64,000 nt of DNA, taken from Parapedobacter pyrenivorans. Its GTDB lineage: Bacteria > Bacteroidota > Bacteroidia > Sphingobacteriales > Sphingobacteriaceae. A program made the position numbers and the translations under genes. Location of the stretch: positions 2,406,718 through 2,470,717 of the forward strand of contig NZ_BMER01000001.1 in assembly GCF_014636865.1 (NCBI RefSeq). Direction: 5' to 3'. Below, one piece after another: positions 1 through 64,000 of the stretch; positions within the stretch are counted from its first letter, which is position 1; the number at the start of each line of letters is the position of its first letter. Under the pieces are notes generated by a model that saw nothing but the letters and a program-made list of their open reading frames with translations, did no database searches and had not been told where the DNA came from.

Positions 1-135
1 CTAACGGCCTCCGGATACTTTACTTCGAAAGCCGGCATCGACTATCTGGGATATGTGGGTAACCGGCCGAATGTTTGGGAGGGGGTTCCGACGGAGATCC
101 TTCGGCAATTTCAACTGACGCATTTAATTACGTAA
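1..135 (+). CDS. C-terminal fragment of an unidentified protein
   Basis: An open frame runs from the first base to a TAA at 133-135 and gives 44 residues, the C-terminus of a protein that starts outside the window. The fragment contains KAGIDYLGYVGNRPNVWEG and ends in HLIT. I do not recognise the family. It lies 18 bp before the Gfo/Idh/MocA gene on the same strand, so it probably belongs to the same sugar-catabolic operon. Codon use looks like that of its neighbours. Confidence 0.6.
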   Translation, partial: LTASGYFTSKAGIDYLGYVGNRPNVWEGVPTEILRQFQLTHLIT

Positions 136-153
136 ACCAAAGAATCCAAAAAT

Positions 154-1602
154 ATGAAGCAAGACAGTAAAAAACAGTCCAGAAGGGACTTCATCAGTAC
201 CGCCAGCCTCGCAGTTGCAGGTGTGACCATCGTGCCCCGCCATGTATTGGGTGGTAGGGGATTTATTGCGCCCAGTGATAAGCTGGTAGTCGCCGGCATT
301 GGAGTAGGGGGCAAGGGAAGAAGCGATCTGAAGAACTTTTACGACAGCGGCAAAGCGGAAATTGCCTATCTGTGCGATGTGGATGACCGAATGGCGAAAG
401 AATCCCGGGAACGATTCCCCAAAGCGAAGTATTACCACGATTGGAGGGAATTAATGGACAAGGAATCCAAGCATTTTGATGCAGTGTCGGTGTCCACTCC
501 TGACCATAACCACGCTGTTATTGCTATGGGCGCCATGCAGCTCGGGAAGCACGTATATGTACAGAAACCCATGACCCACGACATCTATGAGGCCCGGAAA
601 TTGACGGAAGCGGCAGGGAAGTACAAGGTGGTTACCCAAATGGGTAATCAAGGAGCCTCGGGGGATGGAGTCAGGCAGCTCCGGGAGTGGTTTGACGCTG
701 GCATAATCGGCGATGTGCATACAGTCTATACGTGGACGAATCGTCCCGTATGGCCCCAGGGCATTCCTTGGCCTGCGCAATCGCCCGCTGTTCCCAAAGA
801 ACTGGACTGGGATCTTTGGTTAGGGACAGCTCCCTACAAATCATATGTTGACGGACTCATACCGGGCAGCTGGCGGGGATGGTGGGATTACGGTACTGGT
901 GCACTCGGCGATCTGGGCTGCCATCTACTGGAAGCGCCTTTTTCTGTGCTGGATCTGAAGTATCCCACTGACGTGCAGGCGACCGTTGGTAGCGTTTATA
1001 CCGCATTCGGAGAGCGAGGCTATTTTGAGGACAGCTGCCCGCCGTCGGGCTATGCCATATTGACCTTTCCCAAAACCAGTAAAACGCAAGGAGAGATAAA
1101 GTTGCATTGGATGGATGGCGGGATCAAGCCAATGAGGCCGGATGAATTGGAAGCAGACGAAATCATGGGCGACGGCAACAGCGGCATCCTGTTTATCGGT
1201 ACGAAAGGAAAAATGATGGCCAGTGAATACGCTGCCAATCCGAGGCTGATCCCAGTCTCGAAGACGAAGGAAGTAACCGTTCCGAAGCGGTATGAGCGGG
1301 TGAAAGACGGTGCCGATGGGCACTACGCGCAGTGGGTAGAAGGTGCTATTGCAGGCTATGGCAACGCCAAGCTGAGTGCGCCTTTCGAATTGGCAGGTCC
1401 ATTGACGGAAACCGTATTGATGGCCAACTTGGCGATCCGGGTGGCTGACATTCCCCAGCCGCGGCCCAACGGTAAGGGTTTTATTTATCCTGGAAGCAAT
1501 AAGTTGATGAAATGGGATAGCGCGAACATGCGGATTACCAATTATGAAGATGCAAATCAGTTTGTGAAGCGCGAATACAGAAAGGGTTGGGGACCATTAT
1601 AA
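154..1602 (+). CDS. Exported Gfo/Idh/MocA-family oxidoreductase
   Basis: NAD(P)-dependent sugar oxidoreductase fold, 482 residues. The N-terminus carries a twin-arginine signal (SRRDFISTA, RR at 10-11) with a short hydrophobic stretch, so the folded, cofactor-loaded enzyme is probably exported. The Rossmann loop GIGVGGKG is at 48-55 and TPDHNH at 115-120. The usual EKP catalytic-lysine motif reads QKP (137-139), keeping Lys138. The C-terminal half has the family's GDLGCHLLEAPF segment. Secreted members are known to occur beside 3-keto-glycoside hydrolases (DUF1080), as here with the next gene 9 bp downstream. A likely role is oxidation or reduction at a sugar hydroxyl in the periplasm; the substrate is unknown. 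Confidence 0.9.
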   Translation: MKQDSKKQSRRDFISTASLAVAGVTIVPRHVLGGRGFIAPSDKLVVAGIGVGGKGRSDLKNFYDSGKAEIAYLCDVDDRMAKESRERFPKAKYYHDWRELMDKESKHFDAVSVSTPDHNHAVIAMGAMQLGKHVYVQKPMTHDIYEARKLTEAAGKYKVVTQMGNQGASGDGVRQLREWFDAGIIGDVHTVYTWTNRPVWPQGIPWPAQSPAVPKELDWDLWLGTAPYKSYVDGLIPGSWRGWWDYGTGALGDLGCHLLEAPFSVLDLKYPTDVQATVGSVYTAFGERGYFEDSCPPSGYAILTFPKTSKTQGEIKLHWMDGGIKPMRPDELEADEIMGDGNSGILFIGTKGKMMASEYAANPRLIPVSKTKEVTVPKRYERVKDGADGHYAQWVEGAIAGYGNAKLSAPFELAGPLTETVLMANLAIRVADIPQPRPNGKGFIYPGSNKLMKWDSANMRITNYEDANQFVKREYRKGWGPL

Positions 1603-1611
1603 AATAAACAG

Positions 1612-2259
1612 ATGAAATCGAGTATACTAAGTTATGCGATCGCCTGCTGCCTGACCCTGTGGTTTACCGGTGCGGCAGCACAAACGGGCCGTTGGGTATC
1701 GCTGTTTGACGGAAAGACATTGAACGGATGGAAGGCCAGCGAAAATGAATCGTCCTTCCGTGTGGAAGATGGCTGCATCGTGCAGGAAGGACCACGGTCC
1801 CATTTGTTTTATGTGGGCAATGTAAGCGGTCATGTATTCAAGAATTTTGAATTCAAGGCTAAAGTATATACATTCGAGAACGCCAACTCCGGTTTGTACT
1901 TTCATACCCGGTTCCAGGAAACGGGATTCCCTAATTACGGATATGAAGTACAGGTCAACAACTCCCATCGAGATGCTATCCGTACGGGTAGCCTTTACAA
2001 TGTGGTTGATGTTGCCGATAAATATGCTGTTGATGGTGAGTGGTTTGAACTGTATATCCACGTGATGGATAACCATGTGGTTATCAAAGTGGACGGTACG
2101 ACGGTGGTGGATTATACCCAGATGGCCGACAAAGGCCGATTGGTAAGGCAGGAGGATCATTTCGGCCGCTATGTGGATTCCGGAACCTTCGCCATCCAGG
2201 CACACGATCCGAATTCAAAAGTGATGTATAAAGATATTCAAGTAAGGATTTTAGATTAA
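1612..2259 (+). CDS. DUF1080 / 3-keto-disaccharide hydrolase-type protein
   Basis: A 215-residue secreted protein with a Sec signal peptide (hydrophobic residues about 5-22, cleavage near AAAQ). The mature part begins with the family hallmark WVSLFDGKTLNGWK and continues as a concanavalin-like beta-sandwich (SGLYFHTRF, GYEVQVNNSH, GTFAIQAHDPNSKV). Members of this family hydrolyse 3-keto-glycosides or bind sugars. Placement directly after a secreted Gfo/Idh/MocA oxidoreductase supports the two-step idea in which the oxidoreductase makes a keto-glycoside and this protein cleaves it. The family assignment is firm; the substrate is inferred only from context. Confidence 0.88.
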   Translation: MKSSILSYAIACCLTLWFTGAAAQTGRWVSLFDGKTLNGWKASENESSFRVEDGCIVQEGPRSHLFYVGNVSGHVFKNFEFKAKVYTFENANSGLYFHTRFQETGFPNYGYEVQVNNSHRDAIRTGSLYNVVDVADKYAVDGEWFELYIHVMDNHVVIKVDGTTVVDYTQMADKGRLVRQEDHFGRYVDSGTFAIQAHDPNSKVMYKDIQVRILD

Positions 2260-2270
2260 GCACGTAGCAA

Positions 2271-3002
2271 ATGAAACCGATTGTTCAGATCTCATTGGAT
2301 CTTACAGATATTGAAGAGGCGGTAAAGACCGCCCATACCGCCCTGCAGGCTGGAGTCGACTGGTTGGAAGTGGGTACACCGCTGGTATTGGCAGAGGGCC
2401 TGCATGGGGTACGCCGATTGAGAAGCGAATTCCCGGATACGCCGTTGGTGGTCGACCTGAAAACCATGGACGGCGGCTACCTGGAAGCGGAGATGATGGC
2501 CAAGGCAGGTGCGACGCACGTGGTGGTGATGGGAAGGGCCCATGCTGAAACCATCAAATGCGTGGTGCAGGCGGGGCGTGATTTCGGTGTGAAGGTGATG
2601 GGGGATAACCTGGCCTGCGACTCCATGATAGACGGCGCCAGGTTTTTGGAGGATCTGGGATGTGATTACGTCATCCACCACATCGGTTACGACGAACGGC
2701 GCGGATTGGTTGCCCAGGGCTTGCCTTGTCCCAGTCCGCTGGACCAGCTTGCCGAAGTGGTGGAAGCGGTCAATGTGCCCGTTCAAGCTGTGGGTGGGCT
2801 GTCCATTGACCAGGCCATCTCGTGCCCATCCTACGGCGCACCACTGGTGGTGCTTGGAGCGCCACTCACCATTGATGCCGATTCCTTCAAAACATCGAGC
2901 AGCAACGACCTCCCCAGTGTATTACGGACCATCTGTGAGCATATTCATTCGCAGCAAATTAGTAAGAAATATAAACAACCATGGAGTTTTTATCAGTCGT
3001 AA
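2271..3002 (+). CDS. HUMPS-family lyase/decarboxylase (HPS/KGPDC-like)
   Basis: A 243-residue TIM barrel of the orotidine-5'-phosphate decarboxylase suprafamily. The active-site pattern is visible: Asp10, Glu33 and the D-x-K-x-x-D motif Asp62-Leu-Lys64-Thr-Met-Asp67. At 136-144 it has HHIGYDERR, closer to 3-hexulose-6-phosphate synthases than to the HxxR of 3-keto-L-gulonate-6-phosphate decarboxylases, and residue 112 is Asp. Family members cleave or form C-C bonds in 3-keto sugar phosphates. No 6-phospho-3-hexuloisomerase gene is adjacent, so formaldehyde fixation is not implied. It ends 22 bp inside the following dehydrogenase gene, which suggests translational coupling. The exact reaction is uncertain. 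Confidence 0.82.
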   Translation: MKPIVQISLDLTDIEEAVKTAHTALQAGVDWLEVGTPLVLAEGLHGVRRLRSEFPDTPLVVDLKTMDGGYLEAEMMAKAGATHVVVMGRAHAETIKCVVQAGRDFGVKVMGDNLACDSMIDGARFLEDLGCDYVIHHIGYDERRGLVAQGLPCPSPLDQLAEVVEAVNVPVQAVGGLSIDQAISCPSYGAPLVVLGAPLTIDADSFKTSSSNDLPSVLRTICEHIHSQQISKKYKQPWSFYQS

Positions 3003-4006
3003 ATTTTGACCGCCAAAAGGGTTCGGTGGAACTCCGGAAAGTCCCCAAACCTTTACCTAAAAGCGATGAGGTTATCTTGGAAGTTAAGAGTGTGGGCGTC
3101 TGCGGCAGCGACCTGCACCAATGGACTTCCAGCCACAGTTGGCCGGTGAATTATCCGGTTATCCTGGGCCATGAATTTGCGGGGGTGATCCATGAAACCG
3201 GTCCGGAGGTAAAAAACTGGAACGTCGGTGACCGGGTGGTCAGTGAAACGGCCGCCATAATCGATCCGGACAATCCGCTGTCGAAAGTGGGATTGTATAA
3301 CCTTGATCCGTCGCGGAAAGGATTCGGTTACGGCGTTAACGGAGCGATGACCAAATACGTTGCAGTACCTGCCCGTTGCCTGCACCGCATACCGGATACC
3401 CTTGAGTTTGAGCGGGCCTGCCTGACCGAACCGTGCAGCGTGGCCTACAATGCGGTGGTGAACAATGCCGATATCCGGCCTGGAGATCGGGTGCTGGTCA
3501 TCGGGCCCGGTACCATCGGGATGCTCTGTGCCCTGATGGCCCAGCTAAGGGGTGCTGAAGTGGCTATTGTAGGATTGGAAAGTGACCGGGTACGGCTAGA
3601 CGTCGCAGCGGCCTACGGTATACAACCGCTCACCGGCGACGCAGGGGTGTGGGCGAGGGAATTGGACGGAATGGGGGTCGACTGCGTGATTGATTCCGCA
3701 GGGATCAGCCATACGCTCCAAAATGCGATCGATTGGGTGCGACCCAACGGACAGGTCGTTAAAGTAGGTTGGGGACCACAACCTATCGGGTTTTCACTTG
3801 ATCCCATCGTGCAGAAGAATGTACGAATCCAGGGTAGTTTCAGTCACAACTGGCCCGTATGGGAGAAAGTGATTAGGCTTTTGGCTACAGGCCGCTTGGA
3901 TATTGGCAATATTATCGGGGGTATGTGGCCCTTGGAAGACTGGGAAGTGGCTTTCCGTAAAATGAAGGATGGTGAAGTCATCAAAAGTGTGTTGATACCG
4001 AAATAA
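2981..4006 (+). CDS. MDR-family zinc-type alcohol/polyol dehydrogenase
   Basis: A 341-residue medium-chain dehydrogenase. Catalytic-zinc ligands are present: Cys41 in GVCGSD, His64-Glu65 in LGHEFAG, and Glu150 in LTEPCSVAYNAV. The nucleotide-binding loop is VLVIGPGTIG (about 171-180). The region that normally holds four structural-zinc cysteines (about 90-115) contains none, so the structural zinc lobe is missing or replaced. The family covers sorbitol, threonine and sugar-alcohol dehydrogenases. It overlaps the HUMPS gene by 22 bp and precedes an SDR gene, which suggests successive oxidations of one sugar. The ATG at 2981 gives an N-terminus of normal length. Confidence 0.9.
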   Translation: MEFLSVVNFDRQKGSVELRKVPKPLPKSDEVILEVKSVGVCGSDLHQWTSSHSWPVNYPVILGHEFAGVIHETGPEVKNWNVGDRVVSETAAIIDPDNPLSKVGLYNLDPSRKGFGYGVNGAMTKYVAVPARCLHRIPDTLEFERACLTEPCSVAYNAVVNNADIRPGDRVLVIGPGTIGMLCALMAQLRGAEVAIVGLESDRVRLDVAAAYGIQPLTGDAGVWARELDGMGVDCVIDSAGISHTLQNAIDWVRPNGQVVKVGWGPQPIGFSLDPIVQKNVRIQGSFSHNWPVWEKVIRLLATGRLDIGNIIGGMWPLEDWEVAFRKMKDGEVIKSVLIPK

Positions 4007-4027
4007 TGACCAATTGGAAGGAATATC

Positions 4028-4837
4028 ATGCAAAACGACCTATTAAAAGATAAGGTGATCATCGTCACTGGTGCATTCGGAGGCATCGGGCTCGCGATTG
4101 CGAAGGCCTGTTTGAATGCCGGAGCACAGGTGCTGCTGCACGGGCGCAGCGAACGGAATCAAACCGATGCACTTAGCTACCTGGACGGCGGGGATCGCGT
4201 CGAACCGTTCGTCGGTGACGTAACGCGCGCGAACTTTGCTCAAGATCTGGTGAATGCCACGATACGCCGTTTCGGCAAAATCAACGGCATCGTCAACAAT
4301 GCAGCTTATGTAGTCTCCTCGAATGTAGGCAATACGACGCTCGCGCTGTTCCGCGAAGTATTGGAAGTAAATTCACTGGCACCGTTTGCGATCATTCAAT
4401 CGGCGCTGCCCCATCTGGCGGAAACCAGGGGGGCGGTGGTCAATATCGGCTCCGTTAATGCCTATGCCGGAGAACCGACGCTATTGGCTTACAGTGTTTC
4501 AAAGGGTGCGTTGATGACGCTTACAAGAAACCTGGGCGATAGCCTGCACAGGGATTTCGGTATACGGGTCAACCAATTGAATGTGGGATGGGTGTTGACC
4601 GAAAAAGAACAGGAACGGAAAGTGGGACACGGTTTACCCGCTGATTGGTATACCCTTATTTCACCGATGTATGCTCCCGCCCGGAGGTTGCTGGATCCGA
4701 TGGAAGTGGCGAATTCAGCCGTTTTGTGGCTTTCGGATTCGCTGGGCCCGGTAAGCGGACAAGCTATCGAGCTGGAGCAGCATCCCATTATCGGAAGAAA
4801 TCCCGAAAAGAACTTAGAAGCCCTAGACATCGATTAA
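4028..4837 (+). CDS. SDR-family oxidoreductase
   Basis: Classical short-chain dehydrogenase of 269 residues, cytoplasmic with no signal peptide. The cofactor motif TGAFGGIG is at 14-21, the NNAA motif at 90-93, and the catalytic triad is Ser142 (NIGSVNAY), Tyr155 and Lys159 (YSVSK). It probably oxidises or reduces a keto group on the same sugar handled by the neighbouring MDR dehydrogenase. The gaps to its neighbours are 21 bp and 3 bp, so it is in the operon. NAD versus NADP preference and substrate cannot be read with confidence. Confidence 0.92.
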   Translation: MQNDLLKDKVIIVTGAFGGIGLAIAKACLNAGAQVLLHGRSERNQTDALSYLDGGDRVEPFVGDVTRANFAQDLVNATIRRFGKINGIVNNAAYVVSSNVGNTTLALFREVLEVNSLAPFAIIQSALPHLAETRGAVVNIGSVNAYAGEPTLLAYSVSKGALMTLTRNLGDSLHRDFGIRVNQLNVGWVLTEKEQERKVGHGLPADWYTLISPMYAPARRLLDPMEVANSAVLWLSDSLGPVSGQAIELEQHPIIGRNPEKNLEALDID

Positions 4838-4840
4838 AAT

Positions 4841-5722
4841 ATGCCCAAATTAGCCGTATTCCCGAAAGCGTTCATGAAAGCGCTTTGCGTAACGGGAGAA
4901 ATGACACTCGACGAATGGATTGATCTGGCGTCGGAACTGGAAATCGACGGACTCGAATGGTACGCCGGCTTTCTGGGAATGGAAGATTCTAATAACTGGA
5001 GCCGCTACCGAAACCGGGTAAGCGACGCTGGACTAGAGATACCGATGATGTGCTGTTCGCCGGACTTTACCCATCCGGATCCGGTGTTCAGAAAGGAACA
5101 GATCCGGAAGCAGAAACAATGGATCGATATGACACATGCCTTGGGAGGCCGCTATTGCCGTGTCCTGTCGGGCCAGCGGCGGCCGGAGCTTTCCCTGGAC
5201 GAAGGCGTAAAGTTGGCGGTGGATTCGATCCATGAATGCCTTGACTATGCCCGTACGCTTGACATTACCTTAATCTTGGAAAATCATTACAAAGACGACT
5301 TCTGGAAGTTCCCGGAATTTGCGCAGAAGGCTGCGGTATTCTGTCAGATCGTCGAGGCAATTGACGACCCCTATTTCGGGGTGAATTATGACCCGAGTAA
5401 TACGTTTCTTGCCGGTGAAGATCCATTGGAGCTGTTGGAAAAGGTAAAATACCGCATCAAGACGATGCATGCAAGCGACCGGTACCTGGTGGGTGGAACG
5501 ATCGAAGACCTGCGGAAAATGGAAGATAATAGCGAAGGGTATGCCTCGGTATTGCGGCATGGCGAAATCGGTAAAGGACTGAACGATTACGACGCCATCT
5601 TCACAACGTTGAAATCCGTCCATTTCGATAGCTGGATCAGTATCGAAGATGGAGTGGACGGCATGGACCAGCTGAAAAGGAGCGTGGATTTCGTGAACCG
5701 GAAGATCCAGCAATATTGGTAA
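4841..5722 (+). CDS. Sugar phosphate isomerase/epimerase-like TIM barrel
   Basis: A 293-residue cytoplasmic protein of the xylose isomerase-like TIM-barrel (AP endonuclease 2) family. Typical segments are LILENHYKDD (barrel glutamate), FGVNYDPSNTFLAGEDPLELLEK and IKTMHASDRYL, with a late SIEDGVDG acidic segment; these provide the metal-binding Glu, Asp, His and Glu of the family. Members are ketose epimerases, isomerases, hydroxypyruvate isomerases or dehydratases. It starts 3 bp after the SDR gene. An isomerase or epimerase step in the operon's sugar pathway is the natural reading. Confidence 0.87.
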   Translation: MPKLAVFPKAFMKALCVTGEMTLDEWIDLASELEIDGLEWYAGFLGMEDSNNWSRYRNRVSDAGLEIPMMCCSPDFTHPDPVFRKEQIRKQKQWIDMTHALGGRYCRVLSGQRRPELSLDEGVKLAVDSIHECLDYARTLDITLILENHYKDDFWKFPEFAQKAAVFCQIVEAIDDPYFGVNYDPSNTFLAGEDPLELLEKVKYRIKTMHASDRYLVGGTIEDLRKMEDNSEGYASVLRHGEIGKGLNDYDAIFTTLKSVHFDSWISIEDGVDGMDQLKRSVDFVNRKIQQYW

Positions 5723-5738
5723 CCTCGTTAGAAAGGTT

Positions 5739-6647
5739 ATGGGAGAAAGCAATCGAATTTTCTGTTTCGGAGAGGTGCTTTGGGACGAGGTGGAAGGCGT
5801 GGATTTCCCGGGGGGTGCGCCGCTGAACGTGGCGTATCATATGGCGAAAGACGACCGCTTCGACGTGTACATGATCAGCAGCGTTGGAGGCGATGCAGCG
5901 GGTAAGCGTATGCTATCGCTCATTGACGGTTGGTCAATCAATGCGCGGTTTATACAATCCAATGACGACTACGCCACCGGTCGGGTGGTTGCCAATGTGT
6001 TGGACAGGAATAATGTGTCTTATGATATCTTGCGGCCCGTAGCGTGGGATCATATTCAGAAAGATAGTGAACTGAGTACCTATATTCCGGAAAATGCGTG
6101 CTTGATCTTCGGCAGTCTTGCCTGTCGGAATTCGGTTTCCAGGCAGACCCTGCTCAACCTGTTGTCCAAAAAGTGTTTACGTGTGTTCGACATTAATCTA
6201 CGGGGTAACTACTATGACAGGCAGACGTTGTCCATTTTGCTAAGTAGTACCGATCTGCTGAAAATCAATGAGGAGGAACTCGCCGAGGTGACACGTATTT
6301 TTCAGCCTGCTTCGGCGCGAGCGCCCGAGCAGATACAAGTCCGTGCGCTGCTGGGCCGTTTTGGTATTAAGGAGGCGGTCGTAACCCGGGGAGCGGATGG
6401 TGCCAGCTATTATACGTTCGATGAACAGGTGGATGCGGCGGGTATAACGGTGCCGGTGGCCGATACCATTGGCTGCGGTGATGCCTTTTTGGCGGCCTTC
6501 CTGCGGCATCGGCTTGGCGGCGCGACGGTGGAGGTCGCGCTGACCCACGCGGTATTGACGGGAGCGTTTATTGCAGAACAACCGGGCGGCTGTCCGGCGT
6601 ATAAGCTGGCAGACCTTGACGCATTTATGAAAAGCAAATTAGGATAA
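5739..6647 (+). CDS. PfkB-family carbohydrate kinase (fructokinase-like)
   Basis: A 302-residue ribokinase/PfkB-fold kinase. The N-terminus has the fructokinase-like GEVLWDEVEG followed by FPGGAPLNVAYH, the sugar-binding glycine-rich motif. The C-terminal signature DTIGCGDAFLAAFL holds the anion hole and the catalytic base, Asp248. It would phosphorylate a ketose or similar sugar with ATP and so supply the phosphorylated substrate needed by the HUMPS enzyme of the same operon. It follows the isomerase by 16 bp and is separated by 1 bp from the MBL gene. Sugar specificity is unknown. Confidence 0.92.
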   Translation: MGESNRIFCFGEVLWDEVEGVDFPGGAPLNVAYHMAKDDRFDVYMISSVGGDAAGKRMLSLIDGWSINARFIQSNDDYATGRVVANVLDRNNVSYDILRPVAWDHIQKDSELSTYIPENACLIFGSLACRNSVSRQTLLNLLSKKCLRVFDINLRGNYYDRQTLSILLSSTDLLKINEEELAEVTRIFQPASARAPEQIQVRALLGRFGIKEAVVTRGADGASYYTFDEQVDAAGITVPVADTIGCGDAFLAAFLRHRLGGATVEVALTHAVLTGAFIAEQPGGCPAYKLADLDAFMKSKLG

Positions 6648-6648
6648 C

Positions 6649-7365
6649 ATGCAGTTGTTACACGGTATATTTCAAGTAGGCGGCGATCTGGTCGGCCTGA
6701 CCGTTGATGAGCCGGGTGCCATTTGGAACGATTGCAACAGCTATGTAATCCGCCTGGATGAAGGGTTGCTGTTATTCGATGCGGGATGCGGCGACACCAT
6801 GGATCAGCTGTTTGCCAATATCCGCTATTGGGGGATGGACCCGGCCGATATCCGGTATGCTTTCCTTACCCATCCCCACTACGACCACGCTGGCGGTGGA
6901 TATGTACTGAAGGATCGTGGCGTACACCTCGTTTCAGGTAAAGAGACGGCCGATGCGGTGCATAAGGGCGACAACCGATGTTGTGGTTATCTCTATCACA
7001 AAGTGTTTAACCCATTTGATGTGGATACCATCCTCGATGAAGGCCAGAAGATTACCGTCTTGGGCCTGGAAATCGAAGCTCGATTGATGCCCGGTCATAG
7101 CATGGGTTGTACCATCTATTCCTTTGTATGGGAAGGCAAAAAGGTGGTGATCAGTGGTGATGTGATCGGTACAAAGCTGAGCGGCGATTTCGGGTGGTCC
7201 GGTTCCATTGATTTCTGTCGCACGGAGTACCTGGATTCCCTGAAACGGATGGCCGATCTGGAAATCGACTATATGCTGCCCGGACACGGCATGGTCTATT
7301 TCTCCGGTGCCAAACGCCGTGTGGAGGAAGTGCTGAATACCGCGCTCATGGAGTGGAGGCAGTAA
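6649..7365 (+). CDS. MBL-fold metallo-hydrolase
   Basis: A 238-residue metallo-beta-lactamase-fold hydrolase without a signal peptide. The metal motif is HPHYDH (His75, His77, Asp79, His80), followed by His150 (MPGHSMG), Asp171 (ISGDVIG) and His213 (LPGHGMV), a complete dinuclear-site set. The closest general types are glyoxalase II-like and lactonase-like hydrolases. As the last gene of the sugar operon, hydrolysis of a lactone or ester made by the upstream dehydrogenases is a reasonable guess. A promoter-like box begins about 75 bp after its stop. Confidence 0.88.
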   Translation: MQLLHGIFQVGGDLVGLTVDEPGAIWNDCNSYVIRLDEGLLLFDAGCGDTMDQLFANIRYWGMDPADIRYAFLTHPHYDHAGGGYVLKDRGVHLVSGKETADAVHKGDNRCCGYLYHKVFNPFDVDTILDEGQKITVLGLEIEARLMPGHSMGCTIYSFVWEGKKVVISGDVIGTKLSGDFGWSGSIDFCRTEYLDSLKRMADLEIDYMLPGHGMVYFSGAKRRVEEVLNTALMEWRQ

Positions 7366-7438
7366 GCGGTGATTCTGACTGGCTAACATCCTATAATATC
7401 CCGCCAATTTGGTATAGAACTGTGGCAGTCGCTTAGTC

Positions 7439-7446
7439 TATCTTTG
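7439..7446 (+). promoter_or_regulatory. Bacteroidota -7 box TATCTTTG
   Basis: TATCTTTG matches the TAnnTTTG -7 consensus of Bacteroidota primary-sigma promoters. It lies 38 bp before the ATG at 7485, leaving a leader of about 30 nt. A convincing -33 TTTG at the usual spacing is not seen. It sits in the 119-bp gap that separates operon 1 from the sialidase-fold operon. Confidence 0.5.
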
Positions 7447-7484
7447 TTTTCGTCAATTACAATACAACATTACCGAGAATATCA

Positions 7485-8432
7485 ATGAGCAAAAAAAGTA
7501 AGGGATATATTCCCGTTATGCTAACCCCTTTCACGGAAAGCGGAGCTGTCGATTTTGCCGGGTTGACCAAACTTACAGAGCTTTACCTCCGGGCTGGTGC
7601 AGCAGGCCTGTTTGCCAACTGCCAATCGAGCGAGATGTTTAATTTATCAGGGGAAGAAATGCTAGCTGTAACCGAGCACGTGCTGCGTATCGCAGATGGC
7701 GCTGTACCCGTAGTGGCTACCGGTACCTTTGGCGGGCCAGTGGAAAAACAGGCGGACTTTGTAAAGCAGTTATATGGGACCGGTGTGGAAGCCGTGATTG
7801 TAATTACCAATATGCTAACGGAAGAGTCGGAAAGCGCAGCGCTATTTGATGAACGTTTTGGACAATTGCTCGACGCCACACCGGGTATTCCTTTGGGATT
7901 CTATGAATGCCCGGAGCCCTTTAAGCGCGTATTGACTGCGGAGCAACTGAAGCGCTTCGTGGGTACCGGTCGTGTTATTTACCACAAAGACACCTGTTTG
8001 GATATTGAGCAGATTAAAGCGAAGCTGGATGCGACCAGGGGAGTAGCTGATTTTGGTTTGTATGATGCCTATATGGTTCATGCTGTGGAATCGTTAAAAG
8101 CCGGTTCTGCCGGCCTGTCCTGCATCCAGGGAAATTATTATCCGGAACTGATCGTTTGGTTATGTAACCACTACGATAACAACGAATCGGCAGATCAGGT
8201 AGCAATCGTACAACAGTTCTTTATCGATCATATGGACATTATGCACGCTGTGTATCCGGTGGTCGCCAAATATTTTCTCCAAAAAAGAGGACTGCCTATT
8301 TCTACGTTCACCCGGAAGAATGCCGGGGTATTCGACGAAACCGTTAAAAAGCGCGTGGATTTGTTCTACCTGCAGTTTCGGCAACTATTGGAACAGATTG
8401 AATTAATTCCCAACGGCATGATGCTATCGTAG
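7485..8432 (+). CDS. DapA/NanA-family aldolase-lyase
   Basis: A 315-residue class I aldolase of the dihydrodipicolinate synthase/N-acetylneuraminate lyase family, cytoplasmic. The Schiff-base lysine is Lys168 (VIYHKDTCLD) and the catalytic tyrosine is Tyr140 (GFYECPEPFKR). The usual GTTGE or GSTGE loop is replaced by ANCQSSE at 44-50, so it belongs to a divergent subgroup rather than true DapA or NanA. It heads a gene run with three sialidase-fold proteins, which tempts a sialic-acid reading, but no NanE- or NanK-like gene accompanies it. Cleavage of a 2-keto-3-deoxy-acid is the most general prediction. Confidence 0.85.
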   Translation: MSKKSKGYIPVMLTPFTESGAVDFAGLTKLTELYLRAGAAGLFANCQSSEMFNLSGEEMLAVTEHVLRIADGAVPVVATGTFGGPVEKQADFVKQLYGTGVEAVIVITNMLTEESESAALFDERFGQLLDATPGIPLGFYECPEPFKRVLTAEQLKRFVGTGRVIYHKDTCLDIEQIKAKLDATRGVADFGLYDAYMVHAVESLKAGSAGLSCIQGNYYPELIVWLCNHYDNNESADQVAIVQQFFIDHMDIMHAVYPVVAKYFLQKRGLPISTFTRKNAGVFDETVKKRVDLFYLQFRQLLEQIELIPNGMMLS

Positions 8433-8499
8433 ATTTCCGTAAAGCATATGATATTTTCAGCATTGTCTGGAATTAGTTGATATTTTTGAAGCAGGACCC

Positions 8500-9705
8500 A
8501 TGGACAAGATTATGAAAAGGATTTTGTGGTTATTGTTGATTAATTTCGGATGGATTGTACCTTCAATTTCGCAAGATATGGGATTATCCAAGATAGGCGG
8601 AACCATTATTGCCCATCAGGCCGCTTCAACGCAACAATATATCGGCTCGCCGAGTATTGCGATTTTGCCGACTGGCGATTACATCGCATCTCATGATCTT
8701 TTCGGACCTGAAAGTTCGGAATTTGTGCAAGCCCTGACGCGCGTCTATCGCTCATCTGACAAAGGAAAAACATGGAAGCAGGTCAGCGAAATCCAGGGAG
8801 CATTTTGGTCCAGTTTATTTGTCAATCGTGGTGCGTTGTATCTACTCGGACCTGACCGGCATCACGGTACGGTACTAATCCGCCGGTCGGACGATGGAGG
8901 AGATACCTGGAGCCATCCAACGGGAACAGAAGATGGGCTCTTGTTGAAAGGCATGTTCCATTGTGCCCCTATGCCGGTGATCGAGCATAACGGGCGTTTA
9001 TGGCGCGGGATGGAGACGGCTCATGGCCCGATTCAGGAGTGGGGCAAGCGTTATGGCGCGATGATGATGTCGGCGCCTGTCGATGCTGATTTGCTGAAAG
9101 CGAACAGCTGGACCACCAGCAATTCGCTATTTTACGACTCGACTTACCTGGAGGGAAATTTTACCGGTTGGCTGGAGGGGAATGCTGTTGTGACGCTGGA
9201 TGGCGGTATGGCGGATATCTTGCGGGTAGACGACCGCACAACGCATGAAGAAAAGGCGGCGATGGTTAAAATCAGTGCCGATGGAAAGGTAGCTTCATTC
9301 GATCCCAAAACCGGGTTTATACCGTTCCCCGGCGGCAGTAAGAAGTTTGCGATCCGTTTCGACGAAACGTCAGGCCGTTATTGGACGTTGAGCAATATCA
9401 TCCCTGAGGAGTTCCGGAAGCAGTATCCGAAAAGAAACGCTGCGAGTTTCCGGAATACGCTGGCACTCATGAGCTCAGTCGATTTGCTCAATTGGCAAGT
9501 CCATGAGCTAGTCCTGCAACATCCCGATGTGATTAATCACGGCTTCCAATATGTCGACTGGCTTGTCGATGGCGAAGATATGATTATGGCCAGTCGGACG
9601 GCCTACGACGACGGAAAGGAAATTGCGAACAATAATCACGATGCGAACTTCCTGACATTTCACCGTATCGAAGGTTTTCGCGAAAAAGCAAAACGAATAT
9701 TGTAA
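8500..9705 (+). CDS. Sialidase-fold (BNR propeller) secreted protein
   Basis: A 401-residue secreted six-bladed-propeller protein. The N-terminal signal is a hydrophobic stretch (ILWLLLINFGWIV) that works from the ATG at 8500 or the one at 8512. Asp-box repeats are visible: SSDKGKTW at about 85-92 and SDDGGDTW at about 130-137. It is annotated as exo-alpha-sialidase by fold only, because a clear FRIP-type arginine motif is not apparent (the matching region reads SPSIAILPTG). It follows the aldolase by 67 bp and precedes a second propeller gene by 21 bp. A TATTTTTG box lies at 8481-8488, very close to the start. Confidence 0.82.
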   Translation: MDKIMKRILWLLLINFGWIVPSISQDMGLSKIGGTIIAHQAASTQQYIGSPSIAILPTGDYIASHDLFGPESSEFVQALTRVYRSSDKGKTWKQVSEIQGAFWSSLFVNRGALYLLGPDRHHGTVLIRRSDDGGDTWSHPTGTEDGLLLKGMFHCAPMPVIEHNGRLWRGMETAHGPIQEWGKRYGAMMMSAPVDADLLKANSWTTSNSLFYDSTYLEGNFTGWLEGNAVVTLDGGMADILRVDDRTTHEEKAAMVKISADGKVASFDPKTGFIPFPGGSKKFAIRFDETSGRYWTLSNIIPEEFRKQYPKRNAASFRNTLALMSSVDLLNWQVHELVLQHPDVINHGFQYVDWLVDGEDMIMASRTAYDDGKEIANNNHDANFLTFHRIEGFREKAKRIL

Positions 9706-9726
9706 ACATAAACACAACAGCTAAAC

Positions 9727-10854
9727 ATGAAGAAGCAAGCAGGGATTTTTTTACTCATTCTCGCCATCTTTTGCATGACGTGTACCCAATCCAACGACCA
9801 TGCCGGGCGCTTTCAGCTACCGCCAAAAGCGGACACCACAGATGCAGCTTACCTACGCGGCGAGCTCATTTATCCATTGGACAATAGACCGACACCCGAG
9901 TGCCACGCTTCTACGATCGTAGAAACGCCTGACGGATTGGTCACTGCCTTTTTTGCCGGTACACATGAAAATAATCCAGATGTCGGCATCCGTGTTTCAA
10001 GGCTGGTCGACGGTGAATGGACATGGCCGGAAGAAGTGGCCGATGGCGTACAGAACGATACATTACGGTATCCGTGTTGGAACCCTGTGTTGTTTCAACC
10101 AAAAGGCGGAGACCTGATGCTGTTCTATAAGGTGGGGCCCAGTCCGCAAACTTGGTGGGGTATGGTGATTACATCGAACGATAATGGGCACACTTGGTCG
10201 GAACCCCAGGTATTGGGCGAAGACGCAAAGATCGGACATCTGCTGGGCCCAGTCAAGAATAAAGCCGTCCAGTTGGCCGACGGAACGATCATTGCACCAA
10301 CGAGCATTGAATATCCGAAAGAAGATGGCGAAGATCAGGATTGGCGTGTGTACTTTGAAATCAGCAAGGACTTGGGGCAGACGTGGGAAGTTGTCGGTCC
10401 AATTAACGACGGTGTGGAGTTTGACGCCATCCAACCCAGTGTCTTGACGTATCCGGATGGCAAACTACAGGTAATCTGCCGCACACGGCAGGACGTACTG
10501 GCAGAAAGTTGGTCGGAGGATCAAGGACGGACTTGGAGTGAAATGAAGGCCATGACATTACCCAATCCGAATTCAGGTACGGATGCAGTAACCTTGACGG
10601 ATGGCCGCCAACTGCTGATATACAATCACTCCACTAAGAAAGGGAAAGAACCCAAAGATAGGAATATATTGAATTTGGCGCTATCGGAAGATGGGAAAGC
10701 CTGGACGCCGGTAATGACATTGGAGAACGAACCGATTGAAGATGGATATGCCTATCCGGCGATTATCCAATCGGCCGATGGGCTGGTGCATATTACCTAT
10801 ACTTACAATAGGCGATCGATTAAATATGTGGTGGTTGATCCCAACGAATTGTAA
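9727..10854 (+). CDS. Sialidase-family (COG4692-like) propeller protein
   Basis: A 375-residue secreted protein with an N-terminal hydrophobic signal; Cys16 and Cys19 make a weak lipoprotein site. Three Asp boxes are seen: TSNDNGHTW, ISKDLGQTW and WSEDQGRTW, giving a BNR beta-propeller. The first blade has CHASTIVETPDG followed by AFFAGTHE instead of the FRIP arginine motif of classical sialidases. It resembles the COG4692 neuraminidase-like group, whose real activities are poorly known. Its stop overlaps the next start by one base (TAATG). It is paralogous to the protein at 15083-16261. Confidence 0.82.
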   Translation: MKKQAGIFLLILAIFCMTCTQSNDHAGRFQLPPKADTTDAAYLRGELIYPLDNRPTPECHASTIVETPDGLVTAFFAGTHENNPDVGIRVSRLVDGEWTWPEEVADGVQNDTLRYPCWNPVLFQPKGGDLMLFYKVGPSPQTWWGMVITSNDNGHTWSEPQVLGEDAKIGHLLGPVKNKAVQLADGTIIAPTSIEYPKEDGEDQDWRVYFEISKDLGQTWEVVGPINDGVEFDAIQPSVLTYPDGKLQVICRTRQDVLAESWSEDQGRTWSEMKAMTLPNPNSGTDAVTLTDGRQLLIYNHSTKKGKEPKDRNILNLALSEDGKAWTPVMTLENEPIEDGYAYPAIIQSADGLVHITYTYNRRSIKYVVVDPNEL

Positions 10855-12278
10855 TGCTAACCAATACCCCATTCACTATGTTTACATTTGACACCCCAAT
10901 CGGCAATAGTTGTCGTAGTCGGTTATGCTGGATCAGCTGTTTGCTATTATTATCGATAATCGCTCGCGGCCAGCAGCCTGCACCCGTTACGCCGGAAACG
11001 GCACTTTACAGCTACCTGAACAATGGAGATAAGGCCTACACATGGGAAATCAGGGATAGCCTGGTGTTTGATAAGGGTACGATTTTTCAAGTATTGCTTA
11101 CCTCCCAGCGGTGGCGGGAGCATACGTGGAGACATCAGTTGAATGTCATTGTGCCGAAGGAGGTGACGTACGACGGCGGATTGTTGTTTATCAGCAGCGG
11201 ACGTATGCAGAAAGACGATCCCACGACACCCGAGTGGCATGACCTGGCAAAAGATGGGCTCATACAGGACGTCGCACGTATGTCGGTGGAGAATAAGGCA
11301 GTTGCGGCAGTAATTCGCCAGGTGCCCAACCAACCACTCTATGGTGGCCTTGTTGAAGACGAACTGATATCCTATACGCTTCACCAGTTTCAAGAAGATG
11401 GTGACTTTTCGTGGCCATTGTTGTTCCCTATGGTGAAAAGTGCTGTGCGCGGTATGGACGCCGTACAGGAGATTGCCGCGAGTCGCTCCGCTAAACCGGT
11501 GGAACGATTTGTGGTTTCGGGCTTGTCCAAACGCGGCTGGACCACTTGGCTCACGGCTTCCCAAGATGACCGGGTAGAGGCATTTGCGCCAATGGTCATC
11601 GATATTCTGAACATGCCCGTTAATCTGAATTATCAGATCGAAGTATGGAAGGACTATAGTCCGCAAATACAAGATTATGTCGCCCTCGGGCTCGTACAGG
11701 ATATCGGAAGTGATCGTGGGCAAACCTTAGCCCAGATGATCGATCCGTATTCGTATAGAAAGCAGCTCAATAAGCCGAAAATGCTGTTTATGGGCACTAA
11801 TGATCAATATTGGGTAATCGATGCCGTGAAACACTATATCGACAGCATACCCGGACAAGACTACATCCACTATGTACCCAACGAAGGCCATGATCTTGGC
11901 GATAAGAGGCAGGCTTTCCAAGCGCTTTCCTCGTTTTGGGGGTTTACCCTGCAACATGTGCCATACCCAACGACCGATTATAAGGTTTCTGAAAAGAAGG
12001 ACGCATTGGAACTGAACATCAGCGCGACCAAGCGGAGGCTGGAGGGAGCGGTCATTTGGAGTGCCGTTTCTGATGATCAGGACTTTCGCGACGAGACTTG
12101 GGTAAGGAGGGATTTGCAATTGGCGCACAAACGAAGGTTCAAGGTGCGTGAGGCGCTGCCAGATTCGGGCTATAAGGCCTTTTATGTTGACTTGAAGTAC
12201 CGAGACGAGAACGGACGCACATACACCCAGAGTACCCGGGTGTTTGTTGGCGACAATAATTCATTTTTTATTGACTAA
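10854..12278 (+). CDS. PhoPQ-activated pathogenicity-related (PqaA-type) hydrolase, copy 1
   Basis: A 474-residue secreted protein of the PqaA family (PF10142), an alpha/beta-hydrolase fold. The start could also be the ATG at 10878, which places the hydrophobic signal (CWISCLLLLSII) nearer the N-terminus. Family landmarks are TPETALYSYL, PLYGG, the nucleophile elbow GLSKRGWTTWL, FMGTNDQYWV (acid residue) and PNEGHDLGD (histidine). A paralogue lies at 26423-27790. The biochemical role of the family is unknown; the GxSKRG elbow recalls the GCSRxG motif of glucuronoyl esterases. Here it sits among glycan-processing genes, so ester removal is a fair inference. Confidence 0.87.
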   Translation: MLTNTPFTMFTFDTPIGNSCRSRLCWISCLLLLSIIARGQQPAPVTPETALYSYLNNGDKAYTWEIRDSLVFDKGTIFQVLLTSQRWREHTWRHQLNVIVPKEVTYDGGLLFISSGRMQKDDPTTPEWHDLAKDGLIQDVARMSVENKAVAAVIRQVPNQPLYGGLVEDELISYTLHQFQEDGDFSWPLLFPMVKSAVRGMDAVQEIAASRSAKPVERFVVSGLSKRGWTTWLTASQDDRVEAFAPMVIDILNMPVNLNYQIEVWKDYSPQIQDYVALGLVQDIGSDRGQTLAQMIDPYSYRKQLNKPKMLFMGTNDQYWVIDAVKHYIDSIPGQDYIHYVPNEGHDLGDKRQAFQALSSFWGFTLQHVPYPTTDYKVSEKKDALELNISATKRRLEGAVIWSAVSDDQDFRDETWVRRDLQLAHKRRFKVREALPDSGYKAFYVDLKYRDENGRTYTQSTRVFVGDNNSFFID

Positions 12279-12312
12279 ACGGTGAATTCAACATCGAAAA
12301 GCCGTATGGTAA

Positions 12313-13230
12313 ATGCAATATCCCCCCATGTCAAAAAACGTAAATAAGGTAATCTGGAGGCATTTGATTGTAGGCCATTTGTTGCTCGCGATGGCAATTT
12401 CCTGCACCATGCCGCGAAGCCGGGTAGATAACATCTGGAAGGTCTACCACGACGAACCCCAAACGGTATTGGTGGCCGCACATCGGGGAGCACACCGGTC
12501 GGTGCCTGAGAACTCGTTGGAAGCGATTGACAAGGCCGTCGAAGCGGGTGCGCATATCGTCGAATTGGATGTCCGGCAAACGCGGGATGGTGTATTCATT
12601 CTCATGCATGACAAGACCATCGATCGCACGACGACCGGAACGGGCGAAGTAAAAGACAAGACTTATGACGAGTTGAAGGAAGAAATTCGACTGACTCATC
12701 AGGGCAAAGCTACTGCTTATCCTATACCTACACTGAAAGAGGCGTTGTTGCGAGCAAAGGACAGGATTCTGGTGGATATCGATTTCAAGGCAGATGGCAT
12801 GCAGGCGCGGTTTGATGCTTATGAGCAGATTGCTGATTTGGGTGTTACGGACCATGTGATCTTCTTTCTTTATGATTATACGGAAATGGCTGCTTTGCTT
12901 GCTTATGATCCGCGTATTAAAATCATGCCCCGCGCTTACGATGCCGCGCAGTTGGATGAAATTGTAAGATCAGGTCTTACCGATATCGTACATATCGATC
13001 CGTCCTATTATAACGACAAGCTGTTCCGTGATATCAGCCTGCATAGCCCGATGCGCATTTGGGCAAATGCGCTGGGTACACCAGATCAGGAAGAGGCCGC
13101 CGGTCAGGGTGGTTACGAGAAATTATTCGGACACCTGTCATACGTCAATGTTGTCCAAACAGATTACCCTGAGCTGATGGTCGGGTATATAGCGGATGTG
13201 CACGAAAGAAAACCACAACAAATCAACTAA
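12313..13230 (+). CDS. Glycerophosphodiester phosphodiesterase-family lipoprotein
   Basis: A 305-residue GDPD TIM barrel. It begins with a lipoprotein signal (LLLAMAISC, lipid Cys31); an alternative start at 12328 would shorten the n-region. Catalytic residues are in place: His57-Arg58 (AHRGAHR), Glu66-Asn67 (PENS), Glu84-x-Asp86 (VELDVRQTRDG) and His99 (LMHD). It cleaves phosphodiesters, classically glycerophosphodiesters, on the periplasmic side of a membrane. The next gene, a phosphoesterase, starts 7 bp later, which suggests that the two act in sequence on a phosphorylated substrate. Confidence 0.9.
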   Translation: MQYPPMSKNVNKVIWRHLIVGHLLLAMAISCTMPRSRVDNIWKVYHDEPQTVLVAAHRGAHRSVPENSLEAIDKAVEAGAHIVELDVRQTRDGVFILMHDKTIDRTTTGTGEVKDKTYDELKEEIRLTHQGKATAYPIPTLKEALLRAKDRILVDIDFKADGMQARFDAYEQIADLGVTDHVIFFLYDYTEMAALLAYDPRIKIMPRAYDAAQLDEIVRSGLTDIVHIDPSYYNDKLFRDISLHSPMRIWANALGTPDQEEAAGQGGYEKLFGHLSYVNVVQTDYPELMVGYIADVHERKPQQIN

Positions 13231-13237
13231 GCCGGTT

Positions 13238-15055
13238 ATGAAAAGAACAGGCCTTGATAAGATCAGATTCGTAGCATCGCTGGGCAACCGCACGCTATGG
13301 GTAATCGCCGCTTGGGGAGCAATAAGCCTATCAGGGTGTGCCCAACGGCACGGGCTGCGCCATGATTCGGTAGCGGGTGTGATGGGAACTGTGGTCACAC
13401 GGTTGTATGATCAGCTGACTCCTGCGCAACTCGATACGTTAAGTGATGCGTTTATACTTGGATTTATCTCGCCAGAGGAGAAAGCGACCCTCGCCACTGC
13501 GTATTGGAGGTTTGAGGTGAATGTGCCCGTTGTGGTATCCGTGATGCGGGACAGTGCGCAACAAAAGGTGCCTTTCTGGTTGGCAGACGAAGGGTTTGAA
13601 AAAACCGGGCTCACGGTACGTAATGAATTATATACGTATGAAGTCTGGCAGAAAGAATTCACCGCAGGTGAAGTGGGACTGGGTATCAATGGGTTCGATA
13701 AGCATCGTCCGGTCTACTTCGTCAGTGTAGCTCCGGTAGATGCAGCCGATCCGCTTAAAATCCGCGCGATTTTTCCGCGCGAGCAGGTGATTAGTGTGCT
13801 GGATACCGGTGCATTCACCTATTTCGATTGGGATGGGTTGGTATTGAAAGAAGTGCCCCCTAGCTTGCGTGGCCAACACCTGCTGCCCACTATACGTGGT
13901 CGTGCGCGGGAGGCACATGTAGTTGGGGGGTTCCGGTACACGGACTTCCCATCGGGAATCCTGCCTGACCAGATTACCCTGACATTGCCCGAAGATCCAG
14001 CGACCGGGGCAATCGTACAATGGCGTTGCGACCGCACGGTGAGCCATTCATGGATAACCTATTGGCCCATGAACACCTCGGATACCGTCAGGATTGAGGC
14101 CAGGCGTGAACTGTTGGAAGATCGGCAGTTGCAGAATGACCGGTATGTAAGCCGGTTCATCGCCAGGGTAACGGATTTGAAGCCGGGAATGACCTACCGC
14201 TACGTGGTAGGTCACGACGGTGGCGTCTCCGATACGTTGCATTTTAAGACGGCGGATGCGGACAATCGTTTTGCTTTTACGTGGTTTGGCGACATACACA
14301 ACGATGAAAAATGGGGGTCGGTACTGCAAAGAGCTTCGAATAAGTACCCGCAAACGGCATTTTATGTGGCGGCCGGCGACCTCGTCAACACGGGTCTGCA
14401 CGGCGACGATTGGGATGCATTTTTCGGCTATTCCGGCGGCGTGTTTGGCCATACGCCATTGATGGCTGTGCCGGGCAACCACGACAGCCAGGATGGTCTG
14501 GGCGCATCGCGCTACCAGAGCGTGCTTGCCTTTCCAGACAATGGCCCTGCTGGCCTACCGTCCGGCCTTACGTATGCATTTCGGTACGAGCATGCACTGT
14601 TCCTCATGATCGACGTAGTCAGTTTCCCCGTTTCAAAACAAAAGGACTGGATTGCTCGCCAACTAGCTGCTTCAGATGCAACCTGGAAGTTTGTCGTCTT
14701 CCATTTTCCGCCGTATACATCGGAAGAGCCATACCCCGATATTGTAAAGGAATGGGTGCCGTTATTTGATGAACACCATGTGGACATCGTAATGAACGGC
14801 CATTTCCATTACTACCTGCGCACAGATGCGCTGAAGGGCGGTATGGCTCAGCAAGACCTAACCGGAGGCACAACCTACATCATGTCGGTTGGTACACGCG
14901 GCAAAAACGAATCGGGTACGGTCGAACCCTATGCGGCAAAGCGCATAAACGAGGGGCACCTGTACCAGCACATCCGAATAGATGACCGTAAGCTCGCCTA
15001 TGTTTGCGTTGATTCGGTCGGCGACATACGGGACAGTTTTGAAATCCATAAGTAA
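13238..15055 (+). CDS. Calcineurin-like metallophosphoesterase lipoprotein
   Basis: A 605-residue protein when started at the ATG 7 bp after the GDPD stop. This start gives a clean lipoprotein signal ending ISLSGC; an earlier ATG at 13196 would add 14 residues inside the upstream gene. A fibronectin-like domain (about 250-335: VQWRCDRTVSHSW, PGMTYRYVVGHDG) precedes the metallophosphatase domain, as in purple acid phosphatases. Metal motifs are GDIHND (Asp352, His354), AAGDLVN (Asp381), GNHD (414-416), FHFPPY and NGHFHYY. It probably removes phosphate in the periplasm, perhaps downstream of the GDPD step. Confidence 0.88.
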   Translation: MKRTGLDKIRFVASLGNRTLWVIAAWGAISLSGCAQRHGLRHDSVAGVMGTVVTRLYDQLTPAQLDTLSDAFILGFISPEEKATLATAYWRFEVNVPVVVSVMRDSAQQKVPFWLADEGFEKTGLTVRNELYTYEVWQKEFTAGEVGLGINGFDKHRPVYFVSVAPVDAADPLKIRAIFPREQVISVLDTGAFTYFDWDGLVLKEVPPSLRGQHLLPTIRGRAREAHVVGGFRYTDFPSGILPDQITLTLPEDPATGAIVQWRCDRTVSHSWITYWPMNTSDTVRIEARRELLEDRQLQNDRYVSRFIARVTDLKPGMTYRYVVGHDGGVSDTLHFKTADADNRFAFTWFGDIHNDEKWGSVLQRASNKYPQTAFYVAAGDLVNTGLHGDDWDAFFGYSGGVFGHTPLMAVPGNHDSQDGLGASRYQSVLAFPDNGPAGLPSGLTYAFRYEHALFLMIDVVSFPVSKQKDWIARQLAASDATWKFVVFHFPPYTSEEPYPDIVKEWVPLFDEHHVDIVMNGHFHYYLRTDALKGGMAQQDLTGGTTYIMSVGTRGKNESGTVEPYAAKRINEGHLYQHIRIDDRKLAYVCVDSVGDIRDSFEIHK

Positions 15056-15082
15056 CGTATTGTAGACCCAAATTATTGACTA

Positions 15083-16261
15083 ATGATGAAAAGATTGACG
15101 ATGACACTTGGCTGCCTGCTCGCCGGCTTTATCTTAGCCAATGGGCAGCTGACCGCTTCCCGTATACAGGTGGTCGATTCGAGCTTGGTGTTTCCTTTGC
15201 AGACACAGCACGTACATGGGAGCAGCATCGTGCAATTGCCCGGTGGCGATTTGCTGATGGCATGGTTCCAAGGTAGCGGTGAGCGCAGCGCAGACGACGT
15301 ACGGATTATGGGGGCGCGACTGGATAAGGGGCATGAGCAATGGAGTCGTCCCTTTGAGCTGGCGGATACCCCCCATCTGCCGGATTGCAATCCGGTGCTT
15401 TTTATGGTGGGGGATAAGCTGTTTCTGGTATGGATAGCCGTACAAGCCAATAAATGGGAGCATTCCATCTTGCGGTTGCGTTCTACCGACACATATGATG
15501 CCGAGGGACCCCCGACGTGGCAATGGCAGGATAATATTTTCCTGAAACCGGATGAACAGTTTGCTGAGGAGGTCGCGGCAAGGTTCAAGGAATTGCCCGC
15601 GTCGCATGCCGGCTGGTCCGAATATGCACCCCGCTACGACCAGTTGATTGTTGAAGCCGGTAAGGATATTACAAAGCGCAGTGCGGGATGGATGACCCGC
15701 ATCAAACCGATTATTACTGTCGATGGCCAAATCCTTTTGCCGATCTATTCCGATGGCTTCAACTTCTCCATGCTCGCGATTTCCAATGACGGGGGAGTTT
15801 CTTGGCGACCCAGCCTGCCGATCGTAGGAAGAGGGCCTATCCAACCGGCGTTGGCTCAACGCAAGGATGGCAGTATTGTCGCTTATATGCGAGATAGTGG
15901 TGATGCACCGACACGGGTGCAGGTGAGCGAGTCGAAAGACGGCGGCCGGAGTTGGACGGCAGCCCGTAAATCCGATATTCCTAATGGCGCCAGTGTAGAT
16001 GTGGTGGTGCTGACAGACGGCAGATGGGCTATGTTGGGTAATGATGTGGATGATGGACGGTATCGGTTGAGCTTATACCTTTCTGAAGACGAGGGAAAAA
16101 CATGGCCTGTAAAGCATTCCATTGAATATGATCCTTCCAAATCAGGGCGATATTCCTACCCATCACTGATCCAAGGGAAGGATGGGCTGCTCCATATGAG
16201 CTACTCCTTCCACCTGGGCAATGACAGAAAAGCGATTAAGCATGTCGTGGTAAAACCCTAG
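15083..16261 (+). CDS. Sialidase-family (COG4692-like) propeller protein, paralogue
   Basis: A 392-residue secreted protein with a Sec signal (LGCLLAGFILANGQ). Asp boxes ISNDGGVSW, ESKDGGRSW and LSEDEGKTW define the BNR propeller. The first blade reads VHGSSIVQLPGGDLLMAWFQGSGE, matching the CHASTI-AFFAGTHE arrangement of the 9727-10854 protein and again lacking a FRIP arginine. ATG codons at 15083 and 15086 are both possible starts. The pair may be glycosidases or propeller-type lyases; the name sialidase describes only the fold. Confidence 0.82.
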   Translation: MMKRLTMTLGCLLAGFILANGQLTASRIQVVDSSLVFPLQTQHVHGSSIVQLPGGDLLMAWFQGSGERSADDVRIMGARLDKGHEQWSRPFELADTPHLPDCNPVLFMVGDKLFLVWIAVQANKWEHSILRLRSTDTYDAEGPPTWQWQDNIFLKPDEQFAEEVAARFKELPASHAGWSEYAPRYDQLIVEAGKDITKRSAGWMTRIKPIITVDGQILLPIYSDGFNFSMLAISNDGGVSWRPSLPIVGRGPIQPALAQRKDGSIVAYMRDSGDAPTRVQVSESKDGGRSWTAARKSDIPNGASVDVVVLTDGRWAMLGNDVDDGRYRLSLYLSEDEGKTWPVKHSIEYDPSKSGRYSYPSLIQGKDGLLHMSYSFHLGNDRKAIKHVVVKP

Positions 16262-16304
16262 GGGATTATTAAGATCGTAGTAATTTTTAATTATAGCTCA
16301 ATTG

Positions 16305-18554
16305 ATGAAAAAGATGAAACGTCACATACTCGTTGTATTATCGTGCACACTTTGGATGTATGCATGCGATAAACCAGGACAGCAGAAGGACGTAACCTAC
16401 GCCGATAGTGGCTTCATACAGGATTACAGCGTGAAATATCCTTTTGATGGGGACGGCGTACGACTGCTGAGGGTACGGGCCGACCGTGATGGAAAAGTAC
16501 AGTTGTTGGCGTCTGATGGTCTCAAGCACCTAAGCGAGGGGCGGTTCCTCCATCCGGGCAGTGTGGTAACCGACAATACCTACCGGTTTATGTCGGCAAA
16601 GACGATCGTGGACATGGTGCTTTGCCAGGGCGAGTTTGTTTATCTCGATCAGCAGGTTGTCTTTAGCAATGCATGGTCTGGGAGATTGTTTGTTGAACAT
16701 CAGCTAGCAGAACCCACGGCCTTTGCTGCCAACGATGCGCAGGAGTTCTTGGTTACCGACGGGAGCGCTTTACATTTCATCCGGAATGGTGCGGTGTTGT
16801 GGAAAGGCCAGATACCCGGAAAGGGCATCGTGCAATTGGTAAATCATCCCGAAGACCGCACACGCTTCTTTTTACTTGCTCCGGATGCCGTGTACCGTTT
16901 TATCACCACGACTAACGCATTGGAGAAAATTTATGGCGGTGACGGTTTGATGTCCTTCGACGTTGATGCCCGCCACAACCAACTGGTTGTAGGCACTTCC
17001 GATGGTTATTTCCGTTGCGATCCGGAACAGGGCAAGGTGGTAGGAGAAATCGAAAAGAAGTTGCCGTGGACAGAAATTACAGCCGTCAAAGTAATCGATG
17101 GCGATCCATGGTTTGGTACACCGAAAGGAGCATTCGTGATCAAGCAAGACAGTAGCATCGCCTATTACGCCGGTGAACGATGGTTGCCGGGAGACCAAGT
17201 GGTTGATGTGGCAATAGGACCGGACTCTTCGGTGTTGCTACTGACGGATAGTGGGCTCGGTGTTATCCACTTCACGGCAATGACCTTGCACGAGAAAGCG
17301 ATGTACTATGAACAACAGGTGCGAGAAAGGCATATCCGGAATGGTTTCAACGCAACACTCGTGGGTATGCAAAACGGTGACCTGAGCACCGGATACCTGG
17401 GAGATTCCGACAATGACGGGTTGTGGACTTCACTCTATCTGGCAGCGGAGGCTTTTCGCTATGCGACCACAGGTGAGCAACAGGCATTGGACCATTGCAT
17501 GGAATCCCTTGACGCCATGGCCCGGCTCTATGACATTAATCCGGTGGCCGGCTTTCCCGCCCGTTCTTTTGAACGGCGGGGAATGGGCGATACACGCGAT
17601 GTGCTTTCCGATCCGGAGCGGTGGCAGCTTGCCGAACAACCCGATTGGTTTTGGAAGGCCACGACCAGCAGCGATGAAGCCATCGGACACATCTTTGCAT
17701 TCGGAGTAGTCGCCGAGTTGGTAGATCATCAGGAAACACGTGAAAAAGCCATCCAGCTTATTGATACCCTGATGGGGCATATCGTTAAGCACAACCTTTA
17801 TCTGGTGGATTATGATGGACAGCCCACTACCTGGGGTCGATGGAATCCGGAGTATGTCAATGCCTTTCCAACGAACGTAGGGGATCGCAAACTGAACGCA
17901 TCAAATATCATCGGCATGCTTCAGACCGCATACTATTTTACTGAAAAACCCTTGTACAGAGAAACAGCGTTTGATCTGATGGAAAACCACGGCTACCTCG
18001 AAAACCTTCTGCGGCCGATGGAGGAGATCGGAAAAGCACCGGACGGTGCAGATGACTGGAGCCAGATGCTATCTAGCGCATGGAATCATTCGGATGACGA
18101 GATGTATTTCGCAGGCTATTGGGGGCTATATCGCTATGCGTTCAATGACACATTAAAGGCTAAATATGGTATAGCAATCCGTGATCACTGGGAAGCCGAA
18201 CGACCGGAAAAGGAAGGAGCATGGAATATTTTTACGGCGATTACGGGTGCTGACGATATTGACTTGGATGAAGCCGTATGGTACCTGAAGGAATATCCGC
18301 TTGATCTTGTGCAATGGAAAGTAACGAATTCACATCGGAAAGACATCGAACCATTGGCCCCCAATTTCCGGGGACAAACCATCGCGGAAGTGCTACCGCC
18401 GGATGAACTCAAGATATCGCGACACAACGCCAACCGGTTTACGCTGGACGGCGGGAATAACGGTGCCGCAGAAAACAGTGCAGGCGATACCTGGCTGTTC
18501 CCGTATTGGATGGGCAGGTATCTGGGGGTTATCGGAGCACCCGTAAGCGAATAA
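16305..18554 (+). CDS. Two-domain lipoprotein: propeller plus alpha/alpha toroid
   Basis: A 749-residue protein not assigned to a named family. The ATG at 16305 gives a lipoprotein signal (LWMYAC). Residues about 40-345 are beta-rich with repeated short blades (LVNHPEDRTRFFLL, SFDVDARHNQLVVGTSDGYF), consistent with a beta-propeller. From about 365 onward the sequence is helical (DSDNDGLWTSLYLAAEAFRY, ALDHCMESLDAMARLYDINP) and resembles an (alpha/alpha)6 toroid, the fold of many glycoside hydrolases and lyases. It is the last gene before a hairpin terminator. A glycan-degrading or glycan-binding role is inferred from fold and context. Confidence 0.8.
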   Translation: MKKMKRHILVVLSCTLWMYACDKPGQQKDVTYADSGFIQDYSVKYPFDGDGVRLLRVRADRDGKVQLLASDGLKHLSEGRFLHPGSVVTDNTYRFMSAKTIVDMVLCQGEFVYLDQQVVFSNAWSGRLFVEHQLAEPTAFAANDAQEFLVTDGSALHFIRNGAVLWKGQIPGKGIVQLVNHPEDRTRFFLLAPDAVYRFITTTNALEKIYGGDGLMSFDVDARHNQLVVGTSDGYFRCDPEQGKVVGEIEKKLPWTEITAVKVIDGDPWFGTPKGAFVIKQDSSIAYYAGERWLPGDQVVDVAIGPDSSVLLLTDSGLGVIHFTAMTLHEKAMYYEQQVRERHIRNGFNATLVGMQNGDLSTGYLGDSDNDGLWTSLYLAAEAFRYATTGEQQALDHCMESLDAMARLYDINPVAGFPARSFERRGMGDTRDVLSDPERWQLAEQPDWFWKATTSSDEAIGHIFAFGVVAELVDHQETREKAIQLIDTLMGHIVKHNLYLVDYDGQPTTWGRWNPEYVNAFPTNVGDRKLNASNIIGMLQTAYYFTEKPLYRETAFDLMENHGYLENLLRPMEEIGKAPDGADDWSQMLSSAWNHSDDEMYFAGYWGLYRYAFNDTLKAKYGIAIRDHWEAERPEKEGAWNIFTAITGADDIDLDEAVWYLKEYPLDLVQWKVTNSHRKDIEPLAPNFRGQTIAEVLPPDELKISRHNANRFTLDGGNNGAAENSAGDTWLFPYWMGRYLGVIGAPVSE

Positions 18555-18593
18555 TTGCCGGGCGGATGGCATAAATAAATTCATCATTTGTTA

Positions 18594-18628
18594 ATGTAAG
18601 GATTACTTATTTGTAATCCTTTTTACAT
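18594..18628 (+). terminator. Hairpin terminator after the sialidase-fold operon
   Basis: AAGGATTAC at 18598-18606 pairs with GTAATCCTT at 18613-18621 across a 6-nt loop. An outer ATGTAA/TTACAT stem extends it with a small bulge, and a T-run follows the inner stem. It lies 40 bp after the stop at 18554 and before the promoter box at 18720, the expected place to end the operon. Confidence 0.72.
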
Positions 18629-18719
18629 TCTGTAAATCAGCATATTGATGGCTTGTGAACATGCTAACATGCAATATGCAAATGATAATATTGTACAAAG
18701 AAAGTAAGCGTACGCCACC

Positions 18720-18727
18720 TATCTTTG
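18720..18727 (+). promoter_or_regulatory. Bacteroidota -7 box TATCTTTG
   Basis: TATCTTTG matches the TAnnTTTG consensus and is the same 8-mer as at 7439-7446. It is 86 bp upstream of the ATG at 18814, leaving a leader of about 80 nt. The rest of the 259-bp gap holds the upstream terminator and AT-rich sequence without another clear element. Confidence 0.5.
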
Positions 18728-18813
18728 AGTAGTTGAAGCATAGTGATTGCTTTTCAGCAACAACGAAGCGTAGCATGCTCTGACACTAACCAGATACTAG
18801 CAAAACGAGAGCG

Positions 18814-19896
18814 ATGATACAAAAGAAGACGGTTCAGCGATTAGTTTCTTTGGATGCTTTCCGAGGGTTTACGGTAGCAGCAATGATTATTGTGAACACC
18901 CCCGGATCATGGGACCATGTATTTGCACCACTGCTGCATGCGTCATGGCATGGGATTACGCCTACCGATTGTGTTTTCCCGTTCTTTATTTTCATCGTTG
19001 GTATTTCCATCACCTTGTCCTATCGCAAGATGATGGCAGGCGGCCAATCTAAAAGCAAACTGATCGGAAAAACGATAAAACGAGCCATCCTGATTTTTCT
19101 CATCGGCATATTCCTCGGCCTCTTCCCTGATTTTAATTTTGCAGAAATACGATTGCCGGGGGTATTGCAACGCATCGCGGTTGTATTCCTGGTGTGCGCC
19201 CTACTGTTCCTATATACCACATGGAAGCAACAGGCGGTAATTGGGAGCATGGTGCTCCTATTGTATTGGGGTGCACTGTTATTTGTGCCTGTACCAGGCG
19301 TTGGATCAGGTGTGTTGGAGCCGGGACGTAACCTAGCTGCCTGGATCGATGAGTTGTTTATTCCTGGCAGAATGTGGCAAGGTACGTGGGATCCCGAGGG
19401 CATCTTAAGCACATTTCCGGCCATTGCGACGGGGATTTCGGGTATGCTGGTAGGTAAGCTATTGGCTAATGATGGTATATCCCGTGAGCGGCAGGTGCTT
19501 TGGCTTTACCTGATCGGATTGCTTGCCTTTCTGTTTGGATCGGCGTGGGGATGGGTCTTCCCGATCAACAAGAACCTGTGGACAAGTTCTTATGTGCTCT
19601 ACACTTCCGGGTTAGCTGCCCTGGTATTTGCGTCGCTGTTTTTTGTCATCGAAATACTGGGGGCCAGTGCTTGGGCAAAATTTGGTGTAGTTTTCGGCGC
19701 CAATGCCATTACTGCTTACGTGATCGGGGGGGTACTGCCCGAATTGTTGGGGCCACTGAATACGTGGTATATTGATCATGTAGTTGTTGGCAATTGGGCG
19801 AACGTAGCATCATTGCTATGGGCGGTCGGTATCTGTTTATTGTGTTATGTACCCGTGTATTGGCTGTACCGGAAGAAAATCTTTATTAAAATCTAA
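18814..19896 (+). CDS. DUF5009 / HGSNAT-like membrane acyltransferase
   Basis: A 360-residue polytopic inner-membrane protein with about ten hydrophobic segments. The N-terminal signature RLVSLDAFRGFTVAAMIIVN, followed by LLHASWHGITPTDCVFPFF and FIVGISITLSYRK, is that of the heparan-alpha-glucosaminide N-acetyltransferase-like family (DUF1624/DUF5009). Family members are thought to transfer acetyl groups from acetyl-CoA across the membrane to sugars; the lysosomal homologue acetylates terminal glucosamine. It is common in Bacteroidota glycan loci. Here it heads the SusC/SusD operon, hinting that the imported glycan contains amino sugar or is acetylated in the periplasm. Confidence 0.88.
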   Translation: MIQKKTVQRLVSLDAFRGFTVAAMIIVNTPGSWDHVFAPLLHASWHGITPTDCVFPFFIFIVGISITLSYRKMMAGGQSKSKLIGKTIKRAILIFLIGIFLGLFPDFNFAEIRLPGVLQRIAVVFLVCALLFLYTTWKQQAVIGSMVLLLYWGALLFVPVPGVGSGVLEPGRNLAAWIDELFIPGRMWQGTWDPEGILSTFPAIATGISGMLVGKLLANDGISRERQVLWLYLIGLLAFLFGSAWGWVFPINKNLWTSSYVLYTSGLAALVFASLFFVIEILGASAWAKFGVVFGANAITAYVIGGVLPELLGPLNTWYIDHVVVGNWANVASLLWAVGICLLCYVPVYWLYRKKIFIKI

Positions 19897-19983
19897 CAAC
19901 AACTTAAAGGGACAAAGCTTTTTTTGCACTGTTTAACTATTTCAACGCGTAATGAGTAATCGAGTAAACCAAAATGTATTGTT

Positions 19984-22900
19984 ATGAAACTAAAAAAATC
20001 TACAATTAGAAAAAAATGGCTCGGGGCTTTGTTCTCCCTTGTTATTTGCTTATTGACGCAGCTGGATGCACAGGCGCAAGGCCAGGTGAATGTATCTGGT
20101 GTTGTCTCCGGACCGGACGGGAATCCGATAGCCGGGGTAACGGTCAGCCTGGAGGGGACCAATAGCGCCGTGGCCACCGACGATGCGGGTCGGTATACCC
20201 TCAATAATGTTGCTTCAAGCGGAACATTGGTTTTTCAGGCAGTAGGTTATGAAACGACATCCATCATGATCGGTGGCAAGACCACCATCAATATCGAGTT
20301 GATACCGGGACAGGAAGCACTGGATGAAGTGGTGGTAACCGCTTTGGGTATCAAGCGGGAAGAACGGTCGCTGGGATATTCCGTGGGCAAGGTCGATGGT
20401 GCCGAGCTATCGCGTGTAGCCAATGAAAACGTACTGAGCGGCATGGCCGGGAAAGTACCCGGCGTAGCGATCAGCTCGACGGGCGGTACCGGATCTTCCG
20501 TAAGTATGGTCATCCGCGGAGCCACGTCGTTGAGCAGCGATAACCAGCCGCTGTTCGTGGTAGACGGTGTGCCTATCGCCAACACCCTCAACAATGTCTC
20601 GCAGATCGGCCGGGATAACAAGGTTGATTATGGTAATGCGATTTCCAGCTTGAATCCCGATGATATTGAAAGTGTATCCATTTTGAAAGGACCGAGTGCG
20701 GCAGCGCTGTATGGTTCACGTGCAGGCAATGGGGTAGTGTTAATCACCACGAAATCAGGGGCCTCTGTTAATAAAATGACGGTATCCGTAAATAGCAATA
20801 CCGTGTTCGATATGCCGTATAGGTATCTGGATATGCATAGCCAGTTTGCTACCGGCGTCTTTCCATTTACTCCTGATTTCAATCCATTCCCAGGTGGCGT
20901 ATTGCAGATCGAGGAAGGTTCTGCCGGTGGTGTCGGGCCCGAACTTGATAAAGGATACAAAGCCATCCAATGGAATAGCCCATTAGACGAAAACGGTAAT
21001 CCCATTCCCACGGAACTGCGGTCGTATCCAGATAATGTGAAGAATTTTGTCAAAACAGGGATTACTACGACCAACGGGATATCTATTGCAAACAACACCG
21101 ATCGAATGAATTATCGGATATCTTATTCGAATATGACCAATCGTGGTATCGTCCCGAATACGGACCTTTCGCGTAATTCAATTAACATGAATTCGACCTT
21201 GAAGCTGCATCCGAATTTCTCCGTTTCTTCTAATATCGATTATAGCCGGAACGGCTCGAATAACCGGCCGGCAACGAACCGCGGTGCGAATCCACTGCAA
21301 TGGGCATATGGGGTTTCCCCACACGTCAACATCCTGGATCTGAAAAACTACTGGGTTGACGGCAGCGAGCAGATTCAGCAGCTTTCGCCGGCTCCCGATG
21401 ATAAGAATAATCCATACTTCCTGGCATACGGCGTGAGTAATAGTTTCATCCGAGATCGCGTGTTCGGAAATGTGCGTGCAGACTGGCAGATTACCCCCCA
21501 TTTGGATTTGATGGCCCGTTACGCAGTTGATATTTACCAAGAGGAGCGAGAGTCGAAGATTCCTTACAGCTATACCGAAGATGCCCGTGGAGCTTATGGC
21601 CTCATCAATCTGCACAGGCAGGAACAAAATATCGATTTCTTAGCGACGTACAAACAAGGTTTTAATTGGGTGGATCTATCTGTGTCGGCAGGTGGAAACA
21701 CGCGCTACGTACGCAACCGTGATGTAAGCAATGCCAGTAAGGACAACTCGGGATTGATTGTCCCCGGCTTATACACGCTGTCCAATATCGGTCCATCGGG
21801 ATTGAATTATGGCAGTTACCTTGCCGAAAAATCGGTGAATAGCGTTTATGGAGTACTCAATGTCGGATTTAACAATATGGTTTACCTCGACGTAACAGCT
21901 CGGAACGATTGGTCGAGTACCTTGCCCGAAAGCAATCGCTCGTATTTCTATCCATCGGCCTCCCTGAGTGTGCTGTTAGATGAAGTATTCAATCTGCCAC
22001 AGCAAGTCAATCTGTTCAAACTTCGCGGGGGCATTGCCCGCGCGGGTAACGATACAGGTCCCTATAATTTACTCAATGTATTGGCAAATGCCGGTGCTTG
22101 GAGCGATATAACCCGATTAACAAAACAGGGGAGTTTGAAGCTGCCTGGTCTGAAGCCGGAAATTGCAACCTCCTACGAGTATGGTGTCGACGTGGGCCTT
22201 TGGGATAACCGCCTGCGCTTTGAGGGAACCTATTATCGGGTAGATAACGAAAACCAGATTATTTCCATCAAGCTGCCGGGATCCAGTGGATTTACCTCGA
22301 GGAATATCAATGCCGGACTGCTACGGAGCAAAGGATTTGAACTTATGGTAGGTGGTACACCGGTATTGACCAACGACTGGCGGTGGGATATCAACGTAAA
22401 CTGGTACCGCAATCGCACACGGATTATGGAATTAGCAGAGGGGCAGGATTTCTATGATCTGTGGGGCGATGCCAAAGGTGGGGCGCGGACGTATGTGGGA
22501 CAGGAGATCGGCGATTTGTACGACGCGAAGCTAGTAACGGTGGAAGATCAAAGCTCACCGTATTACGGTTGGCCAATATTGGATGAACAAGGCTCTTGGC
22601 AGGCAGTCAGTATGAATAATACCGATAACAAAGTCGGCAACTTCAACCCGGATTTCACGATGGGTGTGATGTCGTCACTGAGTTACAAGCGTTTTTCGCT
22701 GAATTTCGCGCTGGATATGCGCTTTGGGGGAGACTTTGTTTCTCAGACTTACCGCTACGGAGAGTCCGACCTGCGTACGCAACGTTTCTTGGACAACCTG
22801 ATCAATCCAAATGGGATGACAGGCGAGGCGTTGAGGAATTATTTAACTGAAAATGATTTAATTGTAGTCCGTGGTAATCGCTTTAATATTGTTGGTGGAC

Positions 22901-23376
22901 CCACTCAGGAGATGGGCGGTTTTCCCTTTAGCTACGAAGGTCAGTCGTTCCCCTATGGTGGAGTGTTCAATCCGGGAGTGATCGCCCAATACGACGATGA
23001 CGGCAATATTGTTGGTTACACTGAAAATCTGGGGGGTGCGGGCACCCAATACATCCCGTATAGCGACAACTATCCCTGGGATTTCATGCGAGCGGCGATG
23101 TTCGATGCATCGTATGTCAAGTTGAGGGAAATCTCGTTGGGGTATGATTTGCCTACGAATTTTGTCCGCAGGTTGGGTATCAGTAACGCGAATATCGCCA
23201 TATATAGTAGAAATATTATCCTGTGGACGAAATCGAAGATTGGCATCGACCCGGAAACGGCATTTCAGCAGGAAACTGGTGCGCAGGCAGGAAGCCAGTT
23301 CAAACAAGGAATTGAACGCTATAACGTAACCCCATGGGTGATTCCGGTTGGTTTTAAATTGGGTGTTAACTTCTAA
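19984..23376 (+). CDS. SusC/RagA-family TonB-dependent outer-membrane transporter 1
   Basis: A 1130-residue TonB-dependent receptor. A signal peptide (about 1-33, ending DAQAQG) is followed by a carboxypeptidase-regulatory-like beta-sandwich (VSGVVSGPDGNPIAGVTVSL), the SusC motif LDEVVVTALGIKREERSLGYSV, a plug domain (about 130-260; VDGVPIANTLNN, SILKGPSAAALYGSRAGNG) and a long beta-barrel ending in GVNF with a C-terminal Phe. With the SusD lipoprotein 12 bp downstream it forms the SusCD complex that imports oligosaccharides with TonB energy. The length is normal for the family. No FecR or anti-sigma gene is adjacent, so control is probably by another type of sensor. Confidence 0.96.
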   Translation: MKLKKSTIRKKWLGALFSLVICLLTQLDAQAQGQVNVSGVVSGPDGNPIAGVTVSLEGTNSAVATDDAGRYTLNNVASSGTLVFQAVGYETTSIMIGGKTTINIELIPGQEALDEVVVTALGIKREERSLGYSVGKVDGAELSRVANENVLSGMAGKVPGVAISSTGGTGSSVSMVIRGATSLSSDNQPLFVVDGVPIANTLNNVSQIGRDNKVDYGNAISSLNPDDIESVSILKGPSAAALYGSRAGNGVVLITTKSGASVNKMTVSVNSNTVFDMPYRYLDMHSQFATGVFPFTPDFNPFPGGVLQIEEGSAGGVGPELDKGYKAIQWNSPLDENGNPIPTELRSYPDNVKNFVKTGITTTNGISIANNTDRMNYRISYSNMTNRGIVPNTDLSRNSINMNSTLKLHPNFSVSSNIDYSRNGSNNRPATNRGANPLQWAYGVSPHVNILDLKNYWVDGSEQIQQLSPAPDDKNNPYFLAYGVSNSFIRDRVFGNVRADWQITPHLDLMARYAVDIYQEERESKIPYSYTEDARGAYGLINLHRQEQNIDFLATYKQGFNWVDLSVSAGGNTRYVRNRDVSNASKDNSGLIVPGLYTLSNIGPSGLNYGSYLAEKSVNSVYGVLNVGFNNMVYLDVTARNDWSSTLPESNRSYFYPSASLSVLLDEVFNLPQQVNLFKLRGGIARAGNDTGPYNLLNVLANAGAWSDITRLTKQGSLKLPGLKPEIATSYEYGVDVGLWDNRLRFEGTYYRVDNENQIISIKLPGSSGFTSRNINAGLLRSKGFELMVGGTPVLTNDWRWDINVNWYRNRTRIMELAEGQDFYDLWGDAKGGARTYVGQEIGDLYDAKLVTVEDQSSPYYGWPILDEQGSWQAVSMNNTDNKVGNFNPDFTMGVMSSLSYKRFSLNFALDMRFGGDFVSQTYRYGESDLRTQRFLDNLINPNGMTGEALRNYLTENDLIVVRGNRFNIVGGPTQEMGGFPFSYEGQSFPYGGVFNPGVIAQYDDDGNIVGYTENLGGAGTQYIPYSDNYPWDFMRAAMFDASYVKLREISLGYDLPTNFVRRLGISNANIAIYSRNIILWTKSKIGIDPETAFQQETGAQAGSQFKQGIERYNVTPWVIPVGFKLGVNF

Positions 23377-23388
23377 ATCGAGGAAACC

Positions 23389-25059
23389 ATGAAAGCGATA
23401 AATAAGATCGAACGTATGATAACAGGGAAAACAATGGTATGGGGAATCTGTGTTGGGCTACTGCTTTTCAGCGCGTGCAAGGACCTTACCGAAATAAATA
23501 TCGATCCGAATGGGGTTGGGGAAGAGGAGGTAAATCCGAATCTTATTCTTCCCACGGTACTGACTGAAAGTGCCAAGTTATACTTGAACCTAGGCTACCA
23601 AGACATCGCCGGTGTCGTGCAGCATACGCAAAAGGACGCGTGGTTTGAAGACCACAACGATTACGATTGGGGTGGTGACCAAAACTGGAACGGCTACTAT
23701 GATGTGTTACGTAACAACGCATTGCTCCAAAAGCGTGCAGCTGAAGAGGGCTGGGAATTTCATCAGGGCGTGGCGCTGGTGATGCGCGCGTTTATGTTCG
23801 GGTTGATTACCGATCTTTGGGGGGATGCGCCATACACTGATGCATTGAAGGGGGAGGAAGGCGGAACGGAATACTTATTTCCAAAATTTGATACGCAAGA
23901 GTCGATTTATACCGGGATTATCGGTGAACTGGAGCAGGCGAATGGGCTGTTGTCCAAATCGTCTTCGGACTACGTAGGGATTAATAGCGATGCGGACGTT
24001 TATTATGGTGGCAACCCTGCGCAATGGCGTAAATTTGCCAACTCGCTGCTGCTCCGCTACTATATGCGTATTTCGGATAAGATGCCGGATATGGCAAGGA
24101 CGGGCATCGAGAAAATTGCCGGAAATCCCGCACAATATCCGATTATTGTTGATGCTGGGGACGATGCTGTATTGGCATTCGAGGGGACCTCATCGGTCGA
24201 TTCATGGCCAAACAACCTCAAATTTGACGATACGGGCGGAAGTAACTTCCGACGTGTGAAGATGTGCGCAACATTAGTCGATCAACTGCAAGCACTCAGC
24301 GATCCGAGATTGCCTATATGGGCCAACAGGGTTGAGGTTTCCATGAAAGTCGATCCCAATTTGCCGGCAGGTACCGATAAAATAGAAGACGGTGTACGTT
24401 ATCTTTCCCCAGACAAAGTGGGTAGTGCAATAGTCGATCAGGATCCCGATTATGTGGGTTTACCGCCAAGCTTTTCGGCACTACCCTCGAGCTATAATCT
24501 CAACCCGACCCCTGGTCAGACTTCTTATAATCCTCACGTATCGTTCCTGAACGATAGCTATAAAGAAGCGTCCGGACCATTGTTGAAAGCACGTCTTTTG
24601 TCGGCTGCAGAGGTACACTTCATTCTGGCTGAGGCCTCGCTGAAGGGCTGGGCAACCGGCAACACCCAAGAACACTACAATCATGGCGTCGAGCAGTCAT
24701 TGAAAGCTTGGATGCTTGGAGATACCTACCAAGGCTACATTGATAACATAGGCGTAGCCTACGATGGATCGCTGGAACAGATCATGGAACAAAAGTGGAT
24801 CGCTAGTTGGACAGCGGCTACCGAGGCATGGTTCGATTTTCGCCGAACGGGATATCCAGCTTTGAAAGCAGGACCGGTTGCGAAACGCGGTGTGCTCCCC
24901 GTGCGTTTTTATTACATGCAGGATGAATTGAACATCAACCGCCAAAATGCGGACCAAGCGTTGGAACGTTTGGAAGTGACGGCTTATTCGCAGGCCGACA
25001 ACAAGAATAGTGCCTGGTCTAAGCCATGGCTGCTGCAAGGCACCGGAAAACCCTGGTAA
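23389..25059 (+). CDS. SusD/RagB-family nutrient-binding lipoprotein 1 (SusD-like_2 type)
   Basis: A 556-residue outer-membrane lipoprotein with lipobox LLLFSAC (Cys30). The mature N-terminus KDLTEINIDPNG and the segments NYYDVLRNNALLQ-like (NGYYDVLRNNALLQ) and IMEQKWIASWTAATEAWFDFRRTG mark the SusD-like_2 subgroup rather than classical SusD. It caps the SusC barrel and binds glycan at the cell surface. It begins 12 bp after SusC. A perfect hairpin begins about 40 bp after its stop, so SusC/SusD transcripts may largely end there. Confidence 0.94.
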   Translation: MKAINKIERMITGKTMVWGICVGLLLFSACKDLTEINIDPNGVGEEEVNPNLILPTVLTESAKLYLNLGYQDIAGVVQHTQKDAWFEDHNDYDWGGDQNWNGYYDVLRNNALLQKRAAEEGWEFHQGVALVMRAFMFGLITDLWGDAPYTDALKGEEGGTEYLFPKFDTQESIYTGIIGELEQANGLLSKSSSDYVGINSDADVYYGGNPAQWRKFANSLLLRYYMRISDKMPDMARTGIEKIAGNPAQYPIIVDAGDDAVLAFEGTSSVDSWPNNLKFDDTGGSNFRRVKMCATLVDQLQALSDPRLPIWANRVEVSMKVDPNLPAGTDKIEDGVRYLSPDKVGSAIVDQDPDYVGLPPSFSALPSSYNLNPTPGQTSYNPHVSFLNDSYKEASGPLLKARLLSAAEVHFILAEASLKGWATGNTQEHYNHGVEQSLKAWMLGDTYQGYIDNIGVAYDGSLEQIMEQKWIASWTAATEAWFDFRRTGYPALKAGPVAKRGVLPVRFYYMQDELNINRQNADQALERLEVTAYSQADNKNSAWSKPWLLQGTGKPW

Positions 25060-25070
25060 ATGGAAACGAG

Positions 25071-26393
25071 GTGAAATTGAAAAAGAAATGTAACAACAAA
25101 CAAGCAGCTTTTTATAAAAGCTGCTTGTTGTGTTTTGGATACAGCTTAAGGGGACTTCTCCTTGCATTTGTCCTTCTGCCAGCAGTTTCCGTTGCCTACG
25201 GGCAGTCTTTTCGTGCCGGAGCAGCGATAAGGGTCATTACCCCGGATCCCCTTTTGCCTGTTTCCGGAGGTGTAGGCTCCCCCCGACCAGCCCATATACA
25301 AAAAGGAGACTTGTTTGTACGTGCATTGGTACTTGAGTCCAGCGGAACACGAATTGCTTTTGTCAGTATCGACAACTTGGGTTGGCCTGCTGTATTGGGT
25401 GACCGCGCGCGCGCAATGATTACCGGTATTCCTCCGGAGAACATCCTCATTGGGGCAACCCATACACACAGCGCTCCTGATGCTTATGGGTTCCCTGATG
25501 AGCATGGGGTACATCATGCCGATTTAGCGTACCTCGATTTTTGTGTCCGGCAGATGGCAGATGCGGTCAATGAAGCGGTAAGAAAACTGGAGCCGGCCAC
25601 GTTGAAAGTTGCTATGGGAGCCGCGAATGGACGCATCGCCTTCAATTACTATGCGGAGGAGCTGTACGATCCGCGTTGCAGCGTTATGCAGGCTGTTGCC
25701 ATGAACGGTAACGTCATCGCCACCTTGGTCAACTATGCCGTGCATCCAGAGACGATTGGCTCCAAACGAGGCGTGCTAAGCCCAGATCTTTGCGGACCGT
25801 TATATGAACGCATTGAAGACCGTGTAGGCGGTGTGGCCCTATTTATGAATGGGGCGTTGGGTGGCATGGTTACGGCAGACAACCGTCAGGCTAAGTCGGA
25901 AGAGACCTCAGAACTTTGGGCAGAATGTGTCCGGATCGGTACATTGCTTGCTGATGAAGCCATCAGATTGATACACGACGGGCAGGTGGTGACAGATCCC
26001 GAGCTAAGGTGCCTATCGAAGCAAGTCACTTTCCCGGTTGAAACCGCTGTGATGCAATATATTTTGAACCAATCACCCCTCAGCTACCCTTCACCGGCAC
26101 CAAATCAAATCACGACACGTATCAATGCCGTGAAGGTTGGACCCGCGACAATATTGACTATTCCCGGGGAAGCATTACCCAATATCGGATATTACCTGAA
26201 ACGAAAAATGAAGTCGGATTATCCCTTCCTTTTTGGGCTCACCAATGATGCATTCGGTTATATGCTGACAAAAGTTGACTTCGATAGTTTCCAACGATAT
26301 GCTTACATCACACGTACCAGTCTCGGGGAAATGACCGGGGAAATTTATATCGATGAGGCACTGGCCTTGGTAGCAGCGCTTTATCACGAATGA
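25071..26393 (+). CDS. Neutral/alkaline ceramidase-fold secreted hydrolase, copy 1
   Basis: About 440 residues from the GTG at 25071; an ATG at 25026 inside susD and a TTG near 25128 are alternatives, so the start is uncertain. The signal peptide is GLLLAFVLLPAVSVAYGQ. The protein belongs to the ceramidase_alk N-terminal-domain family, starting RAGAAIRVITPD. Zinc-ligand motifs are HTHSAPD (His131, His133) and VHPETIG (His225). Where ceramidases carry the serine nucleophile in GDVSPN, this protein reads GGMVTADN, so true ceramidase activity is doubtful. Two paralogues lie at 29556 and 48722. It is probably a periplasmic zinc hydrolase of unknown substrate. Confidence 0.83.
   Translation: MKLKKKCNNKQAAFYKSCLLCFGYSLRGLLLAFVLLPAVSVAYGQSFRAGAAIRVITPDPLLPVSGGVGSPRPAHIQKGDLFVRALVLESSGTRIAFVSIDNLGWPAVLGDRARAMITGIPPENILIGATHTHSAPDAYGFPDEHGVHHADLAYLDFCVRQMADAVNEAVRKLEPATLKVAMGAANGRIAFNYYAEELYDPRCSVMQAVAMNGNVIATLVNYAVHPETIGSKRGVLSPDLCGPLYERIEDRVGGVALFMNGALGGMVTADNRQAKSEETSELWAECVRIGTLLADEAIRLIHDGQVVTDPELRCLSKQVTFPVETAVMQYILNQSPLSYPSPAPNQITTRINAVKVGPATILTIPGEALPNIGYYLKRKMKSDYPFLFGLTNDAFGYMLTKVDFDSFQRYAYITRTSLGEMTGEIYIDEALALVAALYHE
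25099..25129 (+). terminator. Perfect 14-bp hairpin downstream of susD
   Basis: AACAAGCAGCTTTT (25099-25112) is an exact inverted copy of AAAAGCTGCTTGTT (25116-25129), with a 3-nt TAT loop and a T-rich GTGTTTT tail. It has the form of an intrinsic terminator 40 bp after the susD stop. It falls within the predicted first codons of the ceramidase-fold gene, so either that gene starts later or its translation and transcription are affected by the hairpin. Confidence 0.7.
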
Positions 26394-26422
26394 TTGACGA
26401 TGAACTGACTAGTTGAAGAAAT

Positions 26423-27790
26423 ATGAAAAAAGTCTTATTGAGCTTTTTGTGGGTAGGCAGTTTGTGTCTTTCCGTTGGCTACGGGCAGACTGCAACGGAT
26501 GAAGTTACCCCGGAAGACGCACTGTACCACTACCTAGGGATGAACGATGGTTCTTACGCTTGGGAATTGAAGGACGTTATCAAGGAAGGACCGATTACGG
26601 CTTACGACATTGCATTGACGTCGCAAACATGGCATGGTCATGTTTGGAAACACCAATTAACCGTTATTGTTCCTAAAAAGGTGAAGCGTTCAACTGCCCT
26701 GCTTTTTATTGATGGTGGGAGCGTGGATAGCCTGGGCGAACCCAACTGGCGAGATCCGCGGAAAAATGGTGTTGTCCGGGCAGTGGGTCGGATTGCAATG
26801 GAAAACAAGGCCATTACAGCCGTCCTCAAGCAAGTACCTATGCAACCACTGTACGGCGGCAGACGCGAAGATGCATTGATTTCGATGACGTTGCATAATT
26901 ACCAGCAAGATAACGATTACACGTGGCCACTCTTGTTTCCAATGACCAAAAGTGCGCTCCGAGCGATGGATGCCATACAGGAATTCACGGCGCGCGAGTT
27001 ACATCAGAAAGTAGCGGATTTCGTCGTCGCAGGCGCATCTAAGCGTGGATGGACGACTTGGCTGACGGGCGCATCCGGGGATAAGCGGGTGAAGGCAATC
27101 GCTCCGATTGTCATTGATGTGGTGAATATGCCGGCTAATCTTAGTTACCAGATAGCGGCTTATGAAGAATATAGCGAGGAGATAAAGGACTATACTGATT
27201 TGGGTATTCCTCAGGGGATGGGCACGGAATCAGGGCGGAATATCGTAACGATGGTCGATCCCTATTCCTATCGATCGAAACTGACCATGCCCAAGATGAT
27301 TTTCAATGGTACCAATGACCCGTATTGGGTCGTGGATGCCATTAAGCATTACTTAGACAGCATTCCGGGGCAGAACCTGTTGCATTATGTGCCCAATGCT
27401 GGGCATGATCTCGGCGATGGGAAGCAAGCCTTTCGGGCATTGGGGGCATTCTTTGGATTTACTGCACGCGGGGAGCCTTATCCATTGACCAAATGGAAAA
27501 CCTCGATACGCGATGGGAAGGTATTCGTCGATATCGAAGCGACGCCGAAACACTTGGAGGGCGTGCGATTGTGGTCCGCCCACTCCGAAGACCGGGATTT
27601 TAGGGATGAATCTTGGTCGTCGTCCGATCTTCGTGCCGACGGCAGAACGTCATCCATATCTACATCGGTTTCCTTGCCTAACCAAGGATATAAAGCGTTT
27701 TACCTCGACTTAATTTACAAGGACCTAAAGGGTAACGATTACAGTCAGAGTACCCGCGTATTTGTTTTAGACAGAAATGCGATATTATAA
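26423..27790 (+). CDS. PqaA-type secreted hydrolase, copy 2
   Basis: A 455-residue PqaA-family protein (PF10142) with signal peptide (LLSFLWVGSLCLSVGYGQ). It is a clear paralogue of the 10854-12278 product, with the same landmarks in order: TPEDALYHYL, MQPLYGG, nucleophile elbow GASKRGWTTWL, FNGTNDPYWVVDAIKHYLDS and PNAGHDLGD, then a beta-sandwich tail ending YSQSTRVFV. It follows the ceramidase-fold gene by 29 bp. Two copies in one glycan island point to activity on recurring ester or amide decorations, but no member of the family has a function I can name with confidence. Confidence 0.88.
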   Translation: MKKVLLSFLWVGSLCLSVGYGQTATDEVTPEDALYHYLGMNDGSYAWELKDVIKEGPITAYDIALTSQTWHGHVWKHQLTVIVPKKVKRSTALLFIDGGSVDSLGEPNWRDPRKNGVVRAVGRIAMENKAITAVLKQVPMQPLYGGRREDALISMTLHNYQQDNDYTWPLLFPMTKSALRAMDAIQEFTARELHQKVADFVVAGASKRGWTTWLTGASGDKRVKAIAPIVIDVVNMPANLSYQIAAYEEYSEEIKDYTDLGIPQGMGTESGRNIVTMVDPYSYRSKLTMPKMIFNGTNDPYWVVDAIKHYLDSIPGQNLLHYVPNAGHDLGDGKQAFRALGAFFGFTARGEPYPLTKWKTSIRDGKVFVDIEATPKHLEGVRLWSAHSEDRDFRDESWSSSDLRADGRTSSISTSVSLPNQGYKAFYLDLIYKDLKGNDYSQSTRVFVLDRNAIL

Positions 27791-28191
27791 TAGAACGGAC
27801 CGGTCCTATTCGCTATGTCTCATCTAATTTTATGATCAAATAGTCGATCTCGTTAGCAAAACCAATGGTTGGCGATTCTTCCGTTGAGAACGCATTATAG
27901 CCGAAAATTTAAAGGTCGATAGTGACAAACCGAAATAAAAAACTTAGAAAAAGCTTTTTTATTTAAAATTTGCATATATATTTGCGTTTATATAATGTTA
28001 TAAACCGCATATTTGTTGAGGTAAGTGGGTAAATATTGGGCGCAGGCAATTCAATTATCTTGTCGTTTAATTTTCATGTATCTCATTTTATATAATTTAG
28101 ATGAACCGCCCACTACCTATCGATGGACTGACAGAGGTGCCGAGTTAGGTGAGGTTTTAAATTATTAAATCTGCAAACAAATAAATTAGCT
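27791..28191 (+). promoter_or_regulatory. 401-bp regulatory gap before the aminotransferase operon
   Basis: No gene is seen here. The AT-rich core holds a 10-bp inverted repeat (27933-27942 with 27955-27964), a -7 box TATATTTG at 27977-27984 overlapping the block TTGCATATATA (27970-27980), the block GTTATAAACCGCA (27997-28009) and a further TGAACCGC at 28102-28109. The two blocks and TGAACCGC recur before the SusC gene at 39167. The leader from the -7 box to the ATG would be about 200 nt. A GGACCGGTCC palindrome lies at 27797-27806. Confidence 0.6.
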
Positions 28192-29559
28192 ATGGATAAA
28201 GAAACATGGAGCCGCAGACGGTTTATCGGACAGGCCGGGATTGGTGTTGCCACTGCGATGACAGCAGGTGCACTGGAGTCGTTGGCGGGAGTAACGTTAA
28301 CGTACCCGAATGATGGTAAACTAGCTTTATTGGGCGGCAAAGCCATTCGCGAAGGCAAATCTTGGCCGGCTTGGCCGCATGTGGATGATAACGTCATTAG
28401 CAAGATCGTTGAAACAACGAAAAGCGGCAAATGGAGCCGGATACAATCGGCCCAAGGTACGGTAGCTACCTTTGAAAAAGCGTTTTCGGGGCTTATCGGA
28501 TCCGACTTCTGTGTGGCCACGGGATCGGGTACACAAGCCCTCAGCACATGTGTGGAAGCATTGAATATTGGCCCCGGTGATGAGGTGATTACCTCACCAT
28601 ATACCGATTTCGGTACGATATCAGCGATACTGACCAGCCGGGCGCTCCCCGTTTTGGTCGATTTGGATTCGGAATCGTTCCAGCTCGATCCTGATGAAGT
28701 GGAAAAACACATTACCCCGAATACCAAGGCGATCATGCCGGTACACATCATGGGATTACCGGCAAATATGGAGCGGATCATGGCGATTGCGAAGAAGCAT
28801 GGACTATTGGTCATCGAAGATGCATGCCAAGCACCGTTTTCGAGATACCAAGGTAAACCGGTTGGGGTAATCGGTGATCTAGGTTGCTTCAGCTTCCAGG
28901 CGAGTAAAGCTATTGCCTGTGGCGAAGGTGGAGCAGTGGTGGGCAACAACCAAGCGATGATGGAGGAGTGTTTCACCGTACAAAATCGTGGAGCCTCTCG
29001 GGCCGGGAAAAACGAAAGGATTGGGCCAAAATACCGCATGAATGAGTTTGAGGGGGCGATCTTGATGGGACAATTGGACGAAGCGAAGAGCCGTTTCGAG
29101 ACTCGTGACGCAAACGCCAAATACCTTAGCGAAAAGCTAATGGCTATTCCCGGCCTAACACCTCAGAAGCAATATGAGGGCACGGAAAGTGGCTCGTACT
29201 ACAACTATGCCATGAAATATGATAGCGAGGAGTTTGGCGGTGTGGATCGCGCACAGTTTTTGAAAGCTATACAAGCCGAAGGGGTTCCCTTCACCTCATA
29301 CATCCGCGAAGGCTTACATCGCGCACCCTGGGTCGATACGATTCTGAACCAACAGGTCTATAAGCGATTCTATACCGAGCAGCGACTGCGCAGCTATCGC
29401 GAATCAATGAACCTGCCGAAATGCGATGAAATAACGGATAGAACCTTGGTGGCATTTTGGGGTTCGGCCGTGCTTTTGGGAGGCAGGGAGGACATGGACG
29501 ATATCGTGAATGCGGTTACCAAAGTTTACGAAAACAGAAGCTCATTGAAAAGTGTATGA
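28192..29559 (+). CDS. DegT/DnrJ/EryC1/StrS aminotransferase with twin-arginine signal
   Basis: A 455-residue PLP-dependent sugar aminotransferase-fold protein (aspartate aminotransferase fold type I). PLP residues are visible: Asp210 (VIEDACQAPFS) and Schiff-base Lys239 (SFQASKAIACGEGGAVV). Family members normally aminate nucleotide-linked keto sugars in the cytoplasm. Unusually, the N-terminus is WSRRRFIGQAGIGVATAMTAGAL, a good twin-arginine signal about 30 residues long, followed by the normal start of the domain (LALLGGKAIREGKSWPAWP). A folded PLP enzyme could be exported by Tat. Its stop overlaps the next ATG by 4 bp. Activity may be transamination or another PLP reaction on a periplasmic sugar. 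Confidence 0.88.
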   Translation: MDKETWSRRRFIGQAGIGVATAMTAGALESLAGVTLTYPNDGKLALLGGKAIREGKSWPAWPHVDDNVISKIVETTKSGKWSRIQSAQGTVATFEKAFSGLIGSDFCVATGSGTQALSTCVEALNIGPGDEVITSPYTDFGTISAILTSRALPVLVDLDSESFQLDPDEVEKHITPNTKAIMPVHIMGLPANMERIMAIAKKHGLLVIEDACQAPFSRYQGKPVGVIGDLGCFSFQASKAIACGEGGAVVGNNQAMMEECFTVQNRGASRAGKNERIGPKYRMNEFEGAILMGQLDEAKSRFETRDANAKYLSEKLMAIPGLTPQKQYEGTESGSYYNYAMKYDSEEFGGVDRAQFLKAIQAEGVPFTSYIREGLHRAPWVDTILNQQVYKRFYTEQRLRSYRESMNLPKCDEITDRTLVAFWGSAVLLGGREDMDDIVNAVTKVYENRSSLKSV

Positions 29560-30929
29560 GAAAATACAACCATAAGTGCATCGTTATTTCGGGATTACTC
29601 GTTCTGATGGTTGCTTTCGGCCAGCCGTTGAGTGCGCAGGAAGACCCCGGGTCTGTAAACATCCACGTTTTTGATGTAGATGCCACGCCACCGGTAGGCA
29701 GTTACCTGACCTATGACCGCATGACACATACCTGGGATATGGGGCTTCGTGCCAAGGGGATTGTTATCTGTGGATCCGGGGACCCGATTGTGCTATGCTC
29801 GGTCGACTGGATTGGTATCGCAAACGAAGGACAGGATGAATTCAAACGTGTTTTGGCAGAAGCTGCGGGCACCGTGCCTGATCGGGTGGCTGTACATACG
29901 GTACACCAACACGATGCGCCAACCTGTGATTTTGGAGCCGAGGCGCTGTTGTTGAGTAAAGGAATGGACCCCATTAATTTTGATGGATCCTTCGCTCGAG
30001 CGTTATTGGTAGATCTGGATAGTGCGGTCCGGCACGCGATGACGCAGCCCAAGCGTGTAACGCATATCGGCCTAGGAACATCACAGGTAGAGAAAGTGGC
30101 TTCTAATCGCCGGATATTAGACCGGGATGGCAAGGCCACGATCGGCCGCACTTCTGCTACCCGCGATCCAAAGATCAGGGCGTACCCCGAGGGATTGATC
30201 GATCCCGATGTATCGCTGATCAGTTTCTGGGAGGATGATAAACCTGTTGCTGTCCTGAGTTATTATGCCGTTCATCCACAAAGTTATTACCGGACGGGCA
30301 ATGCGAATCCGGATTTCCCGGGAATCGCTAGGTTCTTGCGCCAAATGAAGGTGCCTGAAGCGCTTCACATCCATTTCAATGGCGCGGGTGGCGATATTAC
30401 CGCGGGGAAGTACAACGATGGGTCGCCTGAAAAGAGGTGGGTGCTTGCCAGCCGCCTTGCTGCGGGAATGGAAGGAGCTTGGGAAAACACGTCGAAGTAT
30501 CCGCTGGCTCCCAGTGATATTGACTGGGCGACCGAGCCCCTTCACCTGCCCATTTCGCAAGATGCAATCCAGTTGGAACAGGAATTGGCCGATCACAATC
30601 CGATTTATTTGGCCAATAATGTCTACAAATTGGTCTTGCATAAACGGCAATCCAAGGGAAAGTTCATCGCCTTGTCGTGTTTGAAACTTGGGCGTGCACG
30701 CATCCTGCATTTGCCTGGTGAACCTTTAATTGCATTTCAACTTGCGGCAAAAAAGATGCGAAAGGATTTGTTTGTTGCCGTAGCGGGCTATGGCGACTAC
30801 GCGCCAGGATACATTTGTCCGGCAGCAGCGTACGAAGAGGGCGGCTACGAAGCCGGCCCGGCCTCCGGGGTCACCGCCGAAGCAGAAGGAATAGTGCTTG
30901 CGGCCATGAAAAAGCTGCTTGCGGATTAA
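29556..30929 (+). CDS. Ceramidase-fold secreted hydrolase, copy 2
   Basis: A 457-residue protein starting at an ATG that overlaps the aminotransferase stop (ATGA), implying translational coupling. Signal peptide: VISGLLVLMVAFGQPLSAQ. Motifs parallel the other ceramidase-fold proteins: VHTVHQHDAP (His114, His117, His119) for zinc and YYAVHPQSYY (His240). The ceramidase serine loop is replaced by GAGGDITAG. It ends with a segment (PGYICPAAAYEEGGYEAG) typical of the ceramidase_alk C-terminal metal region. A zinc hydrolase of unknown substrate is the safe call. Confidence 0.82.
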   Translation: MRKYNHKCIVISGLLVLMVAFGQPLSAQEDPGSVNIHVFDVDATPPVGSYLTYDRMTHTWDMGLRAKGIVICGSGDPIVLCSVDWIGIANEGQDEFKRVLAEAAGTVPDRVAVHTVHQHDAPTCDFGAEALLLSKGMDPINFDGSFARALLVDLDSAVRHAMTQPKRVTHIGLGTSQVEKVASNRRILDRDGKATIGRTSATRDPKIRAYPEGLIDPDVSLISFWEDDKPVAVLSYYAVHPQSYYRTGNANPDFPGIARFLRQMKVPEALHIHFNGAGGDITAGKYNDGSPEKRWVLASRLAAGMEGAWENTSKYPLAPSDIDWATEPLHLPISQDAIQLEQELADHNPIYLANNVYKLVLHKRQSKGKFIALSCLKLGRARILHLPGEPLIAFQLAAKKMRKDLFVAVAGYGDYAPGYICPAAAYEEGGYEAGPASGVTAEAEGIVLAAMKKLLAD

Positions 30930-30961
30930 TTCACCTAACACTAAAGATACACGAGAAGCTC

Positions 30962-32707
30962 ATGAACAACCAATCAAGAAGAGATTTTATCAAGCGAAGT
31001 GCGTTAGGCGGTATGACGCTTGCACTAGCGGGTACGTTACCATCGTTTTCATGGGGCGCTGATGAGCAGCCGCTTATATTTTTTGATGGATTTACGAATA
31101 TCGGTCCGAAACGAGGTAAACATCCGGCAGAGCGTTGGAGCCTGAAACACCTGGTCGATGAGATGGAGCATTGTTCGATATCCGGAGCATTGGTGGCTTC
31201 GGTTCTTTCTGTGACCTATGACCCGATGTATTCCAACCTGGACTTAAGTAGCCGATTGAAGCCGTATCCCCATCTTTTTGCGATATGGAATTTGATGCCC
31301 GCCAATACGGATGAGTTTCCTGCTCCCAAAGAATTGGGTGCATTGATGCAAGAACATGACGTGCGCGCGGTGACTGTACATCCGACAGGCAATAATTGGG
31401 ACTGGAAAACCCCAGAGGCTATAGCGCTTTTTGGCTGGCTGATGGAAAATCGCATTTTGACGATTATCCGACCCGAGGAATTTGGCGGATTGGGTGGCGT
31501 TAAAGAGCTGCTGAATACGTATAAAGACCTCCCTGTACTGCTTATAGGCGTGTATTGGTCCTTCCAACGGACGATTCTTCCGATGTTGTCAGCGTTTAAG
31601 AATCTTCACATCAGCTTTGAAAATTTTCAGATTAATGAAGGGTTGGAATCGTTGTATCATGACGGATATATCGATCAGCTTGTTTTTGTATCCAATGCTC
31701 CAACGATGTCTGCAGGAGCACATCGAACCTATGTGGACTATGCTGACATACCCCGAGAAGCCCGTGAAAAGGTTGCCGGCGGTAACCTGAGTAGGCTATT
31801 GCGCGGCCTGCGTCCTCCGGCTGCTCGGGAAAATAGCCAGGAAGATATGCTGATGCGCGCCATACGGCATGGAAAGCCTGTACCCGCACCCATCATCGAT
31901 ATGCATATGCACATCCTGCATGAGGGCCTAAATGGGACCGGTTGGCATTACCGAATGTACCATGGGGGGCCTAGCGGTGTTTTTAAATTGACAAAACGGT
32001 TGGGATATGTGGGCGGAGGGATCATGAGTTGGAATGGTGTAGTGAGTGTTGATTCGGCAAATGGCAATGTAACGGCAACCGAGGCCTTGGATGCGGCGCC
32101 TGAAGGATATTGGGGGTTGGCTAACTTCGATCCAGCGCATTATTCCCAAGCGGAATTGAAGAAGATGATTCCGGAAGTGTATAAAGATAAACGGTTCATT
32201 GGCATGAAGCCTTACCTTCACTATGGTATCCCATACAATGACCCATCCTATGATGTCTGGTGGAAATACGGAAATGAACATCACTTATATGGCTTGCTGC
32301 ACAGCACACGTCCGGATTTGCAGGAAATAGAGACACTCGCGCCGAAGTACCCGAATGTTCGCTGGGTGATCGCACATGCGGGAAGCAACTTCAAAATGGC
32401 CGATATGGCTATTGCGGCGATGAAAAAGTATCCCAACATTTATGCGGAGATTACCTTAACGCCGGTACAGTTGGGCATCGTCGAATACCTTGTGGAAGGT
32501 GCTGGCGAAGACCGCATCATGTATGGGTCCGACCTGCCCATGCGCGACCCGCGGCAACAGCTCGGATGGGTGGTGTTTTCAAGCCTGCCATTAGCAGTAA
32601 AAAGAAAGGTACTGGGTGAAAATGTGCGCCATGTCATCCAGCCGAATCTGGATAGCATGCCGGTGTATAATATTCCCGAAATCTTCAGAAAGTACCGGAA
32701 AACATGA
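30962..32707 (+). CDS. Tandem-barrel amidohydrolase with Tat signal
   Basis: A 581-residue protein from the ATG at 30962. The N-terminus SRRDFIKRSALGGMTLALAG is a twin-arginine signal. Residues about 310-580 form an amidohydrolase-2 (PF04909) domain with the metal motif MHMH (His315, His317), His472 (IAHAGSN) and Asp524 (YGSDLPM). Residues about 40-290 look like a second, degenerate copy: it begins FFDGFTNIGP without HxH and ends SNAPTMSAGAHRTYVDY where the active copy has the GSD motif. Members are metal-dependent hydrolases or decarboxylases, often lactonases. It stops with a 4-bp overlap into the next gene. Confidence 0.83.
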   Translation: MNNQSRRDFIKRSALGGMTLALAGTLPSFSWGADEQPLIFFDGFTNIGPKRGKHPAERWSLKHLVDEMEHCSISGALVASVLSVTYDPMYSNLDLSSRLKPYPHLFAIWNLMPANTDEFPAPKELGALMQEHDVRAVTVHPTGNNWDWKTPEAIALFGWLMENRILTIIRPEEFGGLGGVKELLNTYKDLPVLLIGVYWSFQRTILPMLSAFKNLHISFENFQINEGLESLYHDGYIDQLVFVSNAPTMSAGAHRTYVDYADIPREAREKVAGGNLSRLLRGLRPPAARENSQEDMLMRAIRHGKPVPAPIIDMHMHILHEGLNGTGWHYRMYHGGPSGVFKLTKRLGYVGGGIMSWNGVVSVDSANGNVTATEALDAAPEGYWGLANFDPAHYSQAELKKMIPEVYKDKRFIGMKPYLHYGIPYNDPSYDVWWKYGNEHHLYGLLHSTRPDLQEIETLAPKYPNVRWVIAHAGSNFKMADMAIAAMKKYPNIYAEITLTPVQLGIVEYLVEGAGEDRIMYGSDLPMRDPRQQLGWVVFSSLPLAVKRKVLGENVRHVIQPNLDSMPVYNIPEIFRKYRKT

Positions 32708-35700
32708 TCGTGTTCAATAGGCTCTTTGCGATTAGGATTTCTTTGGCAGTAGTTGCGTTGGGCATGTCCTGCCTGCCGTCGTCAGCCCAGCAGCATAGCG
32801 GCTTTATGCTACCGTCGTTCAAGCAAGAACCGCCGCGTGTTGCACAGTATCCCTTGAAAACAGATCGGTTGTTTTATAGCGATAGCGATATCGAGATAGC
32901 CCGCAGGAACATTACAGCCAATACCGGAGCAAAGCGCATTGCCAATGATATTATCAACGCCGCCGACTATTGGGTGGGTTGGGAGGACCAAGCCATTCTC
33001 GACCTGATGGCTGATGCCCGGGTTCCCCGAGCATTTGACCTGAATGCAACCGGGTGTCCTATCCACGGAGCGGAAGTGTTCAACAAAGGAGGTGCCTATC
33101 CATGGATTGTTGACCCAAAGCATCCTTTTCAGGTGAAGTGCCCGATCGGTAGCGAAGTGTTCCCTGCCAATGATTACGCCACATACTACAAAAGTGGATC
33201 TATCGAGAAATCAACCAGCGACACCTCATACGTAGATGAAGGCTGGGGTTGGGTGGCGCCCGACGGCGAACGATACTGGTTTGTCGCTTATGCGAATCAC
33301 TGGGTGTGGCATAGGCATGTCATGCCCGGAATCCTGAATCTCGCTCGGGCATACCAGCTGACGGGAAATACTGCCTACGCGCATAAGGCAGCTTTGATGC
33401 TGCATCGGGTGGCCGAAGTATATCCTTCTATGAATTACGAAGAGCAATCAAGATATGGTCTGATGATGAAGGCCCGTAACTCGGTATATCGCGGAAAGAT
33501 TGTGAACGCGATTTGGGAAACTTTTTTGGTCCTCACCGGTGCAGAAGCCTATGATGCGGTTTGGGGTAGTATCGATGATAATCTCGCCCTACAGCAACAC
33601 CTGGGTAAGACGGGCCAAGAAATCAGGGCATACATCGAAGCCAACTATTTGGAGGAAGCATTGCGTGCATTTGAGGCTAATAAGGTCCTTGGCAATTTTG
33701 GTATGCACCAGAGCGCGGTTCTGGCTGTCGGTCTTGCCCGGCAGCATGCAGACCTGGGTAAATATATACATTTACTGCTGGAAGACCCCGGTGAGACCCG
33801 GAGTAAAATGGGGATAAATTACGCGCTCTACAATCAGGTGTTTAGGGACGGTTTTCCGTTGGAATCTCCCCAATATAACTCGCTTTGGATCCGTTACCTT
33901 GCTGTGATGGCCAATTTTCTCCGTAAGCAAGGAGTGGATTTATACAAGAGTCCGAAATTAAAACACATACTGGATGCGCCAATTCAATCGCTGGCCATCG
34001 GTCGGTATACACCGGCTCTTGGAGATGGTAGCGATGTGCTGGGAGATATAACCGGTCAGAATTCGGAAACCTACCAGGCTGCATATTCGGCTTGGGGCGA
34101 CTCTACTTATATCGCTTGGCTTAACCAATCGGAAGACGAATATTTTACGACCTATGAGTCGCTGTTTCGGACGCCGGTGGGCAGGGAAAACACCACCTCC
34201 GAGGGCCGACTACTGCCGCCAGCTGGTTCCCGTCTTTTTGCAGGGTATGGGCTGGGCATATTGAATGACCGCGCCGACGAAACAGCGTTAGCGATTAAAT
34301 ATGGAATGCATTATGCTCACTACCATTGGGATTTTTTGAATTTTGAGTTGTTTGCCAATGGGCAGAAAATGATGCCCGACCTGGGTTACCCGGATGCCAT
34401 GAATAATTATGTGCGGGGAATTTATACCTGGTCGAAGAACACGGTGTCTCACAACACCGTGGTGGTTGACAAAATCCGGCAGAACAGTAATCGGCCGGGT
34501 GTACTTCATCACTTTTCTGAAGGTGATTTTGTGCAAAGCATCGATGTGGAATCAAAAGCCTACCAGCACGTCAACCAATACCGCCGGAACCTGGTCTTGG
34601 TGAGCGGGAATGAGAATGAACGATACGTGGTCGATTTTTTCCACCTGCAAGGGGGGGGACAGCACGACTATTCCCTGCATGGTCCTCCAGGCGAGGCAAG
34701 CTTTTCCAGTGGTAGCTGGAGTGCCATTCAGCCCGGCACGTTTGCCGGTCCCGATGTAGAACTCGGGCAAATCTATGACAATGACCTGCTCGAAAAAAGC
34801 GGGGATTCCATCGGGTATAGTGGCTATGGAGGGTCGGGCTTCCAACATCTTTTCAATGTACGGCGCTTGGATCAAGGCAAGCCCATCCTAGCCTTCAAGC
34901 ATATCAATGATTCCAGCGCGCAGCTGCGGATTCACGTGATGCCTTCCGAAGGGCAAACCGTATACACGGCCGACGCGTATGATAAACCAAGGGCTAAGAA
35001 CCACCTGTTGAAATACATGCTGGCAACGCGGAAATCCGTTGATTCGAAACCACTTAGCAGTACATTCGTGGGGGTTTTTGAGACCTTCAACGCTGATCCT
35101 TTTATATTGTCTGTTAAGCAGGTCGATCCAGACAGTGGGCATGGGACTGCGATTGCTGTATCCCGCAGCGGAGCGCTTGACCTGATCATCCGCGATACAT
35201 TGAATTCGACCAAGGTTTTTCAGCACTATGGTATAAAGACCGACGCCAATACGGCGGTAATTACGTTGGATAGCAATCATATCCCGCAGCGGGTTTATTT
35301 CACGGACGGTACCTTTCTGGATGTGAATGGCAGGGTGTTCGAAAGCCATCCCATCCAAGGAACTGTGCTGCAGGTCAATCTCGAGCATAATGAAATGACC
35401 GTGGCGCTGGATTCAATTGAGTCTGGTGCTGCCAGAAATTCCCTGTCCGGCGTTTTCCATTTAACCAATGCTTACCGTACGACGGTGCATCCAGCTACAG
35501 CGGTTTTCGAGTCCGAAAGCATCATGCGTCTAAAGCTGAAAGATGACCTATTGGTGGGGTATTTCGGTGTAGCGGGCCTAGACGGGAAAGACATCACCAC
35601 AGACAGCGAGCTGAACTTCCACCAGCACTATGCTGGCACGGCAATGTTGACCGAGACGCATGAGTACATCGCGCAAGTAGTGAAAGCGGATAGAAAAAAG

Positions 35701-36849
35701 GTCTTTACCGACCAACCGGATCATGCAAAATTAACAAAAGGTGATAAGGTTTGGTTGACAAATGCCTGGAAAGGTGATCGGGTAACATTCAAGACAGTAT
35801 TTTCATGGCGTAAAGAAAACGACGAGCGTCTGTCCAAACTGCTCGCATATACGGATGAGAAAGGGCGCGAGCGAAAGGTGCAGACGCTCGCAGATTGGCA
35901 AAAAAAACGGGACCAAGTACTGGCTGGTATGCAGTTGGTGATGGGTGATTTGCCTGATACCTCCGGACTAGGTGTGCCGCAGGTGCAGGTTATTTCGCAG
36001 GAAAAGCGCGCGGGTTATACCCGGTTCAATATTCGATACCTAGCAGCACCGGATGAGTGGGTGTCTGCTTTTCTGTACGTCCCCAAATCGTCAGGGAAAA
36101 AGAAACAGCACCCAGCAATGCTGGTATTGCATAGCACCGGCGGTGCCGGCAAGGGAATTGTGGATGGGGAAGGCAAATTGCCGAATAGGGCATATGCCAA
36201 AGAACTGGCCGAAAAGGGTTACGTCGTTATCGCTCCTGACTATCCCAGTTTTGGAGATCTGAAAGATTACGATTTTTCAGCAGATCGGTATGCATCGGGC
36301 ACGATGAAAGCCATATTCAATCATATCCGTGCGATAGACCTCTTAGTGGCAAGGACGGATGTTGATGCCAACCGGATTGGCGTAATAGGCCATTCATTAG
36401 GAGGGCACAACGCAATCTTCGTTGGCGGTTTCGATGAACGGCTAAAAGTGGTTGTTTCCAGTTGCGGTTGGACGCTTTTTGACCATTACGATATCGGTGA
36501 GGCGGGGACCAAAGCCTACGGGGGTAAGCTGGGGCCATGGGCGCAGGATCGGTACATGCCATTGCTCCGCCAACGATACGGTCTCGAGCCCGCCCGCGTG
36601 CCGTTTGATTTCGACGAAGCGATCGCCGCCATAGCCCCGCGAGCGTTCTATTCCAATTCTCCGGTTGGCGATCAAAATTTCGCGATTGAAGGAGTGACGG
36701 CGGGCATTGCATACGTTGGGGAGGTCTACCAGTTCCTCGGAGCTGGGGCGTATCTTCACGTGGCTTATCCCGAAGCCGGGCATGATTTTCCTTATGAAAC
36801 ACGAATGGAAGCTTATGCATTCATCGATCGTATATTGAATACTAACTAG
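32704..36849 (+). CDS. Heparinase II/III-like lyase fused to alpha/beta-hydrolase esterase
   Basis: A 1381-residue secreted fusion, much longer than the 600-800 residues of single heparinase II/III-type lyases. After the signal peptide come an alginate-lyase-like (alpha/alpha) toroid (about 60-450) and a heparinase II/III beta-sandwich with the hallmark KYGMHYAHYHWDFLNFELF from Lys532. A linker of about 80 residues after 970 leads to a C-terminal dienelactone-hydrolase/acetyl-esterase-like domain (about 1040-1381) with nucleophile Ser1231 in GHSLGG and His1360 in AGHDFP. The frame is uninterrupted, so this is a true fusion. It would cleave uronic-acid glycan and remove an ester in one polypeptide. 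The start overlaps the preceding stop (ATGA). Confidence 0.85.
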   Translation: MIVFNRLFAIRISLAVVALGMSCLPSSAQQHSGFMLPSFKQEPPRVAQYPLKTDRLFYSDSDIEIARRNITANTGAKRIANDIINAADYWVGWEDQAILDLMADARVPRAFDLNATGCPIHGAEVFNKGGAYPWIVDPKHPFQVKCPIGSEVFPANDYATYYKSGSIEKSTSDTSYVDEGWGWVAPDGERYWFVAYANHWVWHRHVMPGILNLARAYQLTGNTAYAHKAALMLHRVAEVYPSMNYEEQSRYGLMMKARNSVYRGKIVNAIWETFLVLTGAEAYDAVWGSIDDNLALQQHLGKTGQEIRAYIEANYLEEALRAFEANKVLGNFGMHQSAVLAVGLARQHADLGKYIHLLLEDPGETRSKMGINYALYNQVFRDGFPLESPQYNSLWIRYLAVMANFLRKQGVDLYKSPKLKHILDAPIQSLAIGRYTPALGDGSDVLGDITGQNSETYQAAYSAWGDSTYIAWLNQSEDEYFTTYESLFRTPVGRENTTSEGRLLPPAGSRLFAGYGLGILNDRADETALAIKYGMHYAHYHWDFLNFELFANGQKMMPDLGYPDAMNNYVRGIYTWSKNTVSHNTVVVDKIRQNSNRPGVLHHFSEGDFVQSIDVESKAYQHVNQYRRNLVLVSGNENERYVVDFFHLQGGGQHDYSLHGPPGEASFSSGSWSAIQPGTFAGPDVELGQIYDNDLLEKSGDSIGYSGYGGSGFQHLFNVRRLDQGKPILAFKHINDSSAQLRIHVMPSEGQTVYTADAYDKPRAKNHLLKYMLATRKSVDSKPLSSTFVGVFETFNADPFILSVKQVDPDSGHGTAIAVSRSGALDLIIRDTLNSTKVFQHYGIKTDANTAVITLDSNHIPQRVYFTDGTFLDVNGRVFESHPIQGTVLQVNLEHNEMTVALDSIESGAARNSLSGVFHLTNAYRTTVHPATAVFESESIMRLKLKDDLLVGYFGVAGLDGKDITTDSELNFHQHYAGTAMLTETHEYIAQVVKADRKKVFTDQPDHAKLTKGDKVWLTNAWKGDRVTFKTVFSWRKENDERLSKLLAYTDEKGRERKVQTLADWQKKRDQVLAGMQLVMGDLPDTSGLGVPQVQVISQEKRAGYTRFNIRYLAAPDEWVSAFLYVPKSSGKKKQHPAMLVLHSTGGAGKGIVDGEGKLPNRAYAKELAEKGYVVIAPDYPSFGDLKDYDFSADRYASGTMKAIFNHIRAIDLLVARTDVDANRIGVIGHSLGGHNAIFVGGFDERLKVVVSSCGWTLFDHYDIGEAGTKAYGGKLGPWAQDRYMPLLRQRYGLEPARVPFDFDEAIAAIAPRAFYSNSPVGDQNFAIEGVTAGIAYVGEVYQFLGAGAYLHVAYPEAGHDFPYETRMEAYAFIDRILNTN

Positions 36850-36865
36850 TTTGACTGAATAAAAG

Positions 36866-38791
36866 ATGGTAAAAAAGAATTGGATACTTTATGGCGTAAC
36901 GCTGATGTCGCTGGTCTCGATGAGTTTGCGGAGCTCCGAAAAACCACAACGCGCGCATGCAGATGACCGGTTCGTCGACCACGGCGTTGCATCACCGGTT
37001 AGCACGAACCGGGGCGTGGTAGCTACCGTGGATGGACAGGGGCGAAACATTGTTATGGCATGGCTTTTTGATGTGCGGGGAGGATACTCCCTGTTGGTCA
37101 TTGATGAGGAAACAGGCGAAAGTGAGGAGTTTCCCATGCCTTTCGACACTGCAGGGGACTCCCCTTTTTCATCATTGTTTTCCTCGCAGGGCAAATTGTA
37201 CACGTTGTTTAATGGCAATTTTGTGGAGTTTGACCCCGAAACGCGGGCATATACCTTCCATAAAAAGACAGCTCCCCAAATGGCGATGGGGATGACGGAA
37301 GACGACCAAGGACGGATTTGGGCAGTGACTTACCCGAATAGCGGCCTGGTCTGTTATGACCCCGAAATCGACTCATTGACTGATTACGGGTACGTTAACA
37401 AAGAGAATTGGGCACAATACCAGCGCTATATGGCAGCAGACGATACTGGCTGGATATATTTTGCCCTTGGTAATACCAACAGCCAGCTCCTCGCGTTTAA
37501 CCCCGACTCACGAGAGGTGCGGCCGTTGCTGCCAACCACCGAGCGAAAACGTGGAATGGCTTATGTTTATCGCAATCGGAACGGAAAAGTTTTTGGACAA
37601 GCCCTGCAAGATGATGCTGCGCCGTGGTACGAGTTATATCAGGGGAACATCGTGCCGATCGGGGTGGGTCATAGGCCGGAAGCAAAAAATATCATTACTG
37701 GATCGCAGGCGCTTAGGCATCTCGTGTTTCCAGATGGCCGACGGATAGTTAGCCTAGATTTAATCGATAGGCAGTTGACGACGGAAGATGCCGCAGGTAA
37801 CGCACACAAAACTGTTAATTTTGACTACTCGACGGAAGGATCTTGGGTGATGGGGGTGGCCACATCACCGGATCGGCAGTCGATCATCGGCGGAAGCTCC
37901 TTTCCCATGCGGTTGTTTAACCATGCTGTTGCCAACGAAAGCTGGAGCCGCGAAAGCGCCTTCGGCCAGTTCAACGCCATAGCAGTTACAGACCGGTATG
38001 CTTTTTTCGGTTCTTATCCGGGTGGACACCTCATGATCTGGGACCCGCAAAAGCCTTTTACGGGTACTGTGACTGGCCGCGAAGGGAATAACCCTGAGGT
38101 CGCTTTTACCTGCAAACCGATAATCTACCGGCCTCATCGTGTATTGGCCCATCCAAATGACAGGACCATCATGATGAGCGGTACGCCCGATTACGGCTAT
38201 ACCGGTGGTGGGCTGCTGTTTTATGACATGAAGTCTCGCGAACATGTCTTGCTAACGGATAGTCAAGTAGTAGAGAATCAATCGACCATGAGCCTCACGA
38301 CGTTGAAAAATGGGAAGGTGCTGGGGGGTACAACGATTGCTCCGGGAACGGGCGGCGAACGAAAAGCTACTTTGGCCGAGTTATACCAGGTGGATGTTAA
38401 TACGAAGCAGGTGGAATGGCGGAAGCCTGTTATTCCGGGTGTACAGACTTACTCGGACCTGGCGACACGGGCGGACGGGAAGGTATATGGGATTGCGGAT
38501 TATAAACTGTTTTTTGTATTTGATCCTGAAAAACAGGTCGTAATTTACCAGAAGGATGTTTCTATCGATCTGGGACGTACCGTTGGGGAACAATCTCCTC
38601 GTATATTTGTGAAAGGTGCCGGAGAAGATCTCTACCTGCTTTTTCATGACGCCATTACCAAGGTAAATCATGATTCTTATCAGTTAACCTTGTTGGCACA
38701 TACCCCCGAGCCAGTCAGAGCCGGCGGAGACTACCTAAATAACCGTATTTATTACATCAGCGGTTCTCATCTTTATAGTTATGCCTTGTAA
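36866..38791 (+). CDS. Secreted beta-propeller protein of unknown function
   Basis: A 641-residue protein with an N-terminal hydrophobic signal (WILYGVTLMSLVSMSL). The rest consists of repeated blades with motifs such as GKLYTLFNGNFVEFDPETR, DQGRIWAVTYPNSGLVCYDPE and DGKVYGIADYKLFFVFDPEK, typical of NHL/SMP-30-like or quinoprotein-like propellers. I recognise no catalytic signature. It is the last gene of the aminotransferase-lyase operon, 16 bp after the fusion gene. It may bind the glycan or act as a lyase; propeller folds occur among uronate lyases, but that is a guess. Confidence 0.78.
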   Translation: MVKKNWILYGVTLMSLVSMSLRSSEKPQRAHADDRFVDHGVASPVSTNRGVVATVDGQGRNIVMAWLFDVRGGYSLLVIDEETGESEEFPMPFDTAGDSPFSSLFSSQGKLYTLFNGNFVEFDPETRAYTFHKKTAPQMAMGMTEDDQGRIWAVTYPNSGLVCYDPEIDSLTDYGYVNKENWAQYQRYMAADDTGWIYFALGNTNSQLLAFNPDSREVRPLLPTTERKRGMAYVYRNRNGKVFGQALQDDAAPWYELYQGNIVPIGVGHRPEAKNIITGSQALRHLVFPDGRRIVSLDLIDRQLTTEDAAGNAHKTVNFDYSTEGSWVMGVATSPDRQSIIGGSSFPMRLFNHAVANESWSRESAFGQFNAIAVTDRYAFFGSYPGGHLMIWDPQKPFTGTVTGREGNNPEVAFTCKPIIYRPHRVLAHPNDRTIMMSGTPDYGYTGGGLLFYDMKSREHVLLTDSQVVENQSTMSLTTLKNGKVLGGTTIAPGTGGERKATLAELYQVDVNTKQVEWRKPVIPGVQTYSDLATRADGKVYGIADYKLFFVFDPEKQVVIYQKDVSIDLGRTVGEQSPRIFVKGAGEDLYLLFHDAITKVNHDSYQLTLLAHTPEPVRAGGDYLNNRIYYISGSHLYSYAL

Positions 38792-39166
38792 AGGGGAAAT
38801 ATGGGAGGCTCGAATGGGGTTGCTGATTCGATTGTGGCTTATGCGATTTGCTGTCGGGAAAAAACGCATAATATTCGTTTTTTTTGAGCTGTAATATCAT
38901 TTTTTACGCAAAAAAATTGCATATATAAATTATTTGTCGTATATATGCATGTATAAACTAGTTATAAACCGCACCAAGAAATCGAGGGTTTTTGAACCGC
39001 ATGTGACTCGGATAGGATCATGCAAGGGGTATTGTATTAGTGTTAATTCAAGTGATGCCTATGGTTACACCATAAACGTAATTGGGCGATGTGCCCGCCC
39101 AGGCTAACAAGACAAGTTGCCTGCTAAAGCAATTTTCAAGCTTCACCTTAAAATAAACTAATTTTT
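38792..39166 (+). promoter_or_regulatory. 375-bp regulatory gap before SusC 2
   Basis: No gene is seen here. After the terminator candidate, an A/T-tract leads to TTGCATATATA (38917-38927), a weak -7-like ATTATTTG (38929-38936), a palindromic TATATGCATGTATA region (38942-38955), GTTATAAACCGCA (38961-38973) and TGAACCGC (38993-39000). The first, fourth and fifth blocks also occur upstream of the gene at 28192. The block GTTATAAACCGCA ends 193 bp before this start codon and 182 bp before that one. This is probably the binding region of a shared regulator or a conserved leader. Confidence 0.6.
38859..38885 (+). terminator. AT-rich hairpin terminator candidate
   Basis: AAAAAACG at 38859-38866 pairs with CGTTTTTT at 38876-38883 over a 9-nt loop, followed by more T. 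It lies 68 bp after the stop at 38791. The stem is short and GC-poor, so it is a modest candidate for the end of the operon. Confidence 0.45.
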
Positions 39167-42100
39167 ATGAAGAGAAATACCTACTTAAAGCGCATTGGCA
39201 TACCTTACTGTAGATGCATTCGCAAACCGTTCGGGAATATCCCGGGCGCACTTAGTCGAACCGTTCTTGTCCTTTTATTACTATCCAGCACGTGGACGAC
39301 TACATGGAGTATCACCTCCCTTTCCGTGGCGACGGTGACGATGCAGGAACGCACGATTAAAGGCCGCGTGAGTGATGCGAACGAAGCCGGGATCCCGGGC
39401 GTGAGTATCAAAATTAAAGGAACCTCCATGGGCACCGTTACTGACCTAAACGGTCTTTTCTCCATTGCTGTCCCCGACGAGAATGCCATACTGGAATTCT
39501 CTTCTGTCGGGTATATGATGCAGGAGGTGCCCGTCAAAGGGCGGGCAGAAATCCGTATCACGCTGGAAATGGCAGCTGGTGATATGGAAGAAGTGGTCAT
39601 CACCGCTTTTGGTACCCAGAAGAAGGAAAGTGTGTCTGCCGCCATTACCACGGTAAAGCCTTCTGACCTGAAGATCCCGTCGAGTAATTTGACAACGGCA
39701 TTGGCTGGCCGGGTGGCCGGTGTGATTGCCTACCAGCGATCGGGTGAACCGGGGTTGGACAATGCGGAATTTTATATCCGTGGCGTGACGTCGTTCAGTA
39801 CGGCCGGTAAACGGGATCCGCTGATCCTGATTGACCGGGTGGAAATGACTGCGAATGACCTGGCGCGGATGAATGTGGACGACATTGCCTCGTTCTCCGT
39901 GATGAAAGATGCCAGTGCCGCAGCGCTATATGGCGCGCGTGGCGCAAATGGCGTGATCCTCGTGACCACCAAGGAGGGAACCTTGGACCGACTGTCCATC
40001 AGTATCCGGGGCGAGCAGTCCAATTCGTACAATACGAAGATGCTTGACCTGACGGACCCAATTACCTATATGCGGCTTCACAATGAAGCGGTACGAACGC
40101 GGGACCCGATGGTGCAGCTGCCCTATTCATCCGATAAGATACGGGGTACAGAACTGGGGCTGGATCCGATCCGTTATCCGGCGGTGAACTGGTACGATTA
40201 CCTGATCGAAGACTATGCCACTAATCGGCGTATCAACCTGAACCTGACCGGTGGCGGGCAGACGGTGCAGTATTATCTCGCAGCAAACTATCAGAACGAC
40301 CAGGGAATTCTCAAAGAAAGCAAGGAAAACCAGCTTGATAACAACATCGATATCGACCGGCTTCAGGTCCGCTCGAACGTAACGATTAAATTTGCGCCCA
40401 CTACAACGGGTGTGGTGCGTGCCTACGGATCGTTTGACGATCGGACGGGCCCTTATATTCCGAGTATGCGGGATGAATATGATAAACTCGTGACCGGTGG
40501 AGCCGCGGTATTCCGTCAGGCACGGAATGCTTCGCAAGTTAGTTTCCTCCCTTTTTACCCGGCCGATGAAGCCAACCAATTCACCAAGCATATCCTCTTC
40601 GGCAGGGATACGGAAATGTCTATGACGAATCCGTGGGCCAACCTAGCCAGCTCGTTCCAGGAATCAAGGGAGTCCATGATGCAGGTGCAGTTGGAAATGG
40701 AGCATAGGTTCATCGGGAAACTTGAGGGGTTTACAGCTTGGGGGTTATACAACGCGCAGCGGAAAGGCTATTACGACCATACGCGTTCTTATGCACCTTT
40801 CTATTACAGTATGGCGAATACCATAGACGGGTCGTACCGGCTGTTGCCGCTGAACCCGGACACGGGAACGGAATATTTGGACTATGTAGGCGGCGGCAGG
40901 AGGGTAGAAGCTACCCAGTATGGCGAACTGCGGTTAACGTACAACAAGGTTTTGGGCGGCAAGCACGATCTCAGTGGTGCCCTAGTGGGCACGATCCGGA
41001 ATGCGACGGGTACGATTAACGTTGACACAGAAGTGGCCGATCTGCTCCAGATAGCCTTGCCTAGAAGGAATATTTCGACAGCAGGCCGATTTGCTTATGG
41101 GTACGATTCCCGTTATTACGCGGAGTTCGCCTATGGGTTGAATGGCACGGAGCGGTTTGCCGAGCATAGTCGGTGGGGTTTCTTCCCCACGGTGGGCGCA
41201 AGCTGGGTAGTGAGCAACGAAAAGTTCATGTCTGGTCTGAATGATGCCATCAGTACCCTGAAGTTGCGGGGTACGTATGGTGAAGTCGGAAACGATGCAA
41301 TCGGTTCAGATGTCGATCGTTTCTTCTACCTGTCGCAGATCGATATGAATGCCGGAGCATCTTACCCGTTCGGTGTACCGGGTACCATTAACTATTCCCG
41401 TTCAGGCATCACCATCAACCGGTATGCCAATGATCTGATCACTTGGGAAATTGCCCGGAAAGCGAATGTGGGTGTTGAAGTAGGGCTGTTCAATGATTTC
41501 ACGCTCATTGCCGATTTCTTTCACGAAAGGCGCCGAAATATTCTACAGACCCGGCAGGATATCCCGACGACCATGGGAATCCGTGGTACCCCACAGGCCA
41601 ACGTAGGTATTTCTGAGGGGCGCGGAATCGATGCGGAATTGAAATACAATAAAACGATGCCCAGCGGCCTTTGGTTATCGATAAACGGTAATTTTACCTA
41701 TATGAGCGCTCGTTTCAAACAGTATGAGGAGCCTGACTACAGCGACGTTCCCTGGCGTACGCGTGTAGGTACGAAGCTCAGCCAGCCGATGGGTCTTATT
41801 GCCGAACGGTTGTTCGTCGATGAAGAAGAGGTGAACAATTCGCCGGTGCAGGAGTTCGGGGAATACATGGCAGGTGATATTAAATATAAGGATATCAATA
41901 ACGACGGGAGGATCAACGCGGACGACGTGGTGCCGATCGGTTATCCTACCGAGCCCGAAATTATCTATGGAACGGCGTTTTCAATAGGATACAAGGCATT
42001 TGATGTCAGCTTTTTCATCCAGGGTTCCGGCAGATCCTCCTTCTTTATCAGTCCGGAAGCCCTTACGCCATTCACCGGTCGCGGGCAGAAGGCCCTGGTT

Positions 42101-42436
42101 CAGTTGATCGCTGACGATCACTGGTCTGAAACCAACCGGGATATCTATGCGTTCTGGCCGCGGTTATCGGAATATGCTATCGGCAACAACAATCAACAAA
42201 GCACCCACTGGCTACGTGACGGTACGTTTATCCGACTGAAGCAGGCCGAAGTTGGTTATACCCTGCCTGAGAAATTGACCAAAAGAGCCCGCGTTAACAT
42301 GCTGCGGGTGTACCTAAGCGGAACCAACCTGCTTTACTGGTCCACGTTTAAGTTGTGGGATCCGGAAATGGCCGGACTGGGGTTGGGTTATCCGGTTCAG
42401 CGTGTTTTCAACCTGGGAGTGAATATTAACTTTTAA
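39167..42436 (+). CDS. SusC/RagA-family TonB-dependent outer-membrane transporter 2
   Basis: A 1089-residue SusC-type receptor. The signal sequence is unusually long: about 30 basic and cysteine-containing residues precede the hydrophobic core TVLVLLLLSSTW. Then come the regulatory-like domain (IKGRVSDANEAGIPGVSIKI), the SusC motif MEEVVITAFGTQKKESVSAAI, a plug (ILIDRVEMTANDLARM; SVMKDASAAALYGARGANG) and the barrel, ending GVNINF with terminal Phe. It forms a transporter with the SusD protein 35 bp downstream. The gap in front contains the blocks shared with the operon at 28192. Substrate unknown; the neighbours suggest uronate-rich glycan. Confidence 0.96.
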   Translation: MKRNTYLKRIGIPYCRCIRKPFGNIPGALSRTVLVLLLLSSTWTTTWSITSLSVATVTMQERTIKGRVSDANEAGIPGVSIKIKGTSMGTVTDLNGLFSIAVPDENAILEFSSVGYMMQEVPVKGRAEIRITLEMAAGDMEEVVITAFGTQKKESVSAAITTVKPSDLKIPSSNLTTALAGRVAGVIAYQRSGEPGLDNAEFYIRGVTSFSTAGKRDPLILIDRVEMTANDLARMNVDDIASFSVMKDASAAALYGARGANGVILVTTKEGTLDRLSISIRGEQSNSYNTKMLDLTDPITYMRLHNEAVRTRDPMVQLPYSSDKIRGTELGLDPIRYPAVNWYDYLIEDYATNRRINLNLTGGGQTVQYYLAANYQNDQGILKESKENQLDNNIDIDRLQVRSNVTIKFAPTTTGVVRAYGSFDDRTGPYIPSMRDEYDKLVTGGAAVFRQARNASQVSFLPFYPADEANQFTKHILFGRDTEMSMTNPWANLASSFQESRESMMQVQLEMEHRFIGKLEGFTAWGLYNAQRKGYYDHTRSYAPFYYSMANTIDGSYRLLPLNPDTGTEYLDYVGGGRRVEATQYGELRLTYNKVLGGKHDLSGALVGTIRNATGTINVDTEVADLLQIALPRRNISTAGRFAYGYDSRYYAEFAYGLNGTERFAEHSRWGFFPTVGASWVVSNEKFMSGLNDAISTLKLRGTYGEVGNDAIGSDVDRFFYLSQIDMNAGASYPFGVPGTINYSRSGITINRYANDLITWEIARKANVGVEVGLFNDFTLIADFFHERRRNILQTRQDIPTTMGIRGTPQANVGISEGRGIDAELKYNKTMPSGLWLSINGNFTYMSARFKQYEEPDYSDVPWRTRVGTKLSQPMGLIAERLFVDEEEVNNSPVQEFGEYMAGDIKYKDINNDGRINADDVVPIGYPTEPEIIYGTAFSIGYKAFDVSFFIQGSGRSSFFISPEALTPFTGRGQKALVQLIADDHWSETNRDIYAFWPRLSEYAIGNNNQQSTHWLRDGTFIRLKQAEVGYTLPEKLTKRARVNMLRVYLSGTNLLYWSTFKLWDPEMAGLGLGYPVQRVFNLGVNINF

Positions 42437-42471
42437 CTAACTGCTGAAAGTCGGCAATAAACGATATACGA

Positions 42472-44430
42472 ATGAAGAGTTTAATGAAAATAATGGCGGC
42501 CTGTTTCCTGTTGGGGATAACGAGTTGCAACTATTTGGACGTGGTGCCGAATGACACGGCCACGCTCGATCATGCCTTTTCGAATCGGTCGGTGATGGAA
42601 AAGTTCATGAGAACGTGTTATTCGCATTTGCCGGATCCGACCAATCCTTGGCATTATCCAGCTTACTTCACCAGCCGGGATGAGTTCGATTGGCGGGGAG
42701 AAACCCGGGCAGCAGTGATGCCTGCAGCGATGATTTCCAGGGGCCTTCAGAATACCAATACGCCGTACCAGGATTACTGGTCGGGCACAAATGGCGCGAA
42801 AGCGATGTACACGGCTATTCGCGACTGCAATATTTTTCTGGAGAGTGCACATATACCCCGGGATATTGACGAAACCGAACGGCTGAGGTGGATTTCCGAG
42901 GTTACATTCCTGAAAGCGTATTACCATTTCTTCCTCGTGCAGCTGTACGGTCCGATCGTACTGGTGAGGGAGAACCTACCGGTGTCTGCTAGTCCCGAAG
43001 AAGCAAAAGTATACCGGGAGCCCGTGGATGAGTGTATCGAATACATTGTGGAGCTGCTGGATGAAGCGGCGGCAGGTTTACCGGACGCCCTGCCGGACCC
43101 TTCGACCGAACGTGGGCGGATCACTAAAATCACAACGTTGGGTATCAAAGCCAAGGCACTGGCATGGGCAGCAAGTCCCTTGTTTAACGGAAACCCTGAC
43201 TATGCCGGTTGGGTGGATAACCGCGGAAAGCAACTGATACCGAATACTTATGACGCCACGAAATGGGAGCGGGCGGCTATTGCCATTAGAGAGGCGATAG
43301 ACCTGGCCGAAGCCACCGGCCACCGGCTGTACGAATTCAATAAGTTCGCCGGTGGTGCCAGTACTTTTGCCATGAACGACACCCTCGAAACCCTGATGAC
43401 GGTAAGGAAGGCAATAACCGAGCAGTATGATCAGAATCCGGGCGTCCTTTGGGCCACCCAGGAACAGTTTGCCCACGGAAAAGGATCGCCCGGTCTGTCC
43501 GTTCTTGGAAACATGCTGGCCAGCCTGTTTCCCGTACTTTACAGCACCGATCAGCCCCTGCTGCTCAACTACATGTCTGCTTCCTGGCACATGGCTGAGT
43601 TATATTATACGAATAATGGGGTGCCGATCAACGAAGATAAGAACTACGATTACAGTAACCGGTTTAGCCTGCGCCGCGCCACACCAAGTGATAACCACGA
43701 ATCGTACATTGCGACTAATGAGGTAACTTCATACCTGCATTTTTTTCGTGAACCGCGCTTTTATGCCAGTTTAGGTATTGACCGTGGCTATTTTGAACTG
43801 GTTTCCACCACCACCAACGGCGGTGCCTCCTTTGGTCCCGTTATCAAAAGCCGGTCGGATGAAGTGGGTCCAGCGAACGGACATGCTGCTTATACTCCCA
43901 AGAAAATCATCCCGTTTGAGTCATCAGGTAGCCGGGGCATTGCCGGCCAGGTTTATACACAGTACCTGTATCAGTTTCCGTTGCTGCGTCTTGCCGACCT
44001 CTACTTGCTCTATGCCGAAGCGCTAAACGAGGTGAAAGCGCAGCCCGACCAGGATGTATACCTCTGGATTGATAAAATCCGGGAGCAAACTGGGTTGGAT
44101 GGCGTGGTGGAATCGTGGCAGCGCGCAGCCTATAACCCGGGTGCGCCCAGCAATAAGAACGATATGCGCCGGATCATCCAGCGAGAACGGTTGATTGAAC
44201 TCTCGTTTGAAGGCCAACGCTTCTGGGATGTACGCCGTTGGAAAATAGCGCAGGAGTATTGGACCCTGCCGCCCACTTCGTGGAAGACGGGCACGAGGGT
44301 AGCAGAAGAGTTTTATGTACCAACTCCTTATGCAGAACCCCGTCAGGTGACGTTCAGGGATTACCTGTATCCGTTGAGGCAGTACGACCTGCGGGTTAAT
44401 ACTAATCTGGTGCAAACCTATGGCTGGTAA
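42472..44430 (+). CDS. SusD/RagB-family nutrient-binding lipoprotein 2
   Basis: A 652-residue classical RagB/SusD lipoprotein; lipobox LLGITSC (Cys19) and the mature start NYLDVVPND. The TPR-like helical region includes LRWISEVTFLKAYYHFFLVQLYGPIVL, the signature of the N-terminal SusD domain, and the C-terminal RagB domain has LYLLYAEALNEVK and RLIELSFEGQRFWDVRRWK. It pairs with SusC 2. It differs in subfamily from the SusD-like_2 protein at 23389, so the two transport systems are not simple duplicates. Confidence 0.96.
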   Translation: MKSLMKIMAACFLLGITSCNYLDVVPNDTATLDHAFSNRSVMEKFMRTCYSHLPDPTNPWHYPAYFTSRDEFDWRGETRAAVMPAAMISRGLQNTNTPYQDYWSGTNGAKAMYTAIRDCNIFLESAHIPRDIDETERLRWISEVTFLKAYYHFFLVQLYGPIVLVRENLPVSASPEEAKVYREPVDECIEYIVELLDEAAAGLPDALPDPSTERGRITKITTLGIKAKALAWAASPLFNGNPDYAGWVDNRGKQLIPNTYDATKWERAAIAIREAIDLAEATGHRLYEFNKFAGGASTFAMNDTLETLMTVRKAITEQYDQNPGVLWATQEQFAHGKGSPGLSVLGNMLASLFPVLYSTDQPLLLNYMSASWHMAELYYTNNGVPINEDKNYDYSNRFSLRRATPSDNHESYIATNEVTSYLHFFREPRFYASLGIDRGYFELVSTTTNGGASFGPVIKSRSDEVGPANGHAAYTPKKIIPFESSGSRGIAGQVYTQYLYQFPLLRLADLYLLYAEALNEVKAQPDQDVYLWIDKIREQTGLDGVVESWQRAAYNPGAPSNKNDMRRIIQRERLIELSFEGQRFWDVRRWKIAQEYWTLPPTSWKTGTRVAEEFYVPTPYAEPRQVTFRDYLYPLRQYDLRVNTNLVQTYGW

Positions 44431-44474
44431 TCACCACCGGCATGTATTTGGAATGACTAATGATAACGAGTCTT

Positions 44475-45788
44475 ATGAAAAAGTATAATTTTATAATCAT
44501 AACGTTGGTGCTTAGTGCTTTTCTTGCCTGTGAGCATGATGAGGATAAGCGGCCAAGTGGGGGTGCCTGGAATACAGGGCCACTAACAGGATATTCGGTA
44601 ACACCGATTAACGGTGGGGCCACGATTACGTATGATATACCCCGGGATAACGATATCCTGTATGTCATGGCGGAATACGAACGGAATGGAAAGATATTTA
44701 CCGAAAAAGCCTCTGTACACAAGAACGAGCTGACCATTGAAGGGTTTAATACGACCAGTCCGGTGAAAGCCAGCCTGTATAAAGTCAACAAGCAAGAACA
44801 ACGATCAGAGCCGCTGGAAATCGAATTTGAGCCCTTAGAAGGACTGATCACCATTGCGCAGAACTCCTTGGAGATGATTCCCGGATTCGGCGGGATCGTG
44901 GCTTCCTGGCACAATCCCGGGAATACAGAATTCGGCGTACGCCTGGTCGTGCCGGACGAGCAGCGCCCGGGGGAATTGCTGACCCATGAAATGTATTTCT
45001 CGTCAACGGAGAATGACCGGCGCTCTTTCAGGGGCTTTGAGCCGGAGGAGAAGGCTTTTGGCGTTGCCTTTGAAGATAAATGGGGAAATATATCGGATAC
45101 GACCTGGCTAACAACGACACCATTTTTTGAAACGATGGTTCCTAAGCCTTATGCGGATTTCCGGGCGAGTATTCCCTATGATAATCCGACCACGCTCGGG
45201 GGACGTGATATCAATACCCTTTGGGATAACGTCGTGAATACGGCTTCCCACGGATGGCTGACCCAACCCGGGGCGGGTAACGGTCTGTCCATGACTATTG
45301 ACCTCGGACAAGTCGTAAAGCTTAGCCGTATTGTTATTCATGGTTACCATATCAACTCAGTGTATGGCCAAGCAAATGTCACGCAGTTCGAACTGTGGGG
45401 TTCCGATAAGATCGATTTCGCGAGATTGTCGGATCGCCCATATTGGCTGGATGAGACCAGTGTCCGAAACAATGCCTTCAGCAATGATGTGGCCAACAAA
45501 CTGGATCCCATGGCGGAAATCCCCGCCCATACGTTCAAAGACGACTGGCAGTACCTAAACTGGCATGCCATTCCGCGTTTTGACCGCATGGTGCCACCGG
45601 ATCCGCAGGGTGCGGCGAACCTGGCAACAAACGGGACCGAATATGAGATGCCCCTTGACGCCAAACCCGTGCGTTACCTCCGGCTGTTCGTTCGCGAGAT
45701 AGCAGGTGTGATGCCGCCAGCACCTAATAACTATTGGTCTATGGGTGAGTTTACGGCCTACGGGGATAATACCGTGCCACAAAATTAA
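44475..45788 (+). CDS. DUF4959/DUF5000-type surface lipoprotein
   Basis: A 437-residue lipoprotein from the ATG at 44475 (an upstream ATG at 44460 adds five residues). Lipobox LSAFLAC (Cys19). Residues about 20-120 resemble DUF4959 (PLTGYSVTPINGGATITYDIP), followed by a middle domain and a C-terminal discoidin/F5-8-type DUF5000 domain (MTIDLGQVVKLSRIVIHGYH; RYLRLFVREIAG). Such proteins follow SusC/SusD pairs and are thought to be surface glycan-binding proteins. The order SusC-SusD-DUF5000-DUF4998 is a standard Bacteroidota arrangement. Confidence 0.87.
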   Translation: MKKYNFIIITLVLSAFLACEHDEDKRPSGGAWNTGPLTGYSVTPINGGATITYDIPRDNDILYVMAEYERNGKIFTEKASVHKNELTIEGFNTTSPVKASLYKVNKQEQRSEPLEIEFEPLEGLITIAQNSLEMIPGFGGIVASWHNPGNTEFGVRLVVPDEQRPGELLTHEMYFSSTENDRRSFRGFEPEEKAFGVAFEDKWGNISDTTWLTTTPFFETMVPKPYADFRASIPYDNPTTLGGRDINTLWDNVVNTASHGWLTQPGAGNGLSMTIDLGQVVKLSRIVIHGYHINSVYGQANVTQFELWGSDKIDFARLSDRPYWLDETSVRNNAFSNDVANKLDPMAEIPAHTFKDDWQYLNWHAIPRFDRMVPPDPQGAANLATNGTEYEMPLDAKPVRYLRLFVREIAGVMPPAPNNYWSMGEFTAYGDNTVPQN

Positions 45789-45811
45789 CTATTGGGGTAA
45801 AAATTCAAACA

Positions 45812-47218
45812 ATGAAAAAGACATATAGACTATTTCCGGTAGCGCTGAGCCTTTTGGTATCCGCTATCGTAGTGTTTTCGTCATGCGATAAGATGAATGA
45901 CATCCAGCAGGAGTGGGCAGAGCAGGACGAGCAGGTATATTTGGGGAAGGTGGATTCCATCGAGTATTTCCCGGGTTTTGGTCGCGCCAAGATAATTTGG
46001 TATATCGGTTCAGATCCTAAAATTGACCAGACTATTATTTATTGGAACATGCGGCAGGATTCTATCGTTAAGGACTTTAACCGTACAGGCTCGAGTTTAC
46101 AGAAGGACTCGATTATACTGGAAGACTTACCTGAAGGTTCGACGCTTTTTGAATTCCGCAACGTGAACAACGAAGGGGAAACCTCCTTATATTCGAATGC
46201 GACCGTAAACGTGTGGGGCCCCGAATATGCGGATGGCCTGCGCGCCAGGACGGTGACTGCATTTGATTTTGATTATAGCCAATCGCTTTTTGAGCTAGAG
46301 GTTTCCCCCGTTTCAGTGGGCGACAGCGTGGTTTACTCGCAGATTGTTTACACCAATACATTAGGCCAGGAACGGACTCTCAGAATTGAACGGGATGCCA
46401 ACACAGCGGAATTGACGAATTTTCCAGATGGAGGAGAGTTTCGATTCCAAACTGTTTTTTTTCCGCCCCAAGGAATAGACACGGTATTCAATAATTTCAG
46501 CACCTTCAAAGCGCCAGTAGCAATCACTGAAAGGGGGATTAAAATTTCTTTTGCCGGAGAGATGGAAAGCAAATACTTCCACCGCAATGGCGAACAGCTG
46601 TATGAATGGAATACCGCCGGCGACCTCATCGTGTACGCAATGAATGCCGATGGGTCGTTGACCCAAACGGAAACGTATCCTTCCATTGTGCCACGGGATA
46701 CGTACCGGGATTTTTTCTTCTACGATGACGACAAATTTATCGGGATAAGTACGGGTAACGCTGTAACCATGCACCAGATCGAGGGCGGTGTCCTTACCGC
46801 AGTCGGAGCGGGAGCATTCGGATCCGGTTTCGCATTTCCGAAATTTATTCCAGCCAGAGGCTATTTCTTTTCCGTAGCTGCAGAAACGGGGGAAATGAAA
46901 ACTTGGCTTGCGCAAAATAACGCGACATGGGGCACGCCAAATGGTGCCACGGTTGGAACGGGTTTCGATGGTTATGAGCCGCTCATGCTGTTTAATAATC
47001 ACACGCTCTTGGGGGTAGATGCAGATGGCTACCTGCGGGCCATCCCTGTTACCGTAAGCGGCACGCTAGGCTCCCAGAGCCGCATCGGAAGCGGTTGGGA
47101 CCGGTTTGCGAAAATCGTAAGTATGGGAACGAAGTTATTGTGTATGGAGGAAAACGGCGATTTTTATATATTTGATGACTTCAATACTGCCGAAAAATTT
47201 TGGATCGTAGATGAGTGA
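45812..47218 (+). CDS. DUF4998-type surface lipoprotein
   Basis: A 468-residue lipoprotein with lipobox VVFSSC (Cys25) and an acidic region just after it. The N-terminal half matches DUF4998 (VDSIEYFPGFGRAKIIWYIG; LEDLPEGSTLFEFRNVNNEG), a fibronectin-like fold found in surface glycan-binding proteins next to SusC/SusD. The C-terminal part (about 260-468) appears to be a small propeller-like or tachylectin-like beta domain (FFFYDDDKFIGIS, ENGDFYIFDDF). It probably presents glycan to the SusCD complex. It overlaps the next start by 8 bp. Confidence 0.83.
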   Translation: MKKTYRLFPVALSLLVSAIVVFSSCDKMNDIQQEWAEQDEQVYLGKVDSIEYFPGFGRAKIIWYIGSDPKIDQTIIYWNMRQDSIVKDFNRTGSSLQKDSIILEDLPEGSTLFEFRNVNNEGETSLYSNATVNVWGPEYADGLRARTVTAFDFDYSQSLFELEVSPVSVGDSVVYSQIVYTNTLGQERTLRIERDANTAELTNFPDGGEFRFQTVFFPPQGIDTVFNNFSTFKAPVAITERGIKISFAGEMESKYFHRNGEQLYEWNTAGDLIVYAMNADGSLTQTETYPSIVPRDTYRDFFFYDDDKFIGISTGNAVTMHQIEGGVLTAVGAGAFGSGFAFPKFIPARGYFFSVAAETGEMKTWLAQNNATWGTPNGATVGTGFDGYEPLMLFNNHTLLGVDADGYLRAIPVTVSGTLGSQSRIGSGWDRFAKIVSMGTKLLCMEENGDFYIFDDFNTAEKFWIVDE

Positions 47219-48626
47219 AGAGATCAATAGGAGAGTCTTTCTGAAGGCCGCGGGCATACTTGGGGCATTATCCGTATCAAATCGGATGCCCCCCCGGCCT
47301 CGTCTACCGCTTGAAAACCCGTCCGAGATGAAAACAATTAAGGTAATACGTGCCGAAGCAAATTTTGAAAAAGAAAAGCTGCGCTTCCCGTTTGGATTTA
47401 AGGGTGGATACCTGACCGAATTGTGGCAGGCGGTATCCCGATTGGAATCGGCGAATGGCCATGAGGCAATCGGCATCGCTACCCAGAGCGTGTTGTATGG
47501 AGATGCAGATTTATTTTCCCGATCGAGCGAAGCTACAGGTAATGCACTGATGTTCTTGGTGACAAGCCGTGCATTGGAACTGCTGGAACGGCGGAGTTTC
47601 ACATCTCCGATAGGTCTGCTCGATGACATTTTTCCCGAAATCGTTGAAATCGCCAAGCAACTAACCGGTGAAAAGACGCTGAACCCTAATTTTGTTTATA
47701 ATGCACTCGTGGGGGTGGATAATGCGGCCTGGCTACTGTATGCTGCCGAAAATGGCCTTAGGAATTATAATGAGATGATCATGGAAGCTTATCGACCAGC
47801 ATTGGGCTATCGCAATGATCGGATCGGTATCCTATTTCAGGTGTCTTACGACATGTCCAAAGAAGTGGTCCTGCAGGCTGTTCGCGACGGATATTTTATC
47901 TTTAAGATCAAAACCGGATACCCCGGCGATCAGCAGACGATGCTCGAAGGCGACATGCGTAGACTCCATGAACTTCACGATTTGCTGAAGGATATTCGTA
48001 CGGAGGAAACGTCCGACGGAAAGTTGGTCTATACCATGGATGCAAATGGACGCTACGAGCGTAAGGAAACATTTGCGCGTTACCTCGACTATGCACGTGA
48101 GATTGGTGCCTTCGACCAAATACTGTTTTATGAAGAACCCTTCAGCGAAGAAAACGAAGCATACGTGGGCGATTTAGGTGTCCGTATTGCCGCGGACGAA
48201 AGCGTCTATGATGTTGCTAGTGCGAAGCGCCGGATCAAGCAGGGGTATCAAGCCATTGTATTAAAAAGTATTGCAAAAACCCTCAGCCAGACGCTCAAGA
48301 TTCTGGAATACGCCCATAACGAGCAGGTTCCCTGTTCATGTTCCGATCTGACCATTAACCCCATTCTGCTGGATTGGCATAAGAACATGGCTGCCCGCCT
48401 TCCGCCTTTTCCCGGGTTGGGGATGCCCTTGATGGAAACCAATGGTGCTACCAACTACGTGAACTGGGAGACCATGCGTCAATATCATCCCCGATATGGA
48501 GCCGCGTGGACGGAACAGCGACAGGGAAAGTTTCTGTTAGATGATGATTTTTATATGCAGAGCGGAGGGATTTACCAAAATTCTGCGCATTATAAGCAGT
48601 TATTTCGCGATAATCGTTCATTTTAA
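47211..48626 (+). CDS. Enolase-superfamily (mandelate racemase/MLE-like) enzyme with Tat-like signal
   Basis: A 471-residue enolase-superfamily protein. The N-terminus NRRVFLKAAGILGALSVS matches a twin-arginine signal; the enzyme domain begins near 42. Catalytic residues: Lys232-x-Lys234 (FKIKTG), Asp277 (MDANG), Glu308-Glu309 (YEEPF), Asp329-Glu330 (AADES) and Lys352 (VLKSIAKT). This pair of opposed lysines fits epimerases such as dipeptide epimerases, and also some dehydratases. An exported member is unusual. It overlaps the DUF4998 gene by 8 bp and is the last gene before a 95-bp gap. Confidence 0.85.
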   Translation: MSEEINRRVFLKAAGILGALSVSNRMPPRPRLPLENPSEMKTIKVIRAEANFEKEKLRFPFGFKGGYLTELWQAVSRLESANGHEAIGIATQSVLYGDADLFSRSSEATGNALMFLVTSRALELLERRSFTSPIGLLDDIFPEIVEIAKQLTGEKTLNPNFVYNALVGVDNAAWLLYAAENGLRNYNEMIMEAYRPALGYRNDRIGILFQVSYDMSKEVVLQAVRDGYFIFKIKTGYPGDQQTMLEGDMRRLHELHDLLKDIRTEETSDGKLVYTMDANGRYERKETFARYLDYAREIGAFDQILFYEEPFSEENEAYVGDLGVRIAADESVYDVASAKRRIKQGYQAIVLKSIAKTLSQTLKILEYAHNEQVPCSCSDLTINPILLDWHKNMAARLPPFPGLGMPLMETNGATNYVNWETMRQYHPRYGAAWTEQRQGKFLLDDDFYMQSGGIYQNSAHYKQLFRDNRSF

Positions 48627-48644
48627 TCGATAAATATTTATTTT

Positions 48645-48678
48645 AGCGGTAATAATGCGTTATTGCTTAGAAGCCGCT
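48645..48678 (+). repeat. Nested inverted repeat in the gap before the third ceramidase-fold gene
   Basis: AGCGG (48645-48649) pairs with CCGCT (48674-48678), and inside it AATAA pairs with TTATT around TGCG. It lies in the 95-bp gap after the stop at 48626. There is no T-run, so it could be an operator or an RNA hairpin rather than a terminator. Confidence 0.35.
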
Positions 48679-48721
48679 CGGAGTTGAGGACTAACAATCG
48701 ATATAATTAATCACAGTAGAG

Positions 48722-50083
48722 ATGAACAAATCGTTATCCGTTTATTTGCTGGCGTGGGTGAGCTTCCTGCTTTTCTCCTCCACCGCTGTAGGAAAAGGAT
48801 GGGAGGTGGGGATTGCCAAGACTGTCATCACTCCCGAACAACCGATGTGGATGGCCGGGTATGCCGCGCGTACGAAGCCCGCAGAAGGAAAGCAGCATGA
48901 GTTGTGGGCCAAGGCCGTTGTCTTGCGCGATTCGACCGGGCACGTTACCGTAATGGTATCGTCTGATATGCTGGGTTTTACAAAGCCCCTCAGTGCAGCC
49001 ATTCGGCATGCATTGCATAGACACTACCAATTGAGCGATGCCGACATTCTGCTTAACAGCTCGCATACCCATTCCGGCCCAGTGCTCTCGGGCGCCTTAG
49101 TCGATATCTATCCAATCGATGAAGCTGAGCAAAAAAAGATCGATGCATATACGGCGTGGCTGGAAGGCCGCATTATCGACTTAGTAGACCGGGCCTTTAA
49201 AGACTTAGAAGAAGCGCGCGTTTATGCGGACGTCGGCGTTACGAGATTCCAGGTAAACCGCCGGAACAACCCGGCCGCAGAACTGTACCGGGCTAGTGAG
49301 CTCAAAGGTCCAAGTGACCACTCCGTATCGGTTATCAAGATCACCGGGAAAAAGGGAAAGCTGAAAGCGCTCCTGTTCGGTTATGCATGCCATCCCACCA
49401 CGCTGGATGGTTACGAATGGTCGGGTGATTTCCCCGGTTATGCGCAGATCGCGCTCGAAGAAAGTCATAAAGGCGCTACCGCGCTCTTCTTTCAGGGCGC
49501 CTGCGGTGATCAGAATCCGCTGCCTAGACGCACTATTGCGTTGGCCCGTCAATATGGAAAAGAATTGGCTGCGGCGGTGGAATCGGTACTCGAAGAGAAT
49601 CAAATGAAAGAACTGAAACCGATATTGAAAACAGCTTATCAGGAGATAAACTTGCCCTTCTCGCCTGTTCCTTCCCGTGTCGATCTGCAGGAGGTCATCC
49701 GGAAAGATGGCGACAAAACATATTATTCGCGGTGGGCACACCGGTTGATCGGCCAATTGGATCAAGGTCAATCGCTGCCTACTTCCTATCCTTATCCCGT
49801 CCAAGTTTGGAAGCTTGGCGATCAGTTGCTTTTCAGTTTAGCGGGCGAAGTGCTGGTAGATTATGCCATAAACCTGAAAAACCGGTATGGCTGGGATGCA
49901 ATGGTTCTCGGATACAATAACGACGTCATGGGTTACATCCCTCCGGTCCGCGTACTGGAAGAAGGAGGCTATGAGGGCGAGACGTCCCAACGGGTATACG
50001 GTCTGCCAGCCAAGTGGGACCCGGCCGTTGAATCGCTTATATACGAGGCATGCGATCAGCTTGTACAGGATATTAATCAATGA
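48722..50083 (+). CDS. Ceramidase-fold secreted hydrolase, copy 3
   Basis: A 453-residue secreted protein (signal VYLLAWVSFLLFSSTAVGK) of the neutral ceramidase N-terminal-domain family, the closest of the three to the canonical pattern: WEVGIAKTVITPEQPMWMAGY, NSSHTHSGPVLSG (His115, His117) and YACHPTTLDGY (His224). The nucleophile loop reads QGACGDQNPLPRR, with GDQNP where ceramidases have GDVSP, so the serine is replaced. It ends with a PVRVLEEGGYEG segment that supplies further metal ligands in the family. It begins a run of genes reaching 54753 and is probably a zinc hydrolase in the periplasm. Confidence 0.84.
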   Translation: MNKSLSVYLLAWVSFLLFSSTAVGKGWEVGIAKTVITPEQPMWMAGYAARTKPAEGKQHELWAKAVVLRDSTGHVTVMVSSDMLGFTKPLSAAIRHALHRHYQLSDADILLNSSHTHSGPVLSGALVDIYPIDEAEQKKIDAYTAWLEGRIIDLVDRAFKDLEEARVYADVGVTRFQVNRRNNPAAELYRASELKGPSDHSVSVIKITGKKGKLKALLFGYACHPTTLDGYEWSGDFPGYAQIALEESHKGATALFFQGACGDQNPLPRRTIALARQYGKELAAAVESVLEENQMKELKPILKTAYQEINLPFSPVPSRVDLQEVIRKDGDKTYYSRWAHRLIGQLDQGQSLPTSYPYPVQVWKLGDQLLFSLAGEVLVDYAINLKNRYGWDAMVLGYNNDVMGYIPPVRVLEEGGYEGETSQRVYGLPAKWDPAVESLIYEACDQLVQDINQ

Positions 50084-50119
50084 TACTAACAGAGAATTTA
50101 TAAGAACAAGATCAGGTTT

Positions 50120-52240
50120 ATGAAACATGGAGTGCTATTTATAGGAGGACCACTTATTATCGCCAGTGTCCTGTCGTGCAGTGAAAAGCCCCGATATGCG
50201 GATGCGTTATCACCCGAAGAAGCGATTAAGACATTTGAATTGGAAGAGGGTTTTGCAATCGAAACGTTTGCTGCGGAGCCTTTTGTGTCCGATCCCATTA
50301 TGTTGACGTTTGACGAACAAGGAAACGCCTATGTGGTTGAGATGGCGGATTACCCCGGGAAACCCGCACCTGATGCCGGAAAAGGACGGATCAAGTTACT
50401 GAAGGATACCAATGGTGATGGCGTTATCGACAGCGCGACCGTTTTTGCAGACGGAATCGGCGATGCGACTAGTCTGCTGCCCTACGAAGGTGGTCTGCTC
50501 GTCACAGCTGCTCCCAACATTATTTATTACAAAGATACCGATGGCGACGGAAAGGCCGACCACGAAGAGATACTCTTCTCCGGCTTTTTCGAAAATAACT
50601 CGGAAGCCCAGATCACAAGTCTCACTTACGGGGTTGATAATTGGATTTACGCCAACAACAATGGTCAGCGGAGTGGTGTGAAATCTGCACGCCATCCAGC
50701 GACCGATTCTCTTTCGTTGGCGGGGAAGGATTTCCGGTTCAGGCTCGACAAAAATCTTTTCGAGGCCGAGTCAGGAGCCGGGCAATTCGGGCTTACCACA
50801 GACGACTGGGGGCATCGGTTTTTTACGCAAAACACCTGGCACCTACAGACCGCACCGATACCCGACCGGTATCTGAATCGGCATAAGCGCATGCCTTCCC
50901 ACTCGTCGGTCGCTAATATATACGGGACAGAAGATATACGCGCTTTTGCGATCAGCGAGGCACCCTATTGGCGTGTCGAACGAAGCGAGGGACGGCAGCG
51001 GCAATACGATGCGGCAGGATTAGACCGTACCGAACACGTGTGGAACCATTTTACCGGCGCTTCGGGCGGAATGATGTACAACTCCGGACTATTTCCCGAA
51101 GCCTATTACGGCAATATCTTTACGGCGGAGGTCGCATTGAACTTGGTACACCGTGACGTGATCAATCCTACCCGGGAAGGTCCCTTTTTAACCGCAAAGC
51201 GAGCACCAGAAGGTCAGGAAAAGGAATTTTTGGCATCGACGGATACCTGGTTCCGCCCAGTCAATTCGACGGTAGGGCCGGATGGAGCCCTTTACGTTGT
51301 TGATATGTATCGGCAACACATCGAAACACCCGTTTCGATCCCGGATTCGCTAAAAGTGGACATGGACTTCCAGAAAGGGACGGAACTGGGCCGCATCTAC
51401 CGGATTTATCCGGAGGGAAAACGTCCGGGTAACCCCAATGCGGCGTTAAGCGAAAAATCATCAGCCGACCTGGTTGGCATCCTGGCGCATACGGACCAAT
51501 GGTGGCGTATACAAGCCCAGCGTTTGCTCGTGGAGCGCAAAGATCCCTCGGTGGCGGGTAAGGTGGCTGAGCTGTTGAAAGCCCACGCCGATCCGCGTAC
51601 CCGCCTGCACGCGCTATACGTATTGGAAGGATTGGACCAGCTTTCAGCCGAACACGTGTCGGCGGTGTTGGCGGACACTCACCCACAGTTGCGGAAGCAC
51701 GGGATTATGCTCGCGGAGCGCTATCCGGCATTGGTGAATGCAGTCGTTGCGGCTGCGAACGATCCAGAAGCCGAAGTGGCATTCCAGGCAGCGTTGAGCT
51801 TGGGAGCGTTTGCCCCTACAGCCAAAACAATCGACGCACTGGCGAAGGTGGCCGTAAAATATGGTGGTGATCCGTGGTTCAGAAAAGCGATATTGAGTTC
51901 CGACTTAGGGGCCTCTTACGCCTTATATCAAGTACTGGCTCAGACGGCGGCATACAAAGACGCGATACACAACCAACCAAAATTTATGGAAGAGTTAGCC
52001 TTTACAATCGGAGCCAGTGGAGATCTTTCCCAATATAAAACATTTGTCGCTGCCATGCCGAAGGGTGAGACAGACTACGAACTGGGTATCATCCAAGGGT
52101 TTGCGGGCGGTGTCCGCAAAGCAAAGGCAAGCGATGCCACAAATAACGCATTGATCAGCACTATCAAGTCGACATCCTTTTCCGCAAAAGGACAGGATAT
52201 TGTAGACAAATTAACGAAAGAACTTACAGGAAACAATTGA
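50120..52240 (+). CDS. PVC-type membrane-bound dehydrogenase propeller, haem domain absent
   Basis: A 706-residue lipoprotein (lipobox VLSC, Cys20). Residues about 35-420 form the N-terminal propeller of the PVC-type/membrane-bound dehydrogenase family (IETFAAEPFVSDPIMLTFDEQG, YVVEMADYP), with two calcium-type loops DTNGDG (from Asp96) and DTDGDG (from Asp139). Residues about 440-700 are HEAT-like helical repeats (TRLHALYVLEGL, VAFQAALSLGAF). Homologues often end in a cytochrome c domain with CxxCH; this protein has no cysteine besides the lipid one. A HiPIP gene overlapping its stop (TGATG) could supply the missing electron carrier. Confidence 0.83.
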   Translation: MKHGVLFIGGPLIIASVLSCSEKPRYADALSPEEAIKTFELEEGFAIETFAAEPFVSDPIMLTFDEQGNAYVVEMADYPGKPAPDAGKGRIKLLKDTNGDGVIDSATVFADGIGDATSLLPYEGGLLVTAAPNIIYYKDTDGDGKADHEEILFSGFFENNSEAQITSLTYGVDNWIYANNNGQRSGVKSARHPATDSLSLAGKDFRFRLDKNLFEAESGAGQFGLTTDDWGHRFFTQNTWHLQTAPIPDRYLNRHKRMPSHSSVANIYGTEDIRAFAISEAPYWRVERSEGRQRQYDAAGLDRTEHVWNHFTGASGGMMYNSGLFPEAYYGNIFTAEVALNLVHRDVINPTREGPFLTAKRAPEGQEKEFLASTDTWFRPVNSTVGPDGALYVVDMYRQHIETPVSIPDSLKVDMDFQKGTELGRIYRIYPEGKRPGNPNAALSEKSSADLVGILAHTDQWWRIQAQRLLVERKDPSVAGKVAELLKAHADPRTRLHALYVLEGLDQLSAEHVSAVLADTHPQLRKHGIMLAERYPALVNAVVAAANDPEAEVAFQAALSLGAFAPTAKTIDALAKVAVKYGGDPWFRKAILSSDLGASYALYQVLAQTAAYKDAIHNQPKFMEELAFTIGASGDLSQYKTFVAAMPKGETDYELGIIQGFAGGVRKAKASDATNNALISTIKSTSFSAKGQDIVDKLTKELTGNN

Positions 52241-52623
52241 TGGAAAACAGACGAAGATTTATTGGCCACGCCGTTTCGCTTGCCTTAAGCTTGGTCGGCG
52301 GTGCCACGCTTATTGGGTGTGGCGGAAACGGCGGCGGATCAAAGACAGGGACCTTAGCAGACAGTACAGCCAATCCCGACAAAGACGCATTGGCGCGATT
52401 TGGCGGAAATTGCGATGATTTCTCCAAATTGAAGGAAAAAGATTACGAGGTGAGAAAAAACCTAGGTTATCAGAAAAGTTCACCTACCGAAGAAACGCAA
52501 TGCCAGCATTGCAACCTTTGGCTCCCGCCGCGCGAAAAAGAGAGTTGCGGTGGTTGTACCCTTTTTACCGGACCGATAGAGCCGCAGGGTACCTGTACGT
52601 ATTGGGCCCCGCGGCAGTCATAA
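52240..52623 (+). CDS. High-potential iron-sulfur protein (HiPIP)
   Basis: A 127-residue protein from the ATG overlapping the preceding TGA. The N-terminus ENRRRFIGHAVSLALSLVGG is a twin-arginine signal, as expected for HiPIPs, and Cys27 (LIGC) might even be lipidated. The C-terminal domain has the cluster ligands Cys88-x2-Cys91, Cys106 and Cys119 (CQHC, GGC, GTCTYW), with an extra Cys103. It binds one [4Fe-4S] cluster and carries single electrons in the periplasm. Its partner is likely the propeller protein encoded immediately upstream. Confidence 0.9.
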   Translation: MENRRRFIGHAVSLALSLVGGATLIGCGGNGGGSKTGTLADSTANPDKDALARFGGNCDDFSKLKEKDYEVRKNLGYQKSSPTEETQCQHCNLWLPPREKESCGGCTLFTGPIEPQGTCTYWAPRQS

Positions 52624-52630
52624 AAATGTG

Positions 52631-53344
52631 ATGGGGTTACGCATTTCTTTCGTTGTCCTGTTATTCGTTACACTTGTTAAGTACGAGTGTGTGGCAGGTA
52701 TGGACTCACTAAAAATTGTTGCATTCGGTAACTCGATTACCGCTAGAAGGGCAACAGTGGACACGGTATGGGCAGATCGGCTCCCGTACCTGCTGGCAGA
52801 TGCGGGAATTACAGCTACGCTCATCAACTCCGGTGTGGGCAGCAGTCACTCGGGTCGGCTCGTGGATAATGATTTTGCTAAAGTTAGACATGCATTGGAT
52901 AGATTCGAAACAGATGTATTGGATCATCATCCGGATTTGGTCATTATCTCGTTCGGTTCGAATGACGCTTACATTGACGATGGAAACCCGGCAGGGGCAT
53001 CACGGATTTCACTAGAAAAGTTTAAGGCCAATTTGTCCTTCATGATAAAAGAGTTGAAAAGAAGAAATGTACGAGTATTGTTGGCAGCGCCGCCGCCCTT
53101 CGTTTTCGGCAAGGTACGGCAATATCAAAATAAGAGATTGCAACAGTACGTGGAGGCTGTGCGAAAATTGTCAAAGATGTATCAGGTTGGGCTTGCCGAT
53201 AATTACCGGATTTTTTCGAAATACGCGAAAGAAAAAGGGGGGTACGGCGATCTTTTTCCGGACGGTGTGCACCCGAATGATGAGGGCCATGCGATGATCG
53301 CCGAAAATATTGCAATAACGATTGATGAGATGATTGATCAGTAA
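52631..53344 (+). CDS. SGNH/GDSL-family hydrolase
   Basis: A 237-residue secreted hydrolase (signal LRISFVVLLFVTLVKYECVAG). SGNH blocks are all present: FGNSITAR with nucleophile Ser35, the glycine of NSGVGSSHSGR, FGSNDAY (block III Asn) and DGVHPNDEG (block V Asp and His). Members are esterases and lipases, including carbohydrate acetyl esterases that fit this island. It starts 7 bp after the HiPIP stop. The weak AGCAA/TTGCT hairpin at its end is too short to call a terminator. Confidence 0.9.
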   Translation: MGLRISFVVLLFVTLVKYECVAGMDSLKIVAFGNSITARRATVDTVWADRLPYLLADAGITATLINSGVGSSHSGRLVDNDFAKVRHALDRFETDVLDHHPDLVIISFGSNDAYIDDGNPAGASRISLEKFKANLSFMIKELKRRNVRVLLAAPPPFVFGKVRQYQNKRLQQYVEAVRKLSKMYQVGLADNYRIFSKYAKEKGGYGDLFPDGVHPNDEGHAMIAENIAITIDEMIDQ

Positions 53345-53436
53345 ACAGCAAAAAAGTGTTGCTATGTGACCTGAAAGCATTAATTTAGCTGCACTGATTA
53401 ACAAACGTTGTACTAGCTATCACTAACTTCTAAATC

Positions 53437-54753
53437 ATGAATAGACGCTCTTTCATCCGTGTCGCTATCGCTGCCTGCGCTTTGCTATTCCTTTCGCTTA
53501 GTATCTTCGCGCAATCCAGACCCCCACATCCTATACAGGTATTGGTATCGCCAGACAAGACAGATTGGACATATGTGCCTGGCGAAGAGGCGACGTTTAC
53601 CATACGGATTCTGAAACATCAGGTTCCAATGGATGATATAGAGGTCTCGTACGCTATCGGTTTGGAAAAGATGACTCCAAGTGACCAAGGCACGTTGCGG
53701 TTGAAGGGCGGTGTTGGTACGGTTACCGGTAAATTGCCTGAAGCCGGTTTCCTGCGTTGTGAAGCGAAGGTAAACGTAGAAGGTTCCAGTTATCGGGGGC
53801 TTGCCACGGCGGGATACTCCCCTGAAGACATTCAACCAACGCAGCAATTACCCGAAGATTTTTGGGATTTCTGGAATGATGCTAAGACCGAAGCAGCCAA
53901 CATCCCAATGGATGCTAAGCTCACATTACTCCCTGAAAGCTGTACGGAAAAAGTTGATGTTTACCAAGTGAATATACAGAATTTTGAAACCGGATCCAGG
54001 CTTTACGGTATCTTGGCAAAGCCAAAGGCGCCGGGAAAATATCCAGCGGTATTGCAGGTTCCGGGAGCAGGTATCCGCCCTTATGCGGGCATTGTAGACC
54101 TTGCAGAAAAGGGAATCATTACTCTGCAGATCGGTATCCATGGTATTTCGGTCACGCAGGAGCCGCGCTTGTACAGTAGCTTGGCAGCTGGGGCCCTAAA
54201 GAACTATCAGTTCTTCAACCTGGATAACCGCGATAAATATTATTACAAGCGTGTTTACCTGGGCTGTGTGCGTGCTGTGGACTACCTCTTTTCCTTGTCT
54301 GAATTTGATGGTAGTAACTTGGCGGTTTGGGGTGGAAGCCAAGGTGGAGCCCTATCAATCATTACCGCGGCATTGGACAGTCGGGTCAAGTACTTGGTTT
54401 CATTATATCCAGCGTTGTGTGATCTAACAGGCTACCTGTATGGCCGGGCCGGCGGTTGGCCACATATGTTCAACGAATGGAATGCACCATTCATGGCCAA
54501 GGATGAAAAAATACAAGTATCTGCATACTATGATGTGGTCAATTTCGCCAAATCGGTACAGGTGCCCGGATTTTATACTTGGGGATACAACGATGAGACC
54601 TGTCCGCCGACGTCCTATTATGCAGCCTATAATCAGATTAATGCTCAAAAAGAGCTTTATTTGGTGCAGGAAACGGGTCATTGGACATATCCCGAACAAC
54701 AAGCGAAGATACAGGAATGGTTATTGGCTCGGTTGACAAGTGCCACGGACTAA
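53437..54753 (+). CDS. AXE1-type acetylxylan esterase / cephalosporin-C deacetylase family
   Basis: A 438-residue exported alpha/beta hydrolase of the AXE1 family (PF05448, CE7). The N-terminus NRRSFIRVAIAACALLFLSLS is Sec- or Tat-like. Residues about 30-120 are an immunoglobulin-like N-domain; the hydrolase domain contains nucleophile Ser301 (GGSQGG), Asp386 (WGYNDETCPP) and His415 (ETGHWTYP), the complete triad. It removes acetyl groups from xylo- or other oligosaccharides. It is the last clear member of the glycan island, 92 bp after the SGNH gene, so the island encodes at least two deacetylase-type enzymes plus the fused esterase. Confidence 0.9.
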   Translation: MNRRSFIRVAIAACALLFLSLSIFAQSRPPHPIQVLVSPDKTDWTYVPGEEATFTIRILKHQVPMDDIEVSYAIGLEKMTPSDQGTLRLKGGVGTVTGKLPEAGFLRCEAKVNVEGSSYRGLATAGYSPEDIQPTQQLPEDFWDFWNDAKTEAANIPMDAKLTLLPESCTEKVDVYQVNIQNFETGSRLYGILAKPKAPGKYPAVLQVPGAGIRPYAGIVDLAEKGIITLQIGIHGISVTQEPRLYSSLAAGALKNYQFFNLDNRDKYYYKRVYLGCVRAVDYLFSLSEFDGSNLAVWGGSQGGALSIITAALDSRVKYLVSLYPALCDLTGYLYGRAGGWPHMFNEWNAPFMAKDEKIQVSAYYDVVNFAKSVQVPGFYTWGYNDETCPPTSYYAAYNQINAQKELYLVQETGHWTYPEQQAKIQEWLLARLTSATD

Positions 54754-54790
54754 GCTTTGATTGTTGGCCAATTTTTCGCAGCTTTGGCTT

Positions 54791-56434
54791 ATGCGGAAAA
54801 AATTTATATACAGTGCCGTGTGGCTCGTTGCCATTATCGGAGTAACTTGCATTTGGTGGCCTCCGGTATTGTGGAGCCTGATTGTTGTGGTCCCGTTGAT
54901 CCTGATGGGTGTGTTGGACATCATGCAAACCAAGCAGGCCATCCGGCGTAATTTTCCACTGTTTGGCAGACTGCGGTATTTGTTCGAAAGCATCCGTCCT
55001 GAAATCCAGCAGTATTTTGTGGAAAGCGATACGACGGGTCGCCCCTTCAGCCGGATGTTTCGGAGTGTAATTTATCAGCGTTCAAAAAAAGTGCTGGATA
55101 CCACACCGTTCGGTACCCAATTGAATGTGTACGACAATAACTATGAATGGTTGAGCCATAGCATCACGGCCATCGACTATTTCAAAATCAATGAACATCC
55201 GCGTGTTACCGTTGGTGGGCCGCAATGCACCCAGCCGTATTCAAGTAGTGTATTTAACATCTCTGCGATGAGCTACGGTTCACTGAGTAAAAATGCGGTA
55301 ATGGCGTTGAACGAGGGCGCAAGGATCGGTAGTTTTTATCACAATACCGGCGAGGGTGGGCTTACCGACTACCATTTGGCAGGTGGGGGCGACGTGGTAT
55401 GGCAGATCGGCACCGGCTATTTCGGGTGCCGGCACGCAGATGGAAACTTCAATCCCGATGCGTTTGCCGAAAAAGCGAAGCATCCTCAGGTAAAAATGAT
55501 TGAAATCAAATTATCGCAAGGTGCAAAGCCAGGGCACGGAGGTATCCTACCAGCAATAAAGGTCACGCCCGAGGTAGCACGTATCCGTTTGGTGGAAGTA
55601 GGAAAGGAGGTCGACTCGCCACCATTTCATCGGAAGTTCTCCACACCGCTCGGACTGCTGGATTTCGTGAAGCAACTACGCGACTTATCTGATGGAAAGC
55701 CCATTGGGTTTAAGTTGTGTATCGGCCATCGAAGCGAGTTCATCGCCATTTGCAAGGCCATGGTGGAAACGGATATCTATCCCGATTTCATCACGGTGGA
55801 TGGTGGGGAAGGAGGAACCGGGGCGGCGCCACTGGAATTTTCCAATTCGGTGGGGATGCCGTTACGTGATGCGTTGGCCTTTGTCTATGACTGCTTGACG
55901 GGGTTCAATCTCAAACGCCATATTAAGATCATCGCTGCGGGAAAAATTGCCACTGGTTTTGATCTGGTTAAGAACTTTGCCCTTGGTGCAGATATCTGCA
56001 ATAGTGCCCGGGGGATGATGATGGCGCTTGGCTGTATCCAAGCGCTGCAATGCCATGCTAATACTTGTCCTACCGGCGTGGCTACCCAAGCCCCTCATTT
56101 GGTAAAGGGGTTGGTCGTAGCGGAAAAGCGGGTACGGGTAGCAAATTTTCACCACGAAACGGTGAAAAGCGCAGGCGAACTGATGGGTGCAGCCGGTATC
56201 AAGCATCCCGATGATATCCATCGGGTATATATCCATCGACGTGTTTCTCCGAATAAGGTGGAAACGTATCTGGATTCATTTCCCTACATCCCGGCGGGAA
56301 GTTTGTTTGAAAGGCCTTATCCGAAATCATTCGAATTGCTCATGAAAATCAGTCGCCCGGATTCGTTTCAGCCAGATTTTTCGGGTGTCGATTTCGTGGA
56401 ATATTCGTGGGCTAAGAAGCCAATGACGGGATAG
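54791..56434 (+). CDS. FMN-binding glutamate synthase-domain protein (GltB2-like)
   Basis: A 547-residue protein from the ATG at 54791. Two N-terminal membrane segments (AVWLVAIIGVTCIWW and LWSLIVVVPLILMG) precede a glutamate synthase central/FMN domain (PF01645): FNISAMSYGSLSKNAVMALNEGA, HNTGEGGLTDYH, KPGHGGILP, TVDGGEGGTGAAP. The iron-sulfur motif CHANTCPTGVATQ is intact. It lacks the glutaminase and GltD parts. These stand-alone proteins are widespread and their reaction is not settled; an FMN-dependent oxidoreductase at the membrane is a fair description. Nothing links it to the glycan genes except adjacency. Confidence 0.9.
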   Translation: MRKKFIYSAVWLVAIIGVTCIWWPPVLWSLIVVVPLILMGVLDIMQTKQAIRRNFPLFGRLRYLFESIRPEIQQYFVESDTTGRPFSRMFRSVIYQRSKKVLDTTPFGTQLNVYDNNYEWLSHSITAIDYFKINEHPRVTVGGPQCTQPYSSSVFNISAMSYGSLSKNAVMALNEGARIGSFYHNTGEGGLTDYHLAGGGDVVWQIGTGYFGCRHADGNFNPDAFAEKAKHPQVKMIEIKLSQGAKPGHGGILPAIKVTPEVARIRLVEVGKEVDSPPFHRKFSTPLGLLDFVKQLRDLSDGKPIGFKLCIGHRSEFIAICKAMVETDIYPDFITVDGGEGGTGAAPLEFSNSVGMPLRDALAFVYDCLTGFNLKRHIKIIAAGKIATGFDLVKNFALGADICNSARGMMMALGCIQALQCHANTCPTGVATQAPHLVKGLVVAEKRVRVANFHHETVKSAGELMGAAGIKHPDDIHRVYIHRRVSPNKVETYLDSFPYIPAGSLFERPYPKSFELLMKISRPDSFQPDFSGVDFVEYSWAKKPMTG

Positions 56435-56458
56435 GTGCATGCAAGCAACCCATCCCGT
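56426..56458. terminator. Hairpin between convergent genes
   Basis: ACGGGATAGGT (56426-56436) pairs with ACCCATCCCGT (56448-56458) with one mismatch over an 11-nt loop. It spans the end of the FMN-protein gene and the 30-bp gap before the convergent M28 gene, so it could end transcription from both sides. There is no long T-run. Confidence 0.5.
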
Positions 56459-56464
56459 GCGGTG

Positions 56465-58072
56465 TCAATAGCCAACTCCGTTACGCCGCGGTTGACGGAT
56501 TACGGGCCATTGACCGGGCTGTCCATCTCTGCCTAAGGGCATTACCCGTTTTTCACGGTCTACCAATTCGGATTCTTCGCTGGCCTTATAGGCCAATGTG
56601 GCAATGAGGATGACATTGGATTTCAAGTCGTCGAATATCAATTTGTCATAGGTGTCCAGATTGGTGTGCCAGGTAATGGTCCCATATCCCCAAGAGAGTG
56701 AACTCATCATGAAAGCCGGAATGCCGGCAGCCACAAATGACGCGTGATCGGACCCCCCGCCACTGGGCGACCCCGGATAGTCGGTTTCGATGCCCTGCGT
56801 GACATTCCGCGGAGCCGCATCCATCCACCTGCCCATGAAGTCATATGCATGTAGGAAGCCCGACCCGTTGAGGTTGGCGACCCGCCCAGTACCATTATCT
56901 TGATTGAAAACAGCCTGTGTTTTCTCTACAATCTCTGGGTGGTCTAATATGAAGGCTCTGGAACCATTTAGTCCCTGTTCTTCGCTTCCCCAGTGGCCGA
57001 TGAGTATGGTCCGCTTAGGACTGGGGTACACTTTTTTCAGGATACGGGCCACTTCCATCATGGTGACCGTACCTGTACCGTTATCCGTAGCGCCTGATCC
57101 ACCTTCCCAAGAATCGAAGTGTGCGGAAAGAATCACATATTCATCCGGTTTCTCCGTCCCTTTGATCTCAGCGATGGTATTGAACGTCGGTACCGTGCCG
57201 AGATCCTTGGACTCGGTTTCCACCTTGATGCGGGGCTTATGGCCGTTCTCTGCCAACCGGTATAGCACTCCGTAGTCTTCCAGTGAAATGTCTAGTGAAG
57301 GGATCTTTGTGGTGCGTGCACCGAATATCTTATTTGAGCCAAACTCGCGCGACCAATAACACTCGAGGATTCCGGCTGCACCGGCCTCTTCCAACAGACG
57401 CGGTAAGGAACGGGAAGAGACTCCGGTAGCCGCGATTTTATCACGCCACTTTTCCGTCAGCGAATCACGTTCCGCTTTCATTCGTTCGACCGATTCGGGT
57501 AGACCGAATTCCTCCCAATTGTAATCCGGTCGTCCGGTAGGTTGTAACATCGATATCATTACATACTTACCCTTTACATTGGGCAACCAGGCCTGAAAAG
57601 CCACTGAATCGCTTACATCCGGGAGGGTAATGACTTCACCTTCTACCGCTTTACCGCCTGTTGTGGGGCTCCAAGCCAATTGGGTGCCCGCCAAGGTCTT
57701 TACGCGTGGATATACCATGTCGATATGGGAAATGCCCCGGTCCCAGCCGCGCCACTCGCCAAATTCCTCGTAACGGGCATCGATTCCCCATGTTGCGTAT
57801 TTGGCTACCGCCCAATCGTGGGCGTTTTTCATTTGCGGTGTGCCGACCAATCTGGGACCTACTACATCCAGTAATTCATGAGCAAGCTGCTTCAAGTGTG
57901 AGTTGTTGTTGGCTTCCGTAACGATTTGCTGCACGACGGGTTCCAGTTTTTGCTCCTGCGTCATCCAGCTGGGTTGGGCATCGGCCAGTATCGCAATTAG
58001 CCCAAACAGCAGGCCTAAAGCTATCGATCGAGTCGTACGACGGCATTTCGGTGAATAGTTCATGTGCTTCAT
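56465..58072 (-). CDS. M28-family zinc aminopeptidase
   Basis: A 535-residue secreted peptidase with signal peptide (SIALGLLFGLIAILADAQ); a second ATG three codons in is also possible. A protease-associated-like insert (about 140-260) interrupts the domain, as in related M28 peptidases. Zinc and catalytic residues are visible: His318 and Asp320 in SAHFDSW, Asp330 in GATDNGTG, Glu364-Glu365 in WGSEEQGLNG, and a late GSPSGGGSDHASF segment. It releases N-terminal amino acids in the periplasm or outside the cell. It is divergent from the next gene and looks like general metabolism rather than part of the glycan island. Confidence 0.93.
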   Translation of the reverse strand: MKHMNYSPKCRRTTRSIALGLLFGLIAILADAQPSWMTQEQKLEPVVQQIVTEANNNSHLKQLAHELLDVVGPRLVGTPQMKNAHDWAVAKYATWGIDARYEEFGEWRGWDRGISHIDMVYPRVKTLAGTQLAWSPTTGGKAVEGEVITLPDVSDSVAFQAWLPNVKGKYVMISMLQPTGRPDYNWEEFGLPESVERMKAERDSLTEKWRDKIAATGVSSRSLPRLLEEAGAAGILECYWSREFGSNKIFGARTTKIPSLDISLEDYGVLYRLAENGHKPRIKVETESKDLGTVPTFNTIAEIKGTEKPDEYVILSAHFDSWEGGSGATDNGTGTVTMMEVARILKKVYPSPKRTILIGHWGSEEQGLNGSRAFILDHPEIVEKTQAVFNQDNGTGRVANLNGSGFLHAYDFMGRWMDAAPRNVTQGIETDYPGSPSGGGSDHASFVAAGIPAFMMSSLSWGYGTITWHTNLDTYDKLIFDDLKSNVILIATLAYKASEESELVDREKRVMPLGRDGQPGQWPVIRQPRRNGVGY

Positions 58073-58163
58073 CTCATGTTGCTTTTTTGGTTAATTAATT
58101 AATGACTAAACTCTTGAAAATTATTGAGAAAAACGATTCTGCGGTAGAAATTTTACGTCAATA

Positions 58164-58202
58164 TCATACAACCCTCTAATAATATGCTATAGGATTGTAT
58201 GA
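58164..58202. promoter_or_regulatory. Long inverted repeat in a divergent promoter region
   Basis: TCATACAACCCTCT (58164-58177) and the reverse complement of 58189-58202 match at 12 of 14 positions, separated by 11 nt. The outer 8 bp (TCATACAA/TTGTATGA) are exact. The repeat lies between the divergent M28 and DUF3748 genes and ends 25 bp before the DUF3748 ATG. It is a candidate operator for a dimeric regulator, or an RNA hairpin in the leader of the + strand gene. Confidence 0.45.
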
Positions 58203-58227
58203 AATAGGTATACGTATTTTTGCTGTG

Positions 58228-59619
58228 ATGGTAAGGTTAACGGCAAAACGCCTGTGGAGCATTTTTCCCTTTTTAGGGATTGTGTGGTCATGCCATCACC
58301 CAGATACCTCGATGATGAATTTTGACGAACGCCAACTTACGACTGGTCCGAAAGGACACACCATCCACCATACCCAAGTGTTTTCGCGAGATGGTCAATG
58401 GATTGTATATGATACCCGCAATGACGATACACAGATTGGCAGCACGGGTACGATTGAGATGGTGAATGTAAAGACCGCTGAGGTACGGGAGCTATACCGC
58501 ACTCCCAACCAAACACGGTATGGGCCAGGGGTAGGCGCTGCGACGTTTTCGCCAATCTTGGATCGCGTGCTCTTTATCCATGGTGTCCGGAATGCGGACG
58601 CATTCCGGCCCTATGGTATGACCCGGCGCACAGGGGTTGCAATAGACGTGAGCAGGCCCGGGCAGCCCATTTTTATGGATGCCCGTGACGTTAGCTTTCC
58701 GTTTACGCAGGGAGCACTTCGTGGCGGTACCCACGCACATTCGTGGAGTGCCGATGGTACATGGATCAGCTTCACGTATAATGATTATGTAATGGAGCAA
58801 TTGGCAGGAACGGATTCGTCGGTTTCAGACCTACGCATGGTGGGGGTGATGGTGCCGGGTAACGTCTTGGTTGACGATGATGCGATGCTGGAAAACAATA
58901 ATGGCTCGTACTTTTCGGTCGTGGTTACCAAGGTGACCGAAAATCCCACGCCGGGGAGTGATGAAATCGACAGGGCATTTGATGAATGCTGGATCGGGGT
59001 AGACGGCTACATCAAGCCGGATGGAAGTAAGCAATCGAAGGCGATCGCTTTTCAAGGGAATGTACGCGACAAAACAGGGCAAATGGTTACGGAGATTTTT
59101 GTGGCAGATTTGCCGCAAGATTTGACACAAGGAGTCAGCGGGCAACCCTTGGAAGGTACCGCAACTACCCGGCCGGCGGTGCCAGCCGGTGTTGAACAGC
59201 GGCGGATTACTTATTCCGATGGAGGCGTTGAAGGACCAAGGCACTGGTTGCGTACGACACCCGACGGAACCCTGGTTATTTACTTAGCTACCGATGACGG
59301 TGGCGTGATACAGCTTTTTGGCATTTCGCCAAACGGCGGGCAGCCCCGTCAGCTTAGTTATAACCCGTTTCCCGTACAGGGCCCGTTCAATCTACATCCG
59401 AGCGGGCAATGGGTCGCTTATCCAGCCGATAATAGTCTATTCGTCACGCATTTGTCAACAGGGGAATCCCGGCGAATTACCCGGCGTTTCGACGACGCGG
59501 ACAAGCCGGTCGGTGCACCTAATTGGTCACCTGACGGCACATCGCTTGTCTTTAACCGGTATATGGAACACAAGGATGGCCGGTTTTTGCAACTATTTGT
59601 TTTGCAGCAAGTGGAATGA
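58228..59619 (+). CDS. DUF3748 (YidR-like) propeller lipoprotein
   Basis: A 463-residue protein from the ATG at 58228, giving a lipoprotein signal (FPFLGIVWSC). The rest is a WD40-like propeller that I recognise as the DUF3748 family of Escherichia coli YidR: RGGTHAHSWSADGTWISFTY, GSDEIDRAFDECWIG, VEQRRITYSDGGVEGPRHWL and QLFGISPNGGQPRQLSYN. YidR has no established function and, as I recall it, no lipobox. Members occur near sialic-acid or sulfatase genes in some bacteria, but here the gene stands alone between a peptidase and an outer-membrane protein gene. Confidence 0.85.
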   Translation: MVRLTAKRLWSIFPFLGIVWSCHHPDTSMMNFDERQLTTGPKGHTIHHTQVFSRDGQWIVYDTRNDDTQIGSTGTIEMVNVKTAEVRELYRTPNQTRYGPGVGAATFSPILDRVLFIHGVRNADAFRPYGMTRRTGVAIDVSRPGQPIFMDARDVSFPFTQGALRGGTHAHSWSADGTWISFTYNDYVMEQLAGTDSSVSDLRMVGVMVPGNVLVDDDAMLENNNGSYFSVVVTKVTENPTPGSDEIDRAFDECWIGVDGYIKPDGSKQSKAIAFQGNVRDKTGQMVTEIFVADLPQDLTQGVSGQPLEGTATTRPAVPAGVEQRRITYSDGGVEGPRHWLRTTPDGTLVIYLATDDGGVIQLFGISPNGGQPRQLSYNPFPVQGPFNLHPSGQWVAYPADNSLFVTHLSTGESRRITRRFDDADKPVGAPNWSPDGTSLVFNRYMEHKDGRFLQLFVLQQVE

Positions 59620-59630
59620 TGCCAGGCGGA

Positions 59631-62360
59631 TTAGTTATATAGCTCTTCGTAATCGTCGACTGTTGTTCCGCTTGCAAAATGTCGGATATTATAGGTAAAG
59701 CTCAACATGAAATAGCGTTGCAATACATTCGACTGTGAATCCTGGATATACGTTTCCGTAATGTCACGTTGGATATTATTATTCTGGCCGAACAGGTCGT
59801 AGACATTTACACTGACTTCGGCCCGTTCGTTCTTCAATAACTTCTTGCCAATCGCCATATTGACCAGGAAAATACTGTTATCATATCCTTCTGAAAGGCC
59901 TGTATTGAATTGGTGGTTAAGGTCTAACCGATACACTAGGTTTTGCCATAAAATCCAATTGTAATTCACACGCGTACTTTGGTTGAAAAAGTTGTTGTTG
60001 AGTGTGGGGCGCAGCGAATTTTCAACGTTATTGAAGGAGGATCGTGTCCAGATATTGAAATCAATGCGGTCACTGATGTTACTACTCAACGAGAGACCAC
60101 CGCTATAGCGCATTGAATTGACGGTATTGATCTCGTCATTGATCATCCCGGGGCTATGACTGTACCGAATGCCCCCGTGTACATTGAAGTTGGAAGGAAG
60201 GAAACGAACGGGCAGGCCATAGTGAAAATAGGACCGAAGGTCCCAGTACCCATCCAAATTGACTGGCCTGGTGAGTTGAGCTCCTCGTTCAAGGACGATG
60301 CCTTCGGCTAATTCAATGGGTTCACTGGCGATAGTCGTGCTACTGACCACATTATTGGAGGTCAGGGAAGACTGGACTTGGGCAAAGAAACTACGTTCGG
60401 TCTGCGGGTTATAACTCCGATAGCGCAAGCGAAAGCGATTGCTGTATGATTGGTCAAGGTTTGGATTCCCCGTACGGAGGTGCAATGGATTGGAGTTGTC
60501 GATAGCACCCTGCAGATCTCCGATGGACGGCGCATTCGTGCGCGCGTCATAATCAAATTCAAGATTTTTGGAATCTGTGAATTCATAGTCGATACGGGCT
60601 GAAGGCAACACGCTCCGGAATGTGCGGTGTAAAATGAAAGTGCTGGGAAATTCTTGATCGTTTGTTAACTGGGCGTGCTGGAACTCCGCTTCTACCTGCA
60701 CCCGCAGTTTCTCCAACGCATATTGATAGCCAATTTCTGCCTCTTGTGCAAGATATTTGCTATTGAAAGTGTTACTGAGCATCGTGTCGATGCGCAACCG
60801 GTTTCCCATTTCGTCCGTATCATAGGTCAGCTGGTCCGAATCGTCTTTACGATTGCCCACTTCATATTCCAGCTCCACCATGCCACGTTTGCCGATCGGT
60901 TCGGTATACGATGCGCTGGCTTCCCAAGAAAACCCTTTGCGTACTCGGACGATGTTTTGGCTGATGTTCTCCAGGCGCTCGGCCGGATCATAGAATATAT
61001 TCGCTGCTTGCCGGTCTGCATCGTCATCGTTTTTGTGGTTACCTGTTTCCAACCCCAGGCGGAGGCTACGGCCCGGTTTTGCGAAGCGTCTGCTGTAATA
61101 AAGCCGGCTATCGAAATCGATATCTGAATTAGTGGCCTGTCGACGGTTTTCAGTTTGATTCATCGGGCCGGAGTTCGCTGACGTGTTTCCGGTAAAAAAG
61201 CTGCTTTCTTTATCGAGCTCTGCCGAAAAGTTCGGCCGGAACAGAATCCGGTTATTGCTATCGATGTTGTATTCAAATCGCATGTCAAAGCGATGCTCCA
61301 TATTCCGGCGTGTATTTGTGCTCGATTCGGTATATCGCTGGCCGTCATCATCGGGGAGGACATACTCACGGAAGAGGGAGGACTCGCCGAAATTTTTGCG
61401 ATGGTTAAACAGGTAGCTGGCGTTGAGTTCGACTTTTTCTCCCCAATTGTCGGTGTAGTTGACTCCAATACGATTGGTATTGATAATTCCATTTTGAGGG
61501 CGGACTTCTCCTTGGCTGTTCGGATCGGCGGAATAGTCTACAGCGTTGATGTTATTGGTTAGTCCGGTAATCGTGAGGCGCTGGTCTTCATTAAAGGCAT
61601 TTACGCTGGCGCCTGCCATATAGCGGTCGTTATCGCCATATCCGGCCGAAGCTTTGCCAAAGAGGCCTCGCCGGCTATTGGGCTTGGTGATGATGTTGAT
61701 GGTTTTCAGTCGCTCACCGTCGTCGAATCCGCTTAACTCGGCCTTATCGCTTAGTTTGTCGAAGACCTGGATGCTCTGGATGATTTCGGCAGGCAGGTTC
61801 TGCAGGGCGGCTTTGACGTCCGTGCCGAAGAAGGGCTTGCCATCCACAAGGATCTGTGTGATGTTTTCACCTTGGGCTTGGAGACTGCCATCCTCGTTGC
61901 CCATTCCGGGCATTTTTTCGATGAGATTCTGGGCGGTAGCGTCCTTCATCGTCTGGAATGCGGCCGCGTTAAATTGGGTCGTGTCGCCACGCTGCTCACC
62001 CACGGGCGGCCGCATCATAATGGTCACCTCATCCAGAAGCCGTGCGTTTTCCAGCAGGTATAGCGTCCCGATAGTTGTGTTTTTAGTCACTTCTACCTGT
62101 TCGTCGAGGGTTTCGTATCCGAGATATTGTATACGCAACAGGTAATTACCCGCAGCTACGTCCTCAAAATCAAATGTGCCATCCGAATGAGTAACCGTTT
62201 CGCTCAGGATTATGGAGTCTGGTGTATTAATCAGCGAAACCGTTGCGTTGGGAAACGGTGTATTGCCGCTTGCGTGCTGAATACTTCCTTGGATAGTGTA
62301 TTGCTGGGCGAATGCCGGAAAGCACAGGAATAGAAGCACTGTATGCAGTAGGTATTTCAT
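59631..62360 (-). CDS. Outer-membrane beta-barrel protein with CarboxypepD-regulatory domain
   Basis: A 909-residue protein with signal peptide (LLHTVLLFLCFPAFAQ). Residues about 20-105 form a carboxypeptidase-regulatory-like domain (YTIQGSIQHASGNTPFPNATVSL), followed by a plug-like region (FQTMKDATAQNLIEKMPGM, ILVDGKPFFGTDVKAALQN) and a large beta-barrel (OMP_b-brl_3 type). It resembles TonB-dependent receptors of Bacteroidota but lacks the SusC motif and has no SusD partner. It may import peptides or metals. It converges with the DUF3748 gene (11-bp gap) and diverges from the siderophore-type receptor. Confidence 0.9.
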   Translation of the reverse strand: MKYLLHTVLLFLCFPAFAQQYTIQGSIQHASGNTPFPNATVSLINTPDSIILSETVTHSDGTFDFEDVAAGNYLLRIQYLGYETLDEQVEVTKNTTIGTLYLLENARLLDEVTIMMRPPVGEQRGDTTQFNAAAFQTMKDATAQNLIEKMPGMGNEDGSLQAQGENITQILVDGKPFFGTDVKAALQNLPAEIIQSIQVFDKLSDKAELSGFDDGERLKTINIITKPNSRRGLFGKASAGYGDNDRYMAGASVNAFNEDQRLTITGLTNNINAVDYSADPNSQGEVRPQNGIINTNRIGVNYTDNWGEKVELNASYLFNHRKNFGESSLFREYVLPDDDGQRYTESSTNTRRNMEHRFDMRFEYNIDSNNRILFRPNFSAELDKESSFFTGNTSANSGPMNQTENRRQATNSDIDFDSRLYYSRRFAKPGRSLRLGLETGNHKNDDDADRQAANIFYDPAERLENISQNIVRVRKGFSWEASASYTEPIGKRGMVELEYEVGNRKDDSDQLTYDTDEMGNRLRIDTMLSNTFNSKYLAQEAEIGYQYALEKLRVQVEAEFQHAQLTNDQEFPSTFILHRTFRSVLPSARIDYEFTDSKNLEFDYDARTNAPSIGDLQGAIDNSNPLHLRTGNPNLDQSYSNRFRLRYRSYNPQTERSFFAQVQSSLTSNNVVSSTTIASEPIELAEGIVLERGAQLTRPVNLDGYWDLRSYFHYGLPVRFLPSNFNVHGGIRYSHSPGMINDEINTVNSMRYSGGLSLSSNISDRIDFNIWTRSSFNNVENSLRPTLNNNFFNQSTRVNYNWILWQNLVYRLDLNHQFNTGLSEGYDNSIFLVNMAIGKKLLKNERAEVSVNVYDLFGQNNNIQRDITETYIQDSQSNVLQRYFMLSFTYNIRHFASGTTVDDYEELYN

Positions 62361-62537
62361 TAAAGCGTGTTAGTTTTAGTATCTGTCCTAGCCGCACAAA
62401 TATCAGACCGTCATCAAACAGGAGGCCCGTTAAATCTGTCATGTCACATGTTCGTTATGTAAAAAGGCTGTTAACTTTTCCGTCTTTGTTTTGCCGTTTA
62501 TGGCGGGAAGAACTCAATACCGGGTTATTTATTTAGA

Positions 62538-62551
62538 TTATTTTAAAATAA
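62538..62551. repeat. 14-bp perfect AT palindrome in a divergent promoter
   Basis: TTATTTTAAAATAA is identical to its reverse complement. It lies in the 241-bp gap between two divergent outer-membrane receptor genes, 50 bp before the ATG at 62602. It may be a regulator site, but AT-rich palindromes of this size can also arise by chance in AT-rich spacers. Confidence 0.35.
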
Positions 62552-62575
62552 ATGGTTTAGAATCGATTTAAATAA

Positions 62576-62583
62576 TATTTTTG
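62576..62583 (+). promoter_or_regulatory. -7 box candidate TATTTTTG
   Basis: TATTTTTG fits the TAnnTTTG consensus, 18 bp before the ATG at 62602, giving a leader of about 12 nt. The AT palindrome at 62538-62551 lies about 25 bp upstream, where a repressor or activator could act. No convincing -33 box. Confidence 0.38.
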
Positions 62584-62601
62584 CCATGAAATCAATTCTT
62601 C

Positions 62602-64000
62602 ATGAGCGCTACATATTACTATACCGTTTTCTTTATCTTGTACTCCGTGGTTGCATTCGCCCAAACGGGTAATATCAACGGATCAGTTACCACTGATGAC
62701 GGCCGTCCGGCTGAGTCCGTAAATATATCGGTAAAAGGTGCCGGTAAGGGAACGGTAGTAGACCGTAACGGTAATTATGAAATCCATAACGTACCTGTAG
62801 GTGTACATACCATGACGGCGTCTTTTGTTGGACTGGGAACGCAGGTAAAAACGGTAACCGTAACATCCGGTGGAACGGCGGTGATCGATTTTGTACTCCC
62901 CGAAAATTCGGCGAGGTTGAGGGAAGTCATCGTTTCTTCACAATTATCAGCCAACAAGCCGACCGTTATAGCGAAGATTCCACTCACCAACCTGGAAAAC
63001 CCGCAGGTGTACAATGCTGTTTCTGTTGAACTATTAAAGCAGCAGGTAATCACCAGCTACGATGACGCGCTACGCAATGTGCCCGGTATCACACGAACTT
63101 GGGAGGCAACCGGACGAGCTGGCGATGGCGCAGCTTATTTTGCTCTTCGGGGGTTTGACGCCCAGCCGGCACTGACCAACGGATTGCCCGGGTTGACCAG
63201 TGGGAACCTTGACCCGGCCAACGTGGAGGAAATCCAGGTGATGAAGGGGCCTTCAGCGACCTTATTTGGTGGCAGCTTTTACAGTTACGGCGGTTTAATC
63301 AATACCGTCACCAAAAAGCCTTACCTTGGTTTTGGTGGCGAGGTAACCTACAATTTGGGTAGTTTCGGTCTGAATCGCATTTCGACAGATATCAACACGC
63401 CGCTGAGCAAAACAGAAAAGATTGCGTTGCGGATTAATACCGCGTACCATACGGAGAACAGTTTTCAGGACGCAGGCTTTAAGAAATCGTTTTTTATAGC
63501 CCCGGCGTTAGCCTATGAGGTCAATGATCGACTGTCTTTCCAAGTGCTGGCAGAAATCCTGGAGGAAGAGCGATCTGTTGCACCTGTGTTTTTTCATTCG
63601 GATCGGCTTAGTCCACTTGATTTCACAAGTATTGAAGAACTTAACCTCAACAATTCCCTGTCATTTACAAGTAACGACATTACCATCAAAAACCCCAAGT
63701 ATAATCTTCAAGGGCAAATGGTGTACAAGTTAGCTGACCAATGGACCTCTCACACGGTGATTTCACGGGGAACCGTGAAATCAAACGGCTATTATACGTA
63801 TATTTGGGATGACGTAGCCGGCGACAATGATTTCAGCCAGTACTTCCACAAGGAACAGCAAACGACGAATACGACGGTTATTCAGCAGAATTTTAATGGC
63901 GACTTTAAAATTGGCACATTGCGAAACCGCCTGTTGATCGGCCTCGATTACTACGACCGGAATGTCATCGATCATGGCTCGGGGTGGGGATGGGCCCGTA
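62602..64000 (+). CDS. TonB-dependent siderophore-type receptor (3' part outside window)
   Basis: An open frame from the ATG at 62602 reaches the window end, giving 466 residues. The signal peptide is YYYTVFFILYSVVAFAQ; a CarboxypepD-regulatory domain follows (NINGSVTTDDGRPAESVNIS, about 23-105), then a plug with LLKQQVITSYDDALRNVPGI, YFALRGFDAQPAL, EEIQVMKGPSATLFGGSF and GGLINTVTKKP, the pattern of ferrichrome/FhuE-type siderophore receptors. The barrel begins near 245. It would take up ferric siderophore with TonB. It has its own promoter region shared with the divergent gene at 59631-62360. Confidence 0.9.
   Translation, partial: MSATYYYTVFFILYSVVAFAQTGNINGSVTTDDGRPAESVNISVKGAGKGTVVDRNGNYEIHNVPVGVHTMTASFVGLGTQVKTVTVTSGGTAVIDFVLPENSARLREVIVSSQLSANKPTVIAKIPLTNLENPQVYNAVSVELLKQQVITSYDDALRNVPGITRTWEATGRAGDGAAYFALRGFDAQPALTNGLPGLTSGNLDPANVEEIQVMKGPSATLFGGSFYSYGGLINTVTKKPYLGFGGEVTYNLGSFGLNRISTDINTPLSKTEKIALRINTAYHTENSFQDAGFKKSFFIAPALAYEVNDRLSFQVLAEILEEERSVAPVFFHSDRLSPLDFTSIEELNLNNSLSFTSNDITIKNPKYNLQGQMVYKLADQWTSHTVISRGTVKSNGYYTYIWDDVAGDNDFSQYFHKEQQTTNTTVIQQNFNGDFKIGTLRNRLLIGLDYYDRNVIDHGSGWGWAR

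Follow-up and report, generated by a model that had tools for sequence, protein, structure and literature searches.

Within the window analyzed here, a 64,000-nucleotide stretch of the Parapedobacter pyrenivorans genome, a single gene joins a predicted heparinase II/III-type polysaccharide lyase to a predicted alpha/beta-hydrolase (Table 1). The gene lies between two SusC/SusD pairs recognized by Pfam (19984-25059 and 39167-44430), and its surroundings mark the locus as a putative polysaccharide-utilization type; a Pfam scan of 28 window proteins recognized no sulfatase. The start ATG shares 4 bases with the 3′ end of the upstream amidohydrolase open reading frame, an overlap consistent with translational coupling at an operon start. 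In P. tibetensis, an amidohydrolase homologue with 80% identity stands directly before the lyase. A protein of the 641-aa type encoded downstream adjoins the lyase, or lies one gene away from it, in seven of the eight other lyase loci of our alignment A3. In P. tibetensis, a 762-aa heparinase II/III-like gene separates the lyase from the 641-aa-type protein; no counterpart of this gene was found in P. pyrenivorans besides the lyase part of the fusion (E <= 0.001).

Table 1. Features of the fused gene and its immediate neighbors (positions in the window)
Feature	Coordinates	Strand	Basis
Amidohydrolase (PF04909), upstream, apparently coupled	30815..32707	+	Pfam
Fused gene, lyase::alpha/beta-hydrolase, 1381 aa	32704..36849	+	Single open frame
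Signal-peptide-like stretch, 29 residues, to ...SSAQ	32704..32790	+	Judged by eye, sequence only
Lyase part, residues 30-1037	32791..35814	+	Alignments of L001, L002, L005 and L052 reach residues 1035-1038, then end
N331 (GNFGMHQ), candidate carboxylate-neutralizing residue	33694..33696	+	Invariant, 9/9 A3 rows
Y391, candidate catalytic acid	33874..33876	+	Invariant, 9/9 rows
Pfam Hepar_II_III_C, residues 507-660	34222..34683	+	E 3.8e-13, over curated cut-off
Hallmark H539-Y-H541-W-D543	34318..34332	+	9/9 rows; alignment to 4nei
H583-N584 of W..x..HNT motif, common to PL17	34450..34455	+	9/9 rows
Junction, residues 1038-1040	35815..35823	+	No signal-peptide-like stretch, hardly any linker
CE15-like alpha/beta-hydrolase (esterase) domain, residues 1041-1381	35824..36846	+	Pfam; CE15 PDB profile matches; 28 standalone homologues
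S1231, nucleophile (GHSLGGH)	36394..36396	+	Ser in 19/19
D1323, triad acid	36670..36672	+	19/19; aligned with Asp353 of PvCE15 (8q6s), one-residue numbering offset inferred
H1360, triad His (HDFP)	36781..36783	+	19/19; alignment to 8q6s ends before H1360
641-aa protein, no match	36866..38791	+	Pfam and NCBIfam searches

Frame translation gave 1381 codons without an internal stop, as the first-pass annotation had claimed, and the gene occupies G000:C1:2439421-2443563 in the interior of a long contig. The motifs named in that annotation were also found in place: a lyase hallmark near residues 532-546 (YAHYHWDF, residues 537-544) and a serine-hydrolase elbow GHSLGG (residues 1229-1234) with His1360 (AGHDF, residues 1358-1362), to which we added D1323 as the third triad member. 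Its description of such lyases as about half as long as the fused protein was inexact, as translated unfused relatives measure 1007-1046 aa, or approximately three quarters. Pfam domains and family-conserved candidate catalytic residues argue for its reading of the gene as a heparinase II/III-type lyase fused to a serine alpha/beta-hydrolase. The candidate catalytic residues, whose absence on modelling it had named as a refutation, proved conserved at the alignment level in all nine lyases and all 19 esterases. A single chain carries both domains, each with its candidate catalytic residues preserved, as expected of a bifunctional enzyme.

By predicted domain, residues 1 to approximately 1037 make up a polysaccharide lyase of the heparinase II/III type. 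The Hepar_II_III_C model (PF07940) scored 50 bits on the fused protein against a curated cut-off of 24, and it matched nine of nine lyases in alignment A3 at E <= 0.1 (best, 2.5e-14). The closest unfused lyases stop exactly at the junction (1042 aa in P. tibetensis and 1046 aa in Membranihabitans), the former terminating there in SWSRK and a stop codon. Each of N331, Y391, D441, H539, H541, D543, H583 and N584 is kept in all nine lyases, H583 and N584 within SHNTVVVD (residues 582-589), and the fused gene retains 133 of the 135 columns that are invariant in the other eight. Y569 is present in four of the nine and missing from the five more distant members. By analogy with heparinase II/III-type lyases, N331 would neutralize the substrate carboxylate, and Y391 may act as the catalytic acid. 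The superfamily fold is a toroid plus a beta-sandwich; an AlphaFold model of the lyase, built from three sequences, showed helices and then strands along the chain and was too poor to use (mean pLDDT 43.6).

The best profile matches of the lyase were PL17 enzymes (Alg17C 4nei, AlgL17 9irq, 7bjt and 8bdd; E 4e-14 to 4e-10), a family with a Tyr acid/base set. The HxHxD and W..HNT motifs align, with H539 opposite H413, the first His of the HGH motif of Alg17C, and Y569 opposite its Y450 (both Alg17C numbers counted along the alignment). However, most of these matches span only approximately 130-150 residues (approximately 450 for 8bdd), and these chains have 707-751 aa, whereas the lyase described here is approximately 300 aa longer. 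A stretch of approximately 260 residues past the hallmark also matched the PL40 ulvan lyase Uly1040 (9vtk; E 4.2e-10), for which a His/Tyr mechanism and a catalytic set of Asn-Trp/His, Tyr, Asp and His-x-His have been described (PMC12915356). Compared at the motif level only, N331, Y391, D441 and H539/H541 correspond to this set in nine of nine lyases. However, the residue after N331 is F332 (Gln in relatives) rather than Trp or His, and the aligned part is the C-terminal stretch, with the N-terminal half of the lyase lying outside it. As their matches extend over only part of the chain, PL17 and PL40 are both kept as candidate families for the lyase.

In the second half, alpha/beta-hydrolase models matched within residues 1122-1346 (Abhydrolase_6, E 4.4e-8; GCE_fung, E 7.6e-8; both over cut-off), and GCE_fung matched all 19 aligned esterases. 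The closest solved relatives by profile are of the CE15 type (PvCE15 8q6s, E 8e-15; 6gry, E 9.3e-15; OtCE15A), in which the Ser and Asp positions coincide with those found here. These nearest structurally known relatives act on uronate esters, not on O-acyl groups. The Ser1231-Asp1323-His1360 triad is kept in 19 of 19 aligned esterases, in agreement with CE15 at the sequence level. Of 72 alignment columns without variation among the remaining 18, the fused gene retains 69, and by these counts both of its halves look constrained. In PvCE15, Arg265 contributes to the oxyanion site, and Lys268 and Trp355 bind the uronate (PMC10807430). All 19 esterases instead carry Leu (L1232) in place of the oxyanion Arg after the nucleophile and His1235 and Asn1325 in place of the Lys and Trp; on account of these replacements, we did not adopt CE15 membership for the domain. 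The absence of the same three residues also makes O-deacylation our preferred guess for the reaction. A model of residues 751-1381 (five sequences; mean pLDDT 50.8) was too poor to use, and a PDB fold search with it gave no match at E <= 0.001, a result that we treat as meaningless.

At the junction, the C-terminus of the lyase is followed directly by the mature part of the esterase. Standalone esterases appear to have a signal-peptide-like start, judged by eye, which is absent here. A single lost stop or a single frameshift, the refutation raised by the first-pass annotation, is disfavored by this absence. Simple stop loss between neighboring genes was likewise rejected, as no signal-peptide-like stretch lies at the join and as the esterase never comes directly after the lyase in 12 standalone esterase loci whose gene order was compared. 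The broader suspicion that a sequencing or assembly error merged two adjacent genes, which draws on the lack of the fusion in every other sampled genome, is highly improbable. Such an error would have kept an intergenic stretch in frame together with the esterase start, and both are absent; moreover, the genome consists of 11 contigs and is 99.99% complete.

The esterase half matched 28 standalone frames (344-410 aa), none of them fused. In the family search, 16 of 201 genomes had any match; the lyase type occurred in 14, the esterase in 14, and both in 12. Because 10 of these 12 belong to one genus, they are not independent. Both partners lie on separate contigs in eight of the 11 other genomes that encode them and 1.38 Mb apart in G039, a genome of another genus. 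In G042 and G123, a single cluster that also contains homologues of window genes includes both, with 18 kb between them. Weaker relatives lie close together, separated by no more than about 1.1 kb, in three haloarchaeal plasmids. Additionally, G039 encodes a 51%-identical lyase (L052) whose frame also includes a GDSL/SGNH hydrolase domain at the N-terminus; this esterase-type domain differs from that of the fused gene and sits at the opposite end of the lyase. The co-occurrence of the partners and this SGNH/GDSL-lyase chain support a functional coupling of lyase and esterase, and the coupling suggested by the first-pass annotation gains ground from the partners' co-occurrence in other genomes. 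P. tibetensis is the only other genome with this lyase among the nine of the genus searched; it has no close esterase homologue at E <= 1e-20 and shows a 29%-identical esterase-like stretch in a 782-aa frame approximately 12 kb downstream of the lyase. A second, weak esterase-like frame (28%) is found elsewhere in P. pyrenivorans (G000:C6).

No other fusion of these two partners was found among 201 genomes of the family, nine of the genus, 395 of the phylum (searched twice), 400 of the order and 395 of the class, nor among 28 and two genomes of further genera. These samples overlap, and the absence is soft because the large searches scored only two to five candidates in each genome. Three loci were returned by a pattern scan of genome contigs for the fusion. 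In the other-genome search proposed in the first-pass annotation, the same fusion was seen in no other sampled genome, and the separate halves share a locus in G042 and G123. The fusion looks genuine and, among sampled genomes, was seen only in that of P. pyrenivorans. Fused enzymes broadly like this one have been described before. PL10-CE8 pectate lyase/methylesterase fusions likewise combine a lyase and an esterase on one chain in a utilization locus (PMC8072126), and the CE15-GH8 multicatalytic enzyme BeCE15A-Rex8A combines a glycosidase and an esterase in such a setting (PMC8417218). However, both involve other families on both sides, with no heparinase II/III-type lyase and no member of this esterase family. 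Searches of the open-licence PubMed Central literature listed no paper on the present fusion.

On balance, we lean toward a true gene fusion in which lyase and hydrolase are functionally coupled, with O-acyl removal preceding chain cleavage. A real fusion could also have arisen without catalytic coupling, by chance rearrangement within the same kind of locus and with co-export as the only gain. As no other sampled genome has the fusion, it may be an accident that is neutral or peculiar to this species. The singleton status of the fusion among the homologous esterase frames, the unfused lyase of P. tibetensis without a close esterase partner, and the scarcity of linker between the halves are in keeping with this reading, as is the lack of intramolecular synergy in certain multicatalytic enzymes, according to PMC8417218. 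However, invariant residues are kept in both halves, and the same lyase family is fused to a different hydrolase domain in another genus; we regard uncoupled fusion as possible but doubtful. The hydrolase might instead cut methyl or aryl uronate esters, as CE15 glucuronoyl esterases do, and in this way release the carboxylate required by the lyase. The CE15 structures as best profile matches, the GCE_fung matches in all 19 aligned members and the agreement of the acid Asp position with PvCE15 point in this direction, whereas the invariant L1232, H1235 and N1325 speak against it, and we consider it rather unlikely. Uronate-ester cleavage is a variant of the preferred explanation with another bond cut, and the odds of the two overlap.

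For the preferred coupled fusion, we propose a putative mechanism. A probably exported heparinase II/III-type lyase (residues 1-1037) is joined at its exact C-terminus to a mature CE15-like hydrolase (residues ~1041-1381), yielding one enzyme that is probably periplasmic. The hydrolase would use Ser1231-His1360-Asp1323 to free an acidic oligo- or polysaccharide of a substituent in ester linkage, most likely an O-acyl group. The lyase would next cut the same chain by beta-elimination at a position beside a uronic acid; the carboxylate would be neutralized around N331, and Y391 and H539 or Y569 would serve as acid/base. Both activities of the fused enzyme, their order, its export and its substrate are what we infer from these comparisons.

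A wider reading can be offered tentatively, and we hold it with less than even confidence. The hydrolase may represent a new CE family (GHSLGGH...DxNF...HDFP) that serves a large heparinase II/III-type lyase family as its regular partner. Together, they would form a catabolic system for an acylated acidic glycan with a distant haloarchaeal version, in which an esterase-type domain became tied to the lyase twice (C-terminal in Parapedobacter and N-terminal, of the SGNH type, in a second genus). If both activities of the fused enzyme are real, the natural substrate of this lyase family would carry an ester group that needs removal at the cleavage site. This would narrow the substrate search for the locus and would indicate a family of esterases close to CE15 whose active-site signature differs.

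The fused gene is read on the plus strand as 1381 codons without a stop, in line with the uninterrupted frame proposed in the first-pass annotation, and its start is well placed in the operon because its ATG shares 4 bases with the end of the upstream amidohydrolase ORF. Pfam matched Hepar_II_III_C at residues 507-660 and several alpha/beta-hydrolase models at residues 1122-1346. The lyase hallmark, the GHSLGG motif (Ser1231) and His1360 sit at the residues reported earlier; the triad of the hydrolase also includes a conserved acid, D1323, which had not been named. The two structure models were of poor quality and hence unused.

Scanning species genomes by pattern with the full-length fused protein gave three loci. 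Parapedobacter tibetensis (L001, 1042 aa; apparently the same genome as G087 and entered once in our counts) and Membranihabitans maritimus (L002, 1046 aa) carry lyase-only genes ending at residue 1038, and a Dysgonamonadaceae locus (L003) is esterase-only, beginning at the junction, with a tandem pair of genes (372 and 390 aa). Counting by hand, we found 26 further esterase places in the sampled genomes (54-61% identity, open frames of 344-410 aa). The first-pass annotation had proposed looking for the same fusion in other genomes, and none of these 28 homologues (26 and the two of L003) is fused. Weaker matches fall outside the 28: G398, G115 (~3e-21) and others at 25-35% identity, including an esterase-like one in the window's own genome (G000:C6). 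The three closest lyases (L001, L052 and L002) are 42-57% identical to that of the window; 11 more distant ones from the family-genome search (frames of 1013-1051 aa) are 28-31% identical, and a separate later search added one of 1038 aa. Judged by frame length, no lyase relative in the sampled genomes is joined to a window-type esterase. Standalone esterase genes form a tandem pair in six loci (L003, L007, L054, L056, L058 and L061).

The P. tibetensis lyase ends in ...VTIKTVFSWSRK and then a stop, and the window junction (...VTFKTVFSWRK-END-ERLSKLLAYTD...) leads directly into sequence that corresponds to the mature esterases of the family. In the alignment of 19 esterases, the standalone members start with roughly 20-55 extra, hydrophobic-looking residues that are missing in the fused protein; their start codons are our own ORF calls, and signal peptides were judged by eye. 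It is unlikely that a sequencing slip joined two genes here, because a single lost stop or frameshift would have kept this hydrophobic start and the intergenic gap in frame. The genome comprises 11 contigs and is 99.99% complete. The lyase half keeps 133 of 135 otherwise invariant columns and the esterase half 69 of 72, and both halves look maintained.

In the alignment of nine lyases (A3), N331, H335, Y391, D441, H539, H541, D543, Y562, W576, H583 and N584 are invariant, and Y569 is kept in four. In a profile alignment to the PL17 enzyme Alg17C (4nei), numbered by hand, its H413 aligns with H539 and its Y450, which we take to be the base of PL17, with Y569. The PL40 enzyme Uly1040 employs Asn245, Trp246, Tyr305, Asp358, His485 and His487 (PMC12915356). 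Because Uly1040 aligned over a C-terminal stretch only, the window equivalents are proposed from motifs as candidates. Towards their N-terminus, at window residues ~118-150, the A3 lyases have a Cys-containing stretch (CPIHG ... CPIG in the window, CLKCG ... CPSC in the consensus of the distant members), by eye resembling a metal-binding knuckle.

A PDB profile search gave CE15 enzymes as the best solved relatives of the hydrolase half. PvCE15 employs Ser264, Arg265, Lys268, Asp353, Trp355 and His406 (PMC10807430). Ser264 and Asp353 coincide with S1231 and D1323 once a one-residue numbering offset is assumed, whereas Arg265, Lys268 and Trp355 are replaced by L1232, H1235 and N1325, each in 19/19 esterases. 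H1360 is also present in all 19, and the alignment to 8q6s stops short of it. Judged by these residues, the hydrolase family is CE15-like yet not CE15, and O-deacylation would be our preferred guess for its activity.

The locus genes are listed in the table; to our knowledge, this gene set matches no described utilisation locus.

Features of the window locus and of two relatives' loci
Feature	Position	Remark
750-aa protein	16302-18554	No Pfam or NCBIfam match
HGSNAT_cat match (heparan-alpha-glucosaminide N-acetyltransferase type)	18814-19896	Directly before first SusC gene
Ceramidase-like protein	25026-26393	Below Pfam cut-off
Ceramidase-like protein	29457-30929	Below Pfam cut-off
Lyase-esterase fusion	32704-36849	+ strand
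641-aa protein	36866-38791	No Pfam or NCBIfam match
Homologues of the ceramidase-like and enolase-superfamily genes near the standalone esterases (the former also listed below)	47211-50083	
Ceramidase-like protein	48722-50083	In six loci of a single genus, homologues adjoin the standalone esterase or lie one gene from it
SusC/SusD pairs		Two (Pfam)
PhoPQ-related hydrolases		Two
BNR-repeat proteins		Three, one below cut-off
DegT-type aminotransferase		One
AXE1		Second esterase-type gene
GDSL/SGNH-lyase, G039	L052:8428-12153	Uninterrupted 1241-aa frame
Enolase-superfamily homologue, G925	L080:12892-14239	Beside lyase; divided over two ORFs, may be broken or misread

The three ceramidase-like proteins, similar to neutral ceramidase, differ from one another. 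The 641-aa protein may be a propeller lyase or a binding protein; its type adjoins, or lies one gene from, the lyase in seven of the eight other A3 loci, L002 being the exception; L080, a later locus, also lacks this arrangement.

In P. tibetensis (L001, L060), the amidohydrolase is followed by the lyase, another lyase-like gene (762 aa) and a 641-type protein; in the window the order is amidohydrolase, the fusion and, after 16 bp, the 641-aa protein, and a homology search of the window's genome found no counterpart of the 762-aa gene. A related genus has six loci (L043, L046, L054, L056, L058 and L061) in which the esterase, often a tandem pair, adjoins or is one gene from a ceramidase-like gene, with an enolase-superfamily gene within ~7 kb; the remaining six standalone esterase loci (L047-L051, L053) lack the full arrangement. 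Since homologues of these neighbours sit elsewhere in the window locus, we infer that the fusion probably involved relocation inside the locus, beyond mere deletion between neighbours.

Any match was found in 16 of 201 family genomes (lyase type in 14, esterase in 14, both in 12, counted by hand). Ten of the 12 belong to one genus and are therefore not independent events. In G042 and G123, the two genes share a cluster at a distance of 18 kb. In eight genomes they are on different contigs, and in G039 1.38 Mb separates them; P. tibetensis has only a weak esterase-like stretch (29%, 782-aa frame) ~12 kb downstream of its lyase. Ten plasmid records matched the lyase, nine of them haloarchaeal (26-30% identity); four were examined, picked as among the best 15 of 72 esterase-matching records or as top-ranked lyase matches. 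On L073, L075 and L076, weak relatives of the esterase (23-25%) are found at most ~1.1 kb from the lyase, on L076 separated from it by one gene; on L074, the gene at the position of the esterase match lies ~23 kb away. On these four haloarchaeal plasmids, the lyase relatives are frames or genes of ~1240-1385 aa in the vicinity of alpha/beta-hydrolases. In addition, the three stretches with annotation carry aminotransferases and Gfo/Idh oxidoreductases, and some carry amidohydrolases and PIG-L deacetylases; these clusters are perhaps a distant archaeal version of the window's catabolic cluster.

Lyase-esterase and CE15 fusions are already known, namely PL10-CE8 (PMC8072126) and CE15-GH8 (PMC8417218). 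Both partners differ in the fused protein of the window.

G039 is the most informative case for the partners belonging together: its lyase, which shares 51% identity with that of the window, bears an N-terminal GDSL/SGNH domain (Lipase_GDSL_2, E 2.8e-11, Pfam) in one uninterrupted frame. This domain differs from the window's esterase half, and sequence comparison detected no similarity to the window's own SGNH gene. G039 also has a separate SGNH-like frame (254 aa, 38%), and in one other genome of its genus a 259-aa frame with 40% identity to the SGNH part stands on its own, while the search found no lyase there at E <= 1e-20. The G039 protein is apparently a second hydrolase-lyase fusion, independent of the window's. 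Different hydrolase domains are thus found at opposite ends of one lyase family, which suggests selection for hydrolase-lyase linkage in this family.
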